Positions 1 to 37,387 of a stretch of 37,387 nt of DNA are shown here, piece after piece. The first letter of the stretch is position 1, and each line of letters begins with the position of its first letter. The position numbers and the translations under genes were made by a program. A model generated the notes under the pieces. It saw only the letters and a program-made list of their open reading frames with translations. It ran no database searches and was not told where the DNA came from. Source of the stretch: a virus; IMG/VR virus record IMGVR_UViG_3300002514_000092, positions 1 through 37,387 of that record. One strand, 5' to 3'.

Positions 1-90
1 CTTGATCGCGGTAATATCGATGAAATGAGAGACTTAAATGAGTTTTTAGAAAACTTACTGGGCAAGCTGGAAGATCCATATAGAAGGTAA
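1..90 (+). CDS. C-terminal end of a truncated hypothetical protein
   Basis: Frame 1 is open from the first base to a TAA at 88-90 and encodes 29 residues ending in LEDPYRR. The segment is acidic and probably helical (DEMRDLNEFLENLLGKLED). The stop lies 5 bases before the next start, the same tight spacing as in the tagged-gene array that follows, so this is likely the tail of another array member. Its start lies outside the window, and neither a tag nor a function can be seen. Confidence 0.6.
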   Translation, partial: LDRGNIDEMRDLNEFLENLLGKLEDPYRR

Positions 91-95
91 ATAAA

Positions 96-353
96 ATGAA
101 ATTAACAAAATCAAAACTAAAACAAATCATTAAAGAAGAACTAACTTCAACCGGGATGGCTAAAAAATCCACAGACTTGGATGCAGCAAGAGCCGCCGGC
201 AGATCACGTGATCAGATTGGGCGAGTAGAAGCAATTAAGTTAATCGGAACCCTTGAAGATATGGGTTACATCGTGTCAATGGGCGCAGTCAATCAACTAA
301 CTGATCTTCTTCAAGCAATGGAACAATCTGAAGATGTTCGTCACGGAGGGTAA
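96..353 (+). CDS. Tagged small protein (ITK-type N-terminal peptide), 85 aa
   Basis: First visible member of the tagged array. Residues 1-15 (MKLTKSKLKQIIKEE) are the shared basic amphipathic peptide: alternating Lys/Thr, then a helix with II at 11-12 and an acidic end. An I-x-E tripeptide (IKE) lies at 12-14. The rest (residues 16-85) is unrelated to the other members and predicted helical, with a DAARAAGRSRDQIGRVEAIKLIG segment. It opens 5 bases after the preceding stop, and the next gene starts 1 base after its TAA. I do not recognise the body. The likely role, by analogy with T4 internal proteins, is packaging in the virion and co-injection; this is inference. Confidence 0.75.
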   Translation: MKLTKSKLKQIIKEELTSTGMAKKSTDLDAARAAGRSRDQIGRVEAIKLIGTLEDMGYIVSMGAVNQLTDLLQAMEQSEDVRHGG

Positions 354-354
354 A

Positions 355-747
355 ATGAGAATCACAAAACGACAACTAAGACGAATCATCAAAGAGGAAA
401 GGACGAAGCTCCTAAAAGAGGCGCCGGCGCCATTACCTATGAAGTCTAGGGCCGACCCTGTTTTTGCTAGCTTGATCAAGGGCTTGATCAAGGAACAGTC
501 TAGAGCAAAATCTGAAGGTGAATTGCAGGGTGATCTTGCAAGTATAATTGATGCAATCGAGTCAGTTGCCTTTGAAATGTATGGCCTAGAAGATCCAGGC
601 AACCCAGGCGCAGCAACTGGAGACGAAATGGCGAGAGGTCTAGAAGCACAAGTCGAAAGACTAAGCACATTCTTTGATCAGCTAGAAGCATATTTCGTTA
701 CAATTGATGATATGAGCGGAAGGAACCCAGGCGGAAGTATAGGATAA
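355..747 (+). CDS. Tagged small protein, 130 aa
   Basis: The protein starts MRITKRQLRRIIKEERTKLL and runs into LKE at residues 20-22, a consensus T4-type prohead-protease site (L/I-x-E). A proline/alanine stretch (APAPLP) follows, then a helical, acidic body with no recognised domain. ATG 355 was chosen over the in-frame ATG at 334. The tag begins exactly there, and a GGAGGG ribosome-binding site sits 5-10 bases upstream, inside the end of the previous gene. The stop overlaps the next start (TAATG at 745-749), so translation is probably coupled. Confidence 0.8.
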   Translation: MRITKRQLRRIIKEERTKLLKEAPAPLPMKSRADPVFASLIKGLIKEQSRAKSEGELQGDLASIIDAIESVAFEMYGLEDPGNPGAATGDEMARGLEAQVERLSTFFDQLEAYFVTIDDMSGRNPGGSIG

Positions 748-1895
748 TGAAGAGACGCTCCCAACATGTACTTGAGGAACAACTTATTAGAGAGTGTGTT
801 CGAAGTCTGTTAATAGAGATCGGGGTTCTCGACAAGTTTAAGGGTTGGATAGAGGAAGTCCCCGGGGAAGCAAGAAAAATTTGGTCTAGACTTAAGCAAG
901 AGGCTATGGAATCCAAAGATCTCGCCGTTATTCTCATGAAGATGGCATCCGGGAAAGAGGTCAGTGACGAAGAAAAAATGGCGGTCCAGGATCAACTAGC
1001 TGACATTGGCAAGGCCGGTGTATTTGGTGCATCTTTAGTGGCACCCGGGTTGTGGCCACTGGTTGCTGATATCTTTATGATAGGTGCGGAAGAGACCGGC
1101 GTATCATTTAGGCCTTCTTCATTTGAAGAGTGGGAACCCTTTATAGACGAACCGGTTGATGTAGAAGCAGCAAAGCCGGATGGTGTGGCTGCTGGTGAAA
1201 AGGAAGGTAAAGATTTGAAAGAGAGTATAAGGATTACTAGAAATAAATTACGAGGGATTATAAGAGAACATCTTCTGCTAGAACAACAAGAGATGCTTTC
1301 AATACTCGCAGACCCTGGCCAGCATTCGAAAGGCAGCTTAGAATATATTCAAAATAAAATTGCCAATTATGCCCTTAACAACGATATCACCGGCGCACTT
1401 AAAGATCCTGATATCGGGGGGAGTAGCGATCTAGATCTAGATATAGACGAAATGAGGCCATGGATAAAACGTGTTGGAGACCCTGCATGGTTGGGTAAAG
1501 ATCATGTCGCCCCTCCCAATTGGGATCCTAAAGCCGTATCCAGCTTTTTATCCAGGTTGGAAAATGCATGGTATGATAGGCAAAAACAAGCGACAGATCT
1601 AGGGCACCGGTCCGGACAGGCTACAAAAGAAAGAGAAATTATAGGTAACGCATTGACAATGGATTATGTAATGCCTGATGATATCAAAGGCCTCAAATTC
1701 CAGATTCGACGTACAGGCGGTGCACCAAGTAATATTAATATTGAAGACGATGGTATGGTGTCCAATATTAGAGCAGAAGATGCAACTCGCGCCGGCCTAA
1801 CACTGGATGATATTATTAAGGTCCTTCGTGACGGTGGTGCAAAAGAGCGAAAGAAGCAGAGGCCAATTAAACACACACCACCGACATATGACTAG
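747..1895 (+). CDS. Large doubly tagged protein, 382 aa
   Basis: The longest array member carries two different tag-like peptides. Residues 9-24 (LEEQLIRECVRSLLIE) are a second tag type, ending in LIE; the same type recurs in the genes at 16072 and 19417. Residues 161-179 (IRITRNKLRGIIREHLLLE) are an internal copy of the common ITK-type tag, ending in LLE. Between them, residues about 75-115 resemble a short LETM1-like pattern: SDEEKMAVQDQL, then a hydrophobic APGLWPLVADIFM stretch. That similarity is weak. The C-terminal 200 residues have no recognised domain. The layout suggests two tagged genes fused head to tail. The gene is translationally coupled to its predecessor by TAATG. Confidence 0.75.
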   Translation: MKRRSQHVLEEQLIRECVRSLLIEIGVLDKFKGWIEEVPGEARKIWSRLKQEAMESKDLAVILMKMASGKEVSDEEKMAVQDQLADIGKAGVFGASLVAPGLWPLVADIFMIGAEETGVSFRPSSFEEWEPFIDEPVDVEAAKPDGVAAGEKEGKDLKESIRITRNKLRGIIREHLLLEQQEMLSILADPGQHSKGSLEYIQNKIANYALNNDITGALKDPDIGGSSDLDLDIDEMRPWIKRVGDPAWLGKDHVAPPNWDPKAVSSFLSRLENAWYDRQKQATDLGHRSGQATKEREIIGNALTMDYVMPDDIKGLKFQIRRTGGAPSNINIEDDGMVSNIRAEDATRAGLTLDDIIKVLRDGGAKERKKQRPIKHTPPTYD

Positions 1896-1958
1896 GTTAA
1901 ATAAAGCGTACAAAGATAATTAAGAAAAGAACAAAAGTTTTTAAAAGGAGAAACTATT

Positions 1959-2054
1959 ATGAAAAAGGTATTACACAAACTGGCAAATTTATTCAATAGC
2001 TCACACTGCTGCTGCTGCTGTGGTTGTTGCAGTTGCAAATCTGGTTGCTGCTAA
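1959..2054 (+). CDS. Cysteine-rich micropeptide, 31 aa
   Basis: ATG 1959 follows a strong AAAAGGAG site at 1943-1950 and encodes 31 residues, 10 of them cysteine. They lie at 17-21, 23, 24, 26, 30 and 31, with only Gly, Ser and Lys between them. The first 16 residues form a short basic/hydrophobic helix (MKKVLHKLANLFNSSH). The composition is metallothionein-like or suited to binding soft metals or heme, but no named family fits. It lies between two tagged genes and its stop is 10 bases before the next start. Short tandem TGC codons raise the possibility of a slippage-generated run, but the ribosome-binding site and spacing favour a real gene. Confidence 0.6.
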   Translation: MKKVLHKLANLFNSSHCCCCCGCCSCKSGCC

Positions 2055-2064
2055 AAGAAGTCTC

Positions 2065-2271
2065 ATGAAAATAACCAGATACCAGCTTAGAAAAATCATT
2101 CGTGAGTCCTTAGAAGAGAAATATGGGAAAGACTACTTATCAAAGACCCACACCGGTGGTGAGGGTGAAGAAGAAGACCCGGAGCTAGACTTTACGAAAG
2201 AAGAACTCGACGAGGGTGAGGCGCAAGACATTGACTACTGGTATCAGGTCGGCCGAAAGACAAAGCATTAG
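2065..2271 (+). CDS. Tagged acidic small protein, 68 aa
   Basis: The product starts MKITRYQLRKIIRESLEE, with LEE at residues 16-18 as the candidate protease site. The remainder is very acidic (EGEEEDPELDFTKEELDEGEAQD) and probably disordered. ATG 2065 was chosen over the in-frame upstream ATG at 2020 because the tag begins there and the upstream start would overlap the Cys-rich peptide gene. A purine-rich AAAAGAAG lies just upstream. The body is not recognised. Confidence 0.75.
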   Translation: MKITRYQLRKIIRESLEEKYGKDYLSKTHTGGEGEEEDPELDFTKEELDEGEAQDIDYWYQVGRKTKH

Positions 2272-2289
2272 AGTATTTAAGGAAGCAAA

Positions 2290-2583
2290 ATGAAAATCAC
2301 AAAACGACAACTTAAGAGAATTATTAAGGAAGAGAAAGCCAAACTTCAAGAGAGAACGCCTGCCGATGCCGGCATGGCTGCTGCTCGACATGAGGGCCAA
2401 GTCGACTATCAATGGTTAGCAGAGCGAGTTGATCAGCAGGCCCGGGCGTTAGAGCAGCTGCTGATGGATGCAGAGAGTGCAATGATAATGAATGATAATA
2501 AAAGCTTGGTCGATGATTTCGAAAAGCTAGTTGAAGATGTATTCCAGCTAGCAGTTACATTTGATCGTCTCGGTGGAGGTTAA
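2290..2583 (+). CDS. Tagged small helical protein, 97 aa
   Basis: Starts MKITKRQLKRIIKEEKAKL and runs into LQE at residues 19-21. The body is all-helical in appearance (WLAERVDQQARALEQLLMDAE, then VDDFEKLVEDVFQLAVTFD), so it may form a small helical bundle. A GGAAGC site lies upstream. The next gene begins one base after its TAA. The tag is nearly identical at protein level to the next gene's tag, but the codons differ at many synonymous positions. These are therefore old paralogous tags under protein-level selection, not a recent duplication. Confidence 0.78.
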   Translation: MKITKRQLKRIIKEEKAKLQERTPADAGMAAARHEGQVDYQWLAERVDQQARALEQLLMDAESAMIMNDNKSLVDDFEKLVEDVFQLAVTFDRLGGG

Positions 2584-2584
2584 G

Positions 2585-2854
2585 ATGAAAATTACGAAAA
2601 GACAATTAAAAAGAATCATTAAAGAGGAAAAAGCACGCCTCGTTAGAGAGATGAATCCTGACGGAACTATTTCTGATGGTGAAGATGAAATGCGAGATGA
2701 TTTCCTAACCGAGGTTGAGATGAAGATCGATGAACTAATGGAATTCGTGCATGCTTCGGCAAGACGAATCGGTGGAGACTTTAGAGCCCCTGGTATCAGA
2801 GCGCAGGCTAAAGATATTATACTAGCTAAAGTCAAGGCTTTCCGAAAGAGATAA
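2585..2854 (+). CDS. Tagged small protein, 89 aa
   Basis: Starts MKITKRQLKRIIKEEKARL; the tag ends LVRE, where the strict site would be IKE at 12-14. The body is acidic then basic (DGTISDGEDEMRDDFLTEVEMKIDEL, ending KVKAFRKR). ATG 2585 is preferred to the in-frame ATG 2561, which lies inside the previous gene. A GGAGGTTAAG site sits directly upstream. Unknown function. Confidence 0.78.
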   Translation: MKITKRQLKRIIKEEKARLVREMNPDGTISDGEDEMRDDFLTEVEMKIDELMEFVHASARRIGGDFRAPGIRAQAKDIILAKVKAFRKR

Positions 2855-2856
2855 TA

Positions 2857-3309
2857 ATGAAAATTACGAAGAAGCAACTTAAACATATTATCAAAGAAGA
2901 GAAGTCTAGACTTCTTAGAGAGCAATGGGACGACATTGATACAGGTTCACCCTTGATCGAATTTGCCCGGGCTTACAGAGGCTTGGGTGATGCTGTCGCC
3001 TCCCAGGTTGATGCTGTGGTCGGTGCCTATATCACTGGAGCCGGCGGCGCCGGAAGAGATGATTTTACCGAAACTGTTTATGAACAAAATCCCAATGCAA
3101 TTGATATGGCCATGGATAGATTGGGCCGAGTGCTTCGTTATGGTGATCTTGGTGGTGAGGGTGAAATGATCCTTGAAGCACTTGAGGCCGCGCAAACGAT
3201 TAATTTGCAGGGTGATGAAGATGATATTAAAAACGAGGGTACTTCCCTCGAAGACATGCCTGATGCATGGCGACAGGTGTTGGGCAAATGCCTAAAGGAT
3301 ACAAAGTGA
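2857..3309 (+). CDS. Tagged small protein, 150 aa
   Basis: Starts MKITKKQLKHIIKEEKSRLL, ending in LRE (residues 20-22). The body has a small-residue-rich stretch (YITGAGGAGRDD) flanked by helices and ends KCLKDTK. It opens 2 bases after the previous stop and overlaps the next gene by a GTGA junction. The body is not recognised. Confidence 0.78.
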   Translation: MKITKKQLKHIIKEEKSRLLREQWDDIDTGSPLIEFARAYRGLGDAVASQVDAVVGAYITGAGGAGRDDFTETVYEQNPNAIDMAMDRLGRVLRYGDLGGEGEMILEALEAAQTINLQGDEDDIKNEGTSLEDMPDAWRQVLGKCLKDTK

Positions 3310-3581
3310 ATATTACAAAGAAACAGCTTAAAAGAATCATCAAAGAAGAGAAAGCTAAGCTACAAGAAGCATATGAATATAATCCTATCGATGAGATGTA
3401 TTTGATGCTTGATCACCTTCAAAAAGCGCAGATGATTGCAGAAGAAATTGTGAAATACTCTGAACGTGATCCAGCATACGAGGAGTTCGGTCATCCTTTC
3501 TTTTCTTTCTCTAACCAATTAAAGAAACTTATGGCTCCTGTCGGTTCCCAGGCAGATAAAGCGTATAAACAAGGAAAGTAA
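3306..3581 (+). CDS. Tagged small protein with GTG start, 91 aa
   Basis: The tag reads (M)NITKKQLKRIIKEEKAKL and then LQE, beginning at GTG 3306, which overlaps the preceding TGA (GTGA). An in-frame ATG at 3267 would add 13 residues before the tag and overlap the previous gene by 43 bases, so GTG is preferred. The body is helical with aromatic residues (YEYNPIDEMYLMLDHLQKAQ). Unknown function. Confidence 0.75.
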   Translation: MNITKKQLKRIIKEEKAKLQEAYEYNPIDEMYLMLDHLQKAQMIAEEIVKYSERDPAYEEFGHPFFSFSNQLKKLMAPVGSQADKAYKQGK

Positions 3582-3582
3582 G

Positions 3583-4287
3583 ATGAAAATTACCAGACGA
3601 CAATTAAGAAAGATTATTCAAGAGACTAGTGATCCCACACTAGCTATAATGGATTATAAGGAATGGGCTAGCGACTATATGGGTACCCCTTCCGGGGGAA
3701 ATTCATCATCAGTACTTGCAACTTATACAGTTGAAAATGCACTGGAAACTAAAGACTGGATGTCAATTGCCATGGGAATGGGACTTGATCCTCGTGAAGT
3801 TGGATTTGAGGTTCGTCGTCAACAAAAAGAACATGATACCGGTGGGACATTGAGTGATGAAGAAATATACCAACAAAGCTTTATGGAAAGCAGAGAAGTA
3901 AAACTAACTAAAAGACAGTTAAAAAGAATTATCAGGGAAGAAAAAACAAAGTTGCTGAAGGAGCAAACATCTGGCTGGGATAACTTTACGCCAGAGGGTG
4001 AAGCCGAGGACGAGATGTACTTAGCAGCAGAGGATATGCCCGAGCTTCTCAAAGCCATCGACCGCAATCAGAAGCATGCTGCTTCAACTACGGATCCTAG
4101 CATGGCTAGCATGTATGAAGATGATGCTATGTCGCTACAAACGATATATGATATGTCGGAAAAAGCGTTCGGGGCCATGCAGACCACTCCGCCTGAACAG
4201 CTTAGTGATTATATATACCGGCTTGACACTATAGTTCGAGAACAAATACCCGGTAATCTCTATGGCTGGATAGCAGGGGAATACTAA
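3583..4287 (+). CDS. Protein with two tags, apparent fusion of two tagged genes, 234 aa
   Basis: Residues 1-14 are MKITRRQLRKIIQE. A second, better-conserved tag sits at 107-127 (KLTKRQLKRIIREEKTKLL, then KE) and ends in LKE. It is preceded by MESREV, whose Met could once have been, or still be, an internal start. The two bodies (15-105 and 128-234) are unrelated to each other. The first tag lacks the usual LxE end. The structure looks like two neighbouring array genes joined by loss of a stop codon, or a deliberate tag-body-tag-body polyprotein that the prohead protease could cut. Confidence 0.75.
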   Translation: MKITRRQLRKIIQETSDPTLAIMDYKEWASDYMGTPSGGNSSSVLATYTVENALETKDWMSIAMGMGLDPREVGFEVRRQQKEHDTGGTLSDEEIYQQSFMESREVKLTKRQLKRIIREEKTKLLKEQTSGWDNFTPEGEAEDEMYLAAEDMPELLKAIDRNQKHAASTTDPSMASMYEDDAMSLQTIYDMSEKAFGAMQTTPPEQLSDYIYRLDTIVREQIPGNLYGWIAGEY

Positions 4288-4288
4288 G

Positions 4289-4573
4289 ATGAAAGTGCCG
4301 GCAATCAGTAGAAGAGAGTTAAGACGTATCATCAAAGAAGAAATTGAGTCGCTTAAGGTTGACTTGGAAAAACAGGGATCTGATGAAGAAGTAAAGATGG
4401 CCATCAATCAACTACAAACGATTGCAGCAACGGCCTTAGAGCTTAGTAAACTTATTCAGGACATGAACTATGTTCCAGAGTGGGGTGACGGAAAGATTGC
4501 TGTAACGCTGGATAAACTTACATCTTTAAGGTCATACATGGTCGGAAAATCGATCGACGATGAACTTTTTTAA
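4289..4573 (+). CDS. Tagged small protein ending the array, 94 aa
   Basis: Starts MKVPAISRRELRRIIKEEIE, a tag with a longer leader, then DLE at residues 25-27. The remainder contains a helical pattern (LQTIAATALELSKLIQDM), then a PEWGDGKIAVTLDKLTSLRSY segment. I associate that segment with other tagged small proteins in marine phage sequence, from memory and unchecked. The gene follows its predecessor by 1 base and is the last of the contiguous array. Confidence 0.72.
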   Translation: MKVPAISRRELRRIIKEEIESLKVDLEKQGSDEEVKMAINQLQTIAATALELSKLIQDMNYVPEWGDGKIAVTLDKLTSLRSYMVGKSIDDELF

Positions 4574-4607
4574 AAAATATAACATTTCTTCTAATAAAAT
4601 ATGAGCC

Positions 4608-4639
4608 CTTGTGTAAATCAATTTCAAGCGTGATACAAT
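4608..4639 (+). promoter_or_regulatory. Putative phage promoter P1 (20-base spacer class)
   Basis: CTTGTG at 4608-4613 and TACAAT at 4634-4639 are separated by exactly 20 bases, and TGA directly precedes the -10 box. The same arrangement occurs at four other places (7554, 8474, 11549, 15725). It lies in the gap after the tagged array and just before the next gene. The predicted transcription start is about 4646. Confidence 0.45.
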
Positions 4640-4646
4640 ACTAATA

Positions 4647-4856
4647 TTGAAAACGCTGATACAAAAGGGTGACGTAGTATTATTCGATCACATGGGATTG
4701 CAATATCGCGGCGTAGTATTAGGGATTAAGAAAGCTACTATTAATAGAAAAGATCACACTATAGTTACTGTAAAATCCACAACACACAAGCTATCGTTAG
4801 ATATCAATTTAACTCTTTTTCCGTCTAGGGTGAAAGTACTTTCCTATGATTCATAG
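4647..4856 (+). CDS. Small KGDVV-type (SH3-like) protein, about 69 aa
   Basis: The encoded protein reads KTLIQKGDVVLFDHMGLQYRGVVLGIKK, then a beta-rich tail. The (K/I)GDVV opening, the RGVV strand and the length match the small SH3/KOW-like barrel family repeated through this window. The only plausible start is TTG 4647 (or a near-cognate codon). It lies about 8 bases after the -10 box at 4634-4639, so the transcript would be almost leaderless; the start is uncertain. Unknown biochemical role. Confidence 0.5.
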   Translation: MKTLIQKGDVVLFDHMGLQYRGVVLGIKKATINRKDHTIVTVKSTTHKLSLDINLTLFPSRVKVLSYDS

Positions 4857-5058
4857 TAAGACGCACCATCTATTGTCTCATGGGGCCCGGTATGATTCAG
4901 TATTTTTATACAACAGTTATGATTATCTTTCGCATGTATAACATATTTGCATTGTGGCGTACCTTCCTTAAGACTCATTATGCTTTTATACAAACGCATG
5001 ATAATTGTTTTAATCATGATCTTAATTATTCTGACACACTATCTTAGGACTTAACAAA

Positions 5059-5490
5059 ATGGATTATAGCAGAGATTTTTTACACGTCGACTTGAAGACA
5101 TATTCTAAAATACTCGATTGCCTTATGAATAATAATAAGATTAAAGCCATTAAAGCGTTACGTGATCATACCGGAGGTAGTCTTAAAGAGGCAAAGTGGG
5201 CAGTTGACTTATTACACCATGAAAAAATTAGTACGTCTTCAGCCGGTGTTCCGCCCAAGGAAGCCAAGCGTATATTGACCGGGCCACAGATTGTTCATGT
5301 AGTATTAGACTATGGTGAAGGCCCGGTAGAGATTGATATGGAAAACATGCAATTAAGAGCGCTAAGTGAACTGGGGCGCCTAGGTGTGCATACATGTACT
5401 AAGATGCTTGAATTAGTAGAAATTTTTGAGGCAATTATGTGTGGAAAGAAGATAAAGATTGAAGATACAGACGAAGGAGACAACCAATGA
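5059..5490 (+). CDS. Protein with ribosomal L7/L12 C-terminal-like motif, 143 aa
   Basis: Residues about 25-52 (NKIKAIKALRDHTGGSLKEA, then KWAVD) match the signature of the bL12 C-terminal domain (K-I-x-VIK-x-(V/I)R-x-x-TG-x-(S/G)LKEAK-x-(L/A)V). That surface recruits translation factors on the ribosome. The rest (60-143) contains a strand-rich segment (QIVHVVLDYGEGPVEIDMEN) and a helical tail with no recognised domain. It may mimic L7/L12 or simply use the same fold, as several non-ribosomal proteins do. The stop overlaps the next start by ATGA, so the downstream genes are probably cotranslated. Confidence 0.65.
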   Translation: MDYSRDFLHVDLKTYSKILDCLMNNNKIKAIKALRDHTGGSLKEAKWAVDLLHHEKISTSSAGVPPKEAKRILTGPQIVHVVLDYGEGPVEIDMENMQLRALSELGRLGVHTCTKMLELVEIFEAIMCGKKIKIEDTDEGDNQ

Positions 5491-5699
5491 AAGATAAAAC
5501 ACCATGCTATCCCGATTTTGAGCAATCATTTTTGTTCGAAGATTATGAAAATATAAAGACGGTTCCCCAGGCCTGGTTAATTGCAACACGTAACATGAAA
5601 GGGAACATTATTTTTTATGATGATGAATATCCAGCGCTAACAAACAATGTTACAATTTATAAAAAGAGAATATCAAGTGAAGATCGGCGACGTGGTTAG
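5487..5699 (+). CDS. Hypothetical protein, 70 aa
   Basis: ATG 5487 overlaps the stop of the preceding gene (ATGA). The protein is aromatic-rich (FEQSFLFEDYENIKTVPQAWLIATRNMKGNIIFYDDEYPAL) and ends in a basic tail. Its last 23 bases overlap the next gene. No family recognised. Confidence 0.55.
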   Translation: MKDKTPCYPDFEQSFLFEDYENIKTVPQAWLIATRNMKGNIIFYDDEYPALTNNVTIYKKRISSEDRRRG

Positions 5700-5883
5700 T
5701 TTTTCAAGCGATAATGATAAAATGTATGTTGGTATAATTGTGGACATGGTAGATATCGATGAAAAGGGATCTGGTGTTTCACCCCCCCAGGTAGATATTT
5801 TATGGGAAAATGGGGATATAGAAACAACATGGCAAGATGAAATTAGTCTACTAATGGAAGAAAACATTAAGGTGTTAACATGA
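5677..5883 (+). CDS. Small (I)GDVV-type SH3-like protein with GTG start, 68 aa
   Basis: GTG 5677 gives (M)KIGDVVSFSSDNDKMYVGII, then VDILWENGDIETTWQDEISLL. This is the pattern GDVV, then (V/G)xI, then a W-x-(N/D)G turn, typical of the family in this window and of SH3/KOW-like barrels. An upstream in-frame start at 5647 is rejected because it would lie deep inside the previous gene and put residues before the conserved motif. The stop overlaps the next micropeptide start (ATGA). Confidence 0.62.
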   Translation: MKIGDVVSFSSDNDKMYVGIIVDMVDIDEKGSGVSPPQVDILWENGDIETTWQDEISLLMEENIKVLT

Positions 5884-5969
5884 GTGATACAGTGTTATTT
5901 ATCACCGCATGTACCATGGTTGGGATCATAGTATTGCTTCCCACATATTTTGAAAAAAAGAAAAAATGA
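5880..5969 (+). CDS. Single-span membrane micropeptide, 29 aa
   Basis: ATG 5880 overlaps the previous stop (ATGA) and the TGA overlaps the next start (ATGA), so the ORF is coupled on both sides. The sequence is MSDTVLFITACTMVGIIVLL, then PTYFEKKKK: one hydrophobic segment (residues 4-20) with a basic C-terminal tail, which predicts the N terminus outside and the C terminus in the cytoplasm. It directly precedes a GDLV-type gene, an arrangement repeated at 9254, 9800 and 11146. Confidence 0.55.
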   Translation: MSDTVLFITACTMVGIIVLLPTYFEKKKK

Positions 5970-6160
5970 ATATCGGCGATTTAGTAAAAATGAAATATGA
6001 AATGTGGTGGAAGGTTTATAATAGGAAGGCCGACTATATTTCTACACATGCCCTGGTTATTGATAGGGCACGAAATGCTATTAAGTTATTACATGCGGAC
6101 GGTCGTATTAAGTCCGGCCTCGTAGATCAGTGGGAAGTTGTAAGTACATGTGAAAAATAA
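5966..6160 (+). CDS. Small IGDLV-type SH3-like protein, 64 aa
   Basis: Starts MNIGDLVKMKYEMWWKVYN and later has HALVIDRARNAIKLLHADGRIKSG, then WEVV. The GDLV opening, central hydrophobic strand, DGR turn and closing W-E-V are the family pattern. It is coupled to the upstream micropeptide by ATGA and overlaps the following gene by 11 bases. Confidence 0.62.
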   Translation: MNIGDLVKMKYEMWWKVYNRKADYISTHALVIDRARNAIKLLHADGRIKSGLVDQWEVVSTCEK

Positions 6161-6368
6161 TACTTCCATAGGTGATCTGATTAGGTTTGGGTTTATTGAA
6201 GAAAATTGTGCTCTTAATGATCAGATTGCACTATACCTAGGGTGTGAATACAAAATTATGGGTGATGATATACCCATGCGTCATCATCTCATACTGCATC
6301 ATGGATGTAAAAGTATAAAAGTTATTGATGAAAGAGTATTTTCATATGCAACTGAGCTTGTTTCATGA
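6150..6368 (+). CDS. Small IGDLI-type SH3-like protein, 72 aa
   Basis: GTG 6150 gives (M)KNNTSIGDLIRFGFIEENCA, then IALYLGCEYK and ending ERVFSYATELVS. It belongs to the GDLV family, with a short extra N-terminal segment. It overlaps the genes on both sides by 11 and 4 bases. There is no alternative ATG before the conserved motif. Confidence 0.58.
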   Translation: MKNNTSIGDLIRFGFIEENCALNDQIALYLGCEYKIMGDDIPMRHHLILHHGCKSIKVIDERVFSYATELVS

Positions 6369-6595
6369 AAACAGGTGATATTGTTAGATTTGCAAAGTGG
6401 GAAGACATTGTGGACATTGATGATTGGTCAACAACACCCAAGAAACACATAGGATTATTAATATCATATGATAAGCTTATGAAATCAGCGTTAGTCTTAT
6501 ATGACTGTGAACTTTTTAAAATCCGGGGCCAATTGATAGAAAAAGCCGGAAAATTAATTAATATGTCAACAAAAAAAGAAGCCGACAAAGTTTAA
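6365..6595 (+). CDS. Small TGDIV-type SH3-like protein, 76 aa
   Basis: MKTGDIVRFAKWEDIVDIDD, then KKHIGLLISYDKLMKSALVLYDCEL. The GDIV opening and GLLI strand place it in the repeated small-barrel family. It is coupled to its predecessor by ATGA. It is the last gene before the long non-coding stretch. Confidence 0.62.
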   Translation: MKTGDIVRFAKWEDIVDIDDWSTTPKKHIGLLISYDKLMKSALVLYDCELFKIRGQLIEKAGKLINMSTKKEADKV

Positions 6596-6619
6596 AAATT
6601 AAACATTAGAATAACGTTG

Positions 6620-7316
6620 AATATAACTTACACATAGCCTTTAAGGCTGGCTCTTTGAAAGAATTGAAAGATACACCCATGTTCTCGGGTTATAAAATTC
6701 AGGTGGAATTACTGGCCCCTGTACATTGGCGAAAGCTAATGATAGAGAAAACCTTGATTGGGAAAGTAGCGTTCTTACGTTATGCCGCCCAACTAAGAGA
6801 GGGAACAAGTTAAGGAGAGTGGAATTTCCGAAGTTGTTCAGTGATTGGAAGTATGAGTCCCTATTCCGCTAGGGAAATACTACTGAAAATATCCACGGAC
6901 TTGTAGGTTCATCGTGGAAACGGGATAAGGGCAAACCAAGACGCCGAAAGGTGATGAAAGTCTTGGGAAGAGGGCTTAAGCACCCTTAGAACTTAACTGT
7001 CATTGGCAGAAGTCTCTCTGATGAAACTGGCAACAGGGTCGTCGTCCCGAAAGGGGCTATGTGTACATTCTCCCAAGGATTGGAAGCATGGCGTGCTTAT
7101 GCGGGGGGAAGTGTACAGCTTACCCAACTGAGCGCAGAATGTTAGTGACAGTAGAACGTGCTGTTCCGTGGTTTTCACGAGCCAAGAACAGGGAGAAATC
7201 TCGTGAACGGTGTTACTTGCCGGTGTGTTCACATCTAACCCGAGAAGGGGACAGGCTCAAAAGGCTTGATGGTCATGAGAATTAAGGCGCCCGGGAATGC
7301 GGGGCGCTTTTTTTTT
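6620..7316 (+). ncRNA. Candidate large structured non-coding RNA, about 700 nt
   Basis: This stretch lacks credible genes but holds many perfect hairpins. AGCC 6635-6638 pairs with 6644-6647. AGTAT 6850-6854 and TCCCTA 6858-6863 pair with 6870-6875 and 6877-6881. TCCACG 6892-6897 pairs with 6913-6918. CCAAGAC 6936-6942 pairs with 6960-6966 and encloses a GAAA-capped stem. CCC 7046-7048 is capped by GAAA. TTCACGAG 7174-7181 pairs with 7200-7207. It is more GC-rich than its surroundings, repeatedly uses GNRA loops, and ends in a rho-independent terminator. Size and phage context fit the giant ornate classes such as GOLLD or ROOL. A group II intron relic is possible, but I see no domain V. Ends are approximate. 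Confidence 0.6.
7284..7316 (+). terminator. Rho-independent terminator of the structured RNA
   Basis: GCGCCC at 7287-7292 pairs with GGGCGC at 7302-7307, flanked by AAG on the left and followed by a run of nine T. It closes the long non-coding stretch only 10 bases before the next gene start. Confidence 0.8.
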
Positions 7317-7325
7317 GAGAAAATT

Positions 7326-7535
7326 ATGCATACCGGTGACTTAGTAGAATTTGAAAATCCCATCATGTCGCCAACAAACGGTGACCCATTCTACCGGTAT
7401 GTGAAAGGCGTCGGAATTCTTATAGATAAAAAAGAATTCATAATCAACAATTCCGCATATACGACCTACTCTATCTTTACAGAGGGTGTGATAAGAAACT
7501 ATAGTAGTGCGGGATGGGATGTCATAGCTATATAA
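7326..7535 (+). CDS. Small TGDLV-type SH3-like protein, 69 aa
   Basis: ATG 7326 gives MHTGDLVEFENPIMSPTNGD, then GVGILIDKKEFI, ending AGWDVIAI. This is the family pattern (GDLV, GxGIL strand, closing W-D-V). The in-frame ATGs from 7266 are rejected because they lie inside the RNA and its terminator. Since the terminator ends 10 bases upstream, expression needs readthrough or a start inside the RNA. Confidence 0.58.
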   Translation: MHTGDLVEFENPIMSPTNGDPFYRYVKGVGILIDKKEFIINNSAYTTYSIFTEGVIRNYSSAGWDVIAI

Positions 7536-7553
7536 TTTACATAAATTCACCAG

Positions 7554-7585
7554 CCTATGTCATAAATGTCCCCCACGTGTATATT
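7554..7585 (+). promoter_or_regulatory. Putative phage promoter P2 (20-base spacer class)
   Basis: CCTATG 7554-7559 and TATATT 7580-7585 with an exact 20-base spacer; GTG precedes the -10 box. It sits about 35 bases before the tagged gene at 7621. Its -35-like box is the most divergent of the five. Confidence 0.38.
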
Positions 7586-7620
7586 TAAAACTACAACACA
7601 ACATCCCTGGAGAGTGTAAC

Positions 7621-8235
7621 ATGAGAATTACAAAGCGACAATTAAGAAGAATAATTTTGCAAGAAACAAAGCGGTTATTCGAAGATACGGTTGATACTGA
7701 ACTTGATCATCTCAAAAAGAATATAGGAGATGATATCGAGCATATTAGAGACCTTAAGGATGACATTAAAGATGATCATGAAGAGGAGCTCCATGCGGAA
7801 AAAGAGAAAGAAAGAAAAGATGAGTCGCGTCGACGGATGAAACGACAGTTACGTAATATCGTTCGTCGTGTAATGAAAGAGGAACACCAGGGATACGATG
7901 CTCGTGAAGATGAGCACTTGGCTGCGCTTCATGGTGCAGCAGCAGATCATGAACAAGATTATCATGATCGCAGAGATGATGCTGGGTTTGAAGATAGAGA
8001 TGATGCTACCCACCATGTGCATCACCATCACCACCACCACGATGACCAGGGCTATGATGCACGTGAAGATGAGCGCCTGGCAGCTGAGCATGGTGCTGAG
8101 GCAGCACACGACCAGGATTATAAAGACCGTCGTGATGATGCCGGCTTTGAGGTACGTCATGAATCTAAGCAACGGCGCGCTCTTAAAAGAAAACTAGCCC
8201 GCAAAATTCGTGAGACTCTACGAAGAAAGCGATAA
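7621..8235 (+). CDS. Doubly tagged protein with tandem repeats and a histidine run, 204 aa
   Basis: Residues 1-21 are a tag (MRITKRQLRRIILQETKRLF, then E) ending in LFE. Residues 24-70 are a charged, coiled-coil-like stretch. Residues 72-88 (RMKRQLRNIVRRVMKEE) are a second tag. Two 34-residue repeats follow at 91-124 and 144-177 (GYDAREDE, then LAA-HGA, then QDY-DRRDDAGFE). Between them, 131-140 is HHVHHHHHHH, a natural histidine run that could bind metal. The C terminus is strongly basic. The protein has a CTGGAGAG site upstream and its own promoter-like site. It is coupled to the next tagged gene by TAATG. The function is unknown; binding of nucleic acid or divalent metal is inferred from composition only. 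Confidence 0.75.
   Translation: MRITKRQLRRIILQETKRLFEDTVDTELDHLKKNIGDDIEHIRDLKDDIKDDHEEELHAEKEKERKDESRRRMKRQLRNIVRRVMKEEHQGYDAREDEHLAALHGAAADHEQDYHDRRDDAGFEDRDDATHHVHHHHHHHDDQGYDAREDERLAAEHGAEAAHDQDYKDRRDDAGFEVRHESKQRRALKRKLARKIRETLRRKR
7891..8151 (+). repeat. Two 102-base coding repeats separated by a His-codon run
   Basis: The copies at 7891-7992 and 8050-8151 encode the same 34-residue unit with a few substitutions. The spacer holds the CAY codons of the histidine run. DNA identity is moderate, so the duplication is not very recent. Confidence 0.75.
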
Positions 8236-8444
8236 TGAAAATATCAGAAAGCAGACTAAGAAGTATCATTCGTTATGTATTAGCTGAAGATAAGTCTGGT
8301 AAGGGAAAGTGTCCGGAATCCGGATGCGTCACTGACAGGGATGGAAAGTGGAGAATTATCTCTAACAAGACCGGAAAACTTTGGCCTCAGACATATGATA
8401 CTAAAGAAGATGCAGAAGATGCACTTAAGGCATATCACGCCTAA
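8235..8444 (+). CDS. Tagged protein with a small W-R-I/ISNKTGK domain, 69 aa
   Basis: Residues 1-18 (MKISESRLRSIIRYVLAE) are a tag ending in LAE. After a Gly/Lys linker with two cysteines (CPESGC), the C-terminal 35 residues (KWRIISNKTGKLWPQTYDTK, then EDAEDALKAYHA) form a compact domain. I associate that domain with other phage proteins; the function is unknown. It is a clear case of a tag joined to an independent module. ATG overlaps the previous TAA (TAATG). Confidence 0.72.
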   Translation: MKISESRLRSIIRYVLAEDKSGKGKCPESGCVTDRDGKWRIISNKTGKLWPQTYDTKEDAEDALKAYHA

Positions 8445-8473
8445 TCATCCATTAATTTAAAAATATATTCAAA

Positions 8474-8505
8474 TTCGTGCAAACTTCTTCTACTTGGTGT
8501 ATAAT
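8474..8505 (+). promoter_or_regulatory. Putative phage promoter P3 (20-base spacer class)
   Basis: TTCGTG 8474-8479 and a perfect TATAAT 8500-8505 with a 20-base spacer. It lies in an 86-base gap, 25 bases before ATG 8531. The same -35-like hexamer and -10 box recur at 11549. Confidence 0.5.
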
Positions 8506-8530
8506 ATTAATGTACCAAGAAGGAGAAGAC

Positions 8531-8839
8531 ATGCTTGACTTTTTAGACTATAATTTTGTTCAATGTGGTAATACCGTTGGATCTGGTACTGTTCTCGTAC
8601 CTCTAGAGTCTATCGGCTATGATGCCGCCGGACAACGGCAACTTTCTGTTGTTGACCGAGCCGGCCGATCTGTTGTTTATGTGGGCGGCGGCTGTACATA
8701 CTATTCTGATTCTGATGCAGGTACTAAAGAGTTTGTGGGATGGTCGTACTTTGAATCTGAGTCTACTGAGGATCCTGATGATCCCTGTGTGCAGCTTATG
8801 GTACTTTCACCTGGCTTCGATGAAGCAAACTATCATTAA
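8531..8839 (+). CDS. Hypothetical acidic protein, 102 aa
   Basis: ATG 8531 follows AAGGAG at 8519-8524 and was preferred over the in-frame ATG at 8477, which overlaps the promoter. The protein is acidic and strand-rich (VGSGTVLVPLESIGYDAAGQ, then RSVVYVGGGCTYYSDSDAGTKEF) and ends with a Pro/Asp-rich region. No family recognised. It begins the operon led by the promoter at 8474. Confidence 0.65.
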   Translation: MLDFLDYNFVQCGNTVGSGTVLVPLESIGYDAAGQRQLSVVDRAGRSVVYVGGGCTYYSDSDAGTKEFVGWSYFESESTEDPDDPCVQLMVLSPGFDEANYH

Positions 8840-8854
8840 CAATTGAGGATATTT

Positions 8855-9034
8855 ATGGGTTCACGTTATAACCAATATGGTTATCACAAAGATTATCATG
8901 ATAGCTACGGAAATGATCTCCGTGGAGGCAATGATGAATACTATGTAAAATACTGTAATGTATGCCTAAAGAAGGCGGAGCATGATGTGTGTACACATGT
9001 ATGTGTGGAGTGTTTAAATGAAAAGTGCAATTGA
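8855..9034 (+). CDS. Small protein with zinc-ribbon-like cysteines, 59 aa
   Basis: ATG 8855 follows TTGAGGAT. The N-terminal half is Tyr/Asp/His-rich. The C-terminal half has CNVC and then CTHVCVEC, a pattern able to bind one or two zinc ions. No named family. It overlaps the next gene by 17 bases. Confidence 0.58.
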   Translation: MGSRYNQYGYHKDYHDSYGNDLRGGNDEYYVKYCNVCLKKAEHDVCTHVCVECLNEKCN

Positions 9035-9251
9035 TGTAATCGTCTTTTATAAGAAAATGGAAAAAGTGCCTAATTCTCAACGCATGTTGCGTGAAATCAG
9101 GTGGCAGTATACTGATATGGCTAACGGCGGGGACGGCGGGGATCTCGGCTTCGAAGAGAACGGTGAGACCACATGTCGTGCGGTCAACTACCCAGGATAC
9201 CCGGATTCATTTTTTCAAGAAGTTTGTTCATGCTTGGGATGGAAGTGGTAA
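9018..9251 (+). CDS. Hypothetical protein, 77 aa
   Basis: ATG 9018 lies inside the end of the previous gene. The protein has a helical N terminus (IDVIVFYKKMEKVPNSQRML), a Gly/Asp loop (ANGGDGGDLGFEENG) and an aromatic C terminus ending CLGWKW. Two bases separate it from the next micropeptide. Unrecognised. Confidence 0.5.
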   Translation: MKSAIDVIVFYKKMEKVPNSQRMLREIRWQYTDMANGGDGGDLGFEENGETTCRAVNYPGYPDSFFQEVCSCLGWKW

Positions 9252-9253
9252 TT

Positions 9254-9391
9254 ATGTGGATTTTTTATTACGATATCACTTCTACATCGGCACATGTTAA
9301 TTTTGGGCCTTTTATGTCCGCCGGCATCATTCTCGGGATGATACTGGCCACAGTGGCTTACTATGGAAGGGAAAATGATGAAAATCGGTGA
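9254..9391 (+). CDS. Single-span membrane micropeptide, 45 aa
   Basis: ATG 9254 gives MWIFYYDITSTSAHVNFGPF, then MSAGIILGMILATVAYYG and a charged tail (RENDENR). One membrane span lies at about residues 19-38. It directly precedes and overlaps a GDTV-type gene, like the micropeptides at 5880, 9800 and 11146. Confidence 0.55.
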   Translation: MWIFYYDITSTSAHVNFGPFMSAGIILGMILATVAYYGRENDENR

Positions 9392-9548
9392 CACAGTAAC
9401 TCATAAAGAAGACAGCGCCCTGGGCCATGGCCGAATTGTCTCATTTAAAACTTTTCATGGTACGGTATTAGTAAAGTGGCAAAATATTAGACAATGTAGG
9501 TACCACATCCCCTCTTTTCTTAAAAAGATCACGATCCATAACCAATGA
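9375..9548 (+). CDS. Small IGDTV-type SH3-like protein, 57 aa
   Basis: ATG 9375 (or the adjacent ATG 9378) gives MMKIGDTVTHKEDSALGHGR, then IVSFKTFHGTVLVKW. This is the pattern GDTV, GxGRIVS strand, GTVLVKW strand, a convincing small barrel. GGAAGG lies upstream. The stop overlaps the next start by ATGA. Confidence 0.62.
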   Translation: MMKIGDTVTHKEDSALGHGRIVSFKTFHGTVLVKWQNIRQCRYHIPSFLKKITIHNQ

Positions 9549-9799
9549 ACCTTAAAAGGGTAAGAAATAAACTATTAAAGAATGGGTATTTACCTGAGGT
9601 CACGCATCGTCTATATGAAATATGGATTGACGTAACCAAAAATGGAACACCCATCAGCTTTAGTATTTCTGGTGGTGATATCACCGGTTCATTTAAAATT
9701 CATGGTCGCACACCTGACAGGCCTGAGGTTGATGAGTGGCATAGCGACTATAGTAAAAATCTTTCCGAAGCAATCCGATATAGCCGGGTGAAGGGATAG
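9545..9799 (+). CDS. Conserved-looking hypothetical protein, 84 aa
   Basis: Starts MNLKRVRNKLLKNGYLPEVT and continues with YEIWIDVTKNGTPISFSISGGDITGSFKIHGRTP, a well-formed alternating strand pattern. It is coupled upstream by ATGA, and the next ATG follows its TAG directly. I cannot assign a function. Confidence 0.6.
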   Translation: MNLKRVRNKLLKNGYLPEVTHRLYEIWIDVTKNGTPISFSISGGDITGSFKIHGRTPDRPEVDEWHSDYSKNLSEAIRYSRVKG

Positions 9800-9880
9800 A
9801 TGATGTTAGCATACATCGTTTTATTATCGTGGCTTGGTCTTTTTATAATAGGCAAACTGATTCATGAAGATTGGCGATAA
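9800..9880 (+). CDS. Single-span membrane micropeptide, 26 aa
   Basis: ATG 9800 immediately follows the previous TAG. The sequence MMLAYIVLLSWLGLFIIGKL, then IHEDWR, is almost entirely one membrane helix with a short charged tail. The next gene, an IGDLL-type protein, starts 5 bases later. Confidence 0.52.
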   Translation: MMLAYIVLLSWLGLFIIGKLIHEDWR

Positions 9881-9885
9881 AACTA

Positions 9886-10167
9886 ATGCATGAATCTCGA
9901 CGTCCACAGATCGGTGATCTATTAATAGTTACATGCCCCAGCAGCGTATACAATGAGAAGTGTTCATGCTACGTTGAGAATGTTACACATGCCGGAATTG
10001 TAAGAGAGATTGAGAAGGATTCGTTTGGGCACCAAAAACGCGTCATGATCATGTGGTCTAGCAAACCTCCAATTAACTACAAGGAAGAACACGGCTACTC
10101 CGGTATGAATATTCACAATATCAGAAGTGAGTTCAGGATAATTCGTGAAGGAAATGATATTCGATGA
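9886..10167 (+). CDS. IGDLL-type SH3-like protein, 93 aa
   Basis: ATG 9886 gives MHESRRPQIGDLLIVTCPSS, then THAGIVREIEK, then QKRVMIMWSSKPP. The GDLL opening, GIV strand and V-M-I-M-W strand match the family; it is longer because of a Cys-containing loop (EKCSCYVE). A TTG at 9871 in frame would overlap the micropeptide and is less likely. ATGA overlap with the next gene. Confidence 0.6.
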   Translation: MHESRRPQIGDLLIVTCPSSVYNEKCSCYVENVTHAGIVREIEKDSFGHQKRVMIMWSSKPPINYKEEHGYSGMNIHNIRSEFRIIREGNDIR

Positions 10168-10349
10168 AAGAGGGAGATCTTGTTAATGTTTATGCAATAA
10201 CAAACAAGGGGAAACAGGGCCCTGTATATACAGGGATCTACATGGGATGGGATAGATCAGATAGAGGGTGGATTGTCATGACCAATGGGGCAATAGAGAC
10301 ATTCATGAAGGGATGGTGGTCATGCGAAAAAATCCCTACAAAACAATAA
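10164..10349 (+). CDS. EGDLV-type SH3-like protein, 61 aa
   Basis: MKEGDLVNVYAITNKGKQGP, then VYTGIYMGWDRSDRGWIVMTNGAIETF. GDLV, TGIYMGW and the WIVMTNGA turn fit the family. It is coupled upstream by ATGA. It is followed by about 180 bases without a gene I can support (10350-10531), AT-rich with a T run but no clear terminator stem. Confidence 0.62.
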   Translation: MKEGDLVNVYAITNKGKQGPVYTGIYMGWDRSDRGWIVMTNGAIETFMKGWWSCEKIPTKQ

Positions 10350-10531
10350 GGATCAGATCTTAAAATACATTTCGCAATGAGGGTATATATTTTTTTTGAT
10401 GATAAAATGGTCAAACAATTTCAGTTACGGGTTATCTACAGACATTGAATATACTTAAAAATATGCAATGTCAAGATGACAGATAAAATTAATTCCAATA
10501 CTATGATTTATGTTATTTAATAGGAGCTAAA

Positions 10532-10753
10532 ATGGAAAATGATCCTTTCGAAAAGAGTCCATTCTCAAAGTACCATGCAGGATATATGGATGGTTATGAA
10601 GGCAATGACATTCAGATGCCTAGTGACAGGGATTACATGGATGGATACAAAGAAGGATACCATGATGATAGTATGGGCATGCCACAGAAATTTACACACA
10701 CTACTAAATCCAAGGATGACGTCATTAGTCCGGCGGAGTGCAGAAAGGTCTAA
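10532..10753 (+). CDS. Tyr/Gly/Asp-rich small protein, 73 aa
   Basis: ATG 10532 follows TAGGAG. The protein contains repeated YxxGYxDGY-like units (YHAGYMDGYEGND, then DYMDGYKEGYHDD), suggesting short helical hairpin repeats. The C terminus is charged. Unrecognised function. Confidence 0.6.
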   Translation: MENDPFEKSPFSKYHAGYMDGYEGNDIQMPSDRDYMDGYKEGYHDDSMGMPQKFTHTTKSKDDVISPAECRKV

Positions 10754-10758
10754 GTAAG

Positions 10759-10932
10759 ATGATCTTGTGTATTTGTGTATCTCTTAATGAAAAAGAAATG
10801 CATGATATCATTAGCCAGGGCTGCGATAACTTGGGTGATCTCAAAAAAATGACCGGTGCTGGTTATAAATGCAAAGCATGCAAAGAATTCTTAGAAAAAT
10901 ACTTTAAAGAGATGGTAAAGGATAAAAAGTGA
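10759..10932 (+). CDS. BFD-like [2Fe-2S] protein, 57 aa
   Basis: The sequence fits the bacterioferritin-associated ferredoxin (BFD) fold. C4-x-C6 comes at the N terminus (MILCICVSLNEKEM), then GCDNLGDLKKMTGAGYKC, then C38-x-x-C41, the four [2Fe-2S] ligands with the usual spacing. In bacteria, Bfd releases iron from bacterioferritin, and Bfd-like domains also occur in other Fe-S enzymes. ATG 10759 places the first cysteines as in Bfd; the in-frame start at 10738 is rejected. Stop and next start overlap (GTGA). A phage copy could affect host iron mobilisation, which is inference. Confidence 0.75.
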   Translation: MILCICVSLNEKEMHDIISQGCDNLGDLKKMTGAGYKCKACKEFLEKYFKEMVKDKK

Positions 10933-11135
10933 TTTTAGACTTTAACTTAATTAAACTTTATGATAATCTCAAAAAACTGCATGTCGATGGGGATTACGAA
11001 TCTGTAGAGGTTATGCAGGCATTAATAGAGGGATACGCGGCGGGAGATATCGATGTCGTATGGGAAGGTGGTGAACCATTATTTCAAATATCTTCTTTCC
11101 CTACTGGCCCTAGGCAACTTGAGTTAAACTTATAA
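10929..11135 (+). CDS. Hypothetical protein, 68 aa
   Basis: GTG 10929 overlaps the previous stop (GTGA). The protein is (M)ILDFNLIKLYDNLKKLHVDG, then YESVEVMQALIEGYAAGDIDVVWEGGEPLFQIS, a helix-turn-strand pattern. No family recognised. Confidence 0.55.
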   Translation: MILDFNLIKLYDNLKKLHVDGDYESVEVMQALIEGYAAGDIDVVWEGGEPLFQISSFPTGPRQLELNL

Positions 11136-11145
11136 TGATTCGATA

Positions 11146-11253
11146 ATGAGTAAAGAGCTGCTGCTATTTCTTGCATTATTTCCATGGATATCGATGGTTA
11201 TCGGCAGTATTGCAGTTATTCGAATTATAGTTAATCGACACAAGAATAAATGA
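11146..11253 (+). CDS. Single-span membrane micropeptide, 35 aa
   Basis: ATG 11146 gives MSKELLLFLALFPWISMVIG, then SIAVIRIIVNRHKNK: one or two short hydrophobic stretches and a basic C terminus. The TGA overlaps the next start (ATGA), and the next product again has a VGDLV motif. Confidence 0.55.
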   Translation: MSKELLLFLALFPWISMVIGSIAVIRIIVNRHKNK

Positions 11254-11540
11254 AGTTTCTCCGCTTTTTTAAAAGAAAAAAAATCTACGTAGGAGATCTC
11301 GTGTATTATGAAGACAATGATCCCGATCAGCAAAAAAATATACTCGAACTGATTTTGGACGCAATGCCTTCACCCAGCCATAATTCTCACATTGAAGAAT
11401 CAGCAGAAGTATTTATGTCCGGAATTGTTATAGAAATATACCGTTGTAAAGAAACCGGTAAGGATCTGGCCTTGGTCCTTACTAATACAAATCAGCATAA
11501 CTGGTATGATACTTTAAGTCTAAAGTTAATTGATGAATAA
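11250..11540 (+). CDS. VGDLV-type SH3-like protein with basic leader, 96 aa
   Basis: MKFLRFFKRKKIYVGDLVYY, then an insert (residues about 25-52), then SGIVIEIYRCKETGKDLALVLTN and ending LSLKLIDE. It is the family pattern with a longer first loop. The leader is strongly basic and aromatic, which may help membrane or nucleic-acid contact (inference). It is coupled to the upstream micropeptide. Confidence 0.6.
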   Translation: MKFLRFFKRKKIYVGDLVYYEDNDPDQQKNILELILDAMPSPSHNSHIEESAEVFMSGIVIEIYRCKETGKDLALVLTNTNQHNWYDTLSLKLIDE

Positions 11541-11548
11541 CTAGTAAA

Positions 11549-11580
11549 TTCGTGTAATTGGATCATCACGATGGTATAAT
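11549..11580 (+). promoter_or_regulatory. Putative phage promoter P4 (20-base spacer class)
   Basis: TTCGTG 11549-11554 and TATAAT 11575-11580, spacer exactly 20, TGG before the -10 box. It lies 25 bases before the GTG at 11606, in the 65-base gap between two genes. Confidence 0.5.
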
Positions 11581-11605
11581 GGAAATATAAGGTGATGGAG
11601 GCCGG

Positions 11606-12037
11606 GTGAAGAAAATTAAAAAAGGGTGTCTAGTTAAGCTTGATCCCATCAAGTGTTTTACAGAAGAACACGGGGGAGGGTTGAGATATCCTTTGACCAA
11701 CTATCGAAATGACAAGGATGGTAAAATTCCAAGTTCGCGACCAACGACGTCTGAAGAACGACAGGCCTGGCAAGAACAAAAGCGTAAGGACATTGAGCAT
11801 GCACGGGTTACCGGTAAGGATACTTTTCACATCGCTTTCGATGATGCGGGGGAATCTAGGCTAGCCCCGAGATCTAGAACAATTAATCTCCACCGTGACC
11901 GTACGTATCAGGTACTTCGGGCCAGGTGCAGGGTAGTACTAGGTTGGGGTAATCCAACTCCAGGAATGGCTAAGGTTTTGTGTACGCATACTGGTGAAGA
12001 GACATATATTAAACGTGAACTACTGGAGGTGATTTAA
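11606..12037 (+). CDS. KGCLVKL-type SH3-like protein, 143 aa
   Basis: GTG 11606, after GGTGATGGAGG, gives (M)KKIKKGCLVKLDPIKCF. Residues 20-75 are polar and charged. The C terminus has VVLGWGNPTPGMAKVLCTHTGEETYIKRELLEVI, the closing strands of the family barrel. It is a larger relative with a long polar insert. TAATG overlap with the next gene. Confidence 0.6.
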   Translation: MKKIKKGCLVKLDPIKCFTEEHGGGLRYPLTNYRNDKDGKIPSSRPTTSEERQAWQEQKRKDIEHARVTGKDTFHIAFDDAGESRLAPRSRTINLHRDRTYQVLRARCRVVLGWGNPTPGMAKVLCTHTGEETYIKRELLEVI

Positions 12038-12309
12038 TGCCTAGAACAAAGAATATCACACGATGGTTAGGTACTATTGCAGAAGAAATTGTAACCTATG
12101 AAACACACTGGGTTCAGGTCGTAGGTGACATGGTGGTAAGATGCGATCACGCAGCTAAAGAAAAGGGATTTGGGTCATGGACAACCATGTCACCAGCCAG
12201 ATCGGCTAGCTGGTATGGCAGCGGTGATCTGGTCCCCGGTATTGATCCAGTCAATTGGATTAGAGAAGACAACGTAGAAGATATTTACTGCGAAGTTGAT
12301 TATAGTTAA
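12037..12309 (+). CDS. Hypothetical protein, 90 aa
   Basis: MPRTKNITRWLGTIAEEIVT, then YETHWVQVVGDMVVRCDHAA, then SWYGSGDLVPGIDPVNWIREDN. A GDLVPG segment occurs late, so it may be a distant relative of the barrel family, but this is weak. The ATG overlaps the previous TAA (TAATG) and the gene is followed 8 bases later by the tRNA. Confidence 0.55.
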   Translation: MPRTKNITRWLGTIAEEIVTYETHWVQVVGDMVVRCDHAAKEKGFGSWTTMSPARSASWYGSGDLVPGIDPVNWIREDNVEDIYCEVDYS

Positions 12310-12317
12310 GATGCAAT

Positions 12318-12404
12318 GCCTCGGTGGCGGAATTGGTATACGCAACAGACTTAAAATCTGTCGCCCGTACGGGATTGAGGGTTCGAGTCCCTCCCGAGGC
12401 ACCA
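12318..12404 (+). tRNA. tRNA-Leu (anticodon UAA)
   Basis: The acceptor stem GCCTCGG (12318-12324) pairs with CCGAGGC (12394-12400), followed by ACCA, so the CCA end is encoded. The anticodon arm ACAGA-CTTAAAA-TCTGT gives anticodon TAA. The long variable arm (GCCCGTACGGG) is the class II form expected for leucine. The T arm is GAGGG-TTCGAGT-CCCTC. It reads UUA and UUG codons, which are frequent in this AT-rich window. Confidence 0.96.
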
Positions 12405-12507
12405 ATATCTCTTTGTTTATTATAACACCCTGGAGTGGCCATAGGGTACATCCAGAATTATTGTAGACAATTATACGGGGGTTAACCCACAAAATAACTT
12501 AAGTTGC

Positions 12508-12525
12508 TCTAGGACATGTCCTAGA
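12508..12525. promoter_or_regulatory. 18-base perfect palindrome, candidate operator
   Basis: TCTAGGACATGTCCTAGA is its own reverse complement and ends 19 bases before ATG 12545. A shorter palindrome (GGGTTAACCC, 12479-12488) and an inverted repeat (CTGGA 12430-12434 with TCCAG 12451-12455) lie in the same tRNA-to-gene gap. A dimeric repressor site is the simplest reading; an mRNA hairpin is also possible. Confidence 0.4.
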
Positions 12526-12544
12526 ACTAATGTGAGGATACTTT

Positions 12545-12829
12545 ATGAAAGCAAAATACGAAAATATCGGAAAAGAAGTAGGCATACTGTGTGCAGAAAA
12601 AAATGAGGCATACGGGGATTCATTTGGACAGGCATGTAGGATCTTAGAGGTATTATACCCAGAAGGCATCCGCCCTTCACAATATCGCGATGCATTAGCA
12701 ATCACACGTGTTATTGACAAGCTTTTTCGCCTAGCGAATAAAAAAGATGCATTTGGAGAGTCTCCATGGAGAGACATATGTGGCTATGCTATACTGGGAA
12801 TTGCAAATAACGAGCCAGGTAATGAATGA
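12545..12829 (+). CDS. MazG-like/DUF1599-like phage protein, 94 aa
   Basis: MKAKYENIGKEVGILCAEKN, then EAYGDSFGQACRILEVLYPEGI, then DALAITRVIDKLFRLANKKDAFGESPWRDICGYAILGI. The EKNxAYGDSF helix, the R-x-x-DK-x-x-R helix and the ESPW-x-DI-x-GYA helix resemble the all-alpha NTP-pyrophosphatase-like proteins of phages (MazG-like, and DUF1599, a nucleotide-modification-associated family). Conserved acidic residues (E19, D25, D55, D78) could bind Mg. A plausible role is trimming the nucleotide pool. The family is assigned by pattern only. TGAGGAT ribosome-binding site upstream. Confidence 0.6.
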   Translation: MKAKYENIGKEVGILCAEKNEAYGDSFGQACRILEVLYPEGIRPSQYRDALAITRVIDKLFRLANKKDAFGESPWRDICGYAILGIANNEPGNE

Positions 12830-12920
12830 GATCTTAGCCCTGCTTTATTCATGCATGTCTTTGGCATGTGGTGTATACGCTATTAATAGATTAACAGAAA
12901 ATCAAGAAAAGGACCCTTAA
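12822..12920 (+). CDS. Single-span membrane micropeptide, 32 aa
   Basis: ATG 12822 overlaps the end of the previous gene by 8 bases. The sequence MNEILALLYSCMSLACGVYA, then INRLTENQEKDP, has one hydrophobic helix (4-21) and a polar tail. The TAA is immediately followed by the next ATG. The neighbour here is a hydrolase, not a barrel protein. Confidence 0.5.
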   Translation: MNEILALLYSCMSLACGVYAINRLTENQEKDP

Positions 12921-13385
12921 ATGTCGAAAATTTTATTTTTACATGGCCTTGAATCTTTACCTGGAGGTAGCAAGGTAAGATATCTAGAAAAAAAAGGATT
13001 TAAGGTCCTTAATCCTCACCTCCCAAAGTATTCATGGGCAGAATCAGTTGAGTCAGTAAAGAAAGTATTGGTTGACGAAGAGCCAGACATTATTGTTGGC
13101 TCAAGTAGGGGAGGTGCCGTTGCTATGGAGGTTGCAGTACCTACGTCAAGCTTAATATTGATAGCCCCCGCATGGCGCAGGTTTGGTATTGCACCTGATG
13201 TGCCGGCCTCGACAATGATTCTACACTGTGATAATGATCAAGTTGTACCATATAATGATAGTATGATTCTCAAAAACAATTGTGGTGCTACATTGGTAAC
13301 ATGTGGTGCAAATCATCGTATGTCTGATGATGAGGCTCTAGAGGGTCTGGAAGATGCAATTAAGTGGATTTTAAAAAAGCGTTAA
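12921..13385 (+). CDS. Alpha/beta-hydrolase (esterase-like), 154 aa
   Basis: The N terminus ILFLHGLES is the oxyanion-strand motif. GSSRGG at 60-65 is the nucleophile elbow, with Ser62 as catalytic serine. DNDQVVP (104-110) supplies the acid and NHRM (His132) the base. The short length and the compact GL-x-S/GSSRGG pattern resemble YqiA-type small esterases. Substrate unknown. A phage copy could act on host lipids, cell-wall esters or an aminoacyl-like ester; none of this is shown by the sequence. The start directly follows the preceding TAA. Confidence 0.78.
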   Translation: MSKILFLHGLESLPGGSKVRYLEKKGFKVLNPHLPKYSWAESVESVKKVLVDEEPDIIVGSSRGGAVAMEVAVPTSSLILIAPAWRRFGIAPDVPASTMILHCDNDQVVPYNDSMILKNNCGATLVTCGANHRMSDDEALEGLEDAIKWILKKR

Positions 13386-13418
13386 ATACTTTTACTATCT
13401 AGGTGTATTTATTAAAAG

Positions 13419-13931
13419 ATGGACGTATTGGTTTTAAGTACGGGATTTGAGCCCATGTATCTCATCGGTTGGAGCAAGGCACTTGGGGATTTCTTCAAGG
13501 GACGTGTTGAAATCGTTAAATACTGTGATACACGCACAATAGGTACCACTAGTGGCCCGGTAAAAATGCCCTCAGTTGTGAGATTCAAAGAAGGCGTTTT
13601 TTCTAATAAGTGGAAAAATAGAAGAAAATTTATCAAGCTGAATCGAAAGACATTGTGGCTACGTGATAAAGGAAAGTGCCAATATTGTAAGATCACCGTC
13701 GGTATGAAATTTTATCAAATTGAACATGTTATTCCCAAAAGTCGCGGAGGAAAGACAACATGGGAAAATGTTGTGGTTGCATGCCCTAAGTGCAATCAAA
13801 AGAAAGGATCTAAAACACCTCAAGAAGCCGGTCTATTTTTGTGCTCTATTCCTGCAAAGCCTACTGTAGGACAAATCAGTAGTATAGAGAACAAAGAAAT
13901 ACAAAAATACTGGAACCATTTAACAAAGTAA
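13419..13931 (+). CDS. HNH endonuclease, 170 aa
   Basis: Contains a complete HNH domain at about residues 78-137. C87-x-x-C90 and C122-x-x-C125 form the structural zinc knuckle; IEHVIPKSRGG has His103 as general base; TTWENVVVACPKCNQKKG has Asn117. The N-terminal 75 residues (VLVLSTGFEPMYLIGWSKAL) are the usual leader of the free-standing McrA-like HNH family. It may be a homing or packaging-associated nuclease. No intron boundary is visible next to it. Confidence 0.88.
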   Translation: MDVLVLSTGFEPMYLIGWSKALGDFFKGRVEIVKYCDTRTIGTTSGPVKMPSVVRFKEGVFSNKWKNRRKFIKLNRKTLWLRDKGKCQYCKITVGMKFYQIEHVIPKSRGGKTTWENVVVACPKCNQKKGSKTPQEAGLFLCSIPAKPTVGQISSIENKEIQKYWNHLTK

Positions 13932-13986
13932 TTACAAACTAAAAGCTGAAGGTATAGTTAAAGCTGTATTCAACCATTTATTTGTT

Positions 13987-14604
13987 ATGAAATTAAAAAC
14001 ATCAATATTGTTATCTATGATCCCCTTGATATTTTTCACGTCGGCTAATTTAAACGCATATGCCGGCGTGATTAGCAAGAGTTCACCGATATCTTATAAA
14101 GAAATTGCCGATATCGCTCTTAAGCGATGTAAAAATGCAAAAGAAAGATATCGCGATCCCAAGTTAATTTGGGGTATCATCGAGATAGAAAAAAAACATA
14201 GTGTACCTCCCAGTATGAGAGGAATGTTGTTGGCATCAGCATGCATGGAATCCGGATATAATCCCAATGCAGAGGGTGATCACAGGTTTAGCAAGAAAAA
14301 GAAGCCAAAGGCAATAGGCTTGTTTCAAATGTGGTCATGGTGGGAATCAAAAAGGTGGGGATACGGTGTTGATCGCCGAAAGCCACTGGAGGCTGCAGAC
14401 GCATACATACGTCATATTAAAAAACAGTTAAAGAAAATTCGGTGTAAGTTTAGATCTGAAAAGAGAAGGTGGATAGCGGCATGGGTTACAGCAATTCGTG
14501 CTCCCAAGAGAGGCGGCAGGTGCAATGAAAAGCCAAAACATTATGGCCTGCTGAAGAAATGGCACAGGCTTATAGCGAAACAAAGAAAATCTAACAACAC
14601 ATGA
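13987..14604 (+). CDS. Secreted lytic transglycosylase (lysozyme-like), 205 aa
   Basis: Residues 1-26 form a signal peptide (KLK, hydrophobic core, AYAG). The SLT/lysozyme-like domain has MLLASACMESGYNPNA with catalytic Glu88, then AIGLFQM at 109-115, the transglycosylase GLFQ motif. The C terminus is rich in Lys and Arg, favouring contact with the envelope. It would cleave the glycan strands of peptidoglycan in the periplasm and probably serves host lysis. No holin is identified, although several membrane micropeptides occur nearby. The stop overlaps the next start by ATGA. Confidence 0.82.
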   Translation: MKLKTSILLSMIPLIFFTSANLNAYAGVISKSSPISYKEIADIALKRCKNAKERYRDPKLIWGIIEIEKKHSVPPSMRGMLLASACMESGYNPNAEGDHRFSKKKKPKAIGLFQMWSWWESKRWGYGVDRRKPLEAADAYIRHIKKQLKKIRCKFRSEKRRWIAAWVTAIRAPKRGGRCNEKPKHYGLLKKWHRLIAKQRKSNNT

Positions 14605-14810
14605 AACCAAAGAAAATATCAGGTATGTGCTCATTAATTCAACACCGAGCTACTAGCTGTATAGGGGTTGTAGTAGATGAATGGGAAGATGAATGTGGCA
14701 CTGGATGGTTACAAGTTCTTTGGCCACAAGATAGTACACAGGCGCAACTTTATGTAGCTGGCCCCGGGTTGGCTTGGGTACCGTCGATGGAAGTTAAAAG
14801 CATAGAATAA
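14601..14810 (+). CDS. Small SH3-like barrel protein, 69 aa
   Basis: MKPKKISGMCSLIQHRATSC, then IGVVVDEWEDECGTGWLQVLWPQD, then WVPSMEVKSIE. The SLIQH-x-x(n)-IGVVVDE strands, the GWLQVLW strand and the closing V-x-x-x-E-V match the barrel family, with GMCSLI in place of GDLV. It is coupled to the transglycosylase by ATGA. Confidence 0.6.
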   Translation: MKPKKISGMCSLIQHRATSCIGVVVDEWEDECGTGWLQVLWPQDSTQAQLYVAGPGLAWVPSMEVKSIE

Positions 14811-14837
14811 TATCATGCTTAATGAGAGAGTACTAGT

Positions 14838-15023
14838 ATGAATATAAAAAATAAAATAATGGATATATTAGAGAATTTTCAAGGATTTAGTCTTGAAAAC
14901 CCGACACACCGAAAAATGATTGCAGAAATCTTACATACCACGTTAAGTGAGAATATAAAAATAAACAAAAAAGATAATCACGAAAATGATGGTGTCTATA
15001 TTAAAAGCGAAACAGAGTGGTAA
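14838..15023 (+). CDS. Hypothetical protein, 61 aa
   Basis: ATG 14838 follows GAGAGAG. MNIKNKIMDILENFQGFSLE, then THRKMIAEILHTTLSENIKI: two amphipathic helices and a polar tail. No family recognised. Confidence 0.55.
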   Translation: MNIKNKIMDILENFQGFSLENPTHRKMIAEILHTTLSENIKINKKDNHENDGVYIKSETEW

Positions 15024-15027
15024 TGAC

Positions 15028-15270
15028 ATGCTGATATGTGAGCTAGAGCCTGGTGATTTACTTAAACCTGTGGAAGGTTATGAACTTTTAAAAAATTCAA
15101 GGAAAAGCTCTATAGATTTTTTGCATAGTCGAACTGTAGAAAAAAATGTACCATATATGATTTACGTACGTAAAAATAATGGGTCACAAAAATATGAAGT
15201 ACTGTTGGACGGCATGGTGTGGCGAATAAAGGGAAAAAATATAAAGTATCTTAAGAAAGTTAGTCCTTAA
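15028..15270 (+). CDS. PGDLLK-type small protein, 80 aa
   Basis: ATG 15028 gives MLICELEPGDLLKPVEGYEL and later KNVPYMIYVRKNNGSQKYEVLLDGMVWRIKG. The PGDLL opening and the strand-NG-strand-W pattern suggest the barrel family. The upstream in-frame ATG at 14986 overlaps the previous gene and is not used. Confidence 0.55.
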   Translation: MLICELEPGDLLKPVEGYELLKNSRKSSIDFLHSRTVEKNVPYMIYVRKNNGSQKYEVLLDGMVWRIKGKNIKYLKKVSP

Positions 15271-15278
15271 TTATATCG

Positions 15279-15710
15279 ATGAAAAAATCTATAGACAGTA
15301 TTGATCCTTTAAATGATGAAATTGTCGTGCATTCATATTTTGATCCGGAAGTTACCATAGCAATAATTTACCCGGGATCTCCAACTTATCCTGCCATGGC
15401 CGAGTTCTTTAAAGATACCGGCGTAGCTTTTTGTATGTATGACAAAAAAATTATTGTGATTGACGGCGCACAAGCAGACCAAGAGTGGTTTACGCCAGAG
15501 CATTTAAGAGTTATAGAGGCTCATGAAGTCGGACATATAATAGCAGAACACAATCATAAAAAAGAAGAATGCAAAGATATCGAGAGAGAAGCTGATCAGA
15601 TAGGGTATAAGCTCCTATGTGAGTCTCCTTTTAAAGAAGCTGTTATGCTTTATAGGGAAGAATACAACGCAAGATATGGTTGTATGCCTGAGGATGATGC
15701 CCCTGTATAG
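15279..15710 (+). CDS. Zinc metallopeptidase-like protein (zincin), 143 aa
   Basis: HEVGH at 82-86 inside VIEAHEVGHIIAEHNH is an HExxH zinc motif. EREADQIGYKLL (102-113) provides the downstream Glu ligand and the E-x-x-AD-x-x-(G/A) helix common to ImmA/IrrE-like (M78) and related small zincins. It is short, with no signal peptide, so probably cytoplasmic or packaged. ImmA-type enzymes cut regulators; the target here is unknown. Residues 1-75 are strand-rich and include IIVIDGA before the active site. Confidence 0.75.
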   Translation: MKKSIDSIDPLNDEIVVHSYFDPEVTIAIIYPGSPTYPAMAEFFKDTGVAFCMYDKKIIVIDGAQADQEWFTPEHLRVIEAHEVGHIIAEHNHKKEECKDIEREADQIGYKLLCESPFKEAVMLYREEYNARYGCMPEDDAPV

Positions 15711-15724
15711 ACTCAATTGCCTAT

Positions 15725-15756
15725 TTCATGTGCACTTTGATCTTCCATGCTATAAA
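15725..15756 (+). promoter_or_regulatory. Putative phage promoter P5 (20-base spacer class, late-like -10)
   Basis: TTCATG 15725-15730 and TATAAA 15751-15756 with the same 20-base spacer; TGC precedes the -10 box. The longer string TATAAATA (15751-15758) equals the T4 late promoter consensus, so a late-type promoter without need of a -35 box is an alternative. About 29 bases before ATG 15785. Confidence 0.45.
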
Positions 15757-15784
15757 TAACAATGGTAATAGAGGGACAGTCTAC

Positions 15785-16099
15785 ATGATGAATAAGTTGA
15801 CATTAGTATTTTTGATTGGATCATTTTTTATTTTTGGGTGCTTTGCGGGAAAAACATCAACAGTATATGCCATACAGCAACCACAAAAAAATGAAGCGTT
15901 TTATGTATATGATAGCATCACACATAAGCTAAATAGTGAGCATCATTTAGAAAAAAACATCGATAAACACATATTTATAACCACACCCATATGGGTTGAA
16001 CCTATGGGGGACGATAAATTATATGCTAAGCCACAAAAGATGGTGTGGCAAGTCAACGAAGAGACTAATAAGTGGACAATAGAGATCATAAAACGATAA
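15785..16099 (+). CDS. Putative lipoprotein, 104 aa
   Basis: ATG 15785 (or 15788) follows GAGGGAC. The N terminus MMNKLTLVFLIGSFFIFGCF is a signal peptide with a lipobox-like IFGC; cleavage after a later VYA is an alternative. The mature part is polar (HHLEKNIDKHIFITTPIWVEPM). A phage lipoprotein could act in superinfection exclusion or spanin-like lysis; the sequence does not decide. The in-frame start at 15728 lies inside the promoter and is rejected. Confidence 0.62.
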   Translation: MMNKLTLVFLIGSFFIFGCFAGKTSTVYAIQQPQKNEAFYVYDSITHKLNSEHHLEKNIDKHIFITTPIWVEPMGDDKLYAKPQKMVWQVNEETNKWTIEIIKR

Positions 16100-16467
16100 G
16101 TAGCGTCGCATGTCTTAGAGAGTGTGTTCGAGAAATCTTATTAGAGGAAATTGGACGAAACTATAAAACGCTTGACAATGATCCTTATTCATGGGAAGAC
16201 TTTCCGGACATATACGTTAATATATATCCTATGACCGACGGCGGTCTATGGGCTGCCCAGGTTGATGTAGGGTTTGATGATAGCCTCTCAACACCCTTAA
16301 GAACGTTCGCTAGCGAAGCAGATGCACAATCATTTGCAAGATCAAAAGCAGAAGAAGCTAATCGGACCAGGATGAATTCTGGGATCCATACCGGTACACC
16401 TGACATGTGGCATAAAGACTATATCGATGGCTCAGTGTGGTCCACGGTGTCAAAACCAGCTAAATAG
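16072..16467 (+). CDS. Protein with type-2 tag (LRECVREILLEE), about 131 aa
   Basis: Near the N terminus, CLRECVREILLEEIG closely matches the peptide at residues 14-26 of the 747-1895 product (LIRECVRSLLIEIG). It ends in LLE/LEE, a prohead-protease-like site. The body has PDIYVNIYPMTDGGLWAAQV, then RTFASEADAQSFARSKAEEAN. GTG 16072 is the only start before the tag and overlaps the previous gene by 28 bases; the exact start is uncertain. Function unknown. Confidence 0.62.
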   Translation: MDNRDHKTISSVACLRECVREILLEEIGRNYKTLDNDPYSWEDFPDIYVNIYPMTDGGLWAAQVDVGFDDSLSTPLRTFASEADAQSFARSKAEEANRTRMNSGIHTGTPDMWHKDYIDGSVWSTVSKPAK

Positions 16468-16526
16468 AAGCCTATCAATACATGTATACTTTTCCTCTTA
16501 TATTTTAGCTATAAAGGAGAGACCAC

Positions 16527-16814
16527 ATGCTTGACAAGGAAAATAAGATTACTGAATATGAAGGATACGGCCTAGGACAAAAGGTTGTTGTTACCCGGGT
16601 GCCTGATGGCAAGCTCAGTTTTGGTGAAATTCGTATGATTCATCCAAAGGCACAGTTTGAAAAATCATGTTTTACATTCGCATGTGAGGTCTGTGGACAA
16701 TTTCGGTTGGCATACTTCAAAGATATCATTGAAAACCCAACAGCATCACAACTAAAAAAAATTGGTGTTGCAAAATCTAAACTTTTTGCGCCTAAGAAGC
16801 GAAAGAAAAGATAA
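16527..16814 (+). CDS. Hypothetical protein with basic tail, 95 aa
   Basis: A strong AAAGGAGAG precedes ATG 16527. The body GQKVVVTRVPDGKLSFGEIR, then FACEVCGQFRLAYFKDIIENP has barrel-like strands and a CxxC (CEVC). It ends with a strongly basic tail (APKKRKKR) that could bind nucleic acid. It converges with the minus-strand protease 2 bases later. No named family. Confidence 0.62.
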   Translation: MLDKENKITEYEGYGLGQKVVVTRVPDGKLSFGEIRMIHPKAQFEKSCFTFACEVCGQFRLAYFKDIIENPTASQLKKIGVAKSKLFAPKKRKKR

Positions 16815-16816
16815 GG

Positions 16817-17644
16817 TTAATAGGGTCGGTATGCCGGTGGTGGGGGTCGGGGTATGTGGGGATGAATTGCATTTCGCAGGTTCTCTAATTTACATCCGAG
16901 ACCTAGATTTTCCATCATTAGGCTAGCTGAGTGGATTATCGAAACTAATTCACCATCTTCATTAAATATTGCAGAACCTGAACTACCTGGCCGCGCAGGA
17001 AGAGTAAATACCTCATCACCCCACATGTTGGTACCACTATAATACCCATCAAAGACTAAAGCCATCCCTGGATTAAATATCCCAAATGGTGCGGCAACAT
17101 TATAAACTTTCTCTCCATGCCTAGGCATCTTGGTGGCGATAGGCGTTGGCTTTCCCCAGACGCCTTCAGTCTCTAGAAGGCATATGTCATTTTTTTCATC
17201 AAAGTATTTTATTTTTGCCTTGTGGGGGGTGCCGTTGAATTCTATCAAGCTGATCTCGTTAACTAGCATATTTTTATAGACATATGGCACCAAAGATTTT
17301 GGTTTTTTAATCTTAAAATTGCATACATGTTCAGCAGTCACAACGTATGTATGAGTTCTGGTTTGCGCTACAACAAAACCGGATCCTTTTACAGTTGTCT
17401 CTAGGGAATCCTCCTCAGTGGGAACAACGGTGCATATTTTCTTATTTTCAGGCGTACATGCGTCTAAGTCAATTTTGCTTGTTGTTAATATCAAAACAAA
17501 TGATGACTCGTTTAGATGCACAGCATCATTCGTATGCGTGTGCAAAAAATAAAATATTGATAGAGATAAAGAAGAAGAGAGGATTGTCAGAGACAGAAGG
17601 GTCCTTAAAGTGATTCTGCTATTTTTTATATGATCAATAGACAT
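16817..17644 (-). CDS. Membrane-anchored trypsin-like serine protease, 275 aa
   Basis: A signal anchor lies at about residues 12-34 (LRTLLSLTILSSSLSLSIFY). The S1-like catalytic triad is visible: GSGFVV then YVVTAEHVC with His106; NDICLLE with Asp153; RPGSSGSAIF with Ser222. The order and spacing are those of DegP/trypsin-like peptidases, but there is no PDZ domain. The C terminus is proline-rich. It probably acts in the periplasm or at the membrane. It is one of only two minus-strand genes in the window and diverges from the helicase gene, which suggests separate control. A host-derived moron gene is possible. Confidence 0.82.
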   Translation of the reverse strand: MSIDHIKNSRITLRTLLSLTILSSSLSLSIFYFLHTHTNDAVHLNESSFVLILTTSKIDLDACTPENKKICTVVPTEEDSLETTVKGSGFVVAQTRTHTYVVTAEHVCNFKIKKPKSLVPYVYKNMLVNEISLIEFNGTPHKAKIKYFDEKNDICLLETEGVWGKPTPIATKMPRHGEKVYNVAAPFGIFNPGMALVFDGYYSGTNMWGDEVFTLPARPGSSGSAIFNEDGELVSIIHSASLMMENLGLGCKLENLRNAIHPHIPRPPPPAYRPY

Positions 17645-17733
17645 TTTAAAATTTAAATCTTACGCTTTCCATATGAAAGCGATGTACATCCTTTAAATTT
17701 AAGTATACATTTAGAATGAAGTTTAGGAGATTT

Positions 17734-19365
17734 ATGAGTACCGAATTCCAAAAAAAAGACTGGTTACCATTTTTTCCACACACAAAACCACGCAAAGAAC
17801 AGATCGATGCTATTGACTTTACAATCAATACATTAAAAAAAACAAATAAAAGATTTGTAGTCATTGAAGCAGGTACCGGTGTAGGAAAAAGCGCAGTTGG
17901 CTTGACAGTCTCTAGATATCTAAGATCACAATTTAGTGATAAAGAATTTGACTCCGGTGCTTATTTTTTAACAACACAAAAAATATTGCAGGATCAATAT
18001 GTAAAAGATTTTGGTTCAAGCATGGGGATGAAATCAATAAAATCTTCTACCAACTATCAATGTGGGTACTTGAAACAGAATACATGCGCAGAGAGTATGC
18101 GAGCGCTAAGAAGCACAGAAAAAGAATCCAAACTTTATAAGGCATGTACGTTTAACTGCATTTATAAAAAAGAAAAAGAACGATTTTTAAAGGCTGATTC
18201 TAGCGTTACAAACTTTCCTTATTTTTTGGCCGAGACAAACTATTCAGGCAAGATAACGCCACGGGAAATCTTGGTAATTGATGAAGCACACAATGCTGCC
18301 GAAGAGCTTAGCAAGTTTATCGAAGTAGTGGTAACGGAAAGGTTTTCAAAACAGGTCCTTAAACTAACGATGCCAAAGTTCAAGACGCAAACAGAGGCGT
18401 TCACATGGATAAACAGCACTTATCACCCTAAGTTATCATCCCATATTAAGCATATAGAGAAGATCCTAGAAAAATATAGCGGGTTAAAAGATAAGCTACA
18501 AGAGTTTGTAGGTATTGCAAAACAGTTTGATATGCTGGACAAGCACGCGTGTAAACTAAATAGGTTTTTAGAACTATATCAAAAAGATAACTGGGTTGCA
18601 AACCTGGTACCAGCGGAAGGAAGATCGGGCAAGAAGATAGAATTTAAACCAATTGACGTTTCTGCATATGCAGAAAATATGTTGTTCAGGTTGGGAAAAA
18701 AGATCGTCTGCATGTCAGCTACAATTCTAAATATAGAATCCTACTGTACAATGTTGGGAATTAAAAAAGAAGATTGTGAATTTATATCCATTCCATCTCC
18801 CTTCCCAATTGAAAACCGACCAATTATAGCATGTGGTGTTGGTAGCATGTCGTCTAATAACATAGAAAATACTCTTCCACGACTAGCACAGGCTGTGCGG
18901 GAAATTTTAAAAAATCACCCCAATGAAAAAGGCATCATTCATTGCCACACATTCAAAATAGCAAATTACTTAAAAAGAAACATTCGATCACAACGATTAA
19001 TAACACATGATAGCTCAAATAGAGATGATGTGTTAAAAAAGCACATAAAATCAAAAAATGCAAGTGTTCTACTGTCTCCATCAATGACTGAAGGTGTTGA
19101 TCTTAAAGGCGACTGTAGCAGGTTTCAAATAATTTGCAAGATTCCATATCCCTATTTGGGGGATAAACTAATCAGAAAAAAAATGAATAAGTGGAGGTGG
19201 TGGTATCCCCTTAAGACTGCAAAAACAATAGTTCAGGCATCAGGAAGAAGTGTTAGAAGCATTGATGATAATGCGATAACATATATCCTTGATTCAGATT
19301 GGTCTAGATTCTATGGGAAAAATAAAAAATATTTCCCTGAAGATTTTTCGAACTGTATATCCTGA
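17734..19365 (+). CDS. DinG/XPD-type superfamily 2 DNA helicase with Fe-S cysteines, 543 aa
   Basis: Domains in order: Q-like motif (KPRKEQIDAI); Walker A GTGVGKS (residues 47-53); a four-cysteine insert (110, 118, 138, 142) fitting the [4Fe-4S] domain of XPD/DinG; DEAH box (183-186) in VIDEAHNA; motif III-like CMSATIL; motif V-like SPSMTEGVDLKGD; and motif VI QASGRSVRS. It would unwind 5'-to-3' single-strand-flanked DNA, possibly R-loops, in phage replication or repair. ATG 17734 has AGGAG 7 bases upstream; ATG 17716 in frame would add six residues and has a poorer site. Confidence 0.88.
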   Translation: MSTEFQKKDWLPFFPHTKPRKEQIDAIDFTINTLKKTNKRFVVIEAGTGVGKSAVGLTVSRYLRSQFSDKEFDSGAYFLTTQKILQDQYVKDFGSSMGMKSIKSSTNYQCGYLKQNTCAESMRALRSTEKESKLYKACTFNCIYKKEKERFLKADSSVTNFPYFLAETNYSGKITPREILVIDEAHNAAEELSKFIEVVVTERFSKQVLKLTMPKFKTQTEAFTWINSTYHPKLSSHIKHIEKILEKYSGLKDKLQEFVGIAKQFDMLDKHACKLNRFLELYQKDNWVANLVPAEGRSGKKIEFKPIDVSAYAENMLFRLGKKIVCMSATILNIESYCTMLGIKKEDCEFISIPSPFPIENRPIIACGVGSMSSNNIENTLPRLAQAVREILKNHPNEKGIIHCHTFKIANYLKRNIRSQRLITHDSSNRDDVLKKHIKSKNASVLLSPSMTEGVDLKGDCSRFQIICKIPYPYLGDKLIRKKMNKWRWWYPLKTAKTIVQASGRSVRSIDDNAITYILDSDWSRFYGKNKKYFPEDFSNCIS

Positions 19366-19416
19366 ACCTGTATTTGCAGAAATTGTTAGTAGGGACAGTC
19401 CATACTTAAATACAAC

Positions 19417-20391
19417 ATGTCTATCACGTTAAATATTTTTGATTTTGATGATACATTGGCAAAGTCAGACGCCGTTGTAAGGGTCACACATGCTAATGGC
19501 GACATTAGTGAATTAACTAGCGATGAATTCGCAAAATATGTTCCTGATGATGGTGATGAATATAATTTCGATGACTTCGAAATATATCCCGTCAATGGAC
19601 AACCCATCAAGTCATCATTTAAAAAGTTAAATGATGCAATTTCTGCCGGTGGGATTAATAATACAGTTATCTTAACAGCTAGAAGCAACGGCACACCAGT
19701 CAAAGAATTTTTAGTTGATCATGGAATTGATCCTTCTATTAATGTTATGGCCGTAGGATCCAACAATCCACTTGATAAAGCATTATATGTTCAAGACAGG
19801 ATCTTTAAAGATGGTTATACACATGTTCATGTCTTTGAAGATAATATCAAAAATATTGATGCAATATCTGCAATTACTAAGAAAAATAATGTTGGATTTT
19901 CTTATACGCTGGTAGCTACGGAATCACGAAATCCTTTAGCATTCATAAAAAAATACGTACGAAATATATTGATTGAAATTATGAAAAATAATAAAGAAGA
20001 TAAGCCCCCAGGAGCCGGTTTTATAGTTTTAAAAAAAATCGAAGGACGACATCATGTATTAGGTCTTAAGATTAACGGCGCCTTTGATCTTCCCAAAGGG
20101 CAGCTTGATCCGGGTGAGGATACTCTAGAGGCAGCCATAAGAGAAACTTATGAAGAATCAGGAATAAGTGAATTAAACTTTAGGTGGGGCCTAAAATCTT
20201 TGAAAGTAAATCACCTGACACTGTATGTGGCAGAGACATCACAAGAGCCTTTTATAGCGCCTAATCCTGAGACCGGTGAGTATGAACATGAGTCAGCACA
20301 CTGGCTCTCATGGGACGAAATGGAGCGAGGAATTAAGCCTTATATGAGGGGCGCGCTCATAATTGCTAAAAACATTGTGGAAGGTAGTTGA
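19417..20391 (+). CDS. HAD phosphatase - tag-like linker - Nudix hydrolase fusion, 324 aa
   Basis: Residues 8-14 (FDFDDTL) are HAD motif I (Asp9, Asp11), ILTARS (85-90) motif II, and VFEDNIKNIDA (139-149) the motif IV acids, so residues 1-165 form a HAD-type phosphatase. Residues 173-187 (PLAFIKKYVRNILIE) resemble the type-2 tag and end in LIE. Residues 196-324 form a Nudix hydrolase whose box is complete from Gly228 to Ile250 (Gx5E, x7, REUxEExGU with E234, R242, E243, E246, E247). The enzyme could remove a nucleoside-diphosphate-linked group and then a phosphate; the substrate is unknown. The tag-like linker suggests possible proteolytic separation. Confidence 0.83.
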   Translation: MSITLNIFDFDDTLAKSDAVVRVTHANGDISELTSDEFAKYVPDDGDEYNFDDFEIYPVNGQPIKSSFKKLNDAISAGGINNTVILTARSNGTPVKEFLVDHGIDPSINVMAVGSNNPLDKALYVQDRIFKDGYTHVHVFEDNIKNIDAISAITKKNNVGFSYTLVATESRNPLAFIKKYVRNILIEIMKNNKEDKPPGAGFIVLKKIEGRHHVLGLKINGAFDLPKGQLDPGEDTLEAAIRETYEESGISELNFRWGLKSLKVNHLTLYVAETSQEPFIAPNPETGEYEHESAHWLSWDEMERGIKPYMRGALIIAKNIVEGS

Positions 20392-20423
20392 TATGATTGT
20401 AAGAGGAATGCATATTTATTACC

Positions 20424-21599
20424 ATGTCAACGTTTAAAGAACATAAAACATCCGCAGATAGATCAGCATCAGATCGGCGTCGGCACAAGCAAAAAATAGA
20501 ACGGGCCATCAAAGATGGAATATATGATATTGTCGCTGATGAGTCGATAATTGGGCAGGACGGTAAAAAGACAATTCGGATACCCGTACGTGGTATTAAA
20601 GAATATCGCTTTATCTACGGGGATAACGAGTCTAACAAACAGGTGGGCTCTGCAAAGGGTAAAGATGTCAAAAGAGGACAGTCCGTAGGACAAGCACCCC
20701 AGCAATCTAAACCTGATGCCGGTGAACCCGGGAATGATGCCGGACAAGAGTATTATGAGGTAGAGATTACTCTTAATGAACTTGCGGAATATCTTTTTGC
20801 AGATCTAGAACTTCCGGATCTTGAAAAGAAAAGAATAAAAAATATCACCTCTGATAGTTTAAAGAGAAAAGGCATACGAAAAAAAGGGATTCGCCCTAGG
20901 CTGGACAAAAAGAAGACGGCCATCAATAGAATTAAGAGAAAAAAGGCTTCGGCGAGGGTAGATAATAGGCAAGAGGACGAAGAGCGCTTTACATTTCATG
21001 AAGAAGACTTGAGATACAAGCATATGAAACGCTCAAAAAAAGAATCTAGCAACGCTGTTATCTTTTTTATAATGGACATATCAGGCTCTATGACTAAGAA
21101 TAAGAAATTTTTAGCCAGAAGCTTTTATTTTCTGTTGTATCAATTTTTAAATCACAGATATGAGAATGTTGATATTGTATTTTTAGCACATGATACTAGT
21201 TCATATGAGGTCAATGAAGAACAATTTTTCACCCGAGGAAATAGCGGTGGAACAATTGTATCAACAGCACTACAACACGCGAATGATATAATTGGACAAC
21301 GTTACCACCCAGACTTTTGGAATATTTACTGCTTTCAGTGTTCTGACGGTGACAACTGGCCTTCTGACACTGATCAGTGCGTGGAGATTGCTAGATTACT
21401 AAAAGAAAAAACACAACTATATGCCTATTGTGAAATAGAGCCAACTGGAGAACGACCAATATACTCTGACGATGAATCTAGATTGTCTAATTGTTTTTCA
21501 CCTTTATGTGATAAGCAATTTAAGATTGTCAGTATCAATAAGAAGTCAGATATCTGGTCGGCTTTTCGAAAAGTCTTTGGAGCGCGAATTAATGAATGA
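20424..21599 (+). CDS. yhbH: YhbH/YeaH-family (DUF444, UPF0229) protein, 391 aa
   Basis: The layout matches the family: an N-terminal arginine-rich segment (DRSASDRRRHKQKIERAIKD), a low-complexity Gly/Gln/Pro linker (about 75-108), and a C-terminal von Willebrand A-like domain with MIDAS DISGSM (218-223). Its length is near the usual 390-430. In bacteria it is encoded with PrkA and SpoVR, and the set is linked to sporulation in Bacillus and to starvation and stress in enterobacteria. Here it overlaps spoVR by 8 bases. The biochemical role of the family is unsettled. Confidence 0.88.
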   Translation: MSTFKEHKTSADRSASDRRRHKQKIERAIKDGIYDIVADESIIGQDGKKTIRIPVRGIKEYRFIYGDNESNKQVGSAKGKDVKRGQSVGQAPQQSKPDAGEPGNDAGQEYYEVEITLNELAEYLFADLELPDLEKKRIKNITSDSLKRKGIRKKGIRPRLDKKKTAINRIKRKKASARVDNRQEDEERFTFHEEDLRYKHMKRSKKESSNAVIFFIMDISGSMTKNKKFLARSFYFLLYQFLNHRYENVDIVFLAHDTSSYEVNEEQFFTRGNSGGTIVSTALQHANDIIGQRYHPDFWNIYCFQCSDGDNWPSDTDQCVEIARLLKEKTQLYAYCEIEPTGERPIYSDDESRLSNCFSPLCDKQFKIVSINKKSDIWSAFRKVFGARINE

Positions 21600-22899
21600 T
21601 TGGTCACTAGATGAATTAGCTGAATGGGATGAAAAAATCTGCCAACTGGCAAAGGGGCATGGATTAGATTGGTATCCTATTGTGTATGAGACATGCGACT
21701 ACTTTGAGATGATAGGTAACATGTCATATCACGGCATGCCGAGCCATTATTCTCACTGGTCATTTGGGAAATCATTTGAAAGAACACACCAGATGTATAA
21801 TGCCGGTGTTGAAGGTCTTCCGTACGAACTTATCATTAATTCCGATCCCTCTATCTCATATTTAATGAGAGAAAACCCCCTCTATTTGCAGATATTAATA
21901 ATGTGTCATTGTGTGGGCCACTCAGACTTCTTCAAGAATAATCGCATGTTTTCTCATACGAGGGCAGAGACTGTAACAGCTAGGTTTCGAAATGCAAAGA
22001 AACGAATACAGGGATATATTGAAGATCCGAGTATAGGAATACAGAAAGTAGAAAGCATTCTGGATGCAGCCCATGCTATCGAATTTCAAATTCCTAGGGC
22101 ATACAAGGAAAGGGTACCACATAAGACCCTGAAAAAACAATGGGTTGAAATTATCAAGAATGACGTCAATGGGGACTATAATCATATAGATGTTGAAAAA
22201 GTCCCTATTGAACCTGACTATGATATCTTGGGATTTTTAGGAGAACATTCTCGTGGCCTGGAAGATTGGCAAAAAGATATCCTAGAAATTGTTAGCGATC
22301 ATGCAAATTATTTTTTGCCTCAAATTCAAACTAAAATTATGAATGAGGGATGGGCATCCTATTGGCACTATAGGCTTATGCATGAGCTTAAGCTAGATGA
22401 TAAATACCACATCCCGTTTTTAAAAAGTCACAATCAGGTTATTCGCCCTCACATCGGACGAATTAATCCTTACCATATGGGTTTTTATTTGTTTAATAAG
22501 ATAGAGGAACGATTTGGGCTGGAGGAATGTTTCATTGCTAGAGAGTCATTACATGATGAAGCCTTCATTCGCCAATATTTAACTGCAGAAGATTGCCAGG
22601 AGCTTAACTTATTTTCCTATGCTAACAAAAAAGGCACATATACGATCGAAGAGATTGCAGATAAGGATGGGTGGAAACTAGTGAAGAATGATCTTATGGA
22701 CAGCATTGGTTCAAACGGCATCCCTAGAATCTACATTAACGAAGTGCGCGAAGGAAATATATTAGAGTTGAGACATGATCATGACGGAAGAGATCTGGAC
22801 CTAGCACATGCCGATGAGGTTGTTATACATGTAAGCCAATTATGGGATGATATAGCAAAACTTGATACAATTATAGAAGATGAGCCATGGGAGATCTAA
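21592..22899 (+). CDS. spoVR: SpoVR/YcgB-family protein, 435 aa
   Basis: Begins MNDWSLDELAEWDEKICQLA; the signature stretches follow. NEGWASYWHYRLMHEL (from about residue 251), INPYHMGFYLFNKIEERFG and HDEAFIRQYLT are characteristic of SpoVR. It is somewhat shorter than the usual 470-510 residues but appears complete. ATG 21592 overlaps the end of yhbH; the longer in-frame reading from 21472 lies inside yhbH and is rejected. It is the middle gene of the yhbH-spoVR-prkA set and is likely translated by coupling. Confidence 0.9.
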   Translation: MNDWSLDELAEWDEKICQLAKGHGLDWYPIVYETCDYFEMIGNMSYHGMPSHYSHWSFGKSFERTHQMYNAGVEGLPYELIINSDPSISYLMRENPLYLQILIMCHCVGHSDFFKNNRMFSHTRAETVTARFRNAKKRIQGYIEDPSIGIQKVESILDAAHAIEFQIPRAYKERVPHKTLKKQWVEIIKNDVNGDYNHIDVEKVPIEPDYDILGFLGEHSRGLEDWQKDILEIVSDHANYFLPQIQTKIMNEGWASYWHYRLMHELKLDDKYHIPFLKSHNQVIRPHIGRINPYHMGFYLFNKIEERFGLEECFIARESLHDEAFIRQYLTAEDCQELNLFSYANKKGTYTIEEIADKDGWKLVKNDLMDSIGSNGIPRIYINEVREGNILELRHDHDGRDLDLAHADEVVIHVSQLWDDIAKLDTIIEDEPWEI

Positions 22900-22921
22900 T
22901 TATGTTTAAGGGAGCATACTA

Positions 22922-24850
22922 ATGTCAAAAGATAACTTTCTAAAATTAATAGAAAAACAAAGAAATAAGAATAAGAAACCTAAGTTTGAAGGAACATTTT
23001 TAGACTACTTGGATTTGGTTAGTAAGAATCCGGATCTTACAAAACTGTCACATAAAAGGCTTTATGACGCCATTGTAGAATGTGGCATAAGTAGAATGGA
23101 AGATACAAATCCCAGAAAGCATAAAATATTCGACAGCGAAAATGTAAAGATTTATGATTATTTTCAAGAAGAATTTTTTGGAATGGAAAAAGTTATTTCA
23201 AAAATAATGCGTTTTCTAAGATCCGCCTCGCTTAAGGGTGAAGAAAGTCGCCAGATCTTATTATTGATGGGCCCGGTTGGAGCAGGAAAATCTGCACTTA
23301 CTGAGCATGTAAAGAGATCACTTGATGGTGTATCATATTACCATCTTAAAGGTGACCCTCAAAAGGGTGAACCCTTACACCTCATTCCCAGGGCTTTACG
23401 AGAAAAATTTGAATCATTACTTAATATAAAGATCGAAGGTGATATTAGCCCTATTGCGCGGCATCATCTCTTGAATGAATTAAGTGGTGAATATGAAAAG
23501 TTTCCGGTTGTTGAGTCAACATTCTCTCAGCGCGCTAGAAGAGGAATCGCATCCGTTCCCCCTATGGACGCAAATAGCCAAGATGTTTCAGTACTAATTG
23601 GATCGGAGGATATTTCAAAACTAGATTTATATCCTGAAGATGATCCTAGAGCGCTGTCACTTAATGGTGCATTTAACGTAGGAAATAGAGGAATCGTAGA
23701 AATGATCGAGATGTTCAAAAATGAAATTGAATTTCTACATACGGTTATTACTGCAACACAGGAAAAACGCGTTCCATCACCTGGAAAGCATAATATGATT
23801 TATTTTGATGGTGTTATTTTGGCACATTGTAATGAGTCAGAGTGGAATCGTTTTAGAAGCGAACATACAAACGAAGCAATTCTTGATCGCGTAGTAAAAA
23901 TTAATATTCCCTATGTTTTAGAGCTAGATCAAGAAGTAAAAATTTATGAAAAAATACTCAAACGATCGGACTTTAAGGCACATATTGCTCCCCATACTAT
24001 TAAAATAGCATCCATGTTTTCAGTAATGAGCCGGCTCAAATCATCACAGAAATGTGATCTTCTTACTAAAATGAAGATCTATAATGGGGAAGATGTGATT
24101 GAAAAGGGAAGAGTCAAGAAGATTGATATTAGAGATCTAAGAGATGAAGTAAGACAAGAAGGCATGTCCGGTATTTCAACGAGATTTATAATGAAGTCAA
24201 TTGACTGTGCCCTTTCGGACAGCGAGGCCGGTATGATAACACCAATTTCTATAATGGAATCGTTAACAAAGCAAGTAAAAGAACAAGTGGTCGATGAAGA
24301 TTTTCGAAATCATTGTTTAGAACTTATTCAAAAAACAATTAGAGAAGAATACCTAAAAATTCTAGAAACCGAAATTGCAAAAGCATTTGTAACGGCATAC
24401 GAAGAACAAGCGCAATCTTTATTTGACAATTATCTAGATAATGCTGAAGCATATACAACATCACAAAAAATGAAAGATAGAATCACTAAAGAAGAGAAGG
24501 CACCGGACGAATATTTTCTAAAAGCTATTGAAGAACAAATAGGAATAACCGGTTCATCTCGTGATGGATTTAGAAGTGATGTTACAGCCTACATGTTTGC
24601 TAAAATGAGAAGGGGTGAGACAGTTGACTACACTAGTTATGAACCCCTTAAAGAGGCCATTGAAAGCTATTTGATCTCATCTGTAAAAGATATGGCAAGG
24701 ATTGTAACAAAGTCTAAGACTAGAGATGATGATCAACAAAAGAAATATGGCGATATGGTACAAACACTGGTTGATGAGTATGGGTACAATCCTGACTCTG
24801 CTGCAGAAGTTATTGCGTTCGCTAGTAATAACCTTTGGCGTGATAGCTAG
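22922..24850 (+). CDS. prkA: PrkA/YeaG-family AAA+ serine kinase-like protein, 642 aa
   Basis: Walker A GPVGAGKS lies at 117-124. The family hallmark follows: SLNGAFNVGNRGIVEMIEMF, then LHTVITATQEKRVPSPGKHN, then FDGVILAHCNESEW. The length equals that of bacterial PrkA, so it looks complete and functional. PrkA is described as a serine protein kinase and, in Bacillus, has also been reported as an AAA+ protease. Bacterial operons usually run prkA-yhbH-spoVR; here the order is yhbH-spoVR-prkA. AGGGAGC lies upstream. The likely role is to modify the host starvation response (inference). Confidence 0.92.
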   Translation: MSKDNFLKLIEKQRNKNKKPKFEGTFLDYLDLVSKNPDLTKLSHKRLYDAIVECGISRMEDTNPRKHKIFDSENVKIYDYFQEEFFGMEKVISKIMRFLRSASLKGEESRQILLLMGPVGAGKSALTEHVKRSLDGVSYYHLKGDPQKGEPLHLIPRALREKFESLLNIKIEGDISPIARHHLLNELSGEYEKFPVVESTFSQRARRGIASVPPMDANSQDVSVLIGSEDISKLDLYPEDDPRALSLNGAFNVGNRGIVEMIEMFKNEIEFLHTVITATQEKRVPSPGKHNMIYFDGVILAHCNESEWNRFRSEHTNEAILDRVVKINIPYVLELDQEVKIYEKILKRSDFKAHIAPHTIKIASMFSVMSRLKSSQKCDLLTKMKIYNGEDVIEKGRVKKIDIRDLRDEVRQEGMSGISTRFIMKSIDCALSDSEAGMITPISIMESLTKQVKEQVVDEDFRNHCLELIQKTIREEYLKILETEIAKAFVTAYEEQAQSLFDNYLDNAEAYTTSQKMKDRITKEEKAPDEYFLKAIEEQIGITGSSRDGFRSDVTAYMFAKMRRGETVDYTSYEPLKEAIESYLISSVKDMARIVTKSKTRDDDQQKKYGDMVQTLVDEYGYNPDSAAEVIAFASNNLWRDS

Positions 24851-24930
24851 CATTAGTTTTTCATAGACTTATACTAATCATCTTTTTATTATATCTTTAT
24901 ATGATATGAATATAGATGGTGAGGTATATC

Positions 24931-25191
24931 GTGAATATTAAATTTAAATTTCAGATGGCGGAACTTCTGGTTACCGGTGCTTTGTTTATGTTTAGCACCA
25001 ATACAGTATTGGCTTGGGTGCTTTTATCTTTAGGGCTGGTCGGAGCAATGGTACGCACAGCATGGGAAAAAGCACAAGAAGAGGAACAAAAAAAAGAAAG
25101 GTCTGAACAATGGGAAACATTGCGCCGACAATTACTTCAAGCCCAAATATCGACTGTAACAGTACCTGATGATGATCTGATCAAGCATTAA
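24931..25191 (+). CDS. Small membrane protein with coiled-coil tail, about 86 aa
   Basis: Two hydrophobic segments (MAELLVTGALFMFSTNTVLA, then WVLLSLGLVGAMV) are followed by a long charged helix (WEKAQEEEQKKERSEQWETL, then RRQLLQAQ). GTG 24931 has GAGG 7-10 bases upstream; ATG 24916 in frame is the alternative and adds five residues. The shape recalls small holin-like or spanin-like proteins, but nothing proves it. It sits between prkA and the chaperonin-like gene. Confidence 0.6.
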   Translation: MNIKFKFQMAELLVTGALFMFSTNTVLAWVLLSLGLVGAMVRTAWEKAQEEEQKKERSEQWETLRRQLLQAQISTVTVPDDDLIKH

Positions 25192-25203
25192 AACGGATCC
25201 ATT

Positions 25204-26568
25204 ATGAATTTCTATAAGACGCACTTCAATGTCAATCCAACTATAATTGAGTATGTTGAAAGTTTGGATGTGTTGTGTGAAGATATCTTACAAAGATCAA
25301 TCTACCTAGATTATGATAGCACACTCTTGCCCCAATACTTTACGGACATACAAGGAATCCTATCAGAAAGTAAAGAGTCCGGGTGCAATTTTCTGTTACG
25401 AAATGCATTAATAGAAACTGTATTCAGAGCAGACAAAAAGTGCGCATACGGTGGTTTTTTTGTCTACATGTTTTTTGTAGAATTTTTAAAAAAAATGATA
25501 AAACTAAAGACACTAGAAACCCCATGGGCTATTGATATACCAGATATATCCAGGGTGATGTCATTACACAGCAGGTTTGCCAATAAAGATATTATCGAAA
25601 AATTTATAAAAACATACATTCAAGATTCAGACATATCCCTAATCATTAATGAAACACTCTTATTAGGTGGCATGGATGCACAGGTGCATATCAATGAAAA
25701 GCCTAAAGATGCAATATGTCTAGAACTTATAAGTGGAAATAAATTTAAGATAAATGCCCACCCTTTGTTTATTAATAGTGGCAAAGTAAAAAAGTGGGAT
25801 AGAGAAAACGTAACTGTAGTTATAGTCGATGGATTAGTAGAAAAAGTTTCCGAGATTGATAAGATTCTGGCTGCAGCTTCTGAATTGAGGAAACCTGTCG
25901 TTTTCTTTTGCAGGGGCTATTCAGATGATGTGGCAAATACACTACTGGTTAATTTTGTGAAAGAAACTCTGGATGTTGTCCCCATTATTGTCCCATATGA
26001 CCTTGCGGGATCAAATATGCTTAAAGATATTGCGGTATGTTGTAATACCGATGTTGTTTCATCACTTAAAGGCCAGCTAATATCAACAATCAAATTTGAA
26101 GATTGCCCCAATATTTCCGGTTTATCTATAGAGGGTAATAATGTGATTATACGAAATCCTAGTGCTAGTGTAGGTGTACGTGCACACATGAAGTACTTGG
26201 TTAAAAAACTCGAAAATGAGATTAATCCGGAAAAGACTAATTTATTAAGTGACAGAATAACTACACTCAGTAGTAGGTGTGTCAGTATATCACTAAATGA
26301 TTATGATAAAAATCGTCTCAAGCTTAAAACGCTAAGAATTGGTGGGGGTATTAAGATGATTAACGAAGTAGCGCACAATGGATACATCGATATTTCTACA
26401 TTATGCAAAAAAGATGAATTAGATCCCCTCATAAAAAGTGTATTAAGCAAATTAAGCAAAAACAATATAACAATTGCTCCAGCATCATCATTGATCAATG
26501 GAATGATCGATGCGTATTCTTTGTCTTCTACAATCGCAAATTCCGGTGCCTACCTTACAATTGACTAG
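25204..26568 (+). CDS. Divergent GroEL-like (Cpn60) protein lacking the ATPase loop, 454 aa
   Basis: The apical domain is recognisable at about 185-290. SGKVKKWDRENVTVVIVDGL aligns with GroEL's ISNIRE region, ASELRKPVVFFCRGYSDDVA with AGKPLLIIAEDVEGEA, and TLLVNFVKETLDVVPIIVPY with the LVVN...VAAVKAP strands. The C-terminal equatorial part also aligns (IGGGIKMINEV; SLINGMIDAYSLSSTIANSG). The conserved GDGTTT ATP-binding loop is replaced by DKKCAYGGFFVYMFFVEFLK (77-96). The protein is about 90 residues shorter than GroEL. It is therefore probably a non-ATPase subunit, modifier or peptide-binding relative. Some phages (for example EL) encode active chaperonins; this one looks degenerate. Confidence 0.72.
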   Translation: MNFYKTHFNVNPTIIEYVESLDVLCEDILQRSIYLDYDSTLLPQYFTDIQGILSESKESGCNFLLRNALIETVFRADKKCAYGGFFVYMFFVEFLKKMIKLKTLETPWAIDIPDISRVMSLHSRFANKDIIEKFIKTYIQDSDISLIINETLLLGGMDAQVHINEKPKDAICLELISGNKFKINAHPLFINSGKVKKWDRENVTVVIVDGLVEKVSEIDKILAAASELRKPVVFFCRGYSDDVANTLLVNFVKETLDVVPIIVPYDLAGSNMLKDIAVCCNTDVVSSLKGQLISTIKFEDCPNISGLSIEGNNVIIRNPSASVGVRAHMKYLVKKLENEINPEKTNLLSDRITTLSSRCVSISLNDYDKNRLKLKTLRIGGGIKMINEVAHNGYIDISTLCKKDELDPLIKSVLSKLSKNNITIAPASSLINGMIDAYSLSSTIANSGAYLTID

Positions 26569-26645
26569 CTTGATATAGGCAGAATATTTTACTATTCATT
26601 CTCTACATATAATTTTTAAAATATTTTTAAACCTAAGGAGAAAAT

Positions 26646-26849
26646 ATGAGTGTTCAAAGTGACGTAGGAAAAACTCTTTATGATTTGCGTGATCTTGTAT
26701 CTAATGATCTTACAAAGGCAGTCATGACTTTTGCACGTGAAAATGAATTGTCAGATGGTCAGCTTAAGTCGTTAGTTACCTTATTAAAGGGTACTACACA
26801 CCAAACATTTGAGCGTGGTGTCGACGCGGTTCTTAAGTGCCTAGGATAA
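26646..26849 (+). CDS. Hypothetical helical protein, 67 aa
   Basis: A strong TAAGGAG precedes ATG 26646. MSVQSDVGKTLYDLRDLVSN, then LTKAVMTFARENELSDGQLKSLVTLLKGT: an all-helical small protein. The strong ribosome-binding site suggests abundant expression. No family recognised. Confidence 0.65.
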   Translation: MSVQSDVGKTLYDLRDLVSNDLTKAVMTFARENELSDGQLKSLVTLLKGTTHQTFERGVDAVLKCLG

Positions 26850-26856
26850 ATATCCG

Positions 26857-27333
26857 ATGAAAGGTGTGAAACATATGGTGGAATGCCACTGTATACTGCC
26901 ACAATTTAAATATAGAGAATCAGCCTTATATCATAAGTTTATTGTATTTTCTATTATTGATGACAGCGATACAGTAATACCAAAGTTTGCTCAGTGCAAT
27001 AACTGTGGTGTAGTTCATCGTATTTTTGACATATGTAAATCAGAGATTGTTGCTGGTAAGGAAGATTTAAACTCAATTACAACAAAAGAAGAGATGTCAT
27101 TATCACTATCCAGTGATCTGGTAGATGTTCTAAAGACATACAATGTAGACTTACCCACGTGGGAACAAGCTAGCTTTATTATTACACATAAAAAATGGGG
27201 AGAGAATATTATTCTTTCAAAAGACTTTATAAACGATGAAGTAACCGGAAAAAGACTAGTATTCGTAGGCCCACAAAAATTTAAGCTAGAAGAATTTCTA
27301 GCATCAAACATGATGAATACAAATGAACCTTAA
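26857..27333 (+). CDS. Hypothetical protein with zinc-type cysteines, 158 aa
   Basis: CHC near the N terminus (MVECHCILPQFK) and CNNCGVVHRIFDIC further on form a CxC...CxxC set able to hold zinc. The C-terminal half (WEQASFIITHKKWGENIILS) is strand-rich. Two starts are possible, ATG 26857 or ATG 26875 (MVECHC). It overlaps the next gene by 11 bases. Unrecognised. Confidence 0.6.
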   Translation: MKGVKHMVECHCILPQFKYRESALYHKFIVFSIIDDSDTVIPKFAQCNNCGVVHRIFDICKSEIVAGKEDLNSITTKEEMSLSLSSDLVDVLKTYNVDLPTWEQASFIITHKKWGENIILSKDFINDEVTGKRLVFVGPQKFKLEEFLASNMMNTNEP

Positions 27334-27577
27334 ACAATACGGAAATACTGAGCAAGAACAGGTCGCGTGGGACTCCACACGAGCAAGAGAAGTAGTTTTA
27401 GAGATTATGAGTTTTGGTGTGAATGATCAACAAATTATGAAAATTTGTTATTTTTTGATAATGGAATTAGAAGATCAGACCATAATTGATAATATGAATG
27501 AACAAATAAAAACATACATTGATAGACTATCTGAAAAGTCTGAAGATGGTATAATTACTGACATGGGAGAATTATAA
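27323..27577 (+). CDS. Hypothetical helical protein, 84 aa
   Basis: ATG 27323 lies in the end of the preceding gene. EQVAWDSTRAREVVLEIMSF, then NDQQIMKICYFLIMELEDQTII: several amphipathic helices. The stop overlaps the next start (TAATG). Unrecognised. Confidence 0.6.
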   Translation: MNLKQYGNTEQEQVAWDSTRAREVVLEIMSFGVNDQQIMKICYFLIMELEDQTIIDNMNEQIKTYIDRLSEKSEDGIITDMGEL

Positions 27578-27768
27578 TGTCGAATATTTTAGAAAAATGG
27601 AATGAAATTAAAGTACTAGTTGATAGCCTGGATCTAGATGTTAATAAAAATGCATCTGGAAATGCATCCGCCGGCGTGCGCGCCCGGAAAGGGTTAAGAC
27701 TTCTTAAGAAGGAAGCCGGTGAACTGGTAAAGGCAACAATTGAACAAGAGAAATCAAAAAAACCATAA
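27577..27768 (+). CDS. Histone H1/Hc1-like basic protein, 63 aa
   Basis: The centre, KNASGNASAGVRARKGLRLL followed by KKEAGELVKATIEQEKSKK, matches the pattern of the small Hc1-like (bacterial histone H1-like) proteins found in Bacteroidetes and some marine phages: KNA-x-GN-x-x-AG-x-RARK-x-L. It would bind DNA non-specifically. It ends only 2 bases before the tmRNA, so the two may share a promoter. Confidence 0.6.
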   Translation: MSNILEKWNEIKVLVDSLDLDVNKNASGNASAGVRARKGLRLLKKEAGELVKATIEQEKSKKP

Positions 27769-27770
27769 AT

Positions 27771-28134
27771 GGGGGTGAACTGGTCTCGACAAGGTAAGGA
27801 CATTTGAGGGTGCAAGTATCCAACTGTGACACATGGATTGACAGTGTTGCGAACTTTAATTGCCAACGATAATGTTGAGTACGATTACGCCTTAGCTGCG
27901 TAATTGCGGGGTTTCCGATAACCTTGTTAGTAAAGATCGGATAAGTGGTTGACCTCACGGAGTTTAAAAGGTCCCCAATGGTTCCCTACGTAAGTGGGTG
28001 AGGTCCTGATTCTCGATAAGGACGAGGAGATTTCGAGATACTTTGCTGGTTTGGGAATAAATCAGACAAACTTGTGAATGACCTAATTTTTAGATTTATT
28101 TTGGACCCGGGTTCGATTCCCGGCACCTCCACCA
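27771..28134 (+). ncRNA. ssrA: tmRNA (ssrA), 364 nt
   Basis: The 5' end GGGGGTGAACTGGTCTCGAC is the tmRNA start; it pairs with CACCTCC at 28124-28130 (one G-U), followed by ACCA. A T arm (CCGGG-TTCGATT-CCCGG) precedes it. The mRNA-like part encodes a tag at 27862-27903, read as ANDNVEYDYALAA and stop. It ends in ALAA, the ClpXP degradation signal, and opens with AND as in many bacterial tags. tmRNA rescues stalled ribosomes and marks the unfinished protein. It is a one-piece, standard form. A phage copy could keep the host ribosome pool active or set a phage-specific tag. Confidence 0.95.
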
Positions 28135-28271
28135 CGAGTACCGGTATTATAAGAAAGCATATGCCTTCTTCATTAAAGACAATAAAGATAAAACATGACC
28201 ACACCAAACAATATGCTGTTGAGCGTAATATTTATGATGGCATGGAAAAAACATGTGATAAGGAGAACAAC

Positions 28272-29351
28272 ATGAGCGGCTCTGACGAAACAAAAGACGA
28301 TAGCTATATTAATCCACCTATGGATGATTTTGGATTTTTGGGTAATTATGATGATGATGCACCCGCAGCAGATGAAAGATTACTTCCAGAGAACACGGCG
28401 GCTAGTGCTATAAAGTGCGGCTTTATTGGCGTTGGTGGTGGTGGTGGAAAGCTAGCAAAGGCATTCCTAGATCTAGGGTTTAATAAAACACTGGTGGTTA
28501 ATACCACACCAAAAGATCAACCTACCGGCCTCGATGCATCACACTTTGTATTACTTCCTGGCGCAGACGGCGTTGGAAAAGATGTTGATCTTGGAAAGAA
28601 AATCCTTGGTGATAATAGCGCATTAGTTGAAGACGCAGTTCGAACCAAGATGGGCCAAGTGGATTGGCTTTTTGTTCTTGCCGGTGGTGGCGGGGGTACC
28701 GGTAGCGCGTGTAAAGAATTACATGGCGCTTTGGAAAGGTACCTTAGTTCTACAGAGGCATCAGGCAAGGTTGTCTATATGGTTAGTAAACCAACGGGAC
28801 AGGAACTTTTAAATCCTACAATCAATACCAATTATCAATCACTCCTAAAAGATCTTAATGACGTACCTTACCTAGTAATTGATAATGAAAAACAATTGCA
28901 ATTGTTAAGAGGGAAGGTTGGACTGCTTAATATGTTTCCAGCAGCAAACTCTACATTTGCAAAACTATTCCACCAGGTGCTTAAATTAGCAGATCAAAGT
29001 TCACCGATACAGACATTTGACACGAAAGACCTGGAGAGGTGCCTCCGGACGCCGGGACGACTATTCTTAGGAAGTACTATAGTAAAGGACCCGAGTGACC
29101 CTGACCTAGGCTCTACAATCTTCCAGGGCAGCTTAAGGGGTTCACCATGTCCTGCACCTACAAATAAGCCGGAAACTGGCGTATTACTATTACTAGTAAC
29201 CTCAGTAATGGCAGGTGATCCCGAGATTAGTAAACGCTTAGAGACCGCATTTTCTTATGTCGGTGGGCGAACAAACACACTATTTTCAGGTGTTTATATA
29301 AATGACAATGTACCAGGACTAATCGGCGTTACATTATTTGGTGGTATGTAA
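28272..29351 (+). CDS. FtsZ/tubulin-like GTPase (PhuZ/TubZ-type role possible), 359 aa
   Basis: The T1 loop GVGGGGG (53-59) is followed by a hydrophobic strand and NTTPKD (77-82). The tubulin signature loop T4 is GGGGGTGSA (138-146). A T7-like loop TFDTKD (248-253) keeps the acidic pair used for GTP hydrolysis in the next subunit. Residues 1-45 are an acidic, probably disordered extension. The C-terminal domain ends GVTLFGGM, without the usual FtsZ tail. In some jumbo phages a related protein centres the phage nucleus. ATG 28272 has AAGGAG upstream; the longer reading from 28074 begins inside the tmRNA and is rejected. Confidence 0.87.
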   Translation: MSGSDETKDDSYINPPMDDFGFLGNYDDDAPAADERLLPENTAASAIKCGFIGVGGGGGKLAKAFLDLGFNKTLVVNTTPKDQPTGLDASHFVLLPGADGVGKDVDLGKKILGDNSALVEDAVRTKMGQVDWLFVLAGGGGGTGSACKELHGALERYLSSTEASGKVVYMVSKPTGQELLNPTINTNYQSLLKDLNDVPYLVIDNEKQLQLLRGKVGLLNMFPAANSTFAKLFHQVLKLADQSSPIQTFDTKDLERCLRTPGRLFLGSTIVKDPSDPDLGSTIFQGSLRGSPCPAPTNKPETGVLLLLVTSVMAGDPEISKRLETAFSYVGGRTNTLFSGVYINDNVPGLIGVTLFGGM

Positions 29352-29365
29352 TACCATTCAGGTGA

Positions 29366-29647
29366 CTAAGATATCTCAATAAAATTTTGTTTCTTTGCTA
29401 ATTTTTTTAAGATCGTCTTTTCTATCTGGCATATTCTCATGCGGGTTATTCCAAAAATATCACCTATTTCTTGAAGTGTCTTTTTTCCTCTAGAGGCGGA
29501 AATTAACACACAATTAAGGCATGCATCGTCTTTTGAATCAACCCAATATTTACATGATGACTTTTCGCATGTAACATTTAATTTATCATGTTCGTGAAAA
29601 CAAGTAGTTCTTTTTATTGGTCGTTTCTTTTCTTTTGACGATTCCAT
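29366..29647 (-). CDS. Sigma-region-4-like HTH protein with zinc-type cysteines, 93 aa
   Basis: Residues 58-83 (LQEIGDIFGITRMRICQIEK, then TILKKL) match sigma-70 region 4.2 (L-x-EIG-x-x-x-G-(V/I)TR-x-R-(I/V)-x-QIE-x-x-x-L-x-KL). That helix-turn-helix reads the -35 box. Cys 16, 27, 32, 43 and 46 precede it and could bind zinc. It is too short to be a complete sigma factor, so it is probably an anti-sigma, co-regulator or small DNA-binding factor. It is a minus-strand gene convergent with the FtsZ-like gene and divergent from phoH. Confidence 0.75.
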   Translation of the reverse strand: MESSKEKKRPIKRTTCFHEHDKLNVTCEKSSCKYWVDSKDDACLNCVLISASRGKKTLQEIGDIFGITRMRICQIEKTILKKLAKKQNFIEIS

Positions 29648-29743
29648 ATATTTCTTTTGTCCCTAAATCAATGATACTGATATTTATAAAGAGAAGAATA
29701 CAATTTAAGCACAGAATGTATAGAAACACAAGAGGTCAAATAA

Positions 29744-31045
29744 ATGAGTAATAGAAAAACCCTGGTACTTGATACCAGCGTCTTACTTTACGATATGCAA
29801 GCCATTCATTCATTTTATGGTAATGATGTTGTAATACCTTTGGTCGTTTTAGATGAACTTGATAGATTTAAGGAAAAACCCGGACTGCTGGGGGAGTCAG
29901 CGCGTTATGTCAATCGTTTTTTGGATGGTTTGCGTAACGAAGGAAGACTAGACTTAGGTATCAAGCTAGAAAATAATGATCAGGTGATAAGAGTAGAAGC
30001 TAGGAACAGTTTGGGACTTATACCCGATGATCTTGATGCGACATGTGGTGATAACAAAATTATTGGATGTGCACTTTTACTTAAAAAAGAAAATAAAGAA
30101 GCCCTAGTAAAAGTAATAACAAAAGACATAAACCTGCGCGTCAAATGTGATGCGCTTGAAATAGAGGCTGAAGATTATTACAAGGACCATATTAATGTTG
30201 TTAGTGATAAACAGTTCACGGGACAAACAACACTTTATGTTTCAGACGATGATATTGATAAATTTTATAAAAATGGGACAATGGATGTTGACGAAGACAG
30301 TGAATTGTATCCCAATGAATTTGTTGTCGCATTAAGTGAAATTAATAATAAATCGGCATTGGGAGTTTTTAGAGAGGGACAGGTTAAAAGAATACCTTCA
30401 ACATCTTTAAATGAATCTGTCGGAATTGATGCAAAAAATAAAGAACAAAGTTTCGCAATGCATTTATTGGCGGATGAAAAAATTCAATTAGTTACAATAA
30501 CAGGTTTGGCAGGATCAGGAAAGACATTTTTGACAATTATGTGTGGCCTATCCGGATTATTCAATGATCAATATAAAAGAATAATCATTACTAGATCCAT
30601 CCAGCCTGTTGGTCGTGATCTAGGCTATCTACCTGGGGACATTGACGAGAAAATGGATCCCTGGATAGCACCAATTATGGATAATGTTAAGCATGCATTT
30701 AATGATATGACATATTTTGATTGTCTACGTGACAAAGGACAAATTGAAATTGCTCCCCTATCTTACATTCGTGGAAGGACGTTCAACGACTCTTATATAA
30801 TTGTTGATGAAGCTCAAAATACAACTATCCATGAGTTAAAGACAATAATAACACGCACCGGTAAAGGCTCAAAAATAATATTGTTGGGTGACACGGACCA
30901 GGTAGATACTCCCTATATTGACACCCGATCGAATGGACTTTCGATTGTATTGGAAAAATTTAAAGAATCAGAAATTTCTGGACATGTTAATTTAGCAAAG
31001 GGTCAAAGATCGGAAATAGCTACGCTGGCCAGCAAAATCTTATAG
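29744..31045 (+). CDS. phoH: PIN-PhoH (PhoH2-type) protein, 433 aa
   Basis: The N-terminal PIN nuclease domain (1-145) has LDTSVLLYD (Asp10), a central LDELDRFK, and ITKDINLRVK acids. The C-terminal PhoH ATPase has Walker A GLAGSGKT (254-261), a YIRGRTFNDSYIIVDEAQNT segment with Walker B VDEAQN (354-359), and the LGDTDQVD sensor. The PIN-PhoH arrangement is reported to be an RNA helicase and RNase in bacteria. PhoH genes are common in marine phages and often linked to phosphate stress. The length and motifs look complete. Confidence 0.9.
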   Translation: MSNRKTLVLDTSVLLYDMQAIHSFYGNDVVIPLVVLDELDRFKEKPGLLGESARYVNRFLDGLRNEGRLDLGIKLENNDQVIRVEARNSLGLIPDDLDATCGDNKIIGCALLLKKENKEALVKVITKDINLRVKCDALEIEAEDYYKDHINVVSDKQFTGQTTLYVSDDDIDKFYKNGTMDVDEDSELYPNEFVVALSEINNKSALGVFREGQVKRIPSTSLNESVGIDAKNKEQSFAMHLLADEKIQLVTITGLAGSGKTFLTIMCGLSGLFNDQYKRIIITRSIQPVGRDLGYLPGDIDEKMDPWIAPIMDNVKHAFNDMTYFDCLRDKGQIEIAPLSYIRGRTFNDSYIIVDEAQNTTIHELKTIITRTGKGSKIILLGDTDQVDTPYIDTRSNGLSIVLEKFKESEISGHVNLAKGQRSEIATLASKIL

Positions 31046-31134
31046 TTTCCTCTATTTAACTAACGTAGCTACTACTTATTTTAAGATGGCCGTGTAATTA
31101 TATCGGTACTCAGTCAATTGAGGATTCTTATTAA

Positions 31135-32676
31135 ATGTCAAACTCTAAAGATAAGCCCCAGCTACAAAATTTGCCGGCATTACTTAAAGAGCAATTTCTG
31201 ACAATCAGAAACCCTCAAAATGATCAGGCAAAAAAAATAATAAGTTGTCCTGACTTACAGGTCGGCCTCAAAGATGAAAAATATCCATCTCGAGGAATTG
31301 TTTTTCCAAATAGAGAATTTGAGGGTGATGTAACTGATAAGTTATATAACAAGAATGGTATACTTCATTTTGACGGCTCACCATTACTAACATCAGCCAG
31401 TACAGGTGACATTACATCTGTAACTGCTGGTACTGGACTTTCGGGTGGAGGTACATCAGGAGATGTAACACTAGATTTAGATGTATCGGAATTAACAGCC
31501 TTGGGAAGCAAGGCAGAGTCATCAGACTATGTGGTGATACAGGACTCAACAGATAATTCAACAAAAAAAGTTTTAGTATCAAATCTTCCCGGTGATATAT
31601 CTAGCGTGATTGCCGGGAATGGATTATTGGGAGGTGGTGATTCCGGAGATGTAACATTAGAAATTAATGATAGTATTACGGCAACAATAAGTGGATCACA
31701 ATTTTCCGGGAACGTAGGTATAACCCCTCGGTTATCTGTTACAGGTTCATTAGTAGTAGGTAATTCTTCACCTGGGCTGGATACACATTTCTTTGTGTCA
31801 GGCTCTAAAGGAAATAGAGGGACCAGTAATGGAAATATTTCGGTATTTGCAGGCGACTTAGTAGTAAGTGGCACATTTTATGCAGAGAAAATGGTCATTG
31901 AAGTTGATGAAACAGTTACCGGTTCATTAATGATATCTGGAAGTCTTATAGTTTCACAAAGCGCAGAAATACAAGAGGGACTAGTAGTTAATTCTTCTGG
32001 AGAATGTGGGGCAGAAAATGATTTTAGAGTTCAGTCTGATAATTTTACTCACGCATTGTTTGTCGACACATGTGCCGATCGTGTACTAGTACTATCAGGT
32101 GGTGCGGCTGCATCTAATAATGAGTCTAATTCACTTGATGTTAATTTCTTTGTCTCTGGAACAGTTGGATCTAGATCCACAACAACAAAAGGTACATCAC
32201 TGTTTGGTGGTGATATGGTTGTAAGTGGCGCCATGCAGGTTGGTGCACCTCCGACGGAATCTGAAGACGGATCCACACAAGACTTTACGGTTAACACAAA
32301 AGACTCTGCAGGAATTGTTTATGTTAATGGTAATTACAACTACATACAATTTCAAACTTCAGACTCTACCGGCCAGTTAAACCCGGGCCAGGATACATTT
32401 TTTCACGTCTCCGGAACCATCGGTGGGAAAGAAAATACCGGTGTATCAGTGTTTGGAGGAGATGTTGTTATTAGCGGTTCAATACTACCAGGGTTAGATA
32501 TAACTTCTAATTTAGGAAGTGATACCCATCGATTTGCAAATATATACACCGGTGACCTTCATTTGAGAAATGAACGTGGCCACTGGACAATTGTTGAGGA
32601 AGCGGACTATCTAACGGTCATTAATAATCTTACCGGTAAAAAATATAAGATGGTTTTAGAGCCAATCGACGAATAA
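31135..32676 (+). CDS. Tail-fibre/structural protein 1 with repeated modules, 513 aa
   Basis: Two copies of a GDI(T/S)SV-x-AG-x-GL-x-GGG-x-SGDVTL module lie at 91-116 and 153-177, typical of phage tail fibres. Three FF(V/H)VSG...FGGD-x-V(V/I)SG modules follow. The last about 60 residues (ITSNLGSDTHRFANIYTGDL, then HLRNERGHWTIVEEADYLTV, NNLTGKKYKMVLEPIDE) are nearly the same as the end of the next fibre and probably form a shared trimerisation or attachment tip. TTGAGGAT is upstream. Receptor binding is inferred. Confidence 0.82.
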   Translation: MSNSKDKPQLQNLPALLKEQFLTIRNPQNDQAKKIISCPDLQVGLKDEKYPSRGIVFPNREFEGDVTDKLYNKNGILHFDGSPLLTSASTGDITSVTAGTGLSGGGTSGDVTLDLDVSELTALGSKAESSDYVVIQDSTDNSTKKVLVSNLPGDISSVIAGNGLLGGGDSGDVTLEINDSITATISGSQFSGNVGITPRLSVTGSLVVGNSSPGLDTHFFVSGSKGNRGTSNGNISVFAGDLVVSGTFYAEKMVIEVDETVTGSLMISGSLIVSQSAEIQEGLVVNSSGECGAENDFRVQSDNFTHALFVDTCADRVLVLSGGAAASNNESNSLDVNFFVSGTVGSRSTTTKGTSLFGGDMVVSGAMQVGAPPTESEDGSTQDFTVNTKDSAGIVYVNGNYNYIQFQTSDSTGQLNPGQDTFFHVSGTIGGKENTGVSVFGGDVVISGSILPGLDITSNLGSDTHRFANIYTGDLHLRNERGHWTIVEEADYLTVINNLTGKKYKMVLEPIDE

Positions 32677-32842
32677 TTTCTTACAATCAATCCTAAAATA
32701 TGGTTATTAATACAGACAGTTTTTTTTATAAAAAATAACAGCTTAAACTGCCTTTTTTAGTTCCGAGAATGATATTTAATAGTGGCGACAGCCATGTCGT
32801 CATGTTATAACAATTTCAATTCGTTTAATTAGGAGAGTTTTA

Positions 32843-35053
32843 ATGGCTATTATTACTAGTAATATATCCGCCTCCAATGCCACAGGACAAAATGGTACAA
32901 TCGGTCTAACCGGTTCATTACATGTTCGTAGTGGTAGTGGTGAAGATGGTGGATATCTGATTTTTGATCAGATAACAACTTCAGGGGGACCAGCGGTTCC
33001 CGGAGGGAATACGGGTGTTCTATTCGTTTCCGGAAATAATGGAGGTGTTGTTGATATTTGGTTCAAGGAACCGGGAGGCACATCGGTTAACCTTTCTGCA
33101 GAAGGTGATATCACGGCGGTTCGGGCTTCATACGGTCTAGAGGGTGGAGGAACATCAGGTGATGTTGCTCTTGGTATAGATGATTCGCTAATCCCAATTC
33201 TTAGTGCAAGTAACTGGTTTACGGCGGACATGCATGTTTCAGGTAACGTTACATTTGGTGACTCTAACACTGACAAGTTTATTGTTGCATCTGATTCTTA
33301 TCTGAATGATGTATATGTTTCCGGAAGTACAACCATAGGTAACAATGACGTAGATGAACTTACGGTCAATGCGACGACAACATTCGACGCGACAGTTGAC
33401 TTTGACAAGGATGTCTACTTCGCCAGCGATGCCGATTTGTACGCCAGCGGTAATGTCCAGCTTGGAGGCGAGACCGGTGGTAATATTTACCTATCAGGAA
33501 ATATTTCGGACGCCGTGTTTACCGGTACACTTACGGCATCACCAGGCTCAGCTACTGGCACTGCAATCAAAGTGCCAATGGGTCATGTTATCTTCAACGA
33601 GGCAGGAATGGCTAGTGACTTCCGCGTTGAGACCGATAATAATACACATGCATTGTTTGTTGATGGTTCAGAAGATCATGTAGTGTTCGGTGCATCCGAC
33701 ACAGCCGGCACTGATAGTTGGTTCTTTGTATCTGGCTCTAAACAGGGTAATGGACACAAGGCTGCAGCTGTTTTCGGTGGTGATACATGGATATCAGGTA
33801 ACCTATCAATAGGATATCCGGGTGTCAATGATTATGAATCTGGTGATGGCGGTCCTACCATGTTTGAAATGTATGGTAAAAATCGTCGTGGAATGATTTA
33901 CGCTGATGGTAATAACGAGCAGTTATTATTATTTGGTTTTGGTTCCGATGGAAATCTTGAGTCAGCGACCAATAAGCAAGACGTAAAGTTCTATCTATCG
34001 GGTTCTGCTACAACTGATGGTGTAAGATCTGAGGATGAGGCACGTGCTCTTTTCCAGGGTGATGTGACAATTTCTGGTACGTTGCGTACTGGATTACCGA
34101 CACAAACTCCGGATCAGAAACCAACAATCATTGCTGGACAAGGTGTTGAAATTACTACCGGTAGTTTTGGTAGTGCAACATTAGCTCTGGGTCAAATTCG
34201 TATTGATCTAGATTCCGATGCATCAGTTGGAAGTGTTAAGGGTAATCACGGTATTACTGCAGCTCCGACAACTGGTAAAGGTGATGTTGTTCTTAAACCG
34301 AATGCGTCTATTATTCCTATTCTTTCTGCAAGTAACTGGTTTACGGGTGGTCACTTAGGTGTAACAAACGGTTTCTACGTTTCCGGAAGTTCAACATTTG
34401 GTAATGCAGTATCTGATAAGGTACATGTTTCTGCCAGTATCTCATTTGGACAGATAACGACTGCAATGGACGGTACATTTGAATGTCATTATGATGCGAG
34501 CTTCGCAAAACTAATGGCATCAGGTTCTGTTACTTTGGGTATGGGTTCCATGCCTGTTGCTCTTAATGGTTCAACAACGGATGTGGATGCTGCAGGTGCA
34601 GTCACAGTGAACTCATCCGCTGGTACAATTAGCGTGGGTAATGATGATGTCGACCAAAATATTAATATTGGTACAGCTGGTACTAGAACAATCGTTATTG
34701 GAGCTGATGGTGGGGCAACGACCACACAGATTCACAGTGATGGTGGCAACTTATTGCTAGATGCTGGCACTAGAGATATTACTATTACAGGTGATATTAT
34801 GCCAAGTGCTGACATTTCCTATGACTTAGGGTCTAGTGCGTTGAGGTTCAAAAACGTGTACACGGGTGACCTTCACCTCGCGAATGAGCGAGGAAACTAT
34901 ACCCTTGTCGAGGAACCTGACATGCTTACGATTAGAAATAACCGTAGTGGTAAATGGTTCCGGTTGATGATGGAAGAAATCGACCCAACAGGTCGTGATG
35001 ATGGTATGCGTGGTCCCGCACCATTATTTAATCTTGGTATAGATGAGGAGTAA
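32843..35053 (+). CDS. Tail-fibre/structural protein 2, 736 aa
   Basis: TAGGAGAG precedes ATG 32843. The N-terminal 90 residues (IGLTGSLHVRSG, then GGYLIFDQ, then TGVLFVSGNNG) resemble the N terminus of fibre 3 and may be the virion-attachment part. A GDITAVRASYGLEGGGTSGD module, DSWFFVSGSKQGNGHKAAAV-type and DVKFYLSGS-type modules follow. The C terminus (ISYDLGSSALRFKNVYTGDL, HLANERGNYTLVEEPDMLTI) pairs with fibre 1, then adds about 20 residues (GRDDGMRGPAPLFNLGIDEE). The central 180-230 region is rich in short SGN/SGS repeats, as in beta-helical fibres. Confidence 0.82.
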   Translation: MAIITSNISASNATGQNGTIGLTGSLHVRSGSGEDGGYLIFDQITTSGGPAVPGGNTGVLFVSGNNGGVVDIWFKEPGGTSVNLSAEGDITAVRASYGLEGGGTSGDVALGIDDSLIPILSASNWFTADMHVSGNVTFGDSNTDKFIVASDSYLNDVYVSGSTTIGNNDVDELTVNATTTFDATVDFDKDVYFASDADLYASGNVQLGGETGGNIYLSGNISDAVFTGTLTASPGSATGTAIKVPMGHVIFNEAGMASDFRVETDNNTHALFVDGSEDHVVFGASDTAGTDSWFFVSGSKQGNGHKAAAVFGGDTWISGNLSIGYPGVNDYESGDGGPTMFEMYGKNRRGMIYADGNNEQLLLFGFGSDGNLESATNKQDVKFYLSGSATTDGVRSEDEARALFQGDVTISGTLRTGLPTQTPDQKPTIIAGQGVEITTGSFGSATLALGQIRIDLDSDASVGSVKGNHGITAAPTTGKGDVVLKPNASIIPILSASNWFTGGHLGVTNGFYVSGSSTFGNAVSDKVHVSASISFGQITTAMDGTFECHYDASFAKLMASGSVTLGMGSMPVALNGSTTDVDAAGAVTVNSSAGTISVGNDDVDQNINIGTAGTRTIVIGADGGATTTQIHSDGGNLLLDAGTRDITITGDIMPSADISYDLGSSALRFKNVYTGDLHLANERGNYTLVEEPDMLTIRNNRSGKWFRLMMEEIDPTGRDDGMRGPAPLFNLGIDEE

Positions 35054-35083
35054 TCTTTATCTAGACTAATTTGGTCTTGGACT

Positions 35084-35113
35084 GGCGGGTGGCTTCGGCC
35101 ACCCGCCTTTTTT
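35084..35113 (+). terminator. Strong rho-independent terminator after fibre 2
   Basis: GGCGGGTGGC (35084-35093), TTCG loop, GCCACCCGCC (35098-35107), then six T. It is a perfect 10-base-pair stem with a UUCG tetraloop, the clearest terminator in the window. It separates fibre 3 transcription from the upstream fibres. Confidence 0.93.
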
Positions 35114-35164
35114 GTTTATAAGCAATTAATGTGATAATTATTAATATTTTAGGGGAGATCTATA

Positions 35165-37339
35165 ATGGCACTAACAGGTGATTTATCCGGATCGTACGGA
35201 AAAAGTAGCATTATTGGAATTACTGGGTCTTTAGATCTAACTTATGATGGAGAAGGCACGGAAGACGGCTGGATTCAGCTAAGAGAAATGACCGGTAACC
35301 CGGGTAACCCGAGTTCTAATCAAGGAAAATTGTTTATAAAGGACAATGGATCTGGTACCACAGTACCTTATTTTTTAGATTCTGGAGGAACTGTTACTAG
35401 TCTTCTAGGGGGTGGTAGTTCATCACCTGCAGGATCGGATAGCCAAGTCCAATATAATAATGGCGGTTCGGTTGGGGGTGCTTCTAGTCTAGTCTATGAT
35501 GATACTAACGGACGCGTTGGAATTGGCACCGACTCGCCAAGCGCAACTCTCGAAGTAAGCGGCACATTGAAGATTACCGGCGGCGACGAACCGGCACTAC
35601 TCATGTTGGATGATCAAGACGGATCTGCTCAAATCGGTCGTGCGCATGTTGGTTATGTTGGAAGTTCTGACTTTGCCGCCTTTGCCCACCAAGATAGAGC
35701 CACCACCACGGAATACTGCGTTGCCCATCGAAGCAACGGGCAAACCGATATTAATACGTCGGCAGGCACAAACATGACTTTTAGATATGCTTCAGCCATT
35801 AGAGCGCAGCTAGATACAAACGGCTATTTTTCTGTTGGTTCCAATTATGCACCGGGTTCTCACAAATTTGCGGTTGAAGGCGACGCTTTGATCGAAGGCG
35901 ACCTTACAGTCAATCAATACATCTATCACAATGGAGATGCTGATACATACATTCGTTTCCAAGACAACGATGTTAGAATCTCGACAGCCGGTACCGAAAG
36001 GGTCACGGTAGACTCGAATGGCAAAGTTGGTATTGGTCAAACTACACCGACCAAAACACTAACAATAGAATTTGCCAATGACAATACAGCAATCACAACA
36101 GGACATGGCTTCTCGGGCGGTGCCTCGGGCGATGGCTTGCTTATTGAAAACACCTCCACTACAACAAATGCTTACGCAAACTTAGATTTCAGAGTCGCCA
36201 CCGCAGATGGAAGAATAGCGTATGTATATGATGGAACCTCTAATAGCGGCGACTTCCATTTTGTAACAGACAACGCGAACTCTCCCGCATCTAGATTAAT
36301 AATAAAAGATGGCGGTAGTGTCGGAATTGGAGCAGAACCTTCTGCGACATACCTTTTAGATGTTGCGGGAGCAACACGAGCATATCTAAGTTCTGGCGAC
36401 ACAACTGTAGCAACCAGAGAATGTGCTCGATTTACACACCTTTCGACAGGAACACCAGCAGCGGGTTTTGGAACTTTTATTGGATTCGGCTTAGAAAACA
36501 CTAATAGCGAAGAAATTTCGGCAGGCGGCATGGGGTGTGCTTGGATAAACCCTACTGATGGAGCAGAGTCTTCTCAGTTAGAGTGGGCAACAAACCAAGC
36601 GGGTAGCCAAATGAACCAAATGACTCTAGATGCTTATGGTTTGACTGTTCACGCTGCTACATATGGAGCGGTGACCGGCTTGTCAACACAAGCTTTGGCG
36701 GTGCGTGGAAATAAATATGCTGATTATGCTTGTTTGTTTCACAACGACGGAAACGCCACCACCCGTTATGGAGTTAAAATTCAATGCGGCACCGACGACA
36801 ACAGCGGAACAAATTATGCTGTTGTTATCGCAGATGGAGATGGGTCTAATCAAGGATATATTACTTTCTCAGGAGGCACGGTTACTTATGGGGCGTTCAC
36901 GGGTGTCCACGACGCCGCCGTGCAGTCTTCTGATTACACCGCAGGTAACGATTCTTATAATTACGGAACAATTGTGAAGATTATTTCAACTTCTTCTCCG
37001 CTGCCGAAGAAAGTTGCTTATGTTGTGGGACCAACAACTTCTGCCGAAGACAAGTCTGCATTTGGTGTGTATTCCGGGTATGCCCCACCACCAGACGATC
37101 CATCTGGCAACAGCCACCAAATCTTTGCCATCGGTGATGGTCACATCTTGGTTTGTAACGAAGGTGGTGATATTGAAATCGGTGATTATATTTGTTCTTC
37201 AGGAACACGAGGGCACGGTAAAAAACAAAGCAGCGCCCAACTTTATAATTATACAGTAGCAAAAGCTACAGAAGCGGTTACTTGGGAGAATGAGGACTCA
37301 AACAGCAAATTGATAAGCTGCACTTATCATTCTGCGTAA
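35165..37339 (+). CDS. Tail-fibre protein 3 with chaperone/autoproteolysis-like C-terminal domain, 724 aa
   Basis: AGGGGAGA precedes ATG 35165. Residues 1-85 match the N terminus of fibre 2 in pattern (IGITGSLDLTYDGEGTEDGW, then NQGKLFIKDNG). Repeated VGIGTDSPSATLEV / VGIGQTTPTKTLTI modules follow, common in marine phage fibres. The C-terminal 130 residues (FTGVHDAAVQSSDY, IFAIGDGHILVCNEGGDIEI, GDYICSS, YNYTVAKATE) resemble the C-terminal domain of many phage and giant-virus fibres related to intramolecular-chaperone (G2/IMC) proteins. From about 35500 the DNA is richer in GC-ending codons than the flanks, which suggests exchange of the distal part by recombination. Confidence 0.83.
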   Translation: MALTGDLSGSYGKSSIIGITGSLDLTYDGEGTEDGWIQLREMTGNPGNPSSNQGKLFIKDNGSGTTVPYFLDSGGTVTSLLGGGSSSPAGSDSQVQYNNGGSVGGASSLVYDDTNGRVGIGTDSPSATLEVSGTLKITGGDEPALLMLDDQDGSAQIGRAHVGYVGSSDFAAFAHQDRATTTEYCVAHRSNGQTDINTSAGTNMTFRYASAIRAQLDTNGYFSVGSNYAPGSHKFAVEGDALIEGDLTVNQYIYHNGDADTYIRFQDNDVRISTAGTERVTVDSNGKVGIGQTTPTKTLTIEFANDNTAITTGHGFSGGASGDGLLIENTSTTTNAYANLDFRVATADGRIAYVYDGTSNSGDFHFVTDNANSPASRLIIKDGGSVGIGAEPSATYLLDVAGATRAYLSSGDTTVATRECARFTHLSTGTPAAGFGTFIGFGLENTNSEEISAGGMGCAWINPTDGAESSQLEWATNQAGSQMNQMTLDAYGLTVHAATYGAVTGLSTQALAVRGNKYADYACLFHNDGNATTRYGVKIQCGTDDNSGTNYAVVIADGDGSNQGYITFSGGTVTYGAFTGVHDAAVQSSDYTAGNDSYNYGTIVKIISTSSPLPKKVAYVVGPTTSAEDKSAFGVYSGYAPPPDDPSGNSHQIFAIGDGHILVCNEGGDIEIGDYICSSGTRGHGKKQSSAQLYNYTVAKATEAVTWENEDSNSKLISCTYHSA

Positions 37340-37343
37340 TATA

Positions 37344-37387
37344 GGTCTTAACGAGTACATCTATCACAATCATGATGTTGACACTAT
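37344..37387 (+). pseudogene. Displaced fibre-repeat fragment after the fibre 3 stop
   Basis: From 37344 the frame reads GLNEYIYHNHDVDT, resembling NQYIYHNGDADTY inside fibre 3. Fifteen bases (37356-37370) are identical to 35918-35932. It is out of frame with the fibre 3 stop and has no start codon in view. It may be the remains of an exchanged fibre tip, or part of a further fibre gene; the window end prevents a decision. Confidence 0.5.

Follow-up and report, generated by a model that had tools for sequence, protein, structure and literature searches.

The locus analysed here raises the question of why genes whose products have no other sequence in common open with one and the same peptide. 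The window, i.e. the whole analysed stretch of 37,387 nt, contains eleven gene starts and two internal sites with one N-terminal peptide of 14-22 residues (Table 1). An initial annotation had listed ten of these starts, together with a variant copy at 4289 (core at 4298), as encoding the same peptide in front of bodies without common sequence, and translation bore this out. The shared peptide had been called a direct observation, and so it proved: a position-specific matrix run over the six frames of the window gave 13 sites at 27-50 bits, whereas the best of 120 shuffled frames reached 15. Since this matrix was trained on most of the window's own copies, independent support comes from the far larger tag set found elsewhere, described below. 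Two of the 13 sites had been overlooked before; they are internal copies at 1227 and 3898, which lack a start codon and begin with ATA and GTA, respectively. We propose, with a probability of roughly 0.8, that the peptide is a capsid-targeting propeptide working as in phage T4.

Table 1. Tagged and tag-like segments of the window; the number behind a site motif is the tag residue of its E.
Feature	Position (strand)	Length (aa)	Tag and sites	Basis and relatives
Tagged ORF	96..353 (+)	85	MKLTKSKLKQIIKE followed by EL; single I-x-E, 12-14	Matrix scan and translation
Tagged ORF	355..747 (+)	130	IIKE14, LLKE22	Matrix scan and translation; tagged ortholog L363:6149-6481, 59%
ORF	747..1895 (+)	382	Tag-B-like N-terminus LIRECVRSLLIE; internal tag A at 1227	Reads as a fusion; part behind internal tag orthologous to stand-alone tagged L365:5450-6103
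Internal tag copy	1227..1271 (+)		IRITRNKLRGIIREH	Matrix scan, 34 bits
Tagged ORF	2065..2271 (+)	68	IIRE14	
Tagged ORF	2290..2583 (+)	97	IIKE14, LQE21	
Tagged ORF	2585..2854 (+)	89	IIKE14, LVRE22	Tagged ortholog L361:7150-7413
Tagged ORF	2857..3309 (+)	150	IIKE14, LLRE22	Tagged orthologs in L371, L363
Tagged ORF	3306..3581 (+)	91	GTG start; IIKE14, LQE21	Body 97% identical to tagged L362:15845-16120; that 284-kb relative has S77
ORF	3583..4287 (+)	234	Tag at N-terminus; internal tag at 3898	Reads as two tagged proteins fused; second half orthologous to stand-alone tagged L359:8262-8609
Internal tag copy	3898..3942 (+)		VKLTKRQLKRIIREE, then LLKE	
Tagged ORF	4289..4573 (+)	94	Variant tag PAISRRELRRIIKEE; I-x-E 15-17	
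Tagged ORF	7621..8235 (+)	204	ILQE15, LFE21	Body charged, D/H/K-rich; tagged orthologs L359:14415-14996, L363:7052-7555
Tagged ORF	8235..8444 (+)	69	LAE18	Small folded domain behind tag
ORF	16072..16467 (+)		Tag-B-like N-terminus CLRECVREILLEE	
HAD-like + NUDIX protein	19417..20391 (+)		Tag-B-like linker FIKKYVRNILIEI between both domains	Linker by direct reading

The site I-x-E, said at first to lie at residues 12-14 in nearly all tags, occupied exactly this place in 8 of the 10 listed starts. It was shifted by one residue at 7621 and replaced by LAE at 16-18 at 8235, and the variant tag of 4289 displaced it to 15-17. The second L-x-E that had been seen in most copies was clear at 355, 2290, 2585, 2857, 3306, 7621 and 8235.

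The array is dense and single-stranded, its starts and stops almost touching, and such an arrangement could suggest that the shared start is a feature of the DNA, left by recent duplication or serving in recombination or as a signal to start translation. We find this hardly credible. Identical residues of the window's tags agreed in codon in 44% of cases, against 40% expected from codon usage; given the residues, codon choice was close to random, which indicates selection on the peptide and not on the DNA. The two internal copies, moreover, retained the peptide where there is no start codon to signal. They lie at fusion points, as the downstream halves of both ORFs have stand-alone tagged orthologs, and cleavage there could release both parts. 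The T4 late-promoter octamer had a single exact match in the window, on the plus strand and away from the array.

The tag is widespread. A degenerate DNA pattern of it matched more than 119 IMG/VR stretches, and a profile seeded with the tags of the window retrieved 452 unique tagged proteins with 269 body clusters in the first set of loci, rising to 634 proteins and 382 body clusters, 312 of which were singletons, once later array regions were added. The profile search of phage records suggested in the initial annotation thus came out in favour of its idea. Whole relatives carried between 2 and 48 tags, and a relative of 202 kb had 28 tagged genes within a single 17-kb segment. Tags that had not been picked by the DNA pattern kept L8 in 74 of 76, I, V or L at position 12 in 76 of 76 and E14 in 72 of 76, and the only near-invariant columns among 150 body-nonredundant proteins were M1, L8, I12 and E14. 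The tag is all but missing from cellular genomes: in a set of 84,980 from bacteria and archaea, the DNA pattern occurred in three MAGs only, on contigs crowded with similar tagged genes, and in two of these three bins there was also an S77 head module with tag-like core genes. Neither the bare 22-residue tag nor one whole tagged protein matched phage records in tblastn. A literature search returned no description of the peptide and no virion proteomics of the cultured relative 'immuto', a Flavobacterium phage in which the tag had three matches.

The window itself has no head genes, but its relatives do, and there the order portal, core, S77 protease, small genes, scaffold, capsid is that of T4. 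Of 40 records that were tagged or related, 29 had a match to Pfam S77 (PF03420, T4 gp21) above the cut-off; in the comparison set of 38 random contigs, all tRNA-bearing and 50 kb or longer, 9 had S77 and only 2 or 3 a tag match. Co-occurrence of the tag with a T4-type prohead protease had been named as a check; had most tagged genomes lacked such a protease, this would have spoken against the proposal. No such pattern emerged, and the check came out in favour. S77 was present in all 15 tagged records that carry gp23, the T4-type capsid gene, and the 12 tagged records without S77 were also without gp23. Two of these 12 stop inside or near the portal gene in the manner of fragments, and tagged records without S77 and gp23 look like fragments. 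Many S77 phages, T4 among them, do not carry this tag, so that it marks lineages, and the association may in part reflect shared ancestry as a confounder.

The tie to head assembly extends into the head genes. Neighbours of the S77 gene start with variant tags (MAKISKSMLKGIVKECLVEILAEG; KLTPALLRKIVLEEK; MKINKSLLQKIIQEEL), and core1 and core2, which adjoin the protease in relatives, have tag-like N-termini. In the capsid proteins of 12 relatives, [VIL][LIV][RKS]E followed by A, S or Q occurs at residue 59-61 (e.g. VLRE before A). Its counterpart in T4 gp23, a protein that loses 65 residues (PMC9958956), is FLTE before A at residue 65. The relatives' capsid site has the motif seen in the tag itself, whose sites read IIKE and LLKE.

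Further evidence for a protease site came from the tag's junction with the body. Another [ILV]xE behind the first site, starting at residues 16-28, was present in 74% of tagged proteins compared with 19% of body windows, this second I/L-x-E lying at about 20-22. At the junction, [IL]xE was observed 302 times against 171 +/- 9 in a column-wise permutation (z about 15). Only E was enriched; with D, Q, K, R, N, S or A in its place the motif showed no excess, nor did [IL]xE in windows deeper in the body under the same permutation. The site shifts by one to two residues yet stays I/L-x-E, as would a protease site. Position 14 was E in 397 of 414 tags and never D. In T4, Asp at the equivalent place leaves targeting intact and blocks processing (PMC9026906). 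The residue behind the first site (P1') was usually E, where T4 has A, S or G, and we counted this against a T4-type reading.

If tagged proteins are cut in the prohead and have to persist, their bodies should be spared such sites. In 411 tagged bodies [IL]xE occurred at 0.93 of the shuffled expectation, whereas the values for [IL]xD, [IL]xK, [IL]xQ and for the reversal, Ex[IL], were 1.30-1.48. Untagged proteins from the same loci had 1.21 for both [IL]xE and Ex[IL]. The ratio of [IL]xE to Ex[IL] was 0.69 in tagged bodies (95% CI 0.63-0.76) versus 1.00-1.03 in untagged proteins, and it was low in each phage group (0.77 and 0.66). The window's ten bodies alone, being few, gave 12:13 and no visible avoidance. 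As a positive control, mature T4 IPI, IPII and IPIII had no [IL]xE at all.

The same statistic bears on another explanation, namely that the array proteins are filler of the prohead core or scaffold, like T4 gp67, gp68 and gp22, and are degraded by the protease and not delivered as cargo. The tag-like N-termini of core1 and core2 next to the protease agree with this, and core1 bodies are indeed rich in [IL]xE, as degraded core should be (24 versus 9 Ex[IL]). Sites were also abundant in the relatives' scaffolds (191:124, ratio 1.5), in their capsid propeptides (45:15) and in T4 gp22, which is degraded by gp21 (16 [IL]xE in 270 residues). The array bodies are the opposite of these, and they are too numerous and too variable for filler; a few even match enzyme or toxin-antitoxin families. 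We therefore consider filler unlikely. Poor in [IL]xE as they are, the array proteins have the look of parts that outlast the protease, and core1 that of degraded core. The site-avoidance test would be a general means of spotting proteins that must survive head maturation.

The tag might instead send proteins to some other phage-made place, such as a tubulin-like filament, a replication compartment or a membrane, I/L-x-E being a mere part of an amphipathic helix. It is basic, amphipathic and predicted to be helical, and relatives encode a tubulin/FtsZ-like protein. A helix, however, would favour [IL]xD, [IL]xK and [IL]xQ as well, in conflict with a junction enriched in E only and with bodies that avoid [IL]xE only. 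The same avoidance was seen in the other phage group, which was not selected for a tubulin-like gene. Such a destination appears very unlikely to us.

Capsid targeting also finds an echo in a second tag. This tag B, M[NK]LLREYIRELLxE, stands on other unrelated proteins of the same genomes and ends in the same I/L-x-E site; similar segments occur in three ORFs of the window (Table 1). A wider tag B motif was found in the first 45 residues of 58 of 1424 genes, a count that takes in some tag A and core1 genes, versus 1 of 925 further in. Among 45 tag B starts chosen without requiring E, 34 had [ILV]xE at 12-14, and most exceptions were off by one residue. The site ratio of tag B bodies was 0.90 (CI 0.69-1.16). 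Some of these bodies resemble tRNA nucleotidyltransferase, GNAT or HAD proteins. One tag B family was considered as an ADP-ribosyltransferase (YRG ... SW ... ExE), but with a motif only and no profile or PDB match it is a lead at most.

The bodies behave as modules. That of 8235 is tagged in relatives and is preceded by other N-termini in phage contigs for which S77 was not detected; homology to the untagged versions begins behind the tag, mostly at residue 21. Its predicted structure combines a low-confidence tag helix with a small folded domain (pLDDT 82-89), which in a fold search resembled nothing but small DUF1508-like domains, and these weakly. The model of 2857 was too poor for use (pLDDT 47). 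A possible homology of 7621 to charged proteins adjoining untagged 8235 homologues was not clearly above shuffles. Searched against PHROGs, Pfam and PADLOC, tagged proteins were mostly orphans, PADLOC giving nothing convincing. Among 150 proteins there was one match each to a zeta-toxin-like kinase, an L,D-transpeptidase, a RelB-like antitoxin and ribosome modulation factor. As known families, these would fit a role early in infection, directed at the host. Of the T4 proteins, IPI inhibits a host restriction enzyme, and RNA polymerase is modified by Alt; the former makes the arrays a rich place to seek anti-defence proteins.

Most likely, then, a large marine phage loads dozens of small tagged proteins, otherwise unrelated, into its head, trims them and delivers them with its DNA. 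During head assembly the first residues would draw tag-bearing proteins into the prohead core. The S77 protease would then cut behind the E of I/L-x-E, at residue 14 and/or about 22 to judge from the site statistics, and the freed bodies, by analogy with T4, would remain in the head with the DNA and enter the host on infection. The array would be a set of fast-changing cargo genes under one address label. Packaging, cleavage, injection and body functions are what we infer from these patterns, and with almost all bodies being orphans, the array proteins are best called putative injected effectors. Whether large marine T4-related phages carry a hypervariable, modular payload, with tens of different packaged proteins per genome, hundreds of families across the group and two interchangeable propeptides, consisting mostly of injected counter-defence or host-takeover proteins, we regard as an even bet. 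If true, this payload may exceed every set of its kind so far described in a group of phages. A label readable in sequence would allow the packaged proteins of an abundant uncultured phage group to be listed. For hundreds of orphan families it would predict a location, inside the head, and a time of action, the first minutes of infection.

Comparison with known systems places the tag closest to T4. The T4 core proteins gp67, gp68 and gp22 resemble core1, with its tag-like start and I/L-x-E-rich body; array bodies differ by avoiding that site, and a body dense in it, as expected of degraded core, was seen in core1 only. Ejection proteins of SPN3US and phiKZ (PMC5694885) likewise bear propeptides cut by a prohead protease, and SPN3US gp53 and gp54 share 15 identical N-terminal residues in front of diverged bodies. 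There, however, cleavage is at A/S-x-E, propeptides mostly exceed 100 residues and few proteins are concerned, whereas the present columns read I/V/L-x-E in a tag of 14-22 residues. With the T4 capsid-targeting sequence (CTS) of IPI, IPII, IPIII and Alt, cut by gp21, the tag has in common a short N-terminal propeptide on unrelated proteins, an I/L-x-E end, an S77 protease (here in relatives), the head gene order and mature parts free of or poor in I/L-x-E. The link to T4 first put forward stands in these respects: the S77 tie, protease-type sites, avoidance, the capsid site and tags in the head cluster. Literal CTS homology does not; the T4 sequence, MKTYQEFIAE, shows no detectable kinship with the tag, whose profile had no match in T4 at E<=10. 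By its sequence features the tag would be a functional analogue of the CTS. It differs from T4 in numbering up to 48 copies per record compared with a few, in often having two sites, in occurring as two tag types and in forming dense arrays and fusions. T4-type targeting and processing, with an unrelated tag sequence and an unusually large, variable cargo set, is the best account of these observations.

A second N-terminal tag, M[NK]LLREYIRELLxE, which ends in the same I/L-x-E site as the first, was found on unrelated proteins, enzymes among them (tRNA-nucleotidyltransferase-like, GNAT-like and HAD-like). Short proteins with differing bodies in other phage contigs (L413-L422) have N-termini such as MAYTQNNPLSRTSSPLL or NPFKQ in common, and these are perhaps another tag system.

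Several unrelated phages place a charged, D/H/K-rich protein ahead of a domain like the small folded one of window ORF 8235, the same arrangement as in the window; sequence similarity of these charged proteins to the window's own was not clearly above that of shuffles.

Outside the tag array, the window carries a gene trio that is a stationary-phase set of bacteria, here phage-borne, and a tmRNA immediately preceding the tubulin-like gene. In relatives, the gene following the tubulin-like one encodes a tagged zeta-toxin-like kinase.

The head genes of relatives showed features of their own. In record G024 (244,715 bases), an insert resembling an intein, about 1 kb long, interrupts the T4 gp21-type (S77) protease gene directly after GELDH; it starts with CLSENAQIL and ends with TGN|S. 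A 293-kb relative carries a tandem pair of gp23-type capsid genes whose starts are identical. A small basic gene adjoins the tagged neighbour of S77; in a cultured Microcystis phage it is annotated as ribosomal protein S21, a likeness judged by eye for the L210 gene.

Features in the window and in loci (L) of relatives and other phage contigs
Feature	Window	Other loci
Second tag	16072, 747, 19417	L129, L135, L147, L167, L173, L176, L360, L363, L425
Second-tag family with YRG, SW, ExE		L129:3783-4298, L130:672-1187, L147:14987-15517, L360:7602-8132
Charged protein/8235-like domain	7621-8444	L421:2932-3126 + upstream ORF; L413:2454-2936
DUF444 (YeaH)-SpoVR-PrkA (YeaG)	20424-24850	
tmRNA, tag ANDNVEYDYALAA	27771-28134	
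Divergent tubulin/FtsZ-like protein	28230-29351	L130:11100-12089; L135; L173
S77 gene, intein-like insert		L207:1393-3120
Tandem gp23-type genes		L228:12270-14168 + 14262-16001
Small basic gene		L210:10974-11222; L229:6113-6340

In one family bearing the second tag, the YRG, SW and ExE motifs appear to resemble the R-S-E motifs of ADP-ribosyltransferases; no profile match was obtained for this family. Judged by motif likeness alone, it would be the parallel of the T4 internal protein Alt.
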